Positions 1 through 64,000 of a stretch of DNA of 64,000 nt are shown one piece after another. The number at the start of each line of letters is the position of its first letter. Position 1 is the first letter of the stretch. A model generated the notes under the pieces. It made no database searches, was not told the origin of the DNA, and worked only from the letters and a program-made list of their open reading frames with translations. The translations under genes and the position numbers were made by a program. Source of the DNA: Terebella lapidaria (taxonomy: Eukaryota; Annelida; Polychaeta; Terebellida; Terebellidae). Location: assembly GCA_949152475.1 (NCBI GenBank), contig OX424555.1, positions 11,054,868 to 11,118,867 of the forward strand, written 5' to 3'.

Positions 1-1283
1 GTGGGACCCTCTAGACATCCAGTATTCATGAGATAGTCACTTCGTCGTGGTCAGATACAGCTCAATCGGTAGTTCATCATGGTTGATACTCCACAAGAGA
101 ATCATGATTTCACCAATAATTGCCTTCATACGCTGAGGTAGAGAAAGGAGGTGTCTCGCGGGGAACAAAGTTCTCCAAAGTACTCAAGGTTCTAAATTGT
201 ATGGTTTTATGAGACAGGTCTCGTAAAATGAGAAGTCATACAGCTCGCACCTAACAGTCTGTCATTTTCCACATGTCATTTCCAGTAGGACCTCACATCT
301 GGCTTGGCAGATGACCATGTATTATGAAATTTCATGACATTTTTCCAGCATCTGAGTACACGTACATGTACATGTATGAACATGGAAGCATATCAAGACA
401 CTAATGCACATTTGACAGATTATACTTCAAACCTATGTTCATGTTTCAATTTTCTGCACTTGAAATACAGTAAATGGTTGGCGTTCTCCAGAATTACTGA
501 TCAATTTCTAATGCATTCCCAAATATGATATCGGTCCGCACATGGCATTTTATTGTTCAAATCATGATATAGGAAGACATAAACAAATCTATGTTACACT
601 TTACTTGTGAAGTCAATCAGAAAACTGTAGCGAGTTGAGTTGTTTCTTGCGTGTTTCCTGAGGACACCTGAGTATTGCGTTACGGCACCTCTAGTGGACG
701 TAAAGTTTTTACCCATGACGGGACACCAGCTGCTGCCTTTGGTTCTCTGCCAGATATCAGTTTTATTGTCCTCCTGCCATCAAAAACCTGTGAATTTTAA
801 TTTCCTTGTATTGCCGCATGCTTATGATTTATGGTCATCGTGGTCAATAAATCTTTGTGGGTTTGTTTTATCCGGCCTTTGTGTTCCCACCAGACCGCTG
901 CAAGTGACGGGTAGCTGCTTTAGTTGCTACAGTAAAACAAACCCAATAATCGTATTATTGACCAGACATTTATTATCATTGGTATTGTCACATTGATATT
1001 AAGAAAATATCATGATTGTAAGCAAAAATTGAGTAAATTATCTCAATAAAAAATGCAAACATGTATACTGGTATGTGATAAAGTATACATACTGAAAAAA
1101 AAGTCATGGCATAAATAATTTGGATATCTGTTTGAAATGCTGTCCACTGATAATACATGTACATGTATTCCACATCAAGCGATTATCTGAACATGTCACC
1201 AGAAATACTTACACATACGTATTTCTGATCTTACACCATGTTCTTGAGCAGAAGTTTTGATCAAGTTCTGTGTGTGTTTACAG
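1..1283. other. Intronic DNA upstream of first visible MON2 exon
   Basis: No exon, RNA gene or recognisable transposon is seen here. The stretch is AT-rich with scattered TACATGTA words. It is taken as intron because it ends in a pyrimidine-rich tract and an acceptor (TTTACAG) at 1283 leading into a MON2 exon. Short ORFs in it have no family resemblance. Confidence 0.5.
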
Positions 1284-1459
1284 CGGCTGTTGGGGATGTT
1301 GTTGGCGCCGCTACAGGAACTGTCGGGAATTCCCCACCCGGACATTCGGCAGAAGCAGCTGGAGTGTGTGCTGCACATACTACACAGTAACGGGGAGAGT
1401 CTGCACCAGGGCTGGCCTCTCGTCCTCTCCGTCATAGGCGCAGTCACCAACGAACAGTC
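1284..1459 (+). CDS. MON2: MON2 coding exon a
   Basis: The exon begins after TTTACAG and ends at the donor CAGTC|GTATGT. It enters in phase 0 and leaves two bases of a serine codon. It encodes a helical-repeat segment with [20 protein letters not shown] and [12 protein letters not shown], typical of the MON2 HEAT-like region. A CT microsatellite follows 8 bp into the intron (about 1468-1485). Confidence 0.9.
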
Positions 1460-4400
1460 GTATGTCATCTCTCTCTCTCTCTCTCCGACACAGGTCTAAA
1501 TGTGATAACCATTTGTTTGGAATATAACTCTGTGCCAAATTTTTTCTGCACCTTGCCACAATACAGTACTGATTTCGCAAAACCTCACCAAAATGCCAGC
1601 ATGGGACACCTGGCATTTAGCACGTGTTCGCCCAACTTCGCCTGACGTAGCATTATGCGATTTGATGCTAGCATTGTGTATGCGAGCATCTCTCGATGCT
1701 AGCATTGCTTCTTGGCACTGTGGTGCACTAAAAGCATTTCGCATTTCGCATTTTTTGTGAAGGCCATTATATGCTCGCATATGCTCGCAAACACATGGTC
1801 GAGTGGTTTATAAACAGTCTGTATCATGTAGATCGTATGGGAAAATGCAGTGTTTCATTTCAGTTCATATTAAAGTCAGTATTTGCATCCGAAATAAAGG
1901 ATGCGCGCATCTGTGCGAGACAATGCTCGCCTGTTCAACTAAGACGGCCGCCTGATGCGATGGCATCGCGCCCACTGGTCGCACCATGCGATTTGATGCT
2001 AGCATCAAGTCGCACGTAATCGCATGGCCTAGCATTTAGCATGTACATGTAGCATTCGCATGGCTAGTGAGGTTTTGCGAAATCAGTACTGTATCACTTA
2101 TTTTAATACGTGGAACCAATTAAATGGAGATATAGGCTTTGTTGTCCAATTGCCACAGAACATCTAGTTAAACCCTGAATGCTACGAATATTCAATCTAC
2201 ATGTAATGTTGATACTTGGGTCAAGTAACGTCCAATCATGTATGAGACAAAACCTGTGTGACACATGGGTATATGACCTCAGATGCATGAACAATGTATT
2301 GTCTGTCAACACTCACATTTCATGTTATCATGCCGATAGGAAATCTCATCATCTCAATTTGTCATTTTACAGACAGTAATATCTAATACCGGTACATGTA
2401 TTTTTGTATCTTGGTCCCTGGTGATTGATACATGTATGTCCAGTCGGCTGTATAAAATTACACAAGATTCATTTCAAATTACATGTACATGTAGTTCCCA
2501 TGATATCTACATGTATCACAAACACCTAAAGCCATTTACTAGTAGTATCCATTCTAAGAGTTCTACCCTCTGCTGTACAGAGAAAACCTAGTGCGGACAG
2601 CCTTCCAGAGTCTACAGCTGGTGGTAACGGACTTTCTCCCCGTCATGCCGGGCTCCTGTCTCCAGGTGGTCGCTGAGGTCGCGGCAAAGTTTGGCCTCCA
2701 GAAACAGGAGCTGAACATCAGCCTCACTGCCATCGGCCTACTGGTAACTATAGTAATATTAGTCCATAGAACTCTGTGATCAGTCCATTAGCTTAGGCAT
2801 CCTGGTAACTATAGCAACAGCAGTCCACTAGTTCCATCCTTCTGGTAACTTTAGCAACAACAGTCCAATAATTTAGGCATCCTCTTAACTGTAGCAACAA
2901 CAGTCAGTAGCTTAGGCCTTTTGGTAACTATACTATAGCGACATCAGTACACTAGTTTAGGCTTTCAGGTGACTATAGCAACAGCAGTCCACTAGCTTAG
3001 GCCTTCTGGTAACTATAGCAACAGCAGTCCACTAGCTTAGGCTTCCTGGTACCTATAGCAACAATAGTCACTAGCTTAAGCCTCCTGGTAACTATAGCAA
3101 CAACAATCCATTAGCTTAAACCTCCTGCTAACTAAAGCAACAACAGCCCACTAGTTTAGGCCTCCTGGTAACTATAGCAACCAAGTCCACTACCTCAGGC
3201 CTTCTAGCATGTCTAGTAACTATATCAACAATTGTCCCATAATTAGGCCTCCTGGTGACTATAGCAACAGCACTCAAGTAGCTTAGGCCTTCTGTTAACT
3301 ATAGCAACAGCATTCCACTAGCTTAAGCATTTTGGTAACTATAGCAACATCAATCCACTAGCTTAGGCCTCCTGGTAACTATAGCAACAGCAGTCCACTA
3401 GCTTCGGCCTCTTGGTAACTATAGCAACAACAGTCCACTAGCTTAGGCTTCCTGGTAATTATAGCAACAACAGTCCACTAGCTTAGGCCTCTTGGTAACT
3501 ATAGCAACAGCAGTCCACTAGCTTAGGCCTCTTGGTAACTATAGCAACAACAGTCCACTAGCTTAGGCTTCCTGGTAACTATAGCAACAACAGTCCACTA
3601 GCTTAGGCCTCTTGGTAACTTTAGCAACATCAGTCCACTAGCTTAGGCCTCTTGGTAACTTTAGCAACATCAGTCCACTAGCTTAGGCCTCTTGGTAACT
3701 TTAGCAACATCAGTCCACTAGCTTAGGCCTCCTGGTAACTATAGCAACATCAGTCCACTAGCTTAGGCCTCTTGGTAACTTTAGCAACATCAGTCCACTA
3801 GCTTAGGCCTCCTGGTAACTATAGCAACAACAGTCCACTAGCTTAGGCCTCCTGGTAACTATAGCAACAACAGTCCACTAGCTTAGGCCTCTTGGTAACT
3901 TTAGCAACATCAGTCCACTAGCTTAGGCCTCTTGGTAACTTTAGCAACATCAGTCCACTAGCTTAGGCCTCCTGGTAATTATAGCAAGAGTCCAATAAAA
4001 TGGGCCTATTGGCAACTATTACAATAACAGACCACTGCCATTACATGTAGATTTCCAACATCAGCCATAAACCTAAACTTTCTTGTTATGATTAGCACTT
4101 TGGGAAATCTTATCCATGTGAAAAATGATAATAATATTGCTGACCATATCTGTTCCATTTCCTGTCACAGTGGAACATATCAGACTACTTCTACCAGAAC
4201 CGTACAAAGATCGCTGCTTCTCTGAATGGTGATGTGGCGAGCCAGGACACCGCAAAGGGCTCGATGCCGCCGTTTGACGTCTTGTGGATGTGTATTTTCA
4301 CGAAGCTTGGAGAGCTGTGCGTGGATCCGCGGCCCGCTGTACGCAAGAGTGCCGGACAAACTCTCTTCTCCACGATATCAGCCCATGGCTCCCTGCTACA

Positions 4401-7400
4401 ACACACCACCTGGCAAACTGTGCTCTGGAAGGTCGGGAAAATACTGGGCACACCGCATTGTCATGGTTACAGCTAAATCATCCGACTTAAATTTGACTGT
4501 GTAAAATAAAAATCAAACTGTGTAACACTGCAGTCTTCACAGGATTCGATTTCAATTAGAAAGATGAGCCACATGAAGCATCCCCATCTTTCATGTAAAG
4601 TTTTGCTGCTCCAGGTGCTGTTCAAGTTGTTGGACAACGTTAAGCAGATGTCTCAGATGGCGTCGACTAACAAGGAAGAGAAAGAGGGTGGGAACATTCT
4701 GATCCACCACTCACGCGACACCGCGGCCAAACAGTGGGCCGAGACTCAGGTCCTCTCCCTTGCGGGCGTCGCCAGGGTCTTCAACATGAAGCGCCACATC
4801 CTACAACATCTCGGTATGGGGATTTGGCCTGTCTCATATACATAATATGACTTTTATCTGCAGGATATAGATAAAAAATATTTCGTTCTATCAATGAAAA
4901 AATTGATGCAGTTTTAGGATGTAGTCATTCTACATCAGGTAGTCTTCCTGATGTTTTTTAGCTTACCGGACCTGTGGTCCGATAAGCTATTGCCGTCAGG
5001 TTGCGTCCAGCGTCCGTCCGTCGGTGTCGGCGTCCGCGTCGGCGTTGTCAAACGCTGGGAAAAATCTGTTCGATGAATAGTGCTGTAATTCACAAAATAT
5101 GTTCTATGGGCCCTATCTCCGGACCATTTTTTTTTTTCGTCGATTGAATCGTTGTTTCCAAAATGGCGGCCATTTTTGTCGAAAAATAATTTTGGACTTT
5201 GGCGGCCATTTTCTCAAAAACTGAGATTTTGAGATTTTTGTTGCAAAAGATTCCCCTGATATACCTTTGTGCTGTGTATAAGTTTCGTTGCCCTTGAATC
5301 GTCGGTCTGCGTGTGGCAGCCATTTTAATTTTTTCAACCGGTCCCAGATAGGACTTTCCCATGTTAAATTAGCCTATGCTTTATAATGGGGACAAATTTC
5401 TTCTAATATCTCACTTAATATTGGGATTAGACATTAGGAATCAATTGTGCACATATAGGAAATTATATATGCCGATTATTCTCGTGACCTTGAATTTGAC
5501 CTTCGACCTAATTTCCAAGGTCACAGCACAAAATGGCTAATATCTCGCTTATTATCGACTTTACAGCTTAGGAATCAATTGTCAGCATATAGGAAATGAT
5601 ATATTCTGAATATTATCGTGACCTTGAATTTGACCTTTGACCTCATTTTCAAGGTCACAGGACAAAATGGCTAATGTCTCGCTTATTATTGACTTTACAG
5701 CTTAGGAATCAATTGTGAACATATAGGAAATGATGTATGCCGAATATTTCGATGACCTTGAACCTGACACTTGACCTCATTTTCAAGGTCAGAGCACAAA
5801 ATCGCTAATATCTTGCTCATTATCAACTTTACAGCTTAGGCATCAATTGAGGACATATAGGAAATTATATATGCCAAATATTCTTGTGAGCTTAAATTTG
5901 ACCTTTGACCTCAATAAACTGAAACTGATACAAAAGCAAAGAATATCTTTCACAGTACTAGTCAGTTCTAGTTTCATATCATTGTATATTAGGCTCTAAC
6001 ATGATCAACTTACGTAGAGCAAGTTTTAGGCGTGAATGATGTGCAATTATTCTCATGACTTCATGACATTGCTTTCAGCTTACATATAACTGAAACATAT
6101 CTCTTGGGTCCGGTAAGCGCAGAGCCCTACGGCTCTATGTTTTTAGGTTACCGGACCTATGGTGCGATAACTTATTGGCATGGCGTTGCGTCCGGCGTCC
6201 GGCGTCGGCGTTCACATTTTTAGGTTACCGGACCTTTGGTCCGATAACCTATTGCCGTGGCGTTGTGTCCGCCGTCCGTCCGTCGTCCGTTCACATTTTT
6301 ATCTTTAAAGTATATGATCGAATCTTTCTGAAATTTTGCACAAAAATACCTAAAAATATTTCAAGGAAAGGTTTTTTTTTAGTTTTTCGATTTTCGCATT
6401 TTTTTTCAAAATGGCGGCCGTTTTCGACGAAAAATGCCTGATTTTGGACTTTGGCGGCCATTTTCTCAAAAACTGTTCAGTAACTTTTTTTCTTTTTGAT
6501 ACACAACACTCCTCATATGTACTCCTGTGATGTGTATAAGTTTCATTGCGCTTGAATCGCTCGAAGTGGGCCATTTTGGGCGAAACTTGGCCCAAATGGG
6601 ACTTTCCCATGTTAAATTTTCCTATGCTTTATAATGGGACACATTATGCCTTATATCTCACTTAATATTGATATTAGAGACTAGGAATCAATTGTGGACA
6701 TATAGGAAATGATATATGCTGAATATTATCGTGGCATTGAATTTGACCTCTGACCTCAGTTTCAAGGTCAAAGAACAAAATGGCTAATATCTCGCTTATT
6801 ATCGACTTTACAGCTTAGAAATCAATTGTGGACATATAGGAAATGATATATACCGAATATTCTGATGACCTTGAATTTGACCTTTGACCTCATTTTCAAG
6901 GTCACAGCACAAAATGGCTAATATCTCACTTTTTATCGCCTTTACAGCTTAGGAATCAATTATGACCATATATGAAATGATATATGCAGATTATTGTCAT
7001 GACCTTGAATTTGACCTTTGACCTCATTTTAAGGTCACGGGACAAAATGGCTAATATCTCACTTATTTTCGATTTTACAGCTTAGGGATCATGGGACACA
7101 TTATGTCTAATATCTCACTCAATATTGAGATTAGACACAAGAAATCAATTGTGGACATATAGGAAATGATATATGCTGAATATTCTCGTGACCTTGAATT
7201 TGACCTCTGACCTCAGTTTCAAGGTCAGACCACAAAATAGCTAATATCTCACTTATTATCGACTTTACAGATTAGAAATCAATTGTGGACATATAGGAAA
7301 TAATATATGCCGAATATTCTCATGACCTTGAATTTGACCTTTGACTCCATTTTCAAGGTCACAGGACAAAATGGATAATATCTCGCTTCTTAACGACTTT

Positions 7401-10400
7401 ACAGCTTAGGAATCAATTATGAACATATAGGAAATGATATATGCAGATTATTGTCATGACCTTGAATTTGACCTTTGACCTCATTTTCAAGGTCACAGGA
7501 CAAAATGGCTAATATCTCACTTATTATCGATTTTACAGCTTAGGGATCAGTTGTGGACATATAGGAAATTATATATGCCGAATATTCTTGTGACCTTGAA
7601 TTTGACCTCTGACCTAATTTTCAAAGTGAAGAGCACAAGATGGCTAATATCTCGCTTGTTATCGACTTCACAGATTAGAAAATCAGTTGTGGATGTATAA
7701 GAAATGATATACGCCGAATATTCTGATGACTTTGAATTTGACCTTGTTCTCCATCTTCAAGGTCATAGGAAACTAGACGCTTCCGGTCGCCTACGACCGC
7801 TTGGGTGTATCCCCCGTAGCACTATCATTCCTCATGCCCCAAATATATTACTAATAAGTGTGAAAAACTAGAACAAGGGATAGAGAAGATTATCAGAGAA
7901 ATGTAAAATCTTAGGCCACAACTGTTTTTTTTTTCCACCAAAATTGCTAAATTAATCTTTCAAGGTTATTGAAGGGCTAATTCAAGATCACCACTGAAAC
8001 CACTGCATATGAATGTCCATTTCAACATGTTCGATAACAAAAACGAAATCACAGCCAGATCAAACTTTTCACCTGAAGTTATATTTCAACTCAGGATTTT
8101 TGACATACTTGGTTCCAAGTTGAAATTCAAAGTAAAAATTGACCAAAACTGCATTTCAAGATCACGAAATTGGAGCCAGATCGAACTTTTCACCATAACT
8201 TATATATCAACTCATAATATGTGCCAAACTTGGTTTCAAGCTGAAATTCAAAGTAAAAGTTTACCAAACCTGCATTTTCAAGATGACGAAATTGGAGCCA
8301 GATTGAACTTTTTACTGTAAGTTATATTTTGACTCATACTATGTATCAAACGTGGTTTCAAGTTGAAATTCAGAGTAAAAGTTGACCAAAACTGCATTTC
8401 AAGATGATGAAATTCGAGCCAGATCAATGTTTTAGTAAAAATGATGTTAACTTATCCAGTTACACCCAGATATCTCTACTGGACAAAACCTTTACCTTGT
8501 TGAGCTCAATCATAAATGTTTCTCGTCTTAACTATTATTATTGAGGTCAATGATAGATTTAACTAGCAAAAATAATGTTAACTTATTTGGTTACAGCCAT
8601 AAAATCTCTACTGGACAGAACCTTGACATTGTTGAGCCCAATGAAAAATATTTCTTGTCTTAACTATTTTTATTGTGGTCAATAATAGACTTAACTAGTA
8701 ATAATAAGGTTAACTTATTCGGTTACACTCATGAAATCTGTACTGGACAAAACCTTCACCTTGTTGAGCTTGATAATAAATGTTTCTCATCTTAACTATT
8801 TTAATTGTGGTCAATAATAGACTTAACTAGTAAAATTAAGGTTAACTTATTCGATAATATCGATCTGTTTTCACTAAAAACATCAGTCCTCTATTCTGAA
8901 CAAGAATCCAGTGCTATTTGTTTTCATAGTACAGGGTATTGGATTGATCACAGATGTTCAAGTTGGTATTTTAATGGTCGTAATAAGTTAGTCCGTTAAT
9001 TAATTAATATTTATTCGATCATTCTGAAAAACGATAGGTTTCGTGTGAGGGTCTTTCTCTCCGAGTCTGTGCGATTTCATCATCATTAATTGAAAACTCC
9101 CACTCGTAGAGCGTTCACAAGCCATGTGTGTTAAACAGGCTAATTTGAGCACAAAATGTGTCGCCAATCGGCCAATTTGGTTGCTATGGCAACCAAAATC
9201 GATTGGTGTCGGGATCTTACCATAAGATGTGTCTGTATAGAAAATTATTAGAATCGGTTAAGATTTGCAACCTGTAGCGCGTTCACAAGAAAGTGTCTGC
9301 GGACGCGGACGCGGACGCGGCGCGACGAAGACAAATCCATAGTATCCGCCGAACTTCGTTCGGGGAATACAAAAATGGCTAAAATCTCACTTATCATCGA
9401 CTTTACAGCTTACAAATCAATTTGGGCCATGTAGGAACTGATATATGCTGAAGATTGTCATGACCTTGATCTTGACCTTTGATCTCATTTTCAAGGTCAG
9501 AGCATTAAATGGCTAATATCTCGCTTATTATCGACTTTGCAGCTTAGAATCAATTGTGCACATGTAGGAAATGATATATATACTGAATCTTGTCATGACC
9601 TTGAACTTGACCTTCGACCTCATTTTCAAGGTCAGAGCATAAAATGGCTAATATCTCGCTTATTATCATTTTTACAGTTAAGGAAGCAATTGTGAACAAA
9701 TAGTAAACGATAATTGCTGAATATTGTCATGACCTTGAATTTGACATTTGACCTCATTTTCAAGGTCAAAGCACAAAATGGTTAATATCTCGTTTATTAT
9801 CGAACTTACAGCTTTGCAATCAATTGAGCACATATAGGAAATGATATATGATGAATATTCTCATGACCTTGAATTTGATCTCATCTCCAAGGTCAGAACA
9901 CAAAATGGTTAATATCTTGCTCATTGTCAATTTTGCAACTTAGGAATCAATTGTGGACATGAAATGATATATGCTGAATATTCTTGTGACCTTGAATTTG
10001 ACCTTGTTGTCAAGGTCTCGGGACAAAATGGCTAATATATAAAATGTAAAACATTGTCCGGTAACCTTTCTTAGCCCTTGGGCTAATTTTTATCTTTTTT
10101 GTTTACGGACCAATCTTTCCGAAATTTTGCACAAAAATGCACAAAAATAATTCAAGAAGGAGGTATTTTTTAGTTTTTTTTATTTTCACAATATTTTCAA
10201 AATGGCGGCCGTTTTCGTCGAAAATCGGCCAATTTTGGACTTTGGCGGCCATTTTCTCAAAATCTGTTCAGTAACTTTTTTTCTTTTTTTGCACAAGTAT
10301 GCCTTATTATGTCCTTCATAATGTGTATAAGTTTCGTTGCCCTTGATTCGCTGGTCTGCGTGTGGCGGCCATTTTGAATTTGTCGTTTTCGTCGAAAATC

Positions 10401-13400
10401 GGTCAATTTTGGGCTTTGGCGGCCATTGTCTCAAAATCTGTTCAGTAACTTTTTTTATTGATGCATAACACTCCTCATATGTACCCCTGTGACATGTATA
10501 AATTTCGTTGCCCTTGAATCGCTCGAAGTGGGCCATTTTGGGCCCAAACTCGGCCCAAATGGGACTTTCCCATGTTAAATTCTCCTATGCTTTATAATGG
10601 GACACATTAAAGCCTAATATATCACTTAATATTGAGATTAGAGACTAGGAATGAATTGTGGACATATAGGAAATGATATATGCTGAATATTCTCGTGACC
10701 TTGAATTTGACCTTTGACCTCATTTTCAAGGTCACAGGACAAAATGGCTAATATCTTGCTTATTATCGACTTTACAGCTTAGGAATCAATTGTGGACATA
10801 TAGGAAATGATAAATGCCGAATATTCTGATGACCTTGAATTTGACCTTTGACCTCGGTTTCAAGGTCAGAGCACAAAATGTCTAATATCTTACTTATTTT
10901 CGACTCTACAGCTTAGGAATCAATTGTGGACATATAGGAAATGATAAATGCCGAATATTCTGATGACCTTGAATTTGACCTTTGACCTCATTTTCAAGGT
11001 CACAGGACAAAATGGCTAATATCTCACTTATTATCGATTTTACAGCTGAAGGATTAATTGTGGATATATAGCGAATGATATATCCTGAATATTCTCGTGA
11101 CCTTGAATTTGACCTCTGACCTCGGTTTCAAGATCAGAGCACAAAATGTCTAATATCTCGCTTATTATCAACTTTACAGCTTAGGAATCAATTGTGGACA
11201 TATAGGAAATGATATATGCTGAATAATCTGATGACCTTGAATTTGACGTTTGACCTCATTTTGAAGGTCACAGAACAAAATGGCTAATATCTCACTTATT
11301 ATCGATTTTACAGTTTACGGATCAATTGTGGACATAAAGGAAATGATATATGCTGAATATTCCCGTGACCTTGAATTTGACCTCTGACTTCAGTTTCAAG
11401 GTCAGAGCACAAAATGGCTAATATTTCGCCTATTATTGACTTTACAGCTTAGGAATCAATTGTGGACATATAGGAAATGATATATGCCGAATATTCTAAT
11501 GACCTTGAATTTGAACTTTGACCTCATTTTCAAGGTCACAGAAAAAAAGTGGCTAATTTCTCGCTTCTTATCGACTTTACAGCTTAGGAATCAATTATGA
11601 ACATATAGGAAATGATATATGCAGATATTTGCCATGACATTGAATTTGACCTTTGACCTCATTTTCTGGATAACAGGACAAAATGGCTAATATCTCGGTT
11701 TTTCTCAACTTTACAGCTTAGCAAATAATTGTGAACATATAGAAAATGATACCTTCTGAACATTGGCATGACCTTGAACTTGACCTTTGACCTCATTTTC
11801 AAGGTCGCAGGACAAAATGGCTAATATCTCGCTTATTATCGACTTTACAGCTTAGGAATCAATTGTGGACATATAGGAAATAATATATGTTGAACATTGC
11901 TATGACCTTGAATTTGACCTTTGACCTCAATTTCAAGGTCATAGAACGAAATGGCTAATATCTCGCTTCTTCTCGACTTTACAGCTTAGCAATCAATTGT
12001 GAACATATAGAAAATGATATATTCTGAACATTGTCATGACCTTGAACTTCACCTCTGACCTAATTTTCAATGTCACAGGACAAAATGGCTAATAGCTCGC
12101 TTATTATCGACTTTACAGCTTAGGAATAAATTATGAACATATAGGAAATGATATATGCTGAATATTGCTATGACCTTGAATTCGACCTTTGACTTCATTT
12201 TCAAGGTCACAGGACATAATGGCTAATATCTCGCTTATTATCGACTTTACAGTTTAGGAATCAATTATGAACATATAGGAAATGATATATGCTGAACATT
12301 GCTATGACCTTGATTTCGACCTTTGACCTCATTTCCAAGGTCACAGGACATAATGGCTAATATCTCGCTTATTATTGACTTTACAGCCTAGGAATCAATT
12401 GTGGACATACTAGAAATGACATATGCCGAATATTATCGTGTCCTTGAATTGACCAAAGACCTTATTTTCAAGGTCACGGGACAAAATGCTAATATCTAAA
12501 ATATATATTGTCCGGTAACCTTTCTTAGCCCTTGGGCTAATTTTTATCAATGTTGAAGGTCATGATATTCATGTACATATCATAATGTCATCCCTGAATC
12601 ATAATGCAATCATGAAGCTCCTGGATGTTCTTTCTGACAGGTGACTTCCCACGGGCCTGGGCCCTGCTGCTAGAATTCATTGAGTCGTCTTCTCTGTGCC
12701 AAAACCCGGAGGTTTCCCTGGCGGCCCTCAAGAGCTTCCAGGAGATCCTCCATATCCGACAGGACGCCAAGGACTCCAAGACCGACGAGTGGAAGCTGCT
12801 CTTTGTCCACAAGGAGATGGCCGCACCCGACTTAGACATCCCCGCCGAGGAGAAGATGATGAGGTCACCGAGCATGGACTCGGACAAGTCGGCGAGCTTT
12901 GAGGCCTTAGACTCTCTCGACCTGAAGAGTGCCAGTGACCTTGACATTGATGACATGACTCTCTGGAACAACGCATGGCGTGTGTGGCTGAACATCGGTA
13001 CAACTGCCACTACACCCCCAGAGACCAGCGACCGGTCCTACGTCTACGTACCGTCCCAGAACTTCCTTACTGCACTCCTCCAGATCTTCCCTGTCCTCTT
13101 CGTCCACATCAAGCACAAGTTTGTCCCGGCCGAGCTGCAGCGCCTGTTTGGTGTCCTACAGAGGGCGCTGTCTGTCCCCGTACACTCGGACGCCACGCCC
13201 TTCATCATGCCGGTTGGAGAGGTGGCCCTGACCCCGCTACAGGAGGCTGTACTTGGGGCCGTCAAGGTCTTGCAAGCAGTAAGTACCTGCCCTCAGACGA
13301 GCCATAGTCCTCTGTTATCCACCTGACACTACCTAGTAATGACTGCCGGTATTGAAACATCTCACTTCATGTGCCATGTGTACCTTCAGGCTACAGGTAT

Positions 13401-16400
13401 AAGAATGAAACACATTTATACCCACTAGAGGAAATATTTTCTACATGCTCATCTTGCATACATATATTTATGGTGGTATTACACCATACATATATAGCTA
13501 ATGATATACAAACATCTTTGCTACATATATATTTACATGTACCTGTATATCCCTGTTTTATTTCATCTCCTCGAAATATCTGTTGTTCTCTTCATTATCA
13601 TGATTATTGGGAAACATTGAACAATTATGTGAATTATTTCAATGTTTGACAAATTTCTCACGTAAAATTGATTGGTCCAAACATACACATATCATGAAAG
13701 GAACATCACACTATCATGGGCAGTCATATTTATTTGAATTTATTGCCTTGAAAGCATTAGTTCTACATAATACATGGTCACAGGCAATGACAAAGGACTG
13801 CCTAGCTTCGTGGTGCTGGTACTAAATTTCTTCATTTACCACCACTCCAAAGCCAACACCTATATCATTTGCAAATAAATTGCTTCCTGTTGTGGTATAA
13901 CTCATCTGTCACTTGCCATCCCTGGACATGTTTATTGGCCATCCCCATCAATGGAAATGATACCTGTGTGCTGCTTCAGCTATCAATATTTCAGCTCTAA
14001 CTTGAACAGTTTAAGAGAAAGAACTGGCAAAGTCCTGCATCACAACACGGTCATAAACAATAGCTTTAATGTCTCGTATATGGCTATATCAAATGGCAGT
14101 GAATTTTTTCTAACGTTAGTGGTATCATAATACATTGAGACATCAACCATAAATCCTTCTCTAACGTCCAGCAAAATTTGATACGCAATACATAAAATGC
14201 GTTGAAAGATTATAGCTGCAAGTACATGATGTATGTCTCAATCAGAATTTGTCATACTTTATCATTCCACATACCCTGGTATAAAGTTTCAAAGCATTTT
14301 TACCCCTTAAAAAATCACCTAATGGCGTTGAATATTTAACTTTGATGCATTGACGTCTTTGTCCGTAGTTCAGACAAAATGAATGAGAAAAATTGTGTAA
14401 CTGCACACATTTACATGTACATTTACACCAAGTTTTAGTAAAGTGTGTCAAATTACGAACACTTTTAGCATTGATGATGATCTGTGGACAAAAAAAACGG
14501 AATGTAATCAGACTTGAAAGTATTGTATGAATATAAGTATTGACAACGCTTTTCGTAGTATATTAGTATAAGTATTGACAACTCTCTCTGTCCCGACTAA
14601 GGAGGTCCTGAGTGGAGCCGAGAACATGCCTCACATGTACCCACACCTCTTTGAGCACCTTCTCTCCTTCACCGAGTACGCGGTCCGAGCCCCAAAGTTC
14701 GGAAAACTGGAGACAAAGACCATCGCAAACTTGAAAGGCAAACAGGTAATGGCAAAGCAAATTACCTGAAACTGTTTATCATATTCATGAAACTGCTAAG
14801 ATTTTTTTTCAATTATTCAATTTTTCATGTGATATACTAGTAATTCTTAAATGACTTGAATTACGTACATGTAATGCTTCTCTTGAAAAAGATAATTGGA
14901 CAGTCAGTAGTTTTCGTATAAAACCACCCTAAAAGTTACTATAATAAGTGGTCACACAATAACTTTGTAGATATTAAAGCTACCAACGTGTCTTATATTA
15001 CAAAGTGGTTTCTTTTCAGGTTCAACATTCTGTAAATTAGCCTTGTATTCGTTCAGCTGCAATTCATTCTAAAAATGTAACATTTAATTTTCACAACTGT
15101 ATAATGACTATGCTTTGCACTCGGGCAGGCGGACTGGGTGGCAATGAACTACGTCCCGTTTGCGGAGGGGGTGATGGAAATAGTTGTGGATCTGTACAAG
15201 GCAACGGCCAAACACCCGGCAGTCATACACAGTCATGTACTACAGAATATCATCAAGGTATGGTGCCAAAAGATTCAAGCAATTGATCCGTCCCTTCTAA
15301 AGCAAATAGTTACTAACGGTCAGTCTATCAAAGCAGTATAGTGGTTTACATCAGAAACCCATGGGAGGGAATATGCCAAAAAATATAAACTGGCTGAATT
15401 TCACAAGACGGTTATGTCCAACAAAGACTGCACTTTTTTCATTACATCGCATACACTAACCCTCTGGGTTATGAGTATCTATTTGAAATTATTTTGGTGT
15501 CTAAACCTAAACAGAGCCTGAGACCAAAAAAGTCAGAATGAGTGTTAAATGCAAATTTCTACTCACCAGGTGGAGCCTCTATAATGTCAGAAATGAAGCT
15601 CTGTATAGTTAAGCTCTTCACTCACTAGGTGGCAGCTCTGTTCCAGCAATCTTACTCTCCATACAATACTCGTGCTCGTGCTGTACTCGTGCTTGCTGAG
15701 ATACCAATAGAATGGTCTTTCCAGCTTCTTGCAATACACAAACCCCAGATATTGTAAGGGAAAACTATATCAGGTCTTTACACCTGTACATCAACAGTGC
15801 TCTCTCACACACAAACTCTGCGCAGTGCAAAGAAAAACTGTATGTGCCTCACCTTTAGAGAACGTATGTGAGCTAGTTTTTAGGTTACCGGACCTTTGGT
15901 CCGATAACCTATTGCCATGGCGTTGCGTCCGGCGTCCGTCGTCCGTCCGTCCGTCCGTCCGTTCACATTTTTATCTTTAAAGTTTATGATGGAATATTTC
16001 TGAAATTTTGCACAAAAATACCTAAAAATATTTCCAGGAAAGGTTTTTTTTAGTTTTCTGATTTTCGCATTTTTTTCAAAATGGCGGCCGTTTTCGTCGA
16101 AAAATGCCTGATTTTGGACTTTGGCGGCCATTTTCTCAAAAACTGTTCAGTAACTTTTTTTCTTTTTGATACACAACACTCCTCATATATACTCCTGTGA
16201 TGTGTATAAGTTTCGTTGCGCTTGAATCGCTCGAAGTGGGCCATTTTGGGCCAAACTCGGCCCAAATGGAACTTTCCCATGTTAAATTCTCCTATGCTTT
16301 ATAATGGGACACATTATGTCTTATATCTCACTTAATATTGAGATTAGAGACTAGGAATCAATTGTGGACATATAGGAAATGATATATGCTGAATATTATC

Positions 16401-19400
16401 GTGACCTTGAATTTGATCTCTGACCTCGGTTTGAAGGTCAGAGCGGCCGTTTTCGTCGAAAAATGGCCAATTTTGGACTTTGACGGTCGTTTTCTCAAAA
16501 TCTGTTCAGTAACTTTTTTTTGTATTGATGCATAACACTCTTCATATGTACCCCTGTGACATGTATAAATTTCGTTGCCCTTGAATCGCTCGAAGTGGGC
16601 CATTTTGGGCCCAAACTCGGCCCAAATGGGACTTTCCCATGATAAATTCTCCTATGCTTTATAATGGGACACATTGAGCCATAATATCTCACTTAATATT
16701 GAGATTAGAGACTAGGAATCAATTGTGGACATATAGGAAATGATATATGCCGAACATTGTCGTGACCTTGAATTTGACCTTTGACCTCGGGTTCAAGGTC
16801 AGAGCACAAAATGGCTAATATCTCGCTTATTATCGACTTTACAGCTTAGGAATCAATTGTGAACATATAGGAAATGATATATGCTGAATATTCTCATGAC
16901 CTTGAATTTGACTTTTGACCTTATTTTCAAGGTCACATGACAAAATGGCTAATATCTCGCTTTTTATCGACTTTACAGCTTAGGAATCAATTGTGAACAT
17001 ATAGGAAATGCTTTATGCTGAATATTCTCGTGACCTTGAATTTGACCTCTGACCTCGGTTTCAAGGTCAGAGCGGCCGTTTTCGTCGAAAAATGGCCAAT
17101 TGTGGACTTTGACGGTCGTTTTCTCAAAATCTGTTCAGTAACTTTTTTTCTTATTAACTGTACATATTTTGCATATTACTGAATATATGTTCTCTTTCCA
17201 GTTCTGATTGCGTTATACCTGACATTGCACATTCTTTCACATATACAATCCTTACCATTCGAAGTTAAGCCTGAGGCGAAGTGTTTGGGGTTCACTTCTT
17301 AATACGTCCCCCGAATGGTTTTGATTGCTATATGTCTATGTGTGTGTAGGTGTCTTTATGTTTCATTTAAGAAAACTTGTATTTCCCCTATTTAACTTCG
17401 TTAATTTCGGTATTATTATGAGAGAAGGCCGCGAGCCTGTGTATCTGTGAAAGATGCACACACAATCCCTTTAGCAGGTGGCACGCATCCACGCGACCGC
17501 AACAAACCGCAGATTGCTTTATGGCCCCATGGCGACAAAGTTAACGAGTTTAAATGCCCTCAAAAGCATGCCTCAGGAGCATGAGCAGACGGTTTGGTGA
17601 TCACTGATCAAGGTTATAAAAGACAGTTAACCGGTTAATCGTTTGGAGATTTAACAGCCGGTTATTCGCGGTTATTAAAAAAATGCTAGCCGTCGGCGGT
17701 TAACCCATTAATCGTGCAGGCCCTATTTATTATTGACTTTACAGCTTAGGAATCAGTTGTGCACCTATGGGGAATGATGTGTACATGCCAAATATTTTGA
17801 TGACCATTAATTCGACCTTCGACCTTATTTTCAAGGTAATGGAACAAAATTGCTATTTTGTTTTACTTGTTATTGAATTTACAGCTTAGCAAACAATGGA
17901 CATATCGGGATTCCAAAATGTTCTATTTTACGTTTGTTTTTGGCATCATCAAAATCTGACTATTGGTGGTAATAAATTGATACTTACTTCATATCACTGA
18001 GTCAGTGTCACTGCTGGCGGACGTTGAATCTGTCCCCGAGGATACCATCAACTCAGTAGCCTTCTGGCTCGTGATTAGGTACTTATGTACTTGTCATATA
18101 TCTATTCCATGGGGTTTGTTTCAGATTTCGAAATTATTTTCATAGGTTGTTGGGCAGTTGTATACTAATTCCATCGGGGGTACAGTAGAAACAACTACAT
18201 TTAACACACTGTCTGCCCCTGATGATGCCAGTGTGTCTTTGGATAAACTATTTGGTCGGGCTTTGTTTCTATTCCAAAATGTTCTATTTTACGATTGTTT
18301 TTGGCATCATCAAAATCTGACTATTGGTGGTAATAGATTGATACTTACATTCATATTACCGAGTCGGTGTCACTGCTGGCGGACGTTGAATCTGTCCCCG
18401 AGGATACCATCAATTCAGTAGCTTTCTGGCTTGTGATTAGGTACTTATGTACTCGTCATATATCTATTCCATGGGGTTTGTTTCAGATTTCTAAATTTTT
18501 TTCATACGTTGTTGGGCAGTTGTATACTAATTCCATCAGGTGTACAGTAGAAACAACTACATTCAACATACTGTCTGCCCCTGATGACGCCAGTGTGTAT
18601 TTGGATAAACTATTTGGTCGGACTTTGTTTATATTCCAAAATGTTCTTCTATTTTACGTTTGTTTTTGGCATCATCAAAATCTGACTATTGGTGGTAATA
18701 GATTGATACTTACATATACATGTTTGCTGGATATTCACATGACTTTGCATTTGACCAGTGACCTTATTTTCAAGGTCACAGGAATATAAAACATATCTTG
18801 TCCGGTAACCTGTCTAAGCCCTTGGGCTAATTTTTTCAATTGTTCATGTGTAAATATGTCAGGTTTTATCATGTTCATTAGTTGATAAAGGAAGAGTTAC
18901 TTGGGGGATTGACTAATAAATTTTTTGTCTTCTTGATATTACCGTCTTTCACCATAGATAATCCGCACTTTTAGGCCGCCAAAACGAGGGAAAACTTACA
19001 GGGTGCGGATTATACATTGAAACATAAAATCTGTATGCTAGCTTCGGTGGCCAAAAAATCGTTTGACAGGCAGTGACACTGGCGCAAGTCGATCGTGCGT
19101 GGACGATAATGGAGGAATCTCGTGTGGTAACTATGTTCACCACATGTTGTTTTACGGTGCAACATAGAAATCTTGTAAATTATTTTTATGATATTTCAGA
19201 TTTATCTGATGTGGTAAAGCTGTTGACAATGAGTTAATGGCAAAAAAAAAATTAGGCCAAGGGCCAAAGATAGGTTACCGGACAATGTTTAATATTTTAG
19301 ATGTTAGCCAGGTCACTGGTTGAATTCAAGGTCGAAAGAATATTCAGCATATATAACATTAAGCATATATCATGTCCACAGTTGATTGCTAAGCTGTAAA

Positions 19401-22400
19401 TTCAATAATCAGAGAGATATTAGCAATTTTGTGCTGTGGCCTTGAAAATGAAGGGGCAAAAGTCAAATTCAAGGTCATCAAAATATTCATTGTATATCAT
19501 TTTCTATATGATGTCCACAATTGATTCCCAAGCCATACAGTCAATAGAGGAGCAAGATATGAGCCAGTTTGTCCTTGGACCTTGGAAATGAGGTCAGAGG
19601 TCAAATTCAAGGTCACGAGTATATTCAGCATATACCATTTCCTATATGTCCACAATTGATTCCTAAGCTGTAAAATCGAAGATATTAGCCATTTTGTCCT
19701 GTGACCTTGAAAATGAGGTCAAAGGTAAAATTCAAGGTCATGACAATAGTCTGCATATATCATTTCCTATATGTTCATAATTGATTGCTAAGCTATAAAG
19801 TCGATAACAAGCGAGATATTAGCCATTTTGTCCTGTGACCTTGAAAATGAGGTCGAAGGTCAAATTCAAGGTCATCAGAATATTCAGCATATATCATTTC
19901 CTATATGTCCACAATTGATTCCTAAGCTGTAGAGTCGATAATAGGCGAGATATAAGCCATTTTGTTCTCTGACCTTGAAACTGAGGTCAGAGGTCAAATT
20001 CAAGGTCACGAGAATATTCAGCATATATCATTTCCTATATGTCCACAATTGATTCCTAAGCTGTGGAGTCCATAATAAGCGAGATATAAGCCATTTTGTG
20101 CTCTGACCTTGAAACTGAGGTCAGAGGTCAAATTCAAGGTCACGAGAATATTCAGCATATATCATTTCCTATGTGTCAACAATTGATTCCTAGTCTCTAA
20201 TCTCAATATTAAGTGAGATATTAGGCATAATGTGTCCCATTATAAAGCATAGGAGAATTTAACATGGGAAAGTCCCATCTGGGCCGAGTTTGGGCCAAAA
20301 TGGCCCACTTCGAGCGATTCAAGTGCAACGAAATTTATAGACATCATAGGAGTACATATGATGAGTGTTATGTATCAAAAAGAAAAAAAGTTACTGAACA
20401 GATTTTGAGAAAATGGCCGCCAAAGTCCAAAATCAGGCATTTTTCGTCGAAAATGGCCGCCATTTTGAAAAAAATGCGAAAATCAAAAAACTAAAAAATA
20501 CCTCCTTCTTAAATTATTTTTTAGTATTTTTGTGCAAAATTTCAGAAAAATTCGCCCGTAAACAAAAAAGATAAAAATGTGGACGACGACGACGACGGAC
20601 GACGACGACAACGACGACGACGACGGACGACGGACGACGGACGCAACGCCATGCCAATAGGTTATCGGACCATAGGTCCGGTAACCTAAAAACACACACA
20701 AACATACTGTAGTTTGAAATATTTTATTTGAGTTCACGTAGTTTAGCGTTGACCATCATACATGATCCGGCTCACAGATAATTGTGACAGTGTTATGTCA
20801 CATGTCAGTCATGTGACAATTCAGAACACAATAACTCGGGTGACTGCACACAAATCGCACAATACATTAAAACAACCAGTAAATATGTGCAATTACATTC
20901 AACAAGTGTAGAGTCAACAAAAATTTTACAGCACATTTCCACAAATGATTCTGTTCATTATATCAAACATCACACCATGTTTACTTCATTTATTCCATGT
21001 TTTGCCACAGTATTGGACACTGTCCAATCATTCGGTCACTCACTCACACAAACATTCCAAAATACTGCAAGAACTATATACAATATCCCTGAGGTGAACT
21101 TGTGTTACCCTGTATACGAACTTGTGAGGTAGCCAGAGAGAGGTGTAATACCACATCCTGTCTGCCCAGCAGGGCAATAAAGCCCTAATACTGCACTACA
21201 CTACATGTATATACACACATTATTACATTACAGTACTTATATACACATGGGGTCAGCCGGTGGCAATTCGCATACAAGATCAAATATTTTTGTTTTCTTA
21301 AAGAAAATACAGAATCAAAATTTCTAAGATGTATTAAAGGCTCTGAACCTATCAGAAGAATTCATTATGAAGCTCAAAACTAACTTGCTTTTACCCAGAT
21401 CCTGCATCACACATGTCAAGCATTACATTGAGTGATTGTTCTCTCATAAAAGTGGCACGTGTGGGCGATGCTCGACATGTGACAGGGCATTATGTGCATG
21501 CACCTTTACAGCCAGCGATACCTGTATACCATAACAGATGTCCAAGCCATTTAATCTAATACGCAAAACGTGTGGACAATAATACAACATGGACTTATTG
21601 CGTAACGTGCTTGAGAGCGGATTGCCCACGGTTGGAGGGCTATTGTGACGGTCAGGTCAGGTATGTGTTGGCATGACACACCTTCAGTCTCTCCACACCG
21701 CGATGGAGCGCAGAAGTCAATAGTAATGTGGACTGATGCTGGCAGACCAAGTCAGGTCTCCTGCTGTGGTCATTACACTGTTTACCATGAGCAGCGGGTC
21801 ATAAATAAACTGACCAATAAATATATGCCTTGCGAATAAATTAATATGAAGCTAGGAAATAAATCTATCAATGGTAAGAGTTATTGACCCATTATATTGA
21901 CTACACCACAATATGATCTATTGTTTGATAAAAATTCTTCAAAAACTCATGTCCGTGAGAATATAAGCATGATTTTTCAGTCACAGTTTGTCATGTCATC
22001 CAGCCGACCCCTATCTACACTACAATGTACAGTCTGTTTCCCCTGGCAATGCGGGCTACGAGTTGTAGAGCATACAGCGGAGTTTCTCTATCTCAGACTT
22101 GAGCAGGGAGACTTCAGTGCGCAGCTGGAGGTTCTCCTGCTCCAGGTAAACGACTCGCATCGCGATCTGTTCCTCCTTCATCCGCCGCTGTTCTCGTGAA
22201 CGTTTGGCCGACTCGTTGTTCTTCTTGCGTTTGTCCCAGTAAGCGTTGTCCTTCATCTCCTCTGGAACGGCGTGCGCACGTTTTTTGGGCGGGACTTTGC
22301 TGGAATGGCTGGGTTTCTGGTCGGTGTGTAGCGGGGAGGTGTTGGCGCTGTCTGGGGACGTGGCGGCGCCACCGGTGGGCGACATGGAGCTGGACACTCG

Positions 22401-25400
22401 GTTCATGCTGAGTTCAGAGGTTGTGGGACCTGAGGAGTGGCTCGGCATGTGGGGTGGCATGCTGTGCATGGCTGGCATGCTCATGTCCGAGGGCATGCCG
22501 TAGGTGTTGTGCTGTTCATGCGGCTGCATGGAAGGAGGCATCGGGTACTGGCTAGCGGGGTTCTCAGGGTCGTTCTTGACCATGCCGCTGGCACCACCGT
22601 TGTGCATGCGGCTGACTCCATGGGAGATGTCCATGAGCTGGGGTTGCTCGTACATGTGGGCGGGAGGGGGGCGCACGGGGAGGTCCATGGTGTCACCACG
22701 GCGACCCTGTGATGACGAGGCGGCCGCGTACGAGCTGAGGTAGGAGCTCTGCTGGTACGGGTTGTAGTACGGCGCGCTGGACGGCAGCGACGCGGACGGA
22801 CGGTTGTATGCCTTGAAGGGTCGGTCTGGATCCTTGGAGTTGAGGTGATCAAAGGGCAGGATGCTGAGCATGGCTGCAGGTGACTCGGAAGTAGACAGCT
22901 TGGTTCAAGATTACCTCCAACACGTGGGCCCTGAACAGACAAAATGAAATTACAGTTAGTCTTTGTCAATTTCAACAGCATGACTTTCGAAAAATGTAAC
23001 ATGAAGTACCAATCTGAAGTTATATCTATTTTCTTGATATACTTGACATGGTAAGGTCAACGCGGAGAAGTTAACTGTTCAATGCCATAACTTTGCAAAA
23101 CCTAGGCTCACCACAAGTAATGTTATGCAACTATTGGAAAGAAATGCAGGCAGCCATGTTGCATCACACCTGGTCATTATTACGAAATGTTCAACTACAA
23201 TTCAATGTTTATATCTACTGTAACTGTGTCATATTCAAGCACTTGTTTATCAGTTCTGAATGAGCTGGATATTTATAAACTAGATCTTTTATCTTGATCA
23301 AGTTATGTATTCATGAAACAACATGTTACATTCACATAAGAATTGCCTGTGCCCTATTATGTTTCAACACTGGTTTCTAAAGATCTTATTCAGACTTATT
23401 TCAGCAACTTTTTTTATCTTTTTTGAAATTTATTTGATCATATAAAATTACTCTACAAGTATATTTTCAATAAATTACATGTATGCCTGTTTCATACTCA
23501 CATTTTTGCTGATAATTTTGGTCCCAAATTCAAGATAAAAATCTCCCAAGCAATTGTCTCTAATTGTGTATGCTCCAATGTTGTGTAATTTTGAGAAAGG
23601 CTACAATGGTCAGTTGCTTGGCCAGTTTGGAGAGGAGTTAGCTGGTCAGAGACCATGTGACCTCTGTCAGCCAATCAGACGGCTGGGTTTTATAAGGGCA
23701 TTTGGCAGAAGAGTCTAGATAGTGTGATAGAAGAATGGCTGGGGGGGGGGGGGGGGGGGGAGGTAGTGATGATGCTTGAAGGTAGACTCTCTGGGGGGGT
23801 ATTGACTTTTAGCAGTGTGTACACATTACTTCTGCTGATATACCTAACCATACATAATACATACAGCTGACTGTTATTACAGCCTTCCATTAGCAATGTT
23901 AAGAGAGGGGGGAAGGGGAGTTTCAATATGTACAGGGTACAGTGTAAAGACATAGCTTCTCCTTGGTACAGCTAGTCTGGGCTTGTTTGATTAATACCAA
24001 TTATCATGATTATTTGGCACAATTAATACTTATATATCAGTCATTTATACACCTGATAAATAAATTATCTGACTTCTTTGAATCTCTAAATTTCTGATCT
24101 AGAATCTACACATAGTCTAATAAAGCTACATTGGATGTAATTTGTTTTGAATGAATGTGCGTCAACTATTACATGTATAATAATGTATATATGATGACAG
24201 TGATCATGATAAAGAAAAAAAAATGTCAGAAACTGAGACATCAAATGTGTGCTTCAAAATTCGGACAATCCAAAAAATATTCTGTTTGGAATAAAGTTTT
24301 GGTACTGCACATGTATGTATGTATGGCTGATGACTCTAAAATTCTATCACAGTTCTATATGCACATACAGGGAGGTGTACACATACACCCTTTGCCCTTA
24401 ATCAAATTTCTGTGTATAAACAATTTATATCAGCAGCATGGAACCTATCAATAGCTATTTGAACAGAACAAAAGCTTGGCCAAACCAGGCTGCTGTGCAT
24501 GTAATGCCTCTACATCCCCCCCCCCCCCTCCAACCCCCACAATGTGATGGTCAGTTGCTCTCACCTATCTGGCCTGTCCCCCTGACCAATCTGTTCCACA
24601 TCAGCCCTCCCCCACCCCCCAGACAGCTGACCAAACCCTGGGAGACCCCCCTTTGCCTGTGTGCTGTAACCTTACACAAGCCTCTGTAACCAAGGGTAAC
24701 TGGCTGGGGGCCACTTGGGCACAGTGTGAGCTCAGCCAGCAGCAGATAATGAGGGGAGATCTCAACAGCCACAAGGGAAAGGGAAAATGTCATGTGTGAT
24801 GGGAAAAACTGTACTGGGGAAGTCAGCTATCAGGCTTATTTAAGGCTGGCTTAGGGGGCTTTTATCTATTTTCAAAACATTTCAGTGAAGACTGTTTTTC
24901 AAGTAGGGCTCTAAGGTCAGATTGTAGAAGATTAAATTCTGTGACATCTGGTTTTGATCCACAATTAATATATCGTGGAAAGGTTTAAAAACCAACCCTA
25001 CATGAACCACATGATTAATCTGTGTGCTACTTTTGTATATATATATATATATCTTAATATAAAATAATCTAATATCATTTAATTAACAGTGAATTTTGTT
25101 TGTTGATTAAAAATGATGTTAGTTTAGTTTATTATAGTGTGTATTCCATTCAATGCCTAATACTTACTAGTCTACAGCATTTGCAGAGTGATTTATGTTG
25201 CAAAGTGCATGTCAATCGTGGTTTCAATTTTAGCTAAAATGAAATAACATGTTGTAATATTCTGGCATCATGTTATAACATATTTATATTGCAAGGACAT
25301 AGGGAAGACACCCAACTGGCTACTTTCATCTGTGTACTTGTATTTATTTTCTACCTGTATATTGTCTATCTGATGGAATTAGAAATAAATTCTTCATATT

Positions 25401-28400
25401 CTTTTCTGGAAATTTGCAACAAAAATACCATAACCAAGAGCTACATGTATATATGTAAAGGCAACATTGTCCAACAATAGGTCAAAACTTCAAACAATTT
25501 GAAAACATGTCTTATTTTGCACTGGTCCAGATTGTTCACAGATAAAATCATGTTTTGTTTGATGACATCTTTGAACAAACATCAATCATATGGACTTTGT
25601 CTATCTAGCAAGAACCATTGTGTTTTACTGTCAGCTGACTTCCCAGAATCAGATAACATCAACACAGGAAAAACATTATTGGGCATGTATTCATGATTTG
25701 TGAATACACCTGTAGATAATATCTCTGGTACTGGCATATTATGAAAAGTGTTTTGTGAAGACCAGCGCAAACAACAAAATTTGGTAAATTTGGTTGTTTA
25801 GTGGTTATATACTAATCAAAGATATTACTGAAATACTTCTAAAAATAGTCTTGATAATGCTGATATAAATTATATTTAGTAGTATATCTACAGTTTTAGT
25901 TCTCAGCTGTAGGGGATAATATAAGGTTTTTTGTCAGAGCTATATTTCAGTTATTTTGTTTACTCTAAATTACTTATATGTACATTGTAGAGGCATTTTG
26001 AATATATTTAAAAAATACAATTTTGAATCCTTCAATCCTTCAACAGCCTGAATAATTGTGTTAGAACAATGTATGTGTCTCTAAAATACTACATGTAGTA
26101 TGCTTCAAATTAACTAAATAGTGCATTACACTAGGAATATTCCAAAATCATTCTCAATTGCAATTATCTACATAATGATACAAATAGATGTACCATATTG
26201 GAAAAACTAGAGAAATATTTTCAAATTTTAATAATATTTCTTATAAATAAGATCTGAATGACCTTAAAAATAGTGAATATTTTTGTCACTACAATTCAGA
26301 TAGTACAAGCTTATTTTGGAGATGGTGGACTTTTTCTGTTATTGAAATAATACCAATTTAAAGTGTAGTAAAAACGGCCATAAACATTAAATGTTGGAGC
26401 TAGGATTGCAATTTACAAAACAAAAATATTGGTCAATCAAAATGAATTAAATGAATGAATACTTACAGATGGGTTTATATCCAGGCAGTATCCTGTGGTT
26501 CAAATCCCACAATATTCCTTTGCTCGGGTTTTGTCTATGATGTTCCAAAATGTTGCGTCAAAGAACAACTTCCAGCATTATTCGATGATATAAATTGTTC
26601 TTTCTGGAGTATTTTACAGCTAAGAAAATCAGCTGGGAAAATTCAAATGCAGTCCTTGCACAAAACGATTTTTGTTTCATATATCCATCAACAGTTACTG
26701 TATTCCTGTAGTTCCATGAATTTCTCTGAAATTTTTGTTGTTGTGAGCACAACTTGTCACATGAATATACAAGTATTACATATCACTGACACTTTTGGTC
26801 ATCAGGCTGAGCTCTAGTGATCAAGTGACTACTGACTTGATATTGCCTGCTTCTTAAATACTTGGAAAAGTTGCAGTGGTCAGTGGAGGGGGGAGGGCAA
26901 GGTGTCAGTGGTCAGCCTGTGGGAGGCCTGGTCAGCCACACTGAGTGAGTGAGGCACAGCTCAGACACAGGTCTCAGCCAATCATCTCCCTCCTCTCACA
27001 GCCCTGGGCCACACAGATCACAGCAGAGTGGCAAATAATTAATTATGCCTATATCCAAGAATAGATAATTGCTGTTTGATGATGAACCAGTTGAAAGTCA
27101 AGGGATGATCTTATCATGATTATTACTGCTTTTTAAAGTGCACTAGTGTGTAATTGCAGTTAGGATCAATAATATTTCAAAAAGGAAAAATATAATATCA
27201 GATTTAATCAATTCATCTGGTCAATATTGTATATGGAGGATTTGAGATATCATCTTTGTCATGTGTAAAGTCTTTATTTTGGGGGAAATTCTCTTATTAT
27301 ATTTGTTTCAAAGCATTGGAGATAAAATCAATTTTACATTCAGTTGTATCTTTTCTTCATTTAAATTGACCATACATGTACATGTAATTAGTTTGTTCTG
27401 AATTTCCAGCTTGTGCATATCAAATCTAAAACATACCCGGGTACACTACATGTTAAAACGTTCAAAAATCTTTAAACATATTGAAAGGTGTTTCAGTAAT
27501 ATGAAAATGAAAATGGTCATTCTATTCATATTGATGTACTGAAATAGGAAGACACAATGTACATAATGAGTTAATGTATTAGTCAAAAATTATATTTTTC
27601 TGTCATAGAAATCATAGAAAGATGATAGAAATAATGAGTAAACGATGGGTACTTGAAAAAATTTTTTTTTTGAAAGCAACACCAAACTAGAAACAAATTA
27701 TCATGGAACACAAAACCATTGCAAAAAAGGAGGGAAATATCAGAGAAGTCTTTATCACAACTCAATGGTGACATTCCATTACATAAATCATGTAGCTAAT
27801 AAAAATTCAAACACATCTTGGTGGAACTTGGTAAGGTACAAGTGATGAGATGTGCCCAAAGATACAAGCCACCTCCCACAAGTAGGCAGTCCCTTGTGGG
27901 GCTGGGGTAGTGATTTAGGTGTTACATTCTAGACAATGAGGTTTCCTTTCTGTGAGGGTCGGCCTGTAATTTAGCCACAGTGCTAAAATCTTTTGTGCAC
28001 TTTGCTGTTTTCCAGCGTAAGAAGGGTAAGAAAACAATAAATTGTGACAATGACCAGCTGAAAAAAAGTTTTTGTTGAAGGTTTTGGGCGGTTTTAAGCT
28101 GCACCTGATTGTTAATGTTTGAAAAAAAATACAGAGGAAACTGTACACCTTTACTTCCCCTGATCACAGTAGCTAAAAGTTACCAGACTTGTGATAATTA
28201 ATGGTAACATAGCCCTAGTTTCTTTTTCATGTATTCTGGGCAATTCTTGTTCTGATTCACCAGATCTGTCTGAGGTTACATTGAAAATACATGACTACAT
28301 AATTTTGTAGGTTTGCCTCACTGGTGTAAAACCAAGGTTTTTGGGCTCAAAATTATTTTAGTTCATGCCATACCCCAATATCCGAATAAACACATGTACA

Positions 28401-31400
28401 TGTCATGTACGTGCCAGTTGTATTGACGCATGTGGTAAAAATATTTGTATAATGATGAATATTACACTTTTACATTTTATGTTTGATGTTGCTATCAGTT
28501 TACCAGAAGTAGTTTATGTGAGGAAGGTTAGGAGATGATCTGTTTTTGTTGTCCAGGTGTTTCTGACTTTGTTGTTCTCCAAAGTCTCAGTTCATTTGCA
28601 GCCGATGTGAGCCTGGGTTCTGGAGTTGTGCAACAACCTGTAACACCGTGTATTGTGCTGTTGATTGCACAGCGTGAAGCCTGGCTATGTTTCCATGGTA
28701 TCAGATGGAAGAGTTACCATGGTTACTCAATACCCTGTATCCTGGTCATCTAATTCTGACCTTCCACTGGACTAAAGATAAGAACAGCTTGCATATATTT
28801 ATGGTATACCGGTGCCTGAACTAGTCTCTCAGGCCTGACCAAAATTTCCATGTACGTGTACCTACATACTTCCATGGCATACTGCATACCAATATAGCTA
28901 CTGACATGCTAAAATACCAACATACATGTACATCCAAATGTTGATATATTTATATGATATTATTTGTATGTATCATATAAATATCTTAACATCTACATCT
29001 ATGTGTACATGAAGATTTTACATCTTTGCTGCATGTTGTGAAAAGAAACTTAAATGTTCATTTGTATCGTATTGGTCCATATAAGCATACACCGTAAAAG
29101 AAGATCGCCCACTTTTTTGTAGAAAAAAAATGTCATATTCTTCACTATATAAATGTAACAGTCGTTTGTTCTTATATTGTTTCAAACATCATACATGCAT
29201 CTTGGTTATTTTTACCAAATACATGATAAACGCTGTATAGGTATTGTATGAATGATTTCTCAAAAAAATTCTCCTAAATTTTATCCATTCTTAGGACCAA
29301 TGTGGTAATCTAAATACAATATCGTGAGAGGGCTCCAGTACAGAAAAATAACCTCAACAAAATGATCACAAATTTTTTGTCCTGAATATTTCCCTGTTAT
29401 AGACTACACATATTCTGTGATATAATCAAATGTAACTGTACAAGATTTCAGGACACTTGTTCTGTATTGTTCAGGACATGTAAACTATGTTGTAATATTG
29501 TCAATAATCAGTCTGGTACATTGCGAATTTGAGTAAAAAAAAACTCACGTAAGGACGTGGGGATATTTTTACGCTAGATATATATCTGTCGGATTAGCAT
29601 CAAGTTTTTTCTCCATTGAGAAAATCCTCACGCTGCTACGTCAATTCTTGGTATTTTGATAAGTTTTCGGTGATGTTCACAGCAGCATTTCAAACTGTTC
29701 CAGTACATTAAGATCTTCCAAGTTTCGTTTGTGGATAGATTGAAACACGATGAAGACGACTAAGTGCATTTGCTTGTGTCGTAGGGTTTTATGTCATGTC
29801 GTAGGGGCGCCGAACATGATGCCCGTCTTGGTATAATTGACTGTGTAATTCAGTGGATATTCGCCAGGTGGCAGGTCAATCAGGTTCAAACATGTGCGTG
29901 GCAATTATCGCACGTAAAGCCGTGGGGTTTGTATGGGTGACAATGGCTTATTTGACAATGGCATTCATGATCAGCTCACTAAATGTGGGGCCAGACCTGA
30001 TTTATGGCAGCAACCTCCCGATTTCAATCTGCTATTTCACGAGAAGTCGTACAAACTTGCTTGGGATTTATTTAGAGTCAACTCCCAACAAGTTTGTGTA
30101 AGGCTAATTTTTTTTTTCATTTCCACATTGATGCCCGTCAGAAAAATCCTAACTCGAACATTTTGTCACTAGTTCAGGTAAGAAGATTCTGCGTAAAATT
30201 TGCCGACATGTGCCGGCCTGGAAACAAGGGGAAAGTTGGCATCTTGATCAAATGAATTATTCTCAGGCACTCTGAAGAAATCTGTTCAATAGAATCGGGG
30301 TATACTGTAGGATACTATAGGTTTATCTCAACAAAACGACGCGCTATGTCATGAAATGCGGACTGCCAGAATCAACACGTGACATCCTGACATCGGGCAT
30401 GGACACATATACTGATATATATCGTTTTTCAAAAGTATGCATGACAGTATATATGTATATATATAAATATATACATATTTTGCTGGAAATCCAACCACGA
30501 CGCACAACCTCCCTGGATCATCTCAGACTTTTGCCGAAATGTGTGTACGTGAACAATCCATGGCTGATAGGGCTGTGCGAGTCGATGGTGGGGGTGGAGA
30601 TGATGGGGGTGGGGGATGTGGGCGGGACGGCGTGTAGCAGAATGGCTGGTTATAAGCGTGCGTTTGATTCTGTGTACTGACGAGGGGGCGGCAGTTAAAG
30701 GGAGAGAAGACCAGAGGGGACGCCGCTCGTCCGTCCGTCCATCCATCCGTCCATGTATCACTGCAGCCAAAAATACATAGGAGAGATCTCTCATGTTTTT
30801 CTGTTGTTGCAGATGCATATAATGTATGTTTGTACATTTGTAGGATGCACGTGATTTGGCCGGACGAGAAGCCGGCTAGTGGCGTGTGCATTGTATGTTT
30901 TCTGGCCAACTTCAAGGTCTGCAGTTCTCTCTTGGATTCCCGTAAGAGAAATTTCGCGACAGAGCCAACGCAGGGAAGACAAGACAACAGCCCTTTCAGT
31001 TTTCAGACACGCAAGGAACCTGAAGAATTGATCCAGTGGAGAAAGGTTTTCAGATGATGTACATGGTATGCGAAATGGAGTCGTTACCGTGACCCCAACC
31101 GAGCTTCCCTCATTTACGATAACTGATCCATTATCATGCTGGGTCAAAAAGTTTATACGCTCTAACCATAGACAATACACAAGGCCATTTGGTACAAATA
31201 CACATTACGCGTTGAACCAGAAACCCATAAGCTCTTATGGGTTTGTGGTTGAACTTATTTCAGTCGTTTTGAAGTTTAATGGTCAGTGCCAATAAATTTA
31301 TATCGTTGGAACCAAATAGCTAAAAAAACAAGGGCCACTGGCCTCAAAGGAAGAGCTTCGAAAATGTTTGCACAGAACTATTTAAAAACCCTTGAATATT

Positions 31401-34400
31401 GTATTTGATTTGGTACATATATGTTGTGGCCATATTGTAACTCTACTGGGCAGAATCTATACCTTGTTGGGCCAATAAATTTGTCATGTAACTATTTTCT
31501 TGTCATGTAACTATTTTTATTGTGGTCAATAATAGACTTAACTAGTAAAACTAATGATAACCTATTCGGTTAGTCATGACTGGATAGAACTTTTTAGGGC
31601 CCGAGTGAGTCGGAAATTTCCGAACCGGGTACCTGTGTCGTCTGACCCGACCCGTCCAAATATATAGCAAAATTTGAATGATACTCACTGAAGCAATTTG
31701 TAACACGTAAACGCCAGACATTGATCTTTGACACATATTATTTGTTTCGTCAGTAATTACCAGTATTTTCAAGTTTGAGAAAGATCACAATGTCATGACC
31801 TCATAAAACTATCGTTTTTTTTCCTGATGATTTCCTTGTCATTCTTGTGATTTTACTAGTGTTTATCACAAATATTCAAAACTATATCTTTATTTGTTCT
31901 CAAATACGAGTAACAAAATTCCGATCCAGGTAATTGTATGACCCGCCCCGAATTTGGGTACCTGTCGACTCGTCTGGGCCCCAGAACCTTTACATTGTTG
32001 AACCCAATAATAAATGTTTCTTGTAATAATTATTTTTATTGTGGCCAATAAGACTTAATCAATAAAACTAATGTTACTTATTCCGTTACAGCCATGAAAT
32101 CTCTACAAGTCAGAAGCTTTACGTACTTATTGAACACGTTTAAAAATCACCCGACTATTTTTGGGACCAATGTGTAAGATTTTCAAGGTTCTGATTATGT
32201 TTTTCTGATTTAGGAGGCACAATGTTTTTTGAGCTTTAGTCTTAGATTTAAATTTCTTTATGGATTTTTTTTCAGTGTTTTGATTTGTACTGCAGAGACA
32301 TTTCAGTAACTTGTCTGCATTTCCAATAATTCATGACATGTATGAAAGCTTTTTTCATCAATGCGATCATGTTTCTCCTTGCCCAAATGTTGGTTTGAAG
32401 ATCAGCGTACATGTTGTGTCAGTGTGCAGTGTGTAGTGTCAGCTACCAAATACTGAAGTAGCCCAGGCACACCCCCACCCCGAATCGCCGCTCGTGTGAC
32501 TGCTATCAAAATCAGCACTGACAATTCTCGTCGGCAATATGAAACTATCATAAACATGATAAAAGTGCTAGATCTAGTATCCATTTGTTTCTGCTTATTT
32601 TAGGAGGAAACTAAGTTTTTTCCCGTGTAAAAGCTCCGCAAATCTGCCAAGTTTTGTTTGTTTGTTTCCGACTGTTCCTTTTAGTCAAATCTCGTTGAAA
32701 TCTCGCTTCACTTCAATGGCATTTTTAATTAAATTCCCCCATAAACAAGCTTTCGGTGGTGATATTTTTATGAAGTATTACCAGTGAAGTAGGAAAGAGT
32801 CATAGAAAAGACCATTTATTTGGGTCGTAACAAGTATTTCCACAAATACCGCACTCAGTTGGGAGTTCTATGGTTGGACGATCTCTTGGCGGCTGGCATT
32901 TTGACCTTGACCCTGCAGCATTTTTTTGGGGCAGTACGCTAATTGGCGGGACTCGCTCACGTGATCATTTGCATATCATTATATCCACGTGTATTTCATA
33001 AACATGTGGGTGTGTCCGCCAGGACAGCTTCCCGATTGGACAATTCAGTGACTCTCTGGCTGGCGGGCCGACTGCCGTGACTGCTTATCGGGGCCACACG
33101 AGAATTGAATTTGCCCACTGGAATATGGAATACCACCACTAACACATAATTATTATGTTGCCGTATCAACTTGTCTTTCATTGTTGCAATACCATACTGT
33201 ATCTATATATTGTGCGGAATGTATATCCAAAACTTTGAGTGCATATGATTGCAAGAAAGCACTGTTCCAGTGGAGATCAAAACGGGAGTGGTGATGGGTA
33301 TGAAACGGTGACATACAAAAAAAAAAACGGTCGGAACACACGTCTCCTGGGATTATTATCGCTAATAACTTATTACATTAACCATGATTAGGTACACGGG
33401 CGTCATTTTCCTCCCAACGGGCCCCGGGCCCTCCCAATTAGCCACAGTTGAATAGCCTGTTGTGGTTCCAAGTGGCACTTTCAAGAATGTAAACAAAAGA
33501 AAAAATTCAAAAATCCAAAAAAAACCAACATCATAGAGGAAGAGCCCTGCTCTTCCTAAAAATAATAATTTGAATGATGCACACGAGGTGTATATATAGA
33601 CATAATGGTGTATAATTTTGCCTTGGCTTGTACATGTACCAACGACTAAATTTGGAAATAGTGGTGTACTCGCCAGAATTTTGATAAAACTGTGCACTGT
33701 ATGTGCCTCTCATCATGCAGCTATATGTTTGGACATCCATTGGAATCCCAAGAGTCCCCACAGAATCAGATTGAGAATATATATATGAAAGGTTTTACAT
33801 ACAAACTAAGTAACAAGTGGATAGGAGGGACAAAAAAACAATTAGCATGTGAAATCAATCAAGATGGACGACAAAAAAATAAAGTATTGAACCAAAATAG
33901 CGTGTATGTACAATGTAATACCGGTACTGTGCAATTTTGTTGTGAATCCTATACATTGTAAATGGTAGAAATTATGGAATGAAGTTCGATCAATGAATCC
34001 AGAAAAAACGTAAGAGAGACTCTTTATGTATTTCTGATGAAACCTAATATTACAGTTTACTTCTATGTTCCATAAAAGACAACACACCAGTTTTACATGA
34101 GTTTGACCAAATTATTTCAGTTCTCACAAAATATTGGACAGTATACTAGTCTTATTGGGTCACACATGTGTATCATCGAACTGTTACAAATATTACAATG
34201 TGAATTGTGCAAAATGTGCAATGATGATCGAGTTTGCAGCGAACTTTCAACAGGCATTTCAGTACACTGTACAGTCAAACTACTACGATTGACGATGTGA
34301 ACATGTAGATCCGTTAACGTATATTATCAACAGGCACTATTAGACTACAATACTCGTAAAATGAAATGATTGGTTACTGGTATTACTCAACCGTGATCTG

Positions 34401-37400
34401 TTTGTTTCATGTCAAAATTATGAACAATTTAGTTGCTCTTAATAGAATAGTTTATTTACTCTAAATGCATAAAATGGTAACACATAGACTAGTATGTTTT
34501 ATATTATTGTAAGAGAAACAAACAACTAAACTCACTTCAGTAAAACAATTCAATTTTAGTTTCCCCAACAGGGAAAAAATTGAATGTAGTCGTTCTTTGA
34601 TAATTTACCAGAGAATTTCCTTTACTATATCATATTCCAACTTCACTACAAGAGTCGACTTGGATCCATTCTGAAGCGGCTGATGCTGTCATACTTGTTC
34701 CATTTGCTGGCGGTATATAAACTTTTGACAGGGTCGAAACAGAAATCTGACGCAATTACATGAGCTTTTTACTCATGGATTACTCAACGCTTTCACGATG
34801 ACTAAACAATAATGTAACTGTGTAAGATCGACAAAAGTTGAGGACAATACATATCCAAACAACATTCATCACTAGTGTACGGTTAACTCCTTCGTGAATG
34901 GAAAACGTGGGTTATCAATGAGACTGATACTCAGGAACATCGGCTAGAGCCGTCTATACTGACTTCAAAACCCCAACCTTGCATATCATATTCAGAAACC
35001 AATAAGGAATCACAAGTACATATACGTGTATTAAGATTCGCCCGACAGTTACAGTTAAATTGATTGGATATTTCAGAATATATATCTAGAGAAGATAACA
35101 TGTAGGTAACTTGACTCAATTGTTATGTACAGTTTTCAATAAATCTAACAAAGTGGAAAACGTATGACGAAAGGGAAGTAGGTGCACAGCATCCAATTCC
35201 GTATAATTTAATATTATGTAGGCCGTCTGCGTATCTGAGCAGACACCCGCAGAAGAATATCAATGTGTCTAATAAAGATTATACCTTAGTAACTTTCGAT
35301 TCGAGTTGAAGATCTGTCATGACAGAGCAGTGTTCACAAAGATGTACATGTATCTGAACGGACAGAGGGAGAGATGGATGAACAACCTCATTCAAGCATG
35401 TATTTCTGTGGAGAAGAGGCCGGTGTGTATAATCACCCTTACCTCCAACTTCACATACCCAAACATACATGAAGTGCTTGCTGCTCAGAGAAACCTTACC
35501 AGTAAATCCAGCATGGTAAGTATTACAATCTGATCAAAATAGGTCCTTTCATTCTCAAATCCCTACCATCTTCAAATCTATTCAATTGCATTCAATGAGG
35601 AAATCCCCAATACACAGCCAATAAATTCACTCTTTATTGTAGGTTTATTTACACGTGTATGTTTATTTACAATACTAAATTATTGGCTGTGTTTCGTCCC
35701 GTTATACGTTAGTGGCCCATACAGTCTGTCCAGGACTCGTCAGTTGGGTGCAGACCATTAACTTGAGCCAATCCTTCACTATCGTGCAAACAGCAACAAA
35801 AATGTATGTTTTATGGATAACTGATCCAAAATGTTGAACAATTGAGTAATTTGACATGCACATTTACCGGTACATTGAACACTTTTTTCGACCATTGAAC
35901 TTGTCATACCTAAACAAACGAAATCTTAAGTAATCTTGAGTAAACATCTCCAAATGACCTAACACTTAATTAACATGCATACTCTCAAACAATCGATGTC
36001 TTAAGTAATAAGTGTGCTACAAATGAGGTAACACCTAATTAACAAGCATACTCTCCCACAACTATATTTTTCGAGGGGTGTTTTTTGTAACTTTCCAGGG
36101 TTTTTCCAGGGGCATAGGAAGACAATTTGACCAAGAAAAAAATTTTGATGCAATAACTATTGCACTCGCCACAATAATTGTTAATTACGATGATAACCAT
36201 ATCCAAAATATAAAATGTGTTCTTTGCAAACATCACATTCCAATATTCATGGGACAAAATTTTGTATTCCAGGTATGTATTTTGCGATTTTCGCGAATGG
36301 ATAAAATTCCCAAACTTTACAGTACAGCAAAAATAAATACACATGAATATACTACTGTAACAAAACCATGCAACTGCCGCGCTGAAACGTTCGTTAGGAA
36401 CGGTCACGTGATCTACAAAGTCCACTTGCGAAGACACCGTTCGCGGAAGAACCGTTCGCGGAAGCACGATTGCGGAAGCATCATCAGCGGAAGCATCGTT
36501 CGCGGAAGAACCGTTCGCGGAAGCACGATTGCGGAAGCATCGTCAGCGGAAGCATCAGTCGCGGAAGCACCGTTCGCGGAAGAGGAGCCTTCGCGGAAGA
36601 ACCGTTCGCGGACGCAGTCTTCACCACGTGGAGAAGAGTGCGGAAGATACGTTCGCGGACGAAGATGCGCGCGCAGCCACCCTGGCTATATAAGGGAGAG
36701 CGGACGGCCGCTCTGAGAGCACTGCAACAGCGACATCGACCGTGGGGAGATCGTCACCGCCACAGCCAAGGGACTCGACGAACTCCGTGCGGACGACTCC
36801 TTCTTCAGGGCCTTAGAGTCAACCGGGATTAGACCGACTACCTGGAGAAACCATTCGACTAAACGGGACGGGAAACTTCAACGGGAAGGGACAGAGAGAC
36901 GCCGCCGGCTAAGAACTCTTTTTAGTTGTGCCCTCGTGCACTATTTATTTTTGAAATGTGATCATACAGTGCTCCATGTCTGAACTTCATATTTGTACGT
37001 CACGTGGGTGACCAGCCATACAATTGTAAGTTGATTTGATGTATATAAATCTTCAATTTATTTACATCTGAGTTGCTTCTTGCCTAAGTGAAGCCGGTAA
37101 GCTACGGAGTGATGATACACCAGCGTTGGGGGACACCAATTTAGTGACGGCTCTCGAATCACAACGAGCGGGAGTTACATAAAGTCTATACGATCAGAGA
37201 AACCAGGTTTTTTGGGCCACACCGAAAACAAGTCATTACCAAACGTCACAACTTGGTGCCGTGACCAGGATCCCCGAGGGTCTACTGCCAGGGAACGAAC
37301 CTCAGCATCACTCATGTCCGGCGAAAACGACGAAACTGCCCCAGGGAAGACAGGAGGTGAAGAGGAAGACTCTTCGCGGACGGCCTCACTTGCGGACGAG

Positions 37401-40400
37401 GAAGACAGCGGTTCGCGGAAGCCGACCTTTCCGGAAGAGGGAGACGACCGTTCGCGGAGGACGTTCGCGGAAGACGACCGTTCGCGGAAGACGTTCGCGG
37501 ACGACCACCGTTCGCGGAAGACGACCTTGGCGGAAGAGGCCGACGACCGTTCGCGGAAGACAACGTTCGCGGAAGACGACCGTTCGCGGAAGAGCAGCTT
37601 CACAGCCAGGGGTAGACGGGACGTTTCGACGAGTGAGGAGCAACCAGGGAGGTCGAGACCTTCCATGGGCCAGTCGACTAGTCAACAGAGACCCCGGAGC
37701 CAGACACCCGACAACCGTTTTCTTTTCAGACACGACTCTGGGTGGCAGCACGATCGAGACAGGGAGAGGTCAACCTACCTTGAGAGCGTTAGGAGGGGCC
37801 CCGAGTTCCGACGAGTGCTGGGACCGGAGTACGTCAATCTGGACGGGGAGGACGGCGAAATCTGGGCGAGGAGGGATCGGCTACAGCTACCGGAGCAGAG
37901 TCCAAGTGTGGCACCGCCAGAGAATGCAGCATTGAGACGGCTTTGGGACTGGTCCCAGCAGCAGTCTGGTGCAACAGGGCAGCGGTCTGGTGTGACGAGT
38001 CGACAAACGGGAGTGACTGGAGGACGGGTTACTTGGGCTCCGACCCAAGAGAGCAGCTCGAGAGGGAGAGGACTTTTCACGGAAGAGAACATTCGCGGAC
38101 GAGAGGCATTCTTCGGCGACAGGGACGCTTGCAGCCGGGGATCCTTCGTGGATGAACGGGCTCGTGGGCGAGGGGGAGTCTTTGGTGACGAGGACGCTTG
38201 TGACCGGGGAGGGCCCTTCGCGGACGACCACGTTCGCGGACGAGGACGACTCGCAGAAGAGAGTGTTCGCGGAAGAGAGGAGTCTTCACCCAGACGGCGG
38301 CTCGACGAAAGGAGTGATCCAGGCGACCAATCTTCCTTTCCAGTTTTTCAGAATAGACGGGGAAGACCATTCGCGGATGAGCCGGTTCGCGGAAGACTCG
38401 CGGAAGATGGCGTTCGCGGACGTACATCTTTTGTGGAGGGACGTCTCCGAGACATCTTGGCGGACGAGCCCGTTCGCGGAAGACTCGCGGAAGACGGCGT
38501 TCGCGGAAGAGGCCTGTTCGCGGAAGAACTTCTTCGGGAGCTGTTGGCGGAGGAGTCCGTTCGCGGAAGGTTCGCGGAAGACAGCGTTCGCGGAAGAGAG
38601 GGGTCTTCACCCAGTCGACAACCGAGACAGCCAGCCTCCTGGAGAAATCCAGCTTCTATTTCAGTCACCCAGGGAGGCCGGAGACAGCACCCTTTCTCAT
38701 CATCGGGCGATGAGGGGCCTTCATCTGATGGAGGGACCGACAGCAGCCATGGTTACCCAGGACGGGGGAGGAGACCACCGAGGCGGGGACCGCCGCTGCA
38801 CCGACGAAGCCCTAGGCCGAGACGGAGGCAGGAGGACTCGTCGTCCGAGGACAGCACAGCCTGGAATCAGAACGGCAGAAGGAACCGGAAGATGCTGACC
38901 CCTGACAAGTTCGATGGGACTTCCATAGAGTGGCCGGTGTACCGGGCCCACTTTGACGTCATCGCAGAGGTCAACGGATGGAGCAAGCGGGAACAGGGCG
39001 TCTACTTAGCCGGGAGCTTGACAGGAGAGGCGCGACGAATGCTGACCAGCCTGAGTCCTGCAGACCGGAGGGACATCGACGTTCTGACCGACAAGCTGAC
39101 CCTACGATTCGACCCTGACTGTCAGGAGGAGTCCTACAAAGCGACCTTGGGACAGAGAACCCGCAGGAAGGCAGAGACACCCCAGCAGTACGGCTATGAG
39201 TTGCAGCGACTGGCCGGCCGTGGTTATCCGGATCTGAACTCCGCAGCTCAGGAGGCTATCGCCTTAGACCACTTCTGGAAGGGCCATCCAGATGGGGACA
39301 TGAAGGTGATGGCGCTCATGAGGAAGATGAAGACCATGGAGGAGGCCATAGCGTTCGTGACCCAGTACGAATGTGTCAAACCCAAGCCTGGGAAGCCGGT
39401 GATGTCCATAGAGTCGGAGGACTCCGAGCCAGCTCTAGGACGGGTCCTACAGCTATTAAAGAACCAGCAGGGAGGCGAGATTACCACCAGTGGGCAGCAG
39501 AGCAACCAGCCGAACGTAGCGGGTCTACCCAGACTTCCCTACTTCAAGGGGCTCTTTGAGAGCCAAGACAGGAAGCTGGATCGACTAATCGAGCTGTGTG
39601 AGCAGGTGCTATCCATCAAGCCGAGGGCCGCCACTGCTGAGGACAAGGGACCAAGCGCTAGGCCGGGACCAGATGACTGTTGGTACTGTGGGAAGCCGGG
39701 TCATCGGAAGTACCAGTGTCCAGATCGGCCGCCACCTCGGACCAAGGAGGAGCGCTTGAGTCGACTAATCGAGGAGATTGGTGAGCGGAACAGTTTGACA
39801 GACGAGGAGTCGGAAAACCAGTAGGGCTCATACCAGCCCCCAACCGTATGGGCCATTGGCAGGTGTGTGCACGGCTTCACAGGCGAGAAGCTCGACGAAG
39901 ACGTGAAGAACACATTGCCAGGGGGGAATTTTTAGTTTCACAGATTTTTAATAGGTTTTTCCGGTGTGCATCCGAAGTAACTGGATGGGCGCAGGAGGAG
40001 CTCGAGGATCGAATTCTCGACTATTTGGAGGGCAAGCCTGTCAACACAGACGGGAGTGCCAATGTACAGCAAACCGATGGAGCCGTGGAGCGTCTAATGA
40101 CCCGCGGAGACGTCGACGAAATGCAGACCGATGGAGCCGTGGAGCGTCTGGGGACCCACGGAGACATCAACGAGGTTTCTGCTAGCAGCAAGGAGAACCA
40201 ACAGGTTACAACCTTGAGGCTGGAGGCTGCGAAACAGCAGGGACCCCCCTATGCAACTGAACCACAAGCGGCCGTGAAAGAGGAGACGGAGGGCCGGTGG
40301 AGCGGAATGACCAAGGGGCCAGCGCAGCAGCTATTGCTGGTGGACGACTCATTACTTATCCGGAGCGGCGGTTCCGAGGGGAGTGATTCCCTTAAGACTG

Positions 40401-43400
40401 ACAGAGAGGACCAGGGTGGTGCATCACTGTGGGTGGACGACTCAGTACTTATCCAGGGCGGCGTCCCTGAGGAGAGTGGCAGCTCTCTTAAGATTGACAG
40501 AAATGGCCAGGTGGTGTCGCTGTCAGCCGGTGCCCGAGGCACATTGGCGTGGTATGCGGCGTGCCACGTTATGGGGAAGGCGACTCGTATGTTGGTGGAC
40601 ACGGGTGCCTCTTCCACCGTTCTGGACGAGTGTCTCTTCGACCAAATGGATGACGAACATAAAGCAATGATAAGGCAGACGAGAATAAGGTTACGGGCAG
40701 CAACCGGAGACTACTTACAGGTTCAAGGAGAGATGACAGTTCAACTTCTACTGGGCACACGACTCGTGTCGGCAGATGTACTGGTAGCCAAACTAGGGAT
40801 CCCGGGAGTGTTGGGGCTTGATGTACTTCAACAGATTGGGGGACAGCTGGATCTGCGTAAGGGCGAGTGGCAGGTGGGCGACACTACCGTAGTGATGAGC
40901 TCGGGCCACGAGGACGCCGTCTACACACTGGTGACGGAGGAGACGGTCGTCTTGCCACCCTTTTCAGAGATGATGGTGGACCTCAAGCTGACAGGAAGTG
41001 AGGGAGGAGTTCCGAAGGCCGGCCTCGTGCAGTCCGCAAGAGAGCCGTTGGAGGACGACCCCCTCGTAGTGGGACGAGCCCTGGTACGACCCCGAGGACG
41101 CCTGGTACCGGTGGTACTTCTGAACGCCGGCGCTGGAGCTTGCACTGTGCTGATGGGGACCATCCTAGCCGAGCTTCACGGAATAGAGGCCGTGATCGAC
41201 CTGGGATTTCGTCCCGATGGAGGGAAAACAACCCAGAATGAACCTAAAAGGGAACAGTGGTACCGGGAGGAGAGCGGGAGGGAGCATGAGCCCCTTACAC
41301 CAAACTCCACCAAGTGGCGGAACCGGACGCCTGAGCAGCCCGAAACCAGAGTGCACGCCATGCACGCAGAATCGTCGACGAAGACACCAGAGTGCCCGGA
41401 GCATTTAGAACCGCTCCTGGAGGGGATGCATCCGAACTTGACGGAAAAGGAGGTGGAGGTCGTCAGCGATCTCCTTCGACGCCACCAGCAGGTCTTTATG
41501 GGACCAGATGGGAGGTTGGGCCGGACGTCCCTGGCGAAACACGTCATCGACACGGGAGATCACCCCCCGATCAAGCAGCCTCTGAGGAGAGCCCCGTACT
41601 ACCAACAAGAGCTGATCGAGGACGAGGTCGACAAGATGTTGAAAGCTGACGTTGTGGAGCCAAGCGACAGTCCATGGTCGTCTCCCATCGTGCTAGTGAA
41701 AAAGAAGGATGGTGCACTGAGATTTTGCGTCGACTACCGCCGTCTAAATGATGTCACCCGGAAGGATGCGTACCCCCTGCCTCGAGTCGACGAGAGTTTT
41801 GATACCTTGTCAGGAGGACGATATTTTTCGACGCTAGACTTGGCTAGTGGTTACTGGCAGGTCGAGATGGACGACAGGGACAAGGAGAAGACGGCGTTCA
41901 CTACCCGTAGTGGACTCTATCAATTTAAAGTGATGCCGTTTGGATTGGCGACGGCCCCGGCTACTTTTGAACGTCTAATGGAGCTGGCACTGAGGGGACT
42001 CCAATGGAAGCGTTGTCTAATTTATTTGGACGATGTCGTCTGTCTTGGAAAGACTTTCCAAGAAGCCGTGGACAACCTCGAGGACGTGTTCCGGAGACTG
42101 CAGGCTGCCGGGCTGAAGCTGAAACCCGCCAAGTGTGAGCTGTTTCGACAACAGGTCAACTTCCTGGGCCATGTCGTGTCCGACCGAGGCATCCAGTGCG
42201 ACCCTGCCAAGGTCGAAGCTGTAACAAAAATGGTTCCTCCGACCACCTTGACAGAACTAAGGAGCTTCCTTGGGTTCGTGGGGTACTACCGCAGATTCAT
42301 CCCTGACTTTGCCACCCGAGCGGGACCCCTCAACCACCTGTTAAAGAAGGAAGTCAACTACCATTGGAGCGAGGCTCATCAGCAGGCGTTCGAGGCGCTG
42401 CGTCAACCCCTGACCGAGCACCCCCTGCTGGTGTACCCTGACATGGACCAAGAATTTATTTTAGATACTGATGCTAGCGGCTACGGAGTGGGAGGCGTCT
42501 TATCCCAAGTGCAGGACGGACGAGAGCGGGTGATCGCCTATGCTTCCAGAACCCTGAGGGACACCCAGCGGAATTACTGCACCACCAAGCGGGAGCTCCT
42601 GGCCGTCGTCAGTATGATACACCATTTCAGACATTTCTTGTGGGGGAGAGCGTTCTTACTACGAACCGACCACGCCTCTCTCAAGTGGCTACTGAACTTT
42701 CGGGATGCGGAAGGAATGATCGCTAGATGGGCAGCTCGCATCGCCAGCTACGCCTTCAGGTGTGAGGTCCGACCGGGAGTACAACACGGGAATGCAGACG
42801 GGATGTCCAGATGCCGACAGTGCCGGAGACCGGATTGTCCCGCCCCTCGCCACACCACAAGACCCGAAGGAGAAGAGGAGGCCTGTCCGACTCAGGAGGA
42901 GTGTCCCCTACCCCTGGAGGACCTCTCTGACGAGGATCTGCTTCCACCGATCAGCGGAGAAGGATGGAGCCCCGGAGGACCTCAAGTTAACATCTTGCGG
43001 GAGGTCCCTGTGGAGCCCTGGACGGAGGACTACTATTGCGGAGATGGAGTCGGGATATTCCAGATCTGGGAGGTGCGCTGCCAGGAGGACCCGAGGACGA
43101 CTACCCAGCCGACCGAGGAATGCCTGCCTGACCGGAGCCCCCCACAGACGGAGGAAGGAGCCAGGAGCGTCTGCAGAACCCTGCATCAGCTCCGCCCCTC
43201 TGCCTGGGTTTGGTTTCTCCTGATGATGCTCCTCGCACTGCATGGTTTGGGACCGGAGGTTGTGGCCGGAGCAGCGATCGGCGCGACGGCCGACGTGTGG
43301 ATGCGCTGCCGAGAGGAGCCCTTCCTGGACCCATGCCCCAACCCTGTGATCCGAGATCCAGACAAACAAATGCTAGCTGTCACGCGGGCTATGGCTACGA

Positions 43401-46400
43401 GAGGACGCCGGAATCCGATGGAGGGAGCCCCGGAGGCCCAGGTCCTGAATGGTTATTCCCAGGAGGACCTAGTGACCCTTCAACGAGCCGACCCTGAAGT
43501 TGGAGGCATCCTCGGGTGGAAGAATATTCTCACTGAGAGACCTGCATGGCCCGAAGTCAGAACAAAAAGTCAGCAAATGAAGACTCTGTGGCAACAGTGG
43601 GACCAGCTGGAGCTACGTGATGGGCTTCTGTACCGGCGGTACCAAGCGGCTTGCCAGAACGCACCAATCCATCAACTGGTCGTTCCACAGGTCCTGAGAC
43701 GCGCCGTCATGAAGGAGGTCCACACCGGCAAGCTGATGAGTCACCAGGGAGTCACCAAAACAGTCCACCGACTAAAAGCGAGAATGTACTGGCCGGGTAT
43801 GGCGAAGGACGTGGAGCGTTGGTGCCGGGAGTGCCTGAAGTGTAGTGGGAGAAAGCCGCGACCGGGGCCCAAGTACCACCCCATGGGAAATCTACCGGTA
43901 GGCGATCGGCTAGAAAGGGTGGCCATGGACATTTTGGAGCCTGGAACGATCACCAATTCTGGGAACCGGTATATACTGGTCGTGGGTGATTATTTCACCA
44001 AGTGGACTGAGGCCTACGCTCTACCCAACCATGAGGCTCAGACGGTGGCGGACGTCTTTGTGACTGAGTTCGTGTGCCGCCTGGGAATGCCAGCCAAGAT
44101 ACACACCGACCAGGGACGAGAGTTCGAGAGTAAGCTTTTCCTTGAGATGATCAAGATCCTAGGAGGGGAGAAGACTCGGACGACCCCTTATCACGCCAAA
44201 TCAGACGGGATGGTCGAGCGATTCAACCGGACCCTGCTGAACCTTCTGGCCGTGGTCGTGGACGAGAACCATGACGACTGGGACGACCATCTGCCCTACG
44301 TGATGGCGACTTATAGAACATCAGTACACGAAAGCACCGGGTGTACACCATTTCGAATGATGATGGGACGGGAGGCAACCACCCCATTGGACCTGAGGTA
44401 CCGGACGAAACCGGACGATTTGGGAGGACCAGTCCCCGAGTGTGCGTCCGAATACGTCGAATGGGTGAAGGAAGCCACCATACAAGCTCACGAGACTGCC
44501 CGAGAGTGCCTGAAGACGGCTACGGTGCGACAAAAGCGCCATCATGACGTAAAATCAGCCGCTCGACATTTTCCGGTGGGCACCTGGGTGATGTATTGGT
44601 ACCCTCCAAAGGCTAGACCAAAACTAGGACTAGGGTGGACGGGACCTTATCTCGTTGTGAAGTCTCATCTCGGATGGATGGTGTCCATACAAGATCGACC
44701 CGGTGGCAAGATTAAAGATGTCCGGTGGCAAGATTAAAGATGTCCACATTGACAATATAAAAAGGTGCTGGTTCACCCCTGAAACCGACGCCTGGATACC
44801 CAATCCGGACGATGTGACCCCAGTCCGGACCCCCAGTGATGACGAGGGACGAGTGGAAAACAGCGGGAATGCAGTCCAAACGATGTAAACGATGACGGGA
44901 GCGTTCGCGGAAGAACCGTTCGCGGAAGCAGCGTTCGCGGAAGCAGCGTTCGCGGAAGTACCGTTCGCGGAAGCACGTTCGCGGAAGCAGCGTTCGCGGA
45001 AGAACCGTTCGCGGAAGCAAGCGAAAAACGTTATTTCGTTCCACGACAAGGCTTTTTCCCCCAGATCCCTGGTCCGCGCCTTTTCTATATAAGCAGGCCG
45101 GCCTACGATTCCGTCATCACTTCAACCATGAACACACCAACTCTGCAGATCATTGAGATACCCGCATTTGCAGACGAAGATTTCGGGGACGTTCCAGACT
45201 TCGACTTGGCTGACTTTCTGCCCCTTGAAGTCGACAAGATGAGCGACCCACCTACCAAGCCTGACCGAAAGCGGGAGCGCTCGAGGAGCCGGGAGCGTCG
45301 TGAGGAGCCCCGAGGAGGTCGACGGTCCCCTGCCCGGAAGTTGTCCACCGAGAGAGGGCGACGCTGGTGCAGCCCCTGCCGGATCCACGTGACGGCATCC
45401 AACTTTAGCCGACACGTGGCGACCAAACACACGCAGAAGGAGGGGCGGCACCTCTGCAAGATGTGCAGCCAGCGATTCGCCCGCCGAGCTGACAGAGACC
45501 GGCATGAGACGTCGCATGCCAGCGGCAACACCCTCAAGCCAGGACGGAGGAGGACGACGACCGACACGCCCGTGTCCGACCCCCGAGATGGTCCGACTAC
45601 TGTGTCTGCCCCTGAGCTGAAGACTGTCAGCTTTGCGGCCAGCGGGACGACCAGCTCCACGCCGTCAAGCCCCCGGGAGGACGCCCCCAGGTCAGAGGAC
45701 GCCCCAGACCCCGAGGACGACCCCCCGAATAGCGAAGAGGAACCGGAGTCTCAGCAGGAGCGGAGAGAGGCGGAATCCCCGGAGGCCCCCACCCCCGAGG
45801 ACGACGGACCCCCCGTTCCCAGAGACTCGGCCCCTACCTACAAGCCCCTAGACCTGAGTTGGTACCTCAAGCCCGTTCCGGAGGAGGAGGACCAACTGCG
45901 ACCGTATGTGGAGGGCCTGGGCAGAGCGGTCACTGCCGGAGAGAAGGCCCTGGAGGACCTGGCATCCACGATAGCCATGGGACGACGCCACCTCACCCAA
46001 GCGGAGGCTCGGCTCCAAGCCAAGGAGGAGCAGAGACAGCTCGAGGCCGAGGTGCTGCAGCTGCGAGGGGAGGCCTCTCAACGAGAGAAGAGCCACCGGA
46101 AGGAGCTGCGAGCCCACGTCCGAGAGACCAAGCTGCTCCGGGAACAGCTCCGAGCATATACAGACACTCGGGACAGGCTGGCGGAGACGTCCGAAAGCGA
46201 GGTGGATCGCCAGTGAAGTGGAGGGAGAGAGCCCTGTAAACATCAGACAGGCAGGAAAAGACGAAGAAGGAGGAAGAAGAGAAAAGAAGAGAGAGAAAGG
46301 ATCAACGGGGACGTTGATCTCCAGAAAGGGTGGAGTTGTAACAAAACCATGCAACTGCCGCGCTGAAACGTTCGTTAGGAACGGTCACGTGATCTACAAA

Positions 46401-49400
46401 GTCCACTTGCGAAGACACCGTTCGCGGAAGAACCGTTCGCGGAAGCACGATTGCGGAAGCATCATCAGCGGAAGCATCGTTCGCGGAAGAACCGTTCGCG
46501 GAAGCACGATTGCGGAAGCATCGTCAGCGGAAGCATCAGTCGCGGAAGCACCGTTCGCGGAAGAGGAGCCTTCGCGGAAGAACCGTTCGCGGACGCAGTC
46601 TTCACCACGTGGAGAAGAGTGCGGAAGATACGTTCGCGGACGAAGATGCGCGCGCAGCCACCCTGGCTATATAAGGGAGAGCGGACGGCCGCTCTGAGAG
46701 CACTGCAACAGCGACATCGACCGTGGGGAGATCGTCACCGCCACAGCCAAGGGACTCGACGAACTCCGTGCGGACGACTCCTTCTTCAGGGCCTTAGAGT
46801 CAACCGGGATTAGACCGACTACCTGGAGAAACCATTCGACTAAACGGGACGGGAAACTTCAACGGGAAGGGACAGAGAGACGCCGCCGGCTAAGAACTCT
46901 TTTTAGTTGTGCCCTCGTGCACTATTTATTTTTGAAATGTGATCATACAGTGCTCCATGTCTGAACTTCATATTTGTACGTCACGTGGGTGACCAGCCAT
47001 ACAATTGTAAGTTGATTTGATGTATATAAATCTTCAATTTATTTACATCTGAGTTGCTTCTTGCCTAAGTGAAGCCGGTAAGCTACGGAGTGATGATACA
47101 CCAGCGTTGGGGGACACCAATTTAGTGACGGCTCTCGAATCACAACGAGCGGGAGTTACATAAAGTCTATACGATCAGAGAAACCAGGTTTTTTGGGCCA
47201 CACCGAAAACAAGTCATTACCAAACGTCACACTACTAAACTGACTGATATATGTACAAAATACCAGTCTATATTCTGGGCAGATTTATAATACTGGTATG
47301 CTTAGTAGTGTCTGTCACTATCGTAAAGATGCAATGTTGTTTAGGTACAGCATCAAGTAAATATAACATCATTTGCTACTCAAATGTACGATTCCTGGCA
47401 CTCTCTGCCTCGACAATGTGCAGCCCCGTGCATGTCACATTGTCAGTCACTGCATGTACTTATGCCTACTTCACACGGACAGACGGATGGATGCTCTGTT
47501 GTCAACCAACGCTCCAATTCACCTCCACCCCCACAGTTAATACTAGTAGCCTATAGGGGACCATTCTCTGTGCTGGCTGAGATGCGGTGGCTGGGGGGGG
47601 GGGGGGGGGGGGGGGGTTGTATGCTCACACATAATAGTCAACATGGTCAAAGCCTACAATATTTGAAAGACTGTTTAATATCTCGTTAAATAAAATTCCA
47701 GGGTTGGAGAGGGGACATCCTCCCCGCTGGATGTGCACTGAATGTTCGATATTGATACATGTGGGAAGGGGGGGGGGGGGGGGGCGGGGGGAGGGGTGTA
47801 GGCGTGAACACCATCTGATTATTTATTCATAAGTGATGACGTAGTGTATCTGCTTAGCCAATGAAACGCTGTTGTTGCGAACCTCAACCTCCCCCCCCCC
47901 CCCCCCCCACCCCCCCTCAAAAGCACGATGCTGAAGATGGTGGATACCAACTCTCCGAGATCAATCTTCCGATCTGACACAGTCGAAGCGACACGATGCC
48001 GTCAAGATTTTTAAAACTGAACACTTTGTTTCAGACAGTCTACATGCAGCTTGCAAAGTTGGGCCATTATCTTCACGGTTAATATACATTTGCTTCGCTT
48101 GGTAGTAGACCGGGAAGGGCGAAGGGGGGGGGTGTTGAATTGAAGTACTAGTAGCCAGAAAATCTGGCTAAAAGCCGTTGTTTGATCCCGCCGCATTGCG
48201 ACAGTGAAAAACAAGCCGTGAAATCTTTCGACCACCGGGAATCACATTTAGATACTAGTATGTTGAAAACAGTTGGAAACCTAACGATTTTGCGTGGTAT
48301 TCTTTTGACTGATAATCTTCCAGTATTGCGCCATCTGGTGAATGTATTTAGCATTGATGTAATTTTGGACAATTCATGGATACCTTGATCGCAAGTGCTG
48401 CCTCTGGCGGGAGAAAGAATCTCCTGCCTAACCGACAGGAATTTATCTAGCGTAAAAATATTCCCACGTTCTTACGTGAGGTTTTTTTTACTCAAATTTG
48501 CAATGTTCTAGACTGATAATCTTTTCATGTAACATGATCATGTAACTGTCCACGTTTTGTAAAATACTGCAATGTTATACAACATTACACAGCCATGTAA
48601 CATTGGAAAGTATTGCCCCCTATGTATGAAATAACCCATCCTCAGACATGTGCCTTCGCTCCCATGTTTTTGTACAGAAGAGTGCAATCAGTTGATGTTA
48701 TCAGCTTTTATTGTGCAGTCTTGTTTTGTTACAAGAATACACTTTAAATGTTCTAATAGGTAACGCGACTGGGCTTGCACCATTTGGACATCTGTATCAC
48801 ATTCAGGAGAATGTACATGTACATGTATGGAAAATAATATCAAATAATATTTTTGTAGGCAACAAGCTTTGTTTGTAAAAAAAAAAATAACATGGCCATC
48901 ATATTTAATGATTACATCAGATGTACATGTGTACATGTATATAGTTCCTAAAAAAGTATAATATGTACATGCACAGATACATTTGAAAACTGAGTCAATG
49001 ACATTGGACATATGTGTAATGTAATGTACATTAATATGTGAAATGTTTTAATCTTAAACAGAAGGAACAAAGATTAAATTCATGTACATTGTGAGAACCA
49101 ATTGTGAAAGCTTAATCATGTTAATAGGAAGGTAACACTAATCACTTCATTACTGTAGCTCTACAAATTAAACATGCTGTCTTTGCACCATTCACAGTGT
49201 AATAACAGATATGGTATGTACAAAAACAATGACATCACAGCCTCTTGGCTTGTAGCTCTATCTAAAGCAGGGATAAACAGGCCCATAACACAGAATTACA
49301 CGCGTCAAGGTGTAGTTATCTTTTCTTACACTAAATCTGCATAATTAGAAAGTGTATGTGCAGGTTTCCAGTGTTACAGCCTAGGCACCTGTTTGCTGTA

Positions 49401-52400
49401 AGCAGGGCGTGGGACCGTGCCATTGTCTGGGGCTGGTGGAGGGCTGGCCCTGAGGAATACCTTGTCTGTCATTACCTGGGACCACTTCTGTATGGTAGCC
49501 TAGCACCTGTAAGCCTTGGGACCAGTGCTAATGTCACCACAGGGCAAGGAGACTTTTGTATGTGTGATATTGCGTCACTATCTATCCAAGTGAAGCCCCT
49601 TGAGAGTTGACATGTGCTGACATATACAGGGGTGTATGTGTATTGGAGGTAACTGCTACACTGTTGTTGTTTTTCGGCCATCTAAGAATTTTTCAGTGAA
49701 AAAGTGACTTCAATTACTCAATGATGCTTTCTTTTATGATTATGTGTTCTGGCCTTCAAGATTTTTTTTTTCCAAAATGTATTCTGAATCCGTAGTCTTA
49801 ATTCTTGAAGACCTGCATTAAATTTTTAAATCAAATCGTGTGATTATTTTAAAAATTCAAATTTAAAATATGAAAACTGGCAGATAAATGAAGGACCCTG
49901 GCAAAGCTTCTGTAAACATTAAGCAATAAATCATACACTTTCTGTTTGCACCCGAAACTGTCAAATGGCAATATACAACATCAATAACTGATGCATCTTC
50001 TGTTATTATCAGCTAATATTTCCTGACATTATTTTCTCGAGTTACTGTCACAAATACGGACTGCTCCTATACCTGACACCATTGTTGTGTAAGGCCGATC
50101 ACTCGATCATTGTTTATGACAGCAAGTGGCTGTCGAGGATATTTGCACAGTAATGAGTAAGTTTGTCAAGTGTGCTGAGGCTGTTTGTACACAGTTTAAG
50201 CCACTAAATGTTGGGTAACATTTTGAAAGTTGGCGGAGGATGCTCCTAGTCGTGCTGTGGTTATGTCACCGTGGGTAACCGAGGCCCACGCCGGGAGATT
50301 TCTCTGGTGACAGCCAGACAGGAAGTCAATACCAGGTCAACATGGGTCAACAAAAGCCTCCTCTCTCATGGAACTATTGACCACCCATATGCCATTTCCT
50401 GAAAATTAGAAAGAAATTCCCCGTTGATGGCCCGTGGAAGCGTTGTTACTTGATATTTCAGAAGCCTGTGGTGCTTGTTACATCACACAGAAAAGCGATC
50501 ACCCTGTGTGGAGGCAGCCATAATCACTGCCAGGTATTTAGCGGTCTATTAGAAACAATTTTAGGAAAGTGAAGCAGCCACTCTACAGTTCCAGTCAGTT
50601 GACGCCTTCAGATTTCCTGCCATTTCATGAAAGAACACGTGGATGCTTGTAGTCTGTCACTCTGGCCTCCCTTACATGTACATGTAGCATGCTTACTGAC
50701 CATGTGGTGTGTGGTCACAGTCCGAGGTGGAGGCAAACCTCATTAAACATGCCCAAAACAAATGTGTGTGTGTAAAAACTGGAAATCATGGAAGAAAAAG
50801 ATGATTTAGAGGTAATACATGTTCCCGAGTCTCAAATTTGGATCATAAACAATTCCGCTACAAGGAATTAATTTGAATTATTAACAAATTCACTGAACAA
50901 TTTTTTATGGAAGACTGTCATCCAAATTTCAACTGAAATAATAAGTTTGTCACAATTTATTTTGAAACAAGGGTCATCCCAAGCTGACTCAGTGACTGGA
51001 CAGAGCCCCAGTTGTTGCTCCCTGATATCACTGACAAAGTTGATTGTGGAGTTACTTCATTAATCTAGTGACCATTATTCCGGCTGAGTGGCGGCTCATG
51101 ATCAGTCTATTCTGGACATTCGGTCACCGTGGCGACTGGCCTGAGGGTTGGCCCTGTCGCCTCCCCCTCTGGCCTCTGCTGCCTCATTGCTTGGGTAAGC
51201 TTTGCTCATGGCAGATTTAACGCAATCGATGCCATTTGGCTTTTTGCGTAATACAGTGATGGTATTATTTCGGGACGGAATTCACAGTGCCTGTGCATAG
51301 GGGGTCTGTGCTTGTTACCCCCTCGGCTCTGGCTGGTGATGGGCGGGACAGAGGCGGACTCTCTGGAGTATGTGGGATCTGTCAGAGGTGGGCACAGGTC
51401 AACACAGGATCAAACATTCATGACATACGGGATGTGTGTCCTGTGCTGTCCTGTAATCATCAGGGGACATGCAAATACGGAAAGTCACAAAGTTACATCA
51501 CTCATAATGATCAGCTACATACACGTGTATGGTTGACAGTGTTGGTCTATACATGTAAAACTTCCGGTAAAATCTACTAGTACATGTATATTTCTTCTCT
51601 ACATGTACAATGTATGTTGAGTGCACAGGAATCACTTCCTTCTACTGTAGCTACATTTATCTGTAGACAGACATGTTCTCCAGAAAAATGCCTCACAAAA
51701 ATACTGTGACATGAGTAAGTTATGAAATTAAGAAAAATCACCAAATTTAGTCATATTTCTAAAATTTTGTTGTATAGTTCTGCACTGATTAGCAATCCGA
51801 TTATTTGTCCTCAAACAAAATTTGCTGACTCCTGCTAATCCGAATGCAAGCAGAGTAATTCTACGTTAACCTGGCAACAATAGACAGCAATTGCTTGTGT
51901 GTGCCACTAACCATGCTAACAAGGTAAATGAGATACAGTACTGATTTCGCAAAACCTCACTAGCCATGCGAATGCTACATGCTAAATGCTAGGCCATGCG
52001 ATTACGTGCGACTTGATGCTAGCATCAAATCGCATGGTGCGACCAGTGGGCGCGATGCCATCGCATCAGGCGGCCGTCTTAGTTGAACAGGCGAGCATTG
52101 TCTCGCACAGATGCGCGCATCCTTTATTTCGGATGCAAATACTGACTTTAATATGAACTGAAATGAAACACTGCATTTTCCCATACGATCTACATGATAC
52201 AGACTGTTTATAAACCACTCGACCATGTGTTTGCGAGCATATGCGAGCATATAATGGCCTTCACAAAAAATGCGAAATGCGAAATGCTTTTAGTGCACCA
52301 CAGTGCCAAGAAGCAATGCTAGCATCGAGAGATGCTCGCATACACAATGCTAGCATCAAATCGCATGATGCTACGTCAGGCGAAGTTGGGCGAACACGTG

Positions 52401-55400
52401 CTAAATGCCAGGTGTCCCATGCTGGCATTTTGGTGAGGTTTTGCGAAATCAGTACTGTATTGTGCCAATTAAATGGCCGTAGATTAGAGATTTTGGCAGC
52501 CACCCTGACTGTGAGTTAATCATTTGGTCAGTCCCTCAGGGGCTTGCTCTGTGTCAGTCTCTCTGATCAATATCCTGGCTATTTGCATGTTAAACCTATA
52601 CTTGGAAGGCCCAGGGAGACCATATTAACAACTGACTTAACCAGGTTAGGTTCCATATGCCAATTTATGTCCAGTATGAGAGGAAATAAGTTGTCGACTC
52701 CCGGCTCCTCCCCGCGAGGTCCCGCACGGCTTTGATGGGTAGCCGGGGAGCGGGGTATGTCGAGAGTCCCCATTGCTATGTGTGATGTTGTGAGGAGCGT
52801 GGCGTGACTTGGAGACAGTTACCGTGGTGATGTAAGGTCTCTCCCTGTCAGCCAATCTTACATAATGTCGCATGTCTGCAGAGCCGCATGCTCGTGCTAG
52901 TGACACCGGCTTTATGAGGTGTCAACGCTGGGCAGGCTCGACCCTCGGACGACTGATAGACAATAGCATGGCTTCATTTGTATGTAAATGTGAAAGTCTG
53001 TGACAAGTTTGTCACTGTGTTCTAATTTACGAACCATGGCAGACTGATGCTAAACCTTGACCATGATCTTGTATTTCTGTGTTGTCAAAATCATTCTTTT
53101 ATTGGCTTCTACATTTGTGTACCATGTTGAACAGGATTATTGTCAATTTATGATAAATAATTCATTAGCTCATTAACATTTTTATTGGGTTGTAACTTTT
53201 ATAAATTGCATTCATGGGACATGTCTCCTGATTGCTATACCATACTATACAATTTATTTTTAGCGCTGAAAATTTCTTTAACAATTTTAACTTGGTTACA
53301 TCACACATTACAATCATACACAATGGTACACGTTCACATAACATTCGTGAAGTTATGTAAAATCCAATAAAGCCATACCAAGCAACTTTTACCTGCTGAG
53401 GTTAGATGGTTACACATGATTGTTTATAAATGGTCACATACAGTGTAACAGTCCGTCACAGATTGACTGCTGTCATAATCCTGGGCCCAGTGATGCAGGG
53501 TTACAGAACTATAACTGTTACTTATGTAACAATTAGAACACAGCTCTCAAAGTGCCTAAGTATTTGGAGCAAGGTGAAAGTTTGACCTTGTCCTGCTAAT
53601 GTTGTGCAATACATTCAAGTGATTATCAGAAAATAATAGCAATATAACACTTGTTACTTGTTTGTTATCTGCCTGTTGTGGGTGGTGTATATACCGGGTA
53701 ATACCCGTGATAAATGTTTGCTTGCCCTAAACTGATATTTGTGGACACAAGAAATAATATTATAATACAATGGAGATTAATATTGTCAATATAGCATTAG
53801 AGAAAAAAATTAAATTTGGATAAAGTTCAGAATACTTATTGGAATTTTCATTGTTGAAAAAAATATTGATTCTTTTATTTACATTGTTGAAAATGTGTAT
53901 TCCTTTGTGTTCCACATAAAATAATGTTACAACTGACGAAATTACATTGGGTCCTAGTACATAATTACGTATATATGTACATGTGATAACAGGCCATAAA
54001 ATATTTATTGTTTCCTAAAATATTGTCCTCATACAATAAACCATCACTATTTTGTATCAGTTTTATCCATATAAATGTCACAAAGCCATAAAAACGCATT
54101 GATAGGCACAATGCTCTGTAATTCCAGTGTAACATGTATAACATGTAGAAGTATAGGCTAAATGTAGGCTATATTCTTGTTTCCTTTCATAGATGACAAG
54201 TTTATCATGCATCTCTCTGAGATAAATTTCAACTGCACCTATCTGAGATTGATCAGCTTGTGTTCTGTACACACAGGATGTTGTTTCTAGTTGATTGCAG
54301 ATTTGATCAGTAAACAATTATCTGACAAAAACATACAGTTTGATCACTGCCTAGTGCAATGAGAGGTGTTGTTATTATATGATAATTAAGTTGATGATTG
54401 TCCATTGTCTTGCACTGATGACTTGTACAGTTTTTACAGGGTGTTGCATAACTGCTGTGTTGGGAGACAATAGAGCAGGCCATGGATGGATGCTATCACT
54501 GGAGTATCACTCCATGCTGGCGTCATTGGCTCTAACAGGTCATGCAAAGGTTATAAAAAGGTCACTTTACTCATGATATAAAAAAAAACTGCTCAGGAAT
54601 GCACATCAAAGCCCGCCGAGGGACAGCGTTTTGAGAGCGCTAAAGTGATGGAGCGAAATGTGCAAATGAGACAAGAGTGGAGGCTTCAAACGTTTTGTTC
54701 ATGAACCTGTCCCCACGGTTACGTCAAATTGGCAGCCAGGCGAAGCACCCCCTGGGGTGAGTTGGCCTGAGTTTTTGAATCATTATCTTTCAAGTGAGTG
54801 GGGACCTTACACAAGGTTACATAAGATCTGTTTTAGTTGAGGCTTACAAGGCCAGTTGTATCTTTCTGGAGGGCCAGAGGAGTTTGAAATTCACCCTGCT
54901 CAATTGTTGGAGGTGACTTTCAATTCTTTTGAAATTTGAAAAGCCCATGAGACATAATAGGTGATAAAATCAGTTCGTGGGTGGGGGTGGGCTTGAGGGT
55001 GGGGCAGGAGCAAGGGGAGGGGGTGGTACTGATTTCACACCAGAGCCTGGGCAAGAGACAGTAGGGGTCAGACTAATTAATAACTGGTAACTCTCTGCTT
55101 TATGATTACAGCACAATGATACTTGCAACCTCTCACCATCTCCAAGGTATTCTTGAAAGGTATTCTTGACAAAACCAGCTCTTTCCTTTTAGCATGTTTA
55201 AAAATTCAAGTAAAACTTCAAATTTGAAATGGCAGTTGCTGGGTTTTTTGTTGTTGAATTAACTGAGTATTCACCAACGATTTAGGAAAGTGAAAGCTCA
55301 AACTCTCTCTAGGAATACAATATTACAATATGTCACCATGATATTCCAATTTTGCACAGATTTTTAATAAAATAACACATTTATGGAACATGTACAGGGA

Positions 55401-58400
55401 TACAGGACCGGTTGGTGTGTTTTGACCTCCCCTCTACCTTCTGTGTTAGAAATGCATGATTCAGTGCTCATCAAGGTTTAATGTGACAGGTTGAATAAGC
55501 ACCTGTACAAGTATGCATTATTACCCATGAAGCATGTAATAATGAGGCTGTGATACCTGCTGTGAGGATTCAATAAGTAGGGACTTCAACTGAGGTCACA
55601 CCAACTGTCAGGCTTTTGGCGGGAAACCTTGCATACTGAAACAAGTGGACCCACTGGACATGCATCCAATATAATATAGAACAGAATGTCAAAAATCAGA
55701 TTGAGATCAATAATAATAACCTTGATAATATAAACCATTCCCCAGCAGTACTTACAATAATCATCTAACCACCATAATATATTAGTACAATGCTAATGTT
55801 TAAACCATTTAATATATTGAACGGTTTTTGTATTGGAGCTGGAAATACTGATGACATGAAGTGTCACTGAAGCTGTGCTATATTATGGCTGTGTTGAATT
55901 TGATCATGAAATAAAATAGTCTGTATCAGTGAGAGCCCCCTGCCACCAGAGAGTGGTGACGAGGCTCGCGTGTGTCTCGCAGATCACAAGTTACCAACAC
56001 GTGTCACTGTTTGTGCTGGTGCTGGTTACTCCAATGACACCTGTCCCCTGGTCACGTCACTGTCACGCCACCCTCGCTCTGTTAGTCCGTTACCACGACG
56101 ACCTCCCTAACACACGAGGCTCACACTACATCTACGTAACTCGCCCGCCTCGTGTGCAGGGGCCTGGTCCGTGATTAATAAGATGCTCGCCACAAGATTG
56201 CCATGCTGCCAGTTGGACGAGTTATGTCACATTACTCAAGCTTGTGATGCAATGTTTTGAGCGGGAAGTTTTCTCGGAGGTGATCTGCTCTTTGTTGGTT
56301 CGATAAATTGGAGGGAAAGCCCAGGGATTGGAAGCCATGTGGCGGTGTTGGCTGGCGAGGCGATGCAGCAAGGTTGCCGAGAGGGCAACCTTCCTCGGGG
56401 CCAATTTATTTAAAGTATCCTTTAATTCCATGGCCGGACAGCCGCTGGTCTCTCCAGGCAGCACGCTGCACAGGAATTTGGAAGTTGCAGAGGGATGGGG
56501 GGAGGGGGACGGATTGGATTCAGGCTGGAGTGGTCAATGACATGATGAGCCACTGCAAAATAACAATAATGTTGAATAACACTGCAATGTCAGATGATCA
56601 TTTTTCATCATGTTCATTGGAAAACATGAATTACTCAACAGACATAGAAGTCTATGGCGCCCCGTTCGTGCCACCAAAAAGGGCATACGTATGAAATAAA
56701 AAGTCATACGTAGGAGATACTAACACATACGTATGAGATAACAAGTCATACGTAGGAGATACTAACTCATACGTAGGAGATACTAAGTCATACGTATGAG
56801 ATACTAACACATACGTATGAAATACTAAGTCATACGTAGGAGATAATATGACATATGTAGGAGATACTAAGTCATACGTATGAGATACTAACTTATTTCA
56901 TACGTATGAGATACTATCTCATACGTATGAGTTAGAAAAAAAATAAATTCTCTTTTTTGGTGGCACGATCGGGGCGCCATAGAAATCAGAAATATAATTC
57001 TGAGTCAACTAAAAGATTTCTCAATATTTTGAGTACTCATGAGTGACTTGAATATTATTAAGCAATCTGGAAAAGAGTCGTATTTTCCTGCATCCTCATT
57101 GATTTCTTTGTACACAAATATTGTGGACAGTGGGATTATAAACCTTAACCAAGATGTCCTCAGACTGATATACTTTACTTGTTGTAGCAGGTTAGAGATG
57201 ATGATTACATTTGTGTACTTGATGTTATGCAACCTTGTCCAATGGTGGTGCTGTTCTTCAAGAACAAATTATTGCATCATTAAAAACAACTTAGCATCAT
57301 GACCATTGCATCACTTCTATGTAATCTTGTTAGAGACAAACTATTTGCTCAACTTACCTGTACTCCCAGGTCTACAGTTAGTATATACACTGATACAGTT
57401 AGTATATATTAGCAAAAATAGTTGATAAAAGATTTGGTATTGCCGCTCATTGTAAATACTGTCGAGTGGGTCAGAAGTATGGTCTTTAGGTGACACCAGT
57501 CTATGACCCAGTGTTACTTTGTGTATTTTGTAGTTGTTCCGTGTGCTGCTGGGTCAGAAGTATGGTCTTTAGGTGACACCAGTCTATGACCCAGTCTTAC
57601 TTTGTGTATTTTGTAGTCGTTCCGTGTGCCGCTGGGCCAGAAGTATGGTCTTTAGGTGACACCAGTCTATGACCCAGTCTTACTTTGTGTATTTTGTAGT
57701 CGTTCTGTGTGCCGCTGGGTCAGAAGTATGGTCTTTAGGTGACACCAGTCTATGACCCAGTCTTACTTTGTGTATTTTGTAGTCATTCCGTGTGCCGCTG
57801 GGCCAGAAGTATGGTCTTTAGGTGACACCAGTCTATGACCCAGTCTTACTTTGTGTATTTTGTATTCATTCCGTGTGCCGCTGGGTCAGGAGTATGGTCT
57901 TTAGGTGACACCAGTCTATGACCCAGTCTTACTTTGTGTATTTTGTAGTCGTTCCGTGTGCCGCTGGGTCAGAAGTATGGTCTTTAGGTGACACCAGTCT
58001 ATGACCCAGTCTTACTTTGTGTATTTTGTAGTCGTTCCGTGTGCCGCAGGGTCAGAAGTATGGTCTTTAGGTGACACCGGTACATAACCCAGTCTTACTT
58101 TGTGTATTTTGTAGTTGTTCCGTGTGCCGCTGGGTCAGAAGTATGGTCTTTAGGTGGCATCAGTCTATGACCCAGTCTTACTTTGTGTATTTTGTAGTCG
58201 TTCCGTGTGCCGCTGGGTCAGAAGTATGGTCTTTAGGTGACACCGGTCCATAACCCAGTCTTACTTCGTGTATTTTGTAGTTGTTCCGTGTGCCACTGGG
58301 TCAGAAGTATGGTTTTTAGGTGACACCGGTCTATGACCCAGTCTTACTTTGTGTATTTTGTAGTTGTTCCGTGTGCCGCTGGGTCAGAAGTATGGTCTTC

Positions 58401-61400
58401 AGGTGACACCAGTCTATGACCCAGTCTTACTTTGTGTATTTTGAAGTCGTTCCGTGTGCCGCAAGGTTCGGAAGTATGGTCTTTAGGTGACACCAGTCTA
58501 TGACCCAGTCTTACTCTGTGTATTTTGTAGTTGTTTCGTGTGCCGCTGGGTCAGAAGTATGGTCTTCAGGTGACACCAGTCTATGACCCAGTCTTACTTT
58601 GTGTATTTTGAAGTCGTTCCGTGTGCCGCTGGGTCAGAAGTATGGTCTTTAGGTGACACGAGTCTATGACCCAGTCTTACTTTGTGTATTTTGTAGTTGT
58701 TTCGTGTGCCGCTGGGTCAGAAGTATGGTCTTTAGGTGACACCGGTCTATGACCCAGTCTTACTTTGTTTTTTTTTGTAGTCGTTCTGTGTGCCGCTGGG
58801 TCAGAAGTATGGTCTTTAGGTGACACCAGTCTATGACCCAGTCTTACTTTGTGTATTTTGTAGTCGTTCCATGTGCCGCTGGGTCAGAAGTATGGTCTTT
58901 AGGTGACACCAGTCTATGACCCAGTCTTACTTTGTGTATTTTGTAGTCGTTCCATGTGCCGCTGGGTCAGAAGTATGGTCTTTAGGTGACACCAGTCTAT
59001 GACCCAGTCTTACTTTGTGTATTTTGTAGTCGTTCCATGTGCCGCTGGGTCAGAAGTATGGTCTTTAGGTGACACCAGTCTATGACCCAGTCTTACTTTG
59101 TGTATTTTGTAGTCGTTCCATGTGCCGCTGGGTCAGAAGTATGGTCTTCAGGTGACACCAGTCTATGACCCAGTCTTTGTGTATTTTGTAGTCGTTCCGT
59201 GTGCCGCTGGGTCAGAAGTATGGTCTTTAGGTGACACCAGTCTATGACCCAGTCTTACTTGGTGTATTTTGTAGTCGTTCCGTGTGCCGCTGGGTCAGAA
59301 GTATGGTCTTTAGGTGACACCAGTCTATGACCCAGTCTTACTTGGTGTATTTTGTAGTCGTTCCGTGTGCCGCTGGGTCAGAAGTATGGTCTTCAGGTGA
59401 CACCAGTCTATGACCCAGTCTTTGTGTATTTTGTAGTCGTTCCGTTTGCCGCTGGGTCAGAAATATGGTCTTTAGGTTACACTAGTCTATCATTGAGTCT
59501 TACTTTGTGTATTTTGTAGTCGTTCCATGTGCCGCTGGGTCAGAAGTATGGTCTTTAGGTGACACCAGTCTATGACCCAGTCTTTGTGTATTTTGTAGTC
59601 GTTCCGTGTGCCGCTGGGTCAGAAGTATGGCTGTCCGTCCCAGACGACATGGATGTTGGCCATCAATTCGCTCTTCTCTGTCCTCAACACTGGCCTCCCC
59701 ATCGCACGCAAACAGGGTGAGTATCACACACATGAGTGTCCCCCCCCCCCCTCCCTCCCCGTCATACCAGTATAATAATTCACATCCATGGGATTCAAAA
59801 TTCATCTCTTCATTTCACAGAAGCAGCTTTTCAATCAATGTGGGTGGAGTTGGGTACTACTTTAGAAGACTTCCTGTTCTCGCAAAGGTAAGTTTCATCT
59901 TTTTCACAAAGATGGTATGAATCAGATTCAAATCCAGTTTATATTCTGATATATTGATTTAACCCGACGTTTCGTGTATTGTGGCATGTATTTCCAGCCC
60001 GCCCCCAGCCACGTTGTCTGTGGAGGACTATCAGCGGGACGAGGCCATCGACTGCCAGGTCTGTAAGCCAGTGGGGAGTCGTACTGCTAGGATTTCCCGA
60101 ACTTGTCCTCACATGATAATTTGGGAGTATGTGTATTTTAGTATTGCAATTGGTCTTATGATGTTTCTTTGTGATTTATACATCGCTACAGGTGATACAG
60201 TTGATCAGAGACGACATCTTACCCAGTGCCAAGTCCATGCCCCAAGAGTTTATTGTCATGGTGATGAACCTGTTGAATAGAGGATCAATCCACTCCGCTA
60301 CTTCTGCTGCTTTCGTTGGTTAGTTGATATACCTCAGTATCCTTATCACATATTTGGTACAGTATAACACATTTGAGTGACGATTATTGGAAGAAATTAA
60401 ATAAATAATATAAGTAACAATTAATTTGGTGTAACAAAAAAAAAACAGTCATCTTAAAACGATGCTTTCTGTCAGAGGGTCGTGTTTTATGGAAGGAAAG
60501 ACCAGGTAAAGTCCATGTACATGTACAATGGACCCATATCAATGTTTGAAATCTGTCTCCCGCACACAGTGTGTGGATTGACTGGAACTATGGTGGTGGA
60601 AATATAACCTTAATATCCAGAGAGTTTGTGGTAAATTCAGACCAAAATTTGACCACAATTTACTTTTACGGCAAAAAGTGCACAAGGAATTTTTTTTCAT
60701 TTTTGTCAACGAAATGAAATATTCTGTTGAAATTTGTACACTGCACTTATGATATATCTCGATATATCTTGATACATTTTTGATACTCTGCATCATGAAC
60801 ATTAAACATCTATCCACACAAAATATTGTTTGCCAAAAAATACTGAATGCTCATTGTCCATGAGCACAGTTAGAATCTTGCTAAATATCACATTTTACTT
60901 ATTTGTCTACTTGGTTCAAAAAGACCAATTTTTATCGACTCTATCTATGCTCCTTTGGTTTTTCATTAATATTGATGATTATGATAATAATGAGCTGATA
61001 ACTACATAATGATGACCATTGCTTACTGAATGCATTATGACCTCACTCTTACCCATTACCACCTCCTTTGATACATTATGAATGTTCCACAGATGAGTGG
61101 GTACATTATGATGGGACATTGCTGACATTATGACTTCACCTAATATACACTGTTGCATTGTGATCTACCTACATGTATTGAACAACTTCTATACTATACA
61201 ACTCTATGTGCGCAAACATGACACTGACCTCGATATCTTGTCCATCTCTACCCCACAGATACGGAGTCAAGCAGGAAGCTGCGGGAGGAGTTTGCCAAGG
61301 CGTGTTTCGAGACGTTGCTTCAGTTCTCATTCATCACACAGCAGCAGCAGGGTGGCACCTCGGAGCAGGGCGCCATCACGAAGCTGGCCGTCTCGTCACT

Positions 61401-62781
61401 GCTCAGTCGCTGCAAGGACGTGCTACACAAGTACGTCGAGGACGAGAGACTCAGCGGAAAGTGTCCACTCCCCAGGTACAGTGCTGCCCTCGCGTTGCCA
61501 GTCTGGCAAACAGCCGCCCTCACAGAACATAACAGGGCTTTTTGCTTGTGCTTTCTGAACTGGAATCTTGGATTCTTTTCCAATGTATACATGGTATAAG
61601 CACGATACTCTCACATTTGCAGTTCCAGTGTTAATAATACTTTGTACCGATGTACTAAGAGTGAAACAAAATACACTGTATTTGGTCTTATGCCTCAGAA
61701 TGTATACCAGATCCGAAAATAGAATTTTAGCAAAAAAACAGCAAATTTGATTGAATTTATAACTTCTATCATTTGTATCATTTTGGCCTCAGGAGACTTC
61801 TGATGATGAGGTAGTTATACCTGAGCTTATTATCTTGATGGGGAAGTGGAATTTCATTCTGTACTCACTCACATACGTGACAATTGTATATATACATAGA
61901 TTAGTCAGATTGGTACACTTCAGATCCATGAGGACTTGTGTAGCAAAGAAATAAATTCCGACTGTGAATACATCAGAGTGTGCTATGGGATGGGCTTGAT
62001 TATTTCAGTCACAAGTTATGTCAGTGACATGTTTTGTTGGCTTTTTGTTTGCTGAAAAGGCTCATGTACATACTAGATTGATTGCAATTGGGCTATCCAG
62101 TAGAGCAGCAATAACAACTAAAAACATAATGTTTAACATGCAGTGCAATGAGCTCACTGCATAGAAAAATTCAGAAAGTAAAATCTTCAATACGCTTGTG
62201 CTATGTAAAGAAAAACAAGGGTGTATCAATTGAAATTTATCTATGTACTAGTATAATGACATAAATCATGGGTCTGTGTGCAAACCATTTAATATTATAA
62301 TGGTAATGAAATTATCATTGATTCCCTGATTATTTATAGGATTTTATTTCATATAGGACTGTACTGACCATGTTTTTTTTTCAGACCGCGTATGGCCGAG
62401 ATGTCATTTGTCTTGAAAGCAGTCAGCACGCTTCTTCAGACACTCAAGAAAACTGCCACTAACGGTAATATCCTCGACATTCTAAATGTGTTGAGATTAA
62501 TTGACATTGATAACAAAACTACTTTGAAATGTTCAAACAACTTAATAACTAGCTTTTTAACATGGTTGTATCAGAGATTTGACCTCCCAAACTGAACGTT
62601 ATCATTGACAGTTGATGGCGCCATCTGGAGACAGGTGATAGAGTTATACCCAGCACTGGTGGAGTGTACGATGTCGACGTCGCCACAAGTCTGTAAGGCA
62701 TTACGAGACGCTCTACAGGAGTACAGCGACCTCTTGGCGCCTCCCTCCGGGGTCGTACTCACACAGAATGGTGCCTTGTGA
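1284..62781 (+). CDS. MON2: MON2 homologue, C-terminal half (14 exons, 5' end outside window)
   Basis: MON2 is a large peripheral Golgi/endosome scaffold related to the Sec7/BIG Arf-GEFs but lacking the Sec7 domain. In animals it works with DOPEY proteins in endosome-to-Golgi retrieval (established for the family). Coding exons read here are 1284-1459, 2581-2743, 4171-4431, 4615-4813, 12641-13278, 14602-14745, 15129-15257, 59599-59716, 59821-59887, 59998-60058, 60192-60318, 61259-61475, 62385-62464 and 62612-62781. Phases are compatible at every junction and give 849 residues plus TGA. Landmarks recalled from vertebrate MON2 include [57 protein letters not shown] and FVLKAVSTL. The gene hosts a nested antisense bZIP gene and an LTR retrotransposon in intron 7 (44.3 kb). 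Identification is by remembered family sequence, not by a search. Confidence 0.92.
1564..2091. mobile_element. TA-flanked MITE, copy 1 (528 bp)
   Basis: The terminal inverted repeats begin CAGTACTGATTTCGC and extend about 25 bp. They are flanked by TA on both sides (1562-1563 and 2092-2093), as for Tc1/mariner/pogo-type elements. The interior is rich in ATGCTAGCAT- and ATGCGAGCAT-like palindromic words and has no transposase. A nearly identical copy in the opposite orientation lies at 51936-52457. An 82-residue open frame is conserved in both copies but looks incidental. Confidence 0.82.
2581..2743 (+). CDS. MON2: MON2 coding exon b
   Basis: The acceptor is CTGTACAG at 2580 and the donor is CTACTG|GTAACT at 2743/2744. 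The exon enters with one base completing a serine codon and ends in phase 0. It encodes [20 protein letters not shown] and [13 protein letters not shown], both close to vertebrate MON2. The donor has C at +5, so it is weak. Its surroundings are the apparent seed of the adjoining 40-bp tandem array. Confidence 0.92.
2744..4025. repeat. 40-bp minisatellite derived from the MON2 exon b donor
   Basis: About 30 tandem units follow the exon directly. The consensus reads roughly GGCCTCCTGGTAACTATAGC followed by AACAACAGTCCACTAGCTTA. Units are irregular from 2744 to about 3250 and become very homogeneous, exactly 40 bp, from about 3380 to 3980. Two subtypes alternate (CCTGGTAACTATAGCAACAA and CTTGGTAACTTTAGCAACAT). 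Each unit carries a near copy of the exon-intron junction GGCCTACTG|GTAACTATAG, so the array holds many potential decoy 5' splice sites. Confidence 0.9.
4171..4431 (+). CDS. MON2: MON2 coding exon c
   Basis: The acceptor CCTGTCACAG precedes TGGAACATATC (WNIS), and the donor is GGAAG|GTCGGG. The 261-bp exon is phase 0 at both ends. It encodes [20 protein letters not shown] followed by [15 protein letters not shown], the most conserved block of the MON2 middle region. Confidence 0.93.
4615..4813 (+). CDS. MON2: MON2 coding exon d
   Basis: The acceptor is GCTGCTCCAG and the donor is CATCTCG|GTATGG. It encodes [32 protein letters not shown] and [20 protein letters not shown]. It ends in phase 1, and the split glycine is completed by the exon at 12641. 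Confidence 0.92.
4961..6143 (+). mobile_element. Satellite-bearing hairpin-ended transposon, copy A (variant)
   Basis: The left end starts GCTTACCGGACCTGTGGTCC and folds back on itself. The right end has GTCCGGTAAGC at 6108-6118, then a short hairpin (AGAGCC/GGCTCT) and a T run. The ends therefore form the pair GCTTACCGGAC/GTCCGGTAAGC, a variant of the GGTTACCGGAC pair of the neighbouring copies. The interior has a flank with AAAATGGCGGCC-like words, then 3-4 units of the ~130-bp satellite with TGACCTTGAATTTGACC. No protein is encoded. It could be a TIR transposon or a non-autonomous helentron-like element. Confidence 0.7.
6146..10091 (+). mobile_element. Satellite-bearing hairpin-ended transposon, copy B, with nested insertion
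   Basis: The left end GGTTACCGGACC occurs twice (6146 and 6223), as a short duplication of the terminus. A ~430-bp flank follows, with AAAATGGCGGCC and GTTCAGTAAC words. The ~130-bp satellite units follow, each with TGACCTTGAATTTGACC, TCAAGGTCA, AAAATGGCTAATATCTCGC and ACATATAGGAAATGATATAT. The right end is GTCCGGTAACC (10056-10066), a 7-bp-stem hairpin (TTAGCCC/GGGCTAA) and a T run. A different element (7771-9370) interrupts it. It is non-coding. Confidence 0.75.
7771..9370 (+). mobile_element. Hairpin-ended repeat element nested in copy B
   Basis: The satellite of copy B stops at 7770 and resumes at 9371, which marks the insertion. The left end holds a hairpin (CGGTCGCCTACGACCG). The right end holds CCGAACTTCGTTCGG followed by GGAATAC. 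Inside are two unrelated tandem blocks: about three units of ~121 bp (near 8060-8420, with TTGAAATTCAAAGTAAAA) and about three units of ~133 bp (near 8440-8850, with GTTAACTTATTCGGTTACA). A GGACGC triplet run lies near 9300-9325. No protein is seen. Terminal hairpins plus internal tandem repeats suggest a helentron-associated non-autonomous element, which is an inference. Confidence 0.6.
10092..12545 (+). mobile_element. Satellite-bearing hairpin-ended transposon, copy C (left end truncated)
   Basis: The copy abuts the right end of copy B and lacks the GGTTACCGGACC terminus. It starts inside the left flank, which carries two tandem copies of the AAAATGGCGGCC/GTTCAGTAAC segment. About 14 satellite units follow. 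They end with GTCCGGTAACC (around 12510), the TTAGCCC/GGGCTAA hairpin and a T run. MON2 intron 4 resumes for about 95 bp before the next exon. Confidence 0.72.
12641..13278 (+). CDS. MON2: MON2 coding exon e
   Basis: This is the largest visible exon (638 bp). The acceptor is TTTCTGACAG and the donor GCAAGCA|GTAAGT is strong. It starts by completing a glycine ([14 protein letters not shown]) and ends in phase 0. Segments include [20 protein letters not shown] and [21 protein letters not shown] serine/aspartate-rich, probably disordered stretch ([20 protein letters not shown]) lies between helical blocks. Codon use is markedly GC-rich compared with the surrounding introns. Confidence 0.93.
13279..14601 (+). 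other. MON2 intron 5
   Basis: This is a 1.3-kb AT-rich intron between a strong donor and the acceptor GTCCCGACTAAG. No transposon, exon or RNA gene was recognised in it. Open frames inside it are short and without family resemblance. Confidence 0.6.
14602..14745 (+). CDS. MON2: MON2 coding exon f
   Basis: The acceptor is CCCGACTAAG and the donor is AAACAG|GTAATG. The exon is phase 0 on both sides (48 codons). It encodes [20 protein letters not shown] followed by [20 protein letters not shown], which matches the MON2 block LETKxIAN. The exact acceptor is chosen by frame and the AG. No better AG lies just upstream. Confidence 0.87.
15129..15257 (+). CDS. MON2: MON2 coding exon g
   Basis: The acceptor is ACTCGGGCAG and the donor is CATCAAG|GTATGG. 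The exon is phase 0 at both ends (43 codons). It encodes [20 protein letters not shown] and [10 protein letters not shown] followed by VLQNIIK. It precedes the 44.3-kb intron that contains the nested gene and most mobile elements. Confidence 0.92.
15258..15882. other. Start of MON2 intron 7
   Basis: Unremarkable AT-rich intronic sequence between exon g and the first transposon of the intron. A partial repetition of CTCACTAGGTGG/CTCACCAGGTGG (about 15560-15640) is visible. No gene is seen. Confidence 0.5.
17145..17723. mobile_element. Foreign segment in copy E with hAT-like right terminus
   Basis: This segment separates two satellite pieces. Its right part contains GGTTAACCGGTTAATCG-like words and ends TTAATCGTGCAGGCCC, whose reverse complement resembles the GGGCCTGCACGATTAA termini of many hAT elements. 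No matching left terminus was found, so it may be a partial copy or a composite. Confidence 0.35.
17910..18715 (+). repeat. 361-bp tandem repeat with exon-like core (2.2 copies)
   Basis: ATTCCAAAATGTTCTATTTT recurs at 17910 and 18271, and with a small insertion at 18633, giving a period of 361-362 bp. Each unit contains a GC-richer, exon-like block reading [20 protein letters not shown] then LVIR before a GTACTT. A second block reads [20 protein letters not shown]. The protein was not recognised. It may be a captured host gene fragment that was then duplicated inside a transposon, or non-coding DNA with a chance open frame. Confidence 0.7.
18837..19245. other. Intronic spacer between copies E and F
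   Basis: Mostly plain sequence. A short inverted pair, ATAATCCGCAC (about 18958) and GTGCGGATTAT (about 19003), is reminiscent of transposon ends, but no complete element could be delimited. Confidence 0.4.
19246..20691 (-). mobile_element. Satellite-bearing hairpin-ended transposon, copy F (reverse orientation)
   Basis: This reads as the reverse complement of copies B, C and E. It starts with A-run, TTAGGCC...GGTTACCGGAC near 19274, then about seven satellite units (TGACCTTGAAA on this strand). The flank with GGCCGCCATTTT follows, then a GAC/GGAC-rich run (20580-20642) and the terminus GGTCCGGTAACC ending at 20686. It lies just downstream of the 3' end of the bZIP gene. Confidence 0.75.
20697..22055 (-). 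other. Probable 3' UTR of the nested bZIP gene
   Basis: This non-repetitive 1.36-kb stretch follows the bZIP stop codon on the - strand. Two AATAAA hexamers occur on that strand, at 20989-20994 and 20723-20728. The second sits just before transposon copy F begins. No other gene is seen here. The extent of the UTR is inferred from the hexamers. Confidence 0.45.
20989..20994 (-). terminator. Candidate poly(A) signal AATAAA of bZIP gene (proximal)
   Basis: TTTATT on the + strand reads AATAAA on the - strand, 1.06 kb downstream of the bZIP stop. A second hexamer lies at 20723-20728. Either could be used. Confidence 0.35.
22056..22871 (-). CDS. PAR/NFIL3-type bZIP transcription factor, nested in MON2 intron 7
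   Basis: A 271-residue, single-coding-exon protein. The C terminus is a bZIP domain (about residues 202-268). It has a YWDKRKKNN entry, the basic region [15 protein letters not shown], and a leucine-zipper helix ([26 protein letters not shown]) that ends almost at the stop. The [11 protein letters not shown] lead-in and AKRSR core are shared with HLF/TEF/DBP, NFIL3 and nematode CES-2, which bind TTAYGTAA-like sites as dimers. The N-terminal ~190 residues are low-complexity, rich in Met, Pro, Ser and His, and likely disordered. The first ATG after an in-frame TGA (12 codons upstream) sets the start. An acceptor (TCTGTTCAG) at 22931 implies at least one upstream non-coding exon. Subfamily assignment is uncertain because no clear PAR domain was seen. 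Confidence 0.9.
   Translation of the reverse strand: MLSILPFDHLNSKDPDRPFKAYNRPSASLPSSAPYYNPYQQSSYLSSYAAASSSQGRRGDTMDLPVRPPPAHMYEQPQLMDISHGVSRMHNGGASGMVKNDPENPASQYPMPPSMQPHEQHNTYGMPSDMSMPAMHSMPPHMPSHSSGPTTSELSMNRVSSSMSPTGGAATSPDSANTSPLHTDQKPSHSSKVPPKKRAHAVPEEMKDNAYWDKRKKNNESAKRSREQRRMKEEQIAMRVVYLEQENLQLRTEVSLLKSEIEKLRCMLYNS
22872..22930 (-). other. bZIP 5' UTR segment and splice acceptor
   Basis: On the - strand, TTTTGTCTGTTCAG precedes GGCCCACGTG, giving a good acceptor. The 59 bp before the ATG contain an in-frame TGA and a CACGTG E-box-like word. This supports splicing from an upstream 5' UTR exon, which was not located with confidence. Confidence 0.55.
22931..29504. other. AT-rich intronic/upstream region of the bZIP gene
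   Basis: No coding exon was found. The region is AT-rich, with GC-richer islands at about 23590-23710, 24500-24830 and 26870-27030 that share GGTCAGTTGCT/GTGGTCAGT and AGCCAATCA words. It also has a 20-G run at 23741-23760, C runs near 24513, and an RFX-like X-box word (GTTACCATGGTTAC) at 28713-28726. The islands are candidate promoters or enhancers, by base composition and motif content only. Confidence 0.4.
23688..23694 (-). promoter_or_regulatory. Candidate TATA box upstream of the bZIP gene
   Basis: TATAAAA reads on the - strand about 760 bp upstream of the bZIP acceptor. A CCAAT word (on the + strand) lies just downstream at 23671. If used, transcription would begin near 23660 and splice to 22930. 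The same site read on the + strand (TTTTATAAGG) is also TATA-like, so direction is uncertain. Confidence 0.3.
29505..29596 (+). repeat. Long-distance inverted repeat, left arm
   Basis: About 89 bp beginning TCAGTCTGGTACATTGC and containing GAGTAAAAAAAA and ATATTTTTACGCTAGATA. It matches the reverse complement of 48428-48516 with roughly 85-90% identity by eye. TAA flanks both outer edges (29505-29507 and 48517-48519), which would suit a 3-bp TWA duplication. It may be the arm of one large old element or one of two dispersed repeat copies. Confidence 0.6.
29597..31434. other. Intronic region with GC-rich patch
   Basis: No gene is recognised. A GC-richer patch (about 30570-30770) has GGGCGGG, a TTATAAG word at about 30648 and a CGTCC/CATCC microsatellite, so it could be promoter-like. 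Short open frames on both strands across the patch are explained by low complexity. Confidence 0.35.
31435..32135 (+). mobile_element. Fragment related to the nested element at 7771-9370, split by a hAT-like insertion
   Basis: GTAACTATTTTTATTGTGG, AATAATAGACTTAACTAG and CATTGTTGAACCCAAT match the ~133-bp units of the element at 7771-9370. The match is interrupted at 31595 and resumes at 31984. Only about two units are present, with no ends, so this is an eroded fragment. Confidence 0.55.
31595..31983. mobile_element. Small hAT-like non-autonomous element (389 bp)
   Basis: The termini TAGGGCCCGAGTGAGTCG and (reverse complement of the right end) TGGGGCCCAGACGAGTCG resemble each other. Flanks GAACTTTT (31587-31594) and GAACCTTT (31984-31991) form an 8-bp duplication with one mismatch, the size used by hAT elements. 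It interrupts an older repeat unit, which confirms the boundaries. It has no coding capacity. Confidence 0.6.
32136..36355. other. Intronic region before the LTR element
   Basis: No gene is recognised. A GC-richer patch at about 32930-33130 has two CACGTG words, ATTTGCAT and an inverted CCAAT (GATTGGAC), so it could be regulatory. An imperfect ~70-bp tandem duplication is seen at 35927-36054. An open frame at 35306-35533 ends at a good donor-like GTAAGT but shows no family resemblance. Confidence 0.35.
35927..36054. repeat. Imperfect ~70-bp tandem duplication
   Basis: Two adjacent units share TCTTAAGTAAT, CAAATGA, TAACAC, TAATTAACA and GCATACTCTC in the same order. Function unknown. Confidence 0.5.
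36438..36660 (+). promoter_or_regulatory. GTTCGCGGAAG motif cluster of the 5' LTR
   Basis: Eight exact TTCGCGG copies are interspersed with degenerate forms (ATTGCGGAAG, TCAGCGGAAG, AGTCGCGGAAG). The cluster lies directly upstream of the LTR TATA box, where enhancer or activator sites would be expected. TTCGCGGAA is nearly a dyad (TTC...GAA), which suits a dimeric binding protein. The same cluster is repeated in the 3' LTR. Confidence 0.75.
36687..36694 (+). promoter_or_regulatory. LTR TATA box
   Basis: TATATAAG in a GGC...GGGAGAG context, about 30 bp downstream of the motif cluster. The equivalent in the 3' LTR is at 46668-46675. Confidence 0.7.
37254..37265 (+). other. Primer-binding site, tRNA-His type
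   Basis: TGGTGCCGTGAC starts 3 bp after the 5' LTR. It is complementary to the 3' end of animal tRNA-His (…GTCACGGCACCA, from memory) over 12 bases, after which the match ends. Confidence 0.65.
37314..39824 (+). CDS. gag: gag of the LTR element
   Basis: This is the capsid/nucleocapsid ORF of the retrotransposon. The reading frame is already open at an ATG at 37212 inside the LTR. The ATG at 37314 ([11 protein letters not shown]), after the primer-binding site, is the more plausible start. The N-terminal ~500 residues are basic, Arg/Ser/Glu-rich and low-complexity. They are largely made of GTTCGCGGAAG-type repeats read as RSRK, TFAED or VRGR. A Gag-like helical region follows ([40 protein letters not shown]). 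One CCHC zinc knuckle, [14 protein letters not shown], lies near the C terminus. The repeat-swollen N terminus is unusual for the family. Confidence 0.9.
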   Translation: MSGENDETAPGKTGGEEEDSSRTASLADEEDSGSRKPTFPEEGDDRSRRTFAEDDRSRKTFADDHRSRKTTLAEEADDRSRKTTFAEDDRSRKSSFTARGRRDVSTSEEQPGRSRPSMGQSTSQQRPRSQTPDNRFLFRHDSGWQHDRDRERSTYLESVRRGPEFRRVLGPEYVNLDGEDGEIWARRDRLQLPEQSPSVAPPENAALRRLWDWSQQQSGATGQRSGVTSRQTGVTGGRVTWAPTQESSSRGRGLFTEENIRGREAFFGDRDACSRGSFVDERARGRGGVFGDEDACDRGGPFADDHVRGRGRLAEESVRGREESSPRRRLDERSDPGDQSSFPVFQNRRGRPFADEPVRGRLAEDGVRGRTSFVEGRLRDILADEPVRGRLAEDGVRGRGLFAEELLRELLAEESVRGRFAEDSVRGREGSSPSRQPRQPASWRNPASISVTQGGRRQHPFSSSGDEGPSSDGGTDSSHGYPGRGRRPPRRGPPLHRRSPRPRRRQEDSSSEDSTAWNQNGRRNRKMLTPDKFDGTSIEWPVYRAHFDVIAEVNGWSKREQGVYLAGSLTGEARRMLTSLSPADRRDIDVLTDKLTLRFDPDCQEESYKATLGQRTRRKAETPQQYGYELQRLAGRGYPDLNSAAQEAIALDHFWKGHPDGDMKVMALMRKMKTMEEAIAFVTQYECVKPKPGKPVMSIESEDSEPALGRVLQLLKNQQGGEITTSGQQSNQPNVAGLPRLPYFKGLFESQDRKLDRLIELCEQVLSIKPRAATAEDKGPSARPGPDDCWYCGKPGHRKYQCPDRPPPRTKEERLSRLIEEIGERNSLTDEESENQ
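37372..38610 (+). repeat. In-frame GTTCGCGGAAG/GGACG repeats within gag
   Basis: About 23 copies of TTCGCGGA occur in three clusters (37372-37600, 38085-38280 and 38365-38600). The first is dense and reads alternately RSRK and TFAED; the later ones also read VRGR. All three frames of the motif are used and stay open, which suggests the DNA motif itself spread or is maintained. Confidence 0.85.
39848..44737 (+). CDS. pol: pol of the LTR element (PR-RT-RNaseH-IN)
   Basis: A 1629-residue frame, separate from and just downstream of gag. The aspartic protease motif [13 protein letters not shown] is near residue 250. Reverse transcriptase covers about residues 540-800 ([20 protein letters not shown] and YLDDVV). 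RNase H starts near residue 870 ([14 protein letters not shown]). An unusual ~270-residue acidic/Pro-rich linker contains a hydrophobic run ([16 protein letters not shown]). Integrase has an HHCC zinc site (HQGVTK to CRECLKC, about 1295-1335) and a catalytic core with HTDQGREF and [10 protein letters not shown]. The order PR-RT-RH-IN is that of Ty3/gypsy (Metaviridae). Confidence 0.93.
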   Translation: MGHWQVCARLHRREARRRREEHIARGEFLVSQIFNRFFRCASEVTGWAQEELEDRILDYLEGKPVNTDGSANVQQTDGAVERLMTRGDVDEMQTDGAVERLGTHGDINEVSASSKENQQVTTLRLEAAKQQGPPYATEPQAAVKEETEGRWSGMTKGPAQQLLLVDDSLLIRSGGSEGSDSLKTDREDQGGASLWVDDSVLIQGGVPEESGSSLKIDRNGQVVSLSAGARGTLAWYAACHVMGKATRMLVDTGASSTVLDECLFDQMDDEHKAMIRQTRIRLRAATGDYLQVQGEMTVQLLLGTRLVSADVLVAKLGIPGVLGLDVLQQIGGQLDLRKGEWQVGDTTVVMSSGHEDAVYTLVTEETVVLPPFSEMMVDLKLTGSEGGVPKAGLVQSAREPLEDDPLVVGRALVRPRGRLVPVVLLNAGAGACTVLMGTILAELHGIEAVIDLGFRPDGGKTTQNEPKREQWYREESGREHEPLTPNSTKWRNRTPEQPETRVHAMHAESSTKTPECPEHLEPLLEGMHPNLTEKEVEVVSDLLRRHQQVFMGPDGRLGRTSLAKHVIDTGDHPPIKQPLRRAPYYQQELIEDEVDKMLKADVVEPSDSPWSSPIVLVKKKDGALRFCVDYRRLNDVTRKDAYPLPRVDESFDTLSGGRYFSTLDLASGYWQVEMDDRDKEKTAFTTRSGLYQFKVMPFGLATAPATFERLMELALRGLQWKRCLIYLDDVVCLGKTFQEAVDNLEDVFRRLQAAGLKLKPAKCELFRQQVNFLGHVVSDRGIQCDPAKVEAVTKMVPPTTLTELRSFLGFVGYYRRFIPDFATRAGPLNHLLKKEVNYHWSEAHQQAFEALRQPLTEHPLLVYPDMDQEFILDTDASGYGVGGVLSQVQDGRERVIAYASRTLRDTQRNYCTTKRELLAVVSMIHHFRHFLWGRAFLLRTDHASLKWLLNFRDAEGMIARWAARIASYAFRCEVRPGVQHGNADGMSRCRQCRRPDCPAPRHTTRPEGEEEACPTQEECPLPLEDLSDEDLLPPISGEGWSPGGPQVNILREVPVEPWTEDYYCGDGVGIFQIWEVRCQEDPRTTTQPTEECLPDRSPPQTEEGARSVCRTLHQLRPSAWVWFLLMMLLALHGLGPEVVAGAAIGATADVWMRCREEPFLDPCPNPVIRDPDKQMLAVTRAMATRGRRNPMEGAPEAQVLNGYSQEDLVTLQRADPEVGGILGWKNILTERPAWPEVRTKSQQMKTLWQQWDQLELRDGLLYRRYQAACQNAPIHQLVVPQVLRRAVMKEVHTGKLMSHQGVTKTVHRLKARMYWPGMAKDVERWCRECLKCSGRKPRPGPKYHPMGNLPVGDRLERVAMDILEPGTITNSGNRYILVVGDYFTKWTEAYALPNHEAQTVADVFVTEFVCRLGMPAKIHTDQGREFESKLFLEMIKILGGEKTRTTPYHAKSDGMVERFNRTLLNLLAVVVDENHDDWDDHLPYVMATYRTSVHESTGCTPFRMMMGREATTPLDLRYRTKPDDLGGPVPECASEYVEWVKEATIQAHETARECLKTATVRQKRHHDVKSAARHFPVGTWVMYWYPPKARPKLGLGWTGPYLVVKSHLGWMVSIQDRPGGKIKDVRWQD
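44899..45020 (+). promoter_or_regulatory. Second GTTCGCGGAAG cluster, upstream of ORF3
   Basis: Eight exact GTTCGCGGAAG copies spaced 12-15 bp apart lie in 122 bp, between the end of pol and the ORF3 TATA box. This mirrors the arrangement in the LTR U3 and suggests that ORF3 and the LTR share a regulator. Confidence 0.8.
45086..45093 (+). promoter_or_regulatory. Internal TATA box for ORF3
   Basis: TATATAAG, the same octamer as in the LTR, lies 42 bp before the ORF3 ATG. An initiator-like TCACTTC with A at 45119 sits 33 bp downstream, which would give a very short leader. Confidence 0.65.
45128..46216 (+). CDS. ORF3 of the LTR element: acidic N terminus, two C2H2 zinc fingers, coiled coil
   Basis: A 362-residue protein with its own ATG in a good context (ACCATGA). 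The N terminus is acidic with bulky hydrophobics ([17 protein letters not shown]), resembling VP16-like activation domains. A basic Arg/Ser stretch follows. Two zinc fingers come next, about residues 78-130: CSPC...HVATKH (C-X2-C-X11-H-X4-H) and CKMC...HETSH (C-X2-C-X12-H-X3-H). A Pro/Glu-rich disordered region leads to a C-terminal coiled coil (about 260-355). It has no signal peptide or membrane segment, so it is not envelope-like. The architecture suggests a dimeric DNA-binding regulator. Its target and function are inferred, not shown. Confidence 0.85.
   Translation: MNTPTLQIIEIPAFADEDFGDVPDFDLADFLPLEVDKMSDPPTKPDRKRERSRSRERREEPRGGRRSPARKLSTERGRRWCSPCRIHVTASNFSRHVATKHTQKEGRHLCKMCSQRFARRADRDRHETSHASGNTLKPGRRRTTTDTPVSDPRDGPTTVSAPELKTVSFAASGTTSSTPSSPREDAPRSEDAPDPEDDPPNSEEEPESQQERREAESPEAPTPEDDGPPVPRDSAPTYKPLDLSWYLKPVPEEEDQLRPYVEGLGRAVTAGEKALEDLASTIAMGRRHLTQAEARLQAKEEQRQLEAEVLQLRGEASQREKSHRKELRAHVRETKLLREQLRAYTDTRDRLAETSESEVDRQ
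46323..46336 (+). other. Polypurine tract
   Basis: A purine-rich run (AGAAAGGGTGGAGT) lies immediately before the 3' LTR, the position where plus-strand priming occurs in LTR elements. Confidence 0.6.
46337..47231 (+). repeat. 3' LTR (895 bp)
   Basis: It has the same length as the 5' LTR, and no difference is seen by eye. It starts TGTAACAAAACC and ends AAACGTCACA, followed by the target duplication CTAC. It contains the same motif cluster and TATA box (46668-46675). Confidence 0.95.
47236..48427. other. Intronic region with homopolymer G/C runs
   Basis: No gene is recognised. A 24-G run (47593-47616), a G-rich run (47768-47795) and a C-rich run (47889-47916) lie within about 320 bp. They may reflect G-quadruplex-forming DNA, and their lengths may be affected by assembly. 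Confidence 0.5.
48428..48519 (-). repeat. Long-distance inverted repeat, right arm
   Basis: The reverse complement of this stretch (TCAGTCTAGAACATTGC..., with GAGTAAAAAAAA and ATATTTTTACGCTAGATA) matches 29508-29596. The outer flank is TAA on both sides. The two arms face each other across 19 kb that includes the LTR element. Confidence 0.6.
48520..51935. other. Intronic region of MON2 intron 7
   Basis: No exon or RNA gene is recognised. It is AT-rich, with GC-richer islands at about 49380-49610, 50080-50340, 50440-50720 and 51000-51200 that may be regulatory. No transposon ends were delimited. Confidence 0.4.
51936..52457. mobile_element. TA-flanked MITE, copy 2 (522 bp, opposite orientation)
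   Basis: It has the same CAGTACTGATTTCGC termini and TA flanks (51934-51935 and 52458-52459) as the element at 1564-2091, read in reverse. Identity is very high, with only a few small differences seen, so both copies are probably recent. It is non-coding. Confidence 0.82.
52460..56651. other. Intronic region with GC-rich islands
   Basis: No exon is recognised. GC-richer islands at about 52680-52960, 54600-54800 and 55925-56520 stand out from the AT-rich background and contain CACGTG, ACACGAGG/CCTCGTGT and GCCAATTT words. They are candidate regulatory elements, by composition only. Confidence 0.35.
56652..56982. mobile_element. MITE with 29-bp TIRs and CATACGTATG-type internal repeats
   Basis: The left terminus CTATGGCGCCCCGTTCGTGC and the reverse complement of the right terminus CTATGGCGCCCCGATCGTGC match over 29 bp with one mismatch. 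The interior is almost entirely short tandem units of CATACGTAGGAGATACTAA/CATACGTATGAGATACTAA, each with a palindromic core. There is no coding capacity and no target duplication was recognised. The superfamily is unknown. Confidence 0.75.
56983..57465. other. Intronic spacer before the acceptor-derived array
   Basis: AT-rich sequence without recognisable gene or transposon. Confidence 0.4.
57466..59598 (+). repeat. 83-bp minisatellite derived from the MON2 exon h acceptor
   Basis: About 26 tandem units run directly into the real exon. Each unit holds the acceptor tract ACTTTGTGTATTTTGTAG, then the first ~30 bp of the exon (TCGTTCCGTGTGCCGCTGGG TCAGAAGTATGG). CTTTAG|GTGACA and a GACCCAGTC-containing spacer follow. 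Every unit therefore looks like a 39-nt micro-exon with acceptor and donor. In the MON2 frame it would read [12 protein letters not shown] and then TAG. Units differ by few substitutions, and some are shortened by about 5 bp. Confidence 0.93.
59599..59716 (+). CDS. MON2: MON2 coding exon h
   Basis: The last acceptor of the array (TTTTGTAG) leads into [20 protein letters not shown]. The exon diverges from the repeat after AAGTATGG. The donor is AAACAGG|GTGAGT, phase 1. The start is fixed by phase 0 from exon g and by similarity to the vertebrate MON2 block IPLxLKYSCPS. Confidence 0.9.
59821..59887 (+). CDS. MON2: MON2 coding exon i
   Basis: The acceptor is ATTTCACAG and the donor is CGCAAAG|GTAAGT. 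It completes a glutamate codon and reads [20 protein letters not shown], matching the MON2 block FDSMWPELANTFEDFLFS. It ends in phase 2. Confidence 0.9.
59998..60058 (+). CDS. MON2: MON2 coding exon j
   Basis: A 61-bp exon with acceptor ATTTCCAG and donor TGCCAG|GTCTGT. It reads [20 protein letters not shown] after a split serine and ends in phase 0. It corresponds to the IPPDNLSIQEFQRNE segment of vertebrate MON2. Confidence 0.88.
60192..60318 (+). CDS. MON2: MON2 coding exon k
   Basis: The acceptor is CGCTACAG and the donor is TCGTTG|GTTAGT, phase 1. It encodes [20 protein letters not shown] and [20 protein letters not shown], parallel to the MON2 LNKGSIHS block. Confidence 0.9.
60319..61258 (+). 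other. MON2 intron 11
   Basis: A 940-bp AT-rich intron between matched phase-1 splice sites. No other feature was recognised. Confidence 0.55.
61259..61475 (+). CDS. MON2: MON2 coding exon l
   Basis: The acceptor is TACCCCACAG and the donor is CCCCAG|GTACAG. It reads [33 protein letters not shown] and [11 protein letters not shown], where the last arginine is split. This is one of the best-conserved C-terminal blocks. Confidence 0.92.
61476..62384 (+). other. MON2 intron 12
   Basis: A 909-bp AT-rich intron ending in a long T tract and TTTCAG. No other feature was recognised. Confidence 0.55.
62385..62464 (+). CDS. MON2: MON2 coding exon m
   Basis: The acceptor is TTTTTTTTTCAG and the donor is ACTAACG|GTAATA, phase 1. 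It encodes [20 protein letters not shown] then KTATN, matching the FVLKAVSTL block of MON2. Confidence 0.92.
62612..62781 (+). CDS. MON2: MON2 last coding exon
   Basis: The acceptor is CATTGACAG. After completing a valine it reads [40 protein letters not shown] and VLTQNGAL, then TGA at 62779-62781. Vertebrate MON2 ends similarly (LYPTLVECI...VQNGES). Confidence 0.92.
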
Positions 62782-63660
62782 TACTCCCCTCGCCCACGCG
62801 TCTTTCTCAGACTATTCATGTCTTCTGCTACAAGCACAGGATCTTCTATGTACAGTTTTATGTTTATAGACCTCAGTGTATAATGTATAAGTGAACGAGT
62901 GATCATATTGTGTAACATAGAGAAGAACACGGCATAATATACAGTGCAGTATGTAGTGTTCTTAATTTAAACGATAATGTGGAGTAAACAGAAAATAGCT
63001 TACTAGTACTGTATGGATACATATTATGATTCATAGTATAATTCATACTGCATAATTATGTCTTGTATATAAATGTATTATGTGTACATGTACATTAACA
63101 GCACATTCATCATTAATTTTGTTGTGCTTGAACGTTGGAAAGTTGAGAAGTGTGCAATTATATTGTTTATCTTCGACTTTAACGTGTAATTTATTGAATT
63201 GTTTACTTGAGCATGTTCTTATCTTATTCTATAGCATTGATGCACGATTACAAGCAGTGAACAAACTTTTCAGTACATAAAATGATTTCAACTGAAAGAA
63301 GTTCTGAAACACACACAATTTCCACACACTCACCATATATATTATATTGTCGTATTTGGGCAACATCCATTCCAAATATCTTATTCGGTAAAAGTAAGTG
63401 ACCCAGCTGATATACATGTAAGCGTGCTCCCTGGGTGATCAGATTTGATTGGACATCCCTTACTGACATGCTTTGTACAAGACCACCCCATTGGATGATG
63501 TCTGGACCTTGACAATCTTCACTGAAATTATCCACGGTTGATTTGTAAAATATTAACATCAACGAAAACATTTTGTTGAGCACAGATTTGTATTTTTTGT
63601 AGCGATTCACATATATGCAGGTATGATTGTCAAATAATAAATAATCTTTTGCAAAGTGTG
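62782..63660 (+). other. MON2 3' UTR
   Basis: Non-coding AT-rich sequence after the MON2 stop, ending near a consensus AATAAA and a GTGTGTTC-type downstream element. The exact cleavage site is not determined. Confidence 0.55.
63636..63641 (+). terminator. Candidate MON2 poly(A) signal AATAAA
   Basis: AATAAA lies 855 bp after the stop, followed about 15-20 bp later by a GT-rich stretch (GTGTGTTC). No stronger combination was noticed in the downstream 340 bp. Confidence 0.5.
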
Positions 63661-64000
63661 TTCAGATGCTCATGAAACTATAAGTACAAGTTGAATTTAT
63701 TTAAAATATATGAAAGTATGCCCAAGCAAGCTGATCATATATTAATCATACATGTATGTCATCTACAAGAAGGTAAGGCCAAAAAAAAAAAATTCTATGT
63801 TTCTGGTTACAATGGTCTTCCAAAAGTGATGCGGTGATGCGAATTTTTTTTTTTCTTTTTTTTTCCTAAATCGGCACGAGTCGTGTTAACCGAAGCAATG
63901 AAAGCTACATTTGCCTCAGTAAAACACCTATCTATGTTAAATATATTATGTGCATAGAACATCTTACTGTTTTTTTTTTATATTCTAAACAAAACATTTG
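63661..64000. other. Downstream flank
   Basis: AT-rich sequence with A and T homopolymers near 63780 and 63845. No gene is seen. Confidence 0.35.

Follow-up and report, generated by a model that had tools for sequence, protein, structure and literature searches.

A post-pol gene for a two-finger protein in Ty3/gypsy elements and the motif clusters that its product may bind

The locus raises the question of why an LTR retrotransposon should carry, after its pol gene, a further gene for a protein with two zinc fingers, and whether that protein could act on the clusters of a short word that stand ahead of both the putative promoter of this gene and the LTR promoter of the same element.

The element, its ORF3 and its motif clusters

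The 64-kb window, the whole stretch of DNA analysed, contains a complete and young Ty3/gypsy element at 36356-47231, which we call family A and whose LTRs, genes and motifs are given here on the + strand. Its 5' LTR (36356-37250; 895 bp, TGTAAC...GTCACA) is matched exactly across 895 bp by the 3' LTR (46337-47231), and a 4-bp target duplication, CTAC, flanks the element (36352-36355 and 47232-47235). The primer-binding site TGGTGCCGTGACCAGGAT (37254-37271), which presumably resembles the 3' end of tRNA-His, follows the 5' LTR, and the polypurine tract AGAAAGGGTGG (46323-46333) precedes the 3' LTR. Two of the related families introduced below, B and C, have the same primer-binding site after the LTR and a near-identical polypurine tract ahead of the 3' LTR, and B has a 4-bp target duplication too. 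The TG..CA ends, primer-binding site, polypurine tract and 4-bp duplication are those of LTRs of the Metaviridae, with family B on the same plan; an assignment to the Troyka lineage was dropped because its 3-bp duplications and termini do not fit. For gag (37314-39824), the ORF listing begins at a TTG at 37212, and the first in-frame ATG, at 37314, was read by eye; a CCHC knuckle near the end of the protein scored E 0.0018, just under the Pfam cut-off. The pol gene (39848-44737) encodes protease, reverse transcriptase, RNase H and integrase, and its Pfam matches, every one above cut-off, come in the Ty3/gypsy order gag-asp_proteas, RVT_1, RT_RNaseH, Integrase_H2C2, rve. A Pfam search of the family A element at E up to 1 gave no env-like match for an env gene or fusion glycoprotein, and from the end of pol to the 3' LTR the sole sense-strand ORF longer than 130 aa, besides one overlapping frame across the LTR, is ORF3.

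The earlier note had described a 362-residue ORF downstream of pol with two C2H2 fingers, and so it proved: ORF3 (45128-46216, 362 aa) has finger 1 at residues 81-101 (45368-45430; T at -1, S at +2, N at +3 and R at +6) and finger 2 at residues 110-130 (45455-45517; R, A, D and R at the same positions). The acidic N terminus reported there also stands, and is followed by a basic RS-rich stretch, the fingers and a low-complexity middle; the C-terminal coiled coil is probable, as judged from composition only. Acidic N termini are likewise found in ORF3 of families B, C and E. Against Pfam, ORF3 gave only sub-threshold zinc-finger matches (best E 0.011), and the nearest solved chain by sequence was the two-finger Tramtrack domain 2drp (E 0.028). 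Among 5.8 billion proteins, of which candidates sharing short words were scored, the only homologue was P0001, 99% identical and encoded on a 1767-bp contig. Viral contigs yielded no relatives, and eight relatives on prokaryote MAG contigs, with pol 35-46% identical, have no C2H2 motif after pol, three of the eight having fewer than 100 bases there.

The internal TATA box TATATAAG (45086-45093) starts 42 nt before the ORF3 ATG, exactly where it had been placed. Upstream of it are eight exact copies of the 11-mer GTTCGCGGAAG, spaced 14-15 bp apart at 44903-45017; their number had been given correctly, and the first, previously put at 44899, really starts at 44903. The core of this motif, GCGGAAG, occurs 12 times in each LTR, upstream of the LTR TATA box as the earlier note had seen, at 36439-36661 ahead of TATATAAG at 36687-36694 in the 5' LTR and at 46420-46642 ahead of the TATA box at 46668-46675 in the 3' LTR. 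The window has 51 copies of the core, every one on the + strand and none on the - strand, and all of them fall within the element, where each LTR contributes 12, gag 18, pol 1 and the stretch before ORF3 8. With up to one mismatch allowed, GTTCGCGGAAG occurs 43 times in the 64 kb versus 0.42 expected, a count reached by 0 of 100 shuffles.

A third cluster, absent from the earlier note, lies inside gag, where the 18 cores fall between 37411 and 38596. The commonest gag 7-mer in family A is TCGCGGA (25), and the 8-mer TTCGCGGA occurs 23 times between 37251 and 39824, spread over the three reading frames (7/9/7), which encode RSRK-like, VRGR-like and FAED-like peptides. Constraint on the protein should have preserved a single frame; the recurring unit is therefore the nucleic acid, and a protein-level repeat in gag was ruled out.

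The 761.6 Mb genome holds at least 113 copies of ORF3 at about 100% identity and with no stops; the scored copies are the best of 1713 candidates and are thus biased to intact ones, with broken copies under-seen. All 34 copies read, drawn from the best and including that of the window, keep the internal TATATAAG TATA box. They carry 7-9 internal motifs and 8-15 LTR motifs, none on the minus strand, and 0-5 mismatches per 1089 ORF3 bases. Family A is young, and the length of its arrays changes between copies. Capture of a host gene once, in this copy only, which the earlier note had named as the case against its own reading, is ruled out by the 113 intact scored copies and by the diverged ORF3 of other gypsy families.

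Related families, their words and their promoters

Further families were found in the same genome through a pol relative, P0005, from the clade P0003-P0007, which is 50-67% identical in pieces of pol, and then through pieces of ORF3, pol and integrase; we then read the 3' end of each. An ORF3 built to the same plan follows pol at the same place in families B (L035), C (L036), D (L040), E (L052) and F (L053). The best pairwise E-values for ORF3, which are generous with the low-complexity filter and composition correction off, were 2e-26 (E-F), 1e-21 (B-D), 6e-11 (A-F), 1e-10 (A-E), 2e-9 (A-D) and 1e-7 (A-C), and only 0.006 (A-B) and 0.5 (B-C). Family J (L058), found through its ORF3, is a decayed relative of E; in family H (L055) the copy read has its two fingers in separate frames; family G (L054, of one type with L057) carries a finger-like ORF of another kind; and family I (L056) has a single finger, with no motif cluster found. 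F, G, H, I and L057 had been picked as controls lacking ORF3, and each has a post-pol ORF with a finger-like motif; such an ORF is present in 10 of 10 post-pol types read, which leaves no ORF3-less control. L060 and L061, also decayed relatives of E, have few words (GACGGGG 1 and 3, both strands). In L043, a decayed relative of B, the internal promoter is unalignable and an insertion interrupts the LTR at the very point where the cluster should start, which makes the one CGGTGCC of L043 uninformative. L042 was considered as another family and proved to be a multi-finger gene of the host. In A, B, C, E and F the two LTRs were matched against each other and so confirmed (identity of the repeats 98.4% over 1219 bp in E and 100% over 1008 bp in F); in D, H and J they are presumed from one side. 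The comparison covers one genome and at most eight families, which are non-independent.

The words of families A-D were taken as the commonest 7-mers, counted without a prior. GCGGAAG is the top 7-mer in both the LTR (12) and the internal promoter (8) of family A, and in family C TGCGGAG occurs in the LTR (24), the internal promoter (9) and gag (19). Family B has CGGTGCC 9 times in the LTR, 3 times before ORF3, which is within shuffles, and 0 times in the 5' internal part read; the pattern predicted from its fingers, nCGGnG, occurs 8 times in its internal promoter versus 2.5 expected (z 3.8). A TGACGGGG-like word in E, [A/C]GGGCGA in F and TCGGGTC in J were each found in the LTR (presumed in J) and before ORF3. 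In family H, TTCGGTA-like words occur only in the presumed LTR downstream of ORF3 (NCGGTA 14 versus 2.5 expected). Family D has no significant word, AAACCGG with 4 in the presumed LTR equalling the shuffle maximum and none being present before ORF3; searched for motifs by EM, D yielded nothing usable and H no more than a partial motif. An arrayed family-specific short word, as in the VANC systems discussed below, is present in A, B, C, E, F and J, and every listed family word contains a CpG. The expectation that motif clusters go with ORF3 holds in these six families and fails in D, in H (before ORF3) and in the single-finger family I, which speak against a universal ORF3-word rule.

In A, B, C, E and F a TATA-like box lies 34-50 nt ahead of the ORF3 start codon (35 nt in F), as in 0.2-2% of shuffles. 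J has one 44-48 nt from the ATG chosen as its start, the boxes of the six families lying at 35-48 bp, and in D and H no TATA was found before ORF3. The words stand upstream of the internal TATA in six families, A, B, C, E, F and J. On the LTR side, A and B have their clusters, and F its first six words, just upstream of the LTR TATA, most LTR words of C and E are downstream of it, and in J no LTR TATA was found with the pattern used. A CRE-like TGACGTCA is present in the internal promoters of B and C and TGACGT in that of D, so host factors probably act at those promoters too.

Eight diverged relatives of family C (2.3-3.0 kb each) contain TGCGGA, on either strand, 29, 17, 14, 7, 7, 5, 3 and 0 times; the C word persists in the closest relatives and is lost with decay. 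For ORF3, dN/dS between C and its three closest decayed relatives, which are 64-78% identical to C, was 0.064 (L047), 0.088 (L045) and 0.125 (L046), and among the others 0.19-0.26 in four and not computable in one, with dS near saturation in all eight. In these three closest relatives the residues at -1, +3 and +6 are unchanged in both fingers, L045 having lost a finger 2 cysteine; in the other five the fingers are changed or broken. The low dN/dS and the kept finger residues together indicate that ORF3 was kept as a protein in the source lineage. The observed/expected CpG ratio is 0.66 and 0.56 in the flanks of the element in the window, 0.95 in the element and 1.34 in its LTR, and in decayed C copies it is as low as 0.56, which is the pattern that a CpG-methylating host would leave.

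Finger residues, the proposed regulation and its alternatives

In the recognition code, the 5' base is read by residue +6, the middle one by +3 and the 3' one by -1, and Asp is assigned to unmodified cytosine (PMC12264921). We used two versions of the code, a background version and the published one of PMC12264921, which differ in D, E, F and H; the words were already known when the predictions were written, and only the code is independent. The predicted sites were GCGGAn (A, C), nCGGnG (B), nCGGnA (D), GnGGGn (E, F), GCGGnA (H) and nnnGGn (J). The words found in A and C, GCGGAA and GCGGAG, agree with GCGGAn, and ACGGTG in B agrees with nCGGnG. Scored as matches minus mismatches, the family's own word reached 5/5 in A and C, 4/4 in B, 3/4 in D and F, 2/4 in E, 2/5 in H, where the predicted 5' base is missed, and 2/2 in J. 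The chance of a random code doing as well was 0.018 for A, 0.0063 for C, 0.086 for B, 0.108 for D and 0.1185 for F, while the scores of E, H and J are at the level of random codes (P 0.66, 0.46 and 0.46). When the fingers were reassigned among the eight families, the total was as good in 180 of 40,320 permutations, or in 64 of 5,040 when D is left out; the agreement weakens, to a fraction of 0.011-0.125, once relatives are collapsed, and the core of A and C may be shared by descent.

With the background version of the code, the patterns of A (z 9.0 in the LTR and 5.7 internally), C (19.0 and 10.8) and B (4.0 and 3.8) were enriched in their own families, nCGGnG, the pattern of B, being enriched in C and E too. 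The patterns from this version for D, E, F and H in full form showed no enrichment in their own families; the GGG pattern predicted for E and F was not enriched there, and that of H was enriched only with the 5' base left free (z 7.3). The supposition that the fingers would match the motif thus finds full agreement with prediction in A, B and C, where the fit is clear; elsewhere the agreement is partial or uninformative and the fit only suggestive.

We propose, with a probability of about 0.68, that ORF3 would be a self-encoded, family-specific DNA-binding factor that controls the LTR and internal promoter of its own element. The reading starts from what is present in the DNA: the gene, the clusters and their places, their recurrence in several families and the agreement of word and fingers in three. 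The internal promoter just downstream of pol would give a first dose of ORF3, perhaps helped by host factors. Finger 2 and finger 1 together would read a 6-bp site, GCG-GAA in family A, and ORF3 would bind the clusters upstream of the internal TATA and the LTR TATA and raise or protect transcription from both, as described for Tas of the foamy viruses (PMC7390438), with feedback both to its own gene and to the LTR promoter, from which genomic RNA is made. Activation or anti-silencing is suggested by the acidic N terminus, and the probable C-terminal coiled coil suggests dimers and cooperative binding to the arrayed sites. Since the proteins have diverged and the words differ, each family would control mainly itself, and we infer a mutual isolation in which family-specific words would keep each system private, as the cited account proposes for VANC (PMC5735166).

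A more specific version, which we put forward tentatively and regard as possible rather than probable, is that of a large animal gypsy lineage with private, co-evolving two-finger factors, in which unmethylated copies of the CpG-containing word would be bound and kept active and methylated ones would stay silent. From their residues, the Asp and Arg of finger 2 would read the CpG of the word in A, B and C, and also in D and H going by residue; it is this predicted straddling of the CpG by Asp at +3 and Arg at -1 in A, B, C, D and H that suggests a self-sustaining, family-specific anti-silencing switch.

ORF3 could also bind the same motifs with no activation, as an auto-repressor or by acting on chromatin as a tether that directs where integration occurs. 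Repression is a frequent role of C2H2 proteins, and a tether could dock at copies of the element; activation would be the better fit to the promoter-proximal position of the clusters and to the acidic N terminus that A, B, C and E share. We regard this reading as unlikely. Somewhat less likely still, the clusters could be sites of a host factor, such as an ETS-type protein reading GCGGAAG, or of a host silencer, with ORF3 doing something else. GCGGAAG does resemble an ETS site, and the CRE-like TGACGTCA in B and C and TGACGT in D point the same way, but the word varies by family and matches the prediction from the family's own fingers in A, B and C, and a site for a host factor would not be expected to change along with ORF3.

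The one-sided orientation in family A could also be explained if ORF3 were an RNA-binding or export factor of the CERV or Rev kind and the word a packaging or export signal in genomic RNA, as 51 of 51 cores lie on the sense strand, many of them in transcribed gag and the 3' LTR, and the Cer1 accessory protein CERV is described in the cited source as needed for RNA export (PMC10309623). In family C the word lies both ways round (TGCGGA 17 + and 23 - in L036), which favours DNA over RNA; in addition, A, B, C, E, F and J have their words ahead of the internal TATA and the fingers of A, B and C fit the DNA code, so we regard the RNA explanation as very improbable. Equally hard to credit is that the arrays are neutral tandem-repeat expansions copied by template switching between LTR, gag and internal region, with the finger agreement due to chance, for although motif numbers vary between copies (7-9 and 8-15) and the finger fit, taken family by family, falls below 0.05 in no family but A and C and becomes weak with relatives collapsed, one element has the same word in separate places, the word differs between families and in six of them it stands upstream of the internal TATA.

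Comparison with known systems

If the reading of ORF3 as a self-encoded regulator is true, LTR retrotransposons outside the retroviruses would encode sequence-specific regulators dedicated to them, and within a single genome several families would be natural replicates of protein and site changing together, with ORF3 of A, B and C giving three proteins and two different predicted sites. Their two-finger domains would be natural ones whose words are already known from the genome sequence. It would become testable how a transposon evolves a private promoter unusable by the host or by sibling elements, and whether animal retrotransposons encode anti-silencing factors comparable to the plant VANC proteins. 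Among the titles and abstracts listed in searches of the open-access literature, none describes a Ty3/gypsy element that combines a C2H2 ORF3 with clusters of a cognate motif, which is weak evidence of absence, as most subscription papers and repeat databases lie outside that literature.

Parts of the arrangement have been described separately. Grande and other plant Ty3/gypsy elements have an extra ORF with its own promoter between pol and the 3' LTR, and the Grande product is nuclear; in contrast to ORF3, the Grande ORF is antisense, has no clear similarity to known proteins, and comes with no cognate word array mentioned in the portion of the source cited (PMC7264820). Among animal elements, the LTR retrotransposons of bdelloid rotifers carry a non-env ORF3, but the types given in the cited account are an esterase and an exonuclease, not DNA-binding regulators (PMC5408684). 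Cer1 of Caenorhabditis elegans, an LTR retrotransposon, encodes an accessory nuclear protein, CERV, that controls its expression; as described there, CERV is made from a spliced mRNA and acts in the export of genomic RNA (PMC10309623). TnpA of maize Spm is a transposon protein reported in the cited passages to activate its own element, an effect linked to demethylation (PMC10398659). Spm is a DNA transposon, unlike family A, and is likened to it by description, not by sequence.

Closer in plan is Tas (Bel-1) of the foamy viruses, for which the cited source describes an internal promoter that makes a DNA-binding protein acting both there and on the LTR in a positive feedback (PMC7390438). Like Tas, ORF3 is encoded by the element and has a putative internal promoter, with a shared motif in the LTR and internal promoter that may be its site. 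The foamy virus internal promoter lies in env, whereas the family A element has no env match. Tas sites in the LTR and the internal promoter are without obvious conservation in that account, whereas family A has one word in both, and Tas is not described there as a C2H2 protein (PMC7390438). The likeness of Tas to ORF3 is one of description, not of sequence.

Arrays of a family-specific word are the feature shared with VANC of the Arabidopsis VANDAL elements, which, according to the cited passages, recognises a short word in one-orientation arrays in its own element, with different words for VANC21 and VANC6 and arrays that gain and lose repeats (PMC5735166). VANDAL is a plant DNA transposon with sites described there as mainly noncoding, whereas the word of family A also lies inside gag (PMC5735166). 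ORF3 is likened to VANC, too, by description and not by sequence.

Post-pol reading frames and their zinc fingers

Finger 1 of ORF3, the post-pol gene with two C2H2 fingers, has 11 rather than 12 residues between its second Cys and first His in families A (the element in the window), C, D, E and F, five of the six gypsy families compared, an oddity common to them. Two loci from another gypsy group, L054 (3-1715, minus strand) and L057 (1985-3688, plus strand), carry a large post-pol ORF of at least 567 aa with an unusual Cys/His spacing (CPFC...H), and CGACCC-like words are numerous within and around it. Judged by its sequence, this ORF is a second type of ORF3, distinct from the two-finger one. 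The 260-aa post-pol ORF of family I (L056:2641-3423, minus strand) has a single C2H2 finger, and no motif cluster was found in this family.

CRE-like and TGACGT sites between pol and ORF3

The interval between pol and ORF3 contains a CRE-like TGACGTCA in families B (L035) and C (L036) and TGACGT in family D (L040), possibly serving as a start-up site driven by the host. Neither sequence was found in the internal promoters, as cut, of families A, E, F, H and J.

Surroundings of the elements

A satellite array of ~158-bp units encloses the family B copy (L035:1-1764; also L038, 5' of the LTR). Family F has an additional array of AGCGGGCGACC-like words far downstream of the LTR promoter (L059:3200-4400 and the end of L053).

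In the flanks of the window element, the CpG observed/expected ratio was 0.66 (window 1-36000) and 0.56 (window 48000-64000), and TpG/CpA was 1.26 in the first flank; these values point to probable germ-line methylation of CpG in the host.
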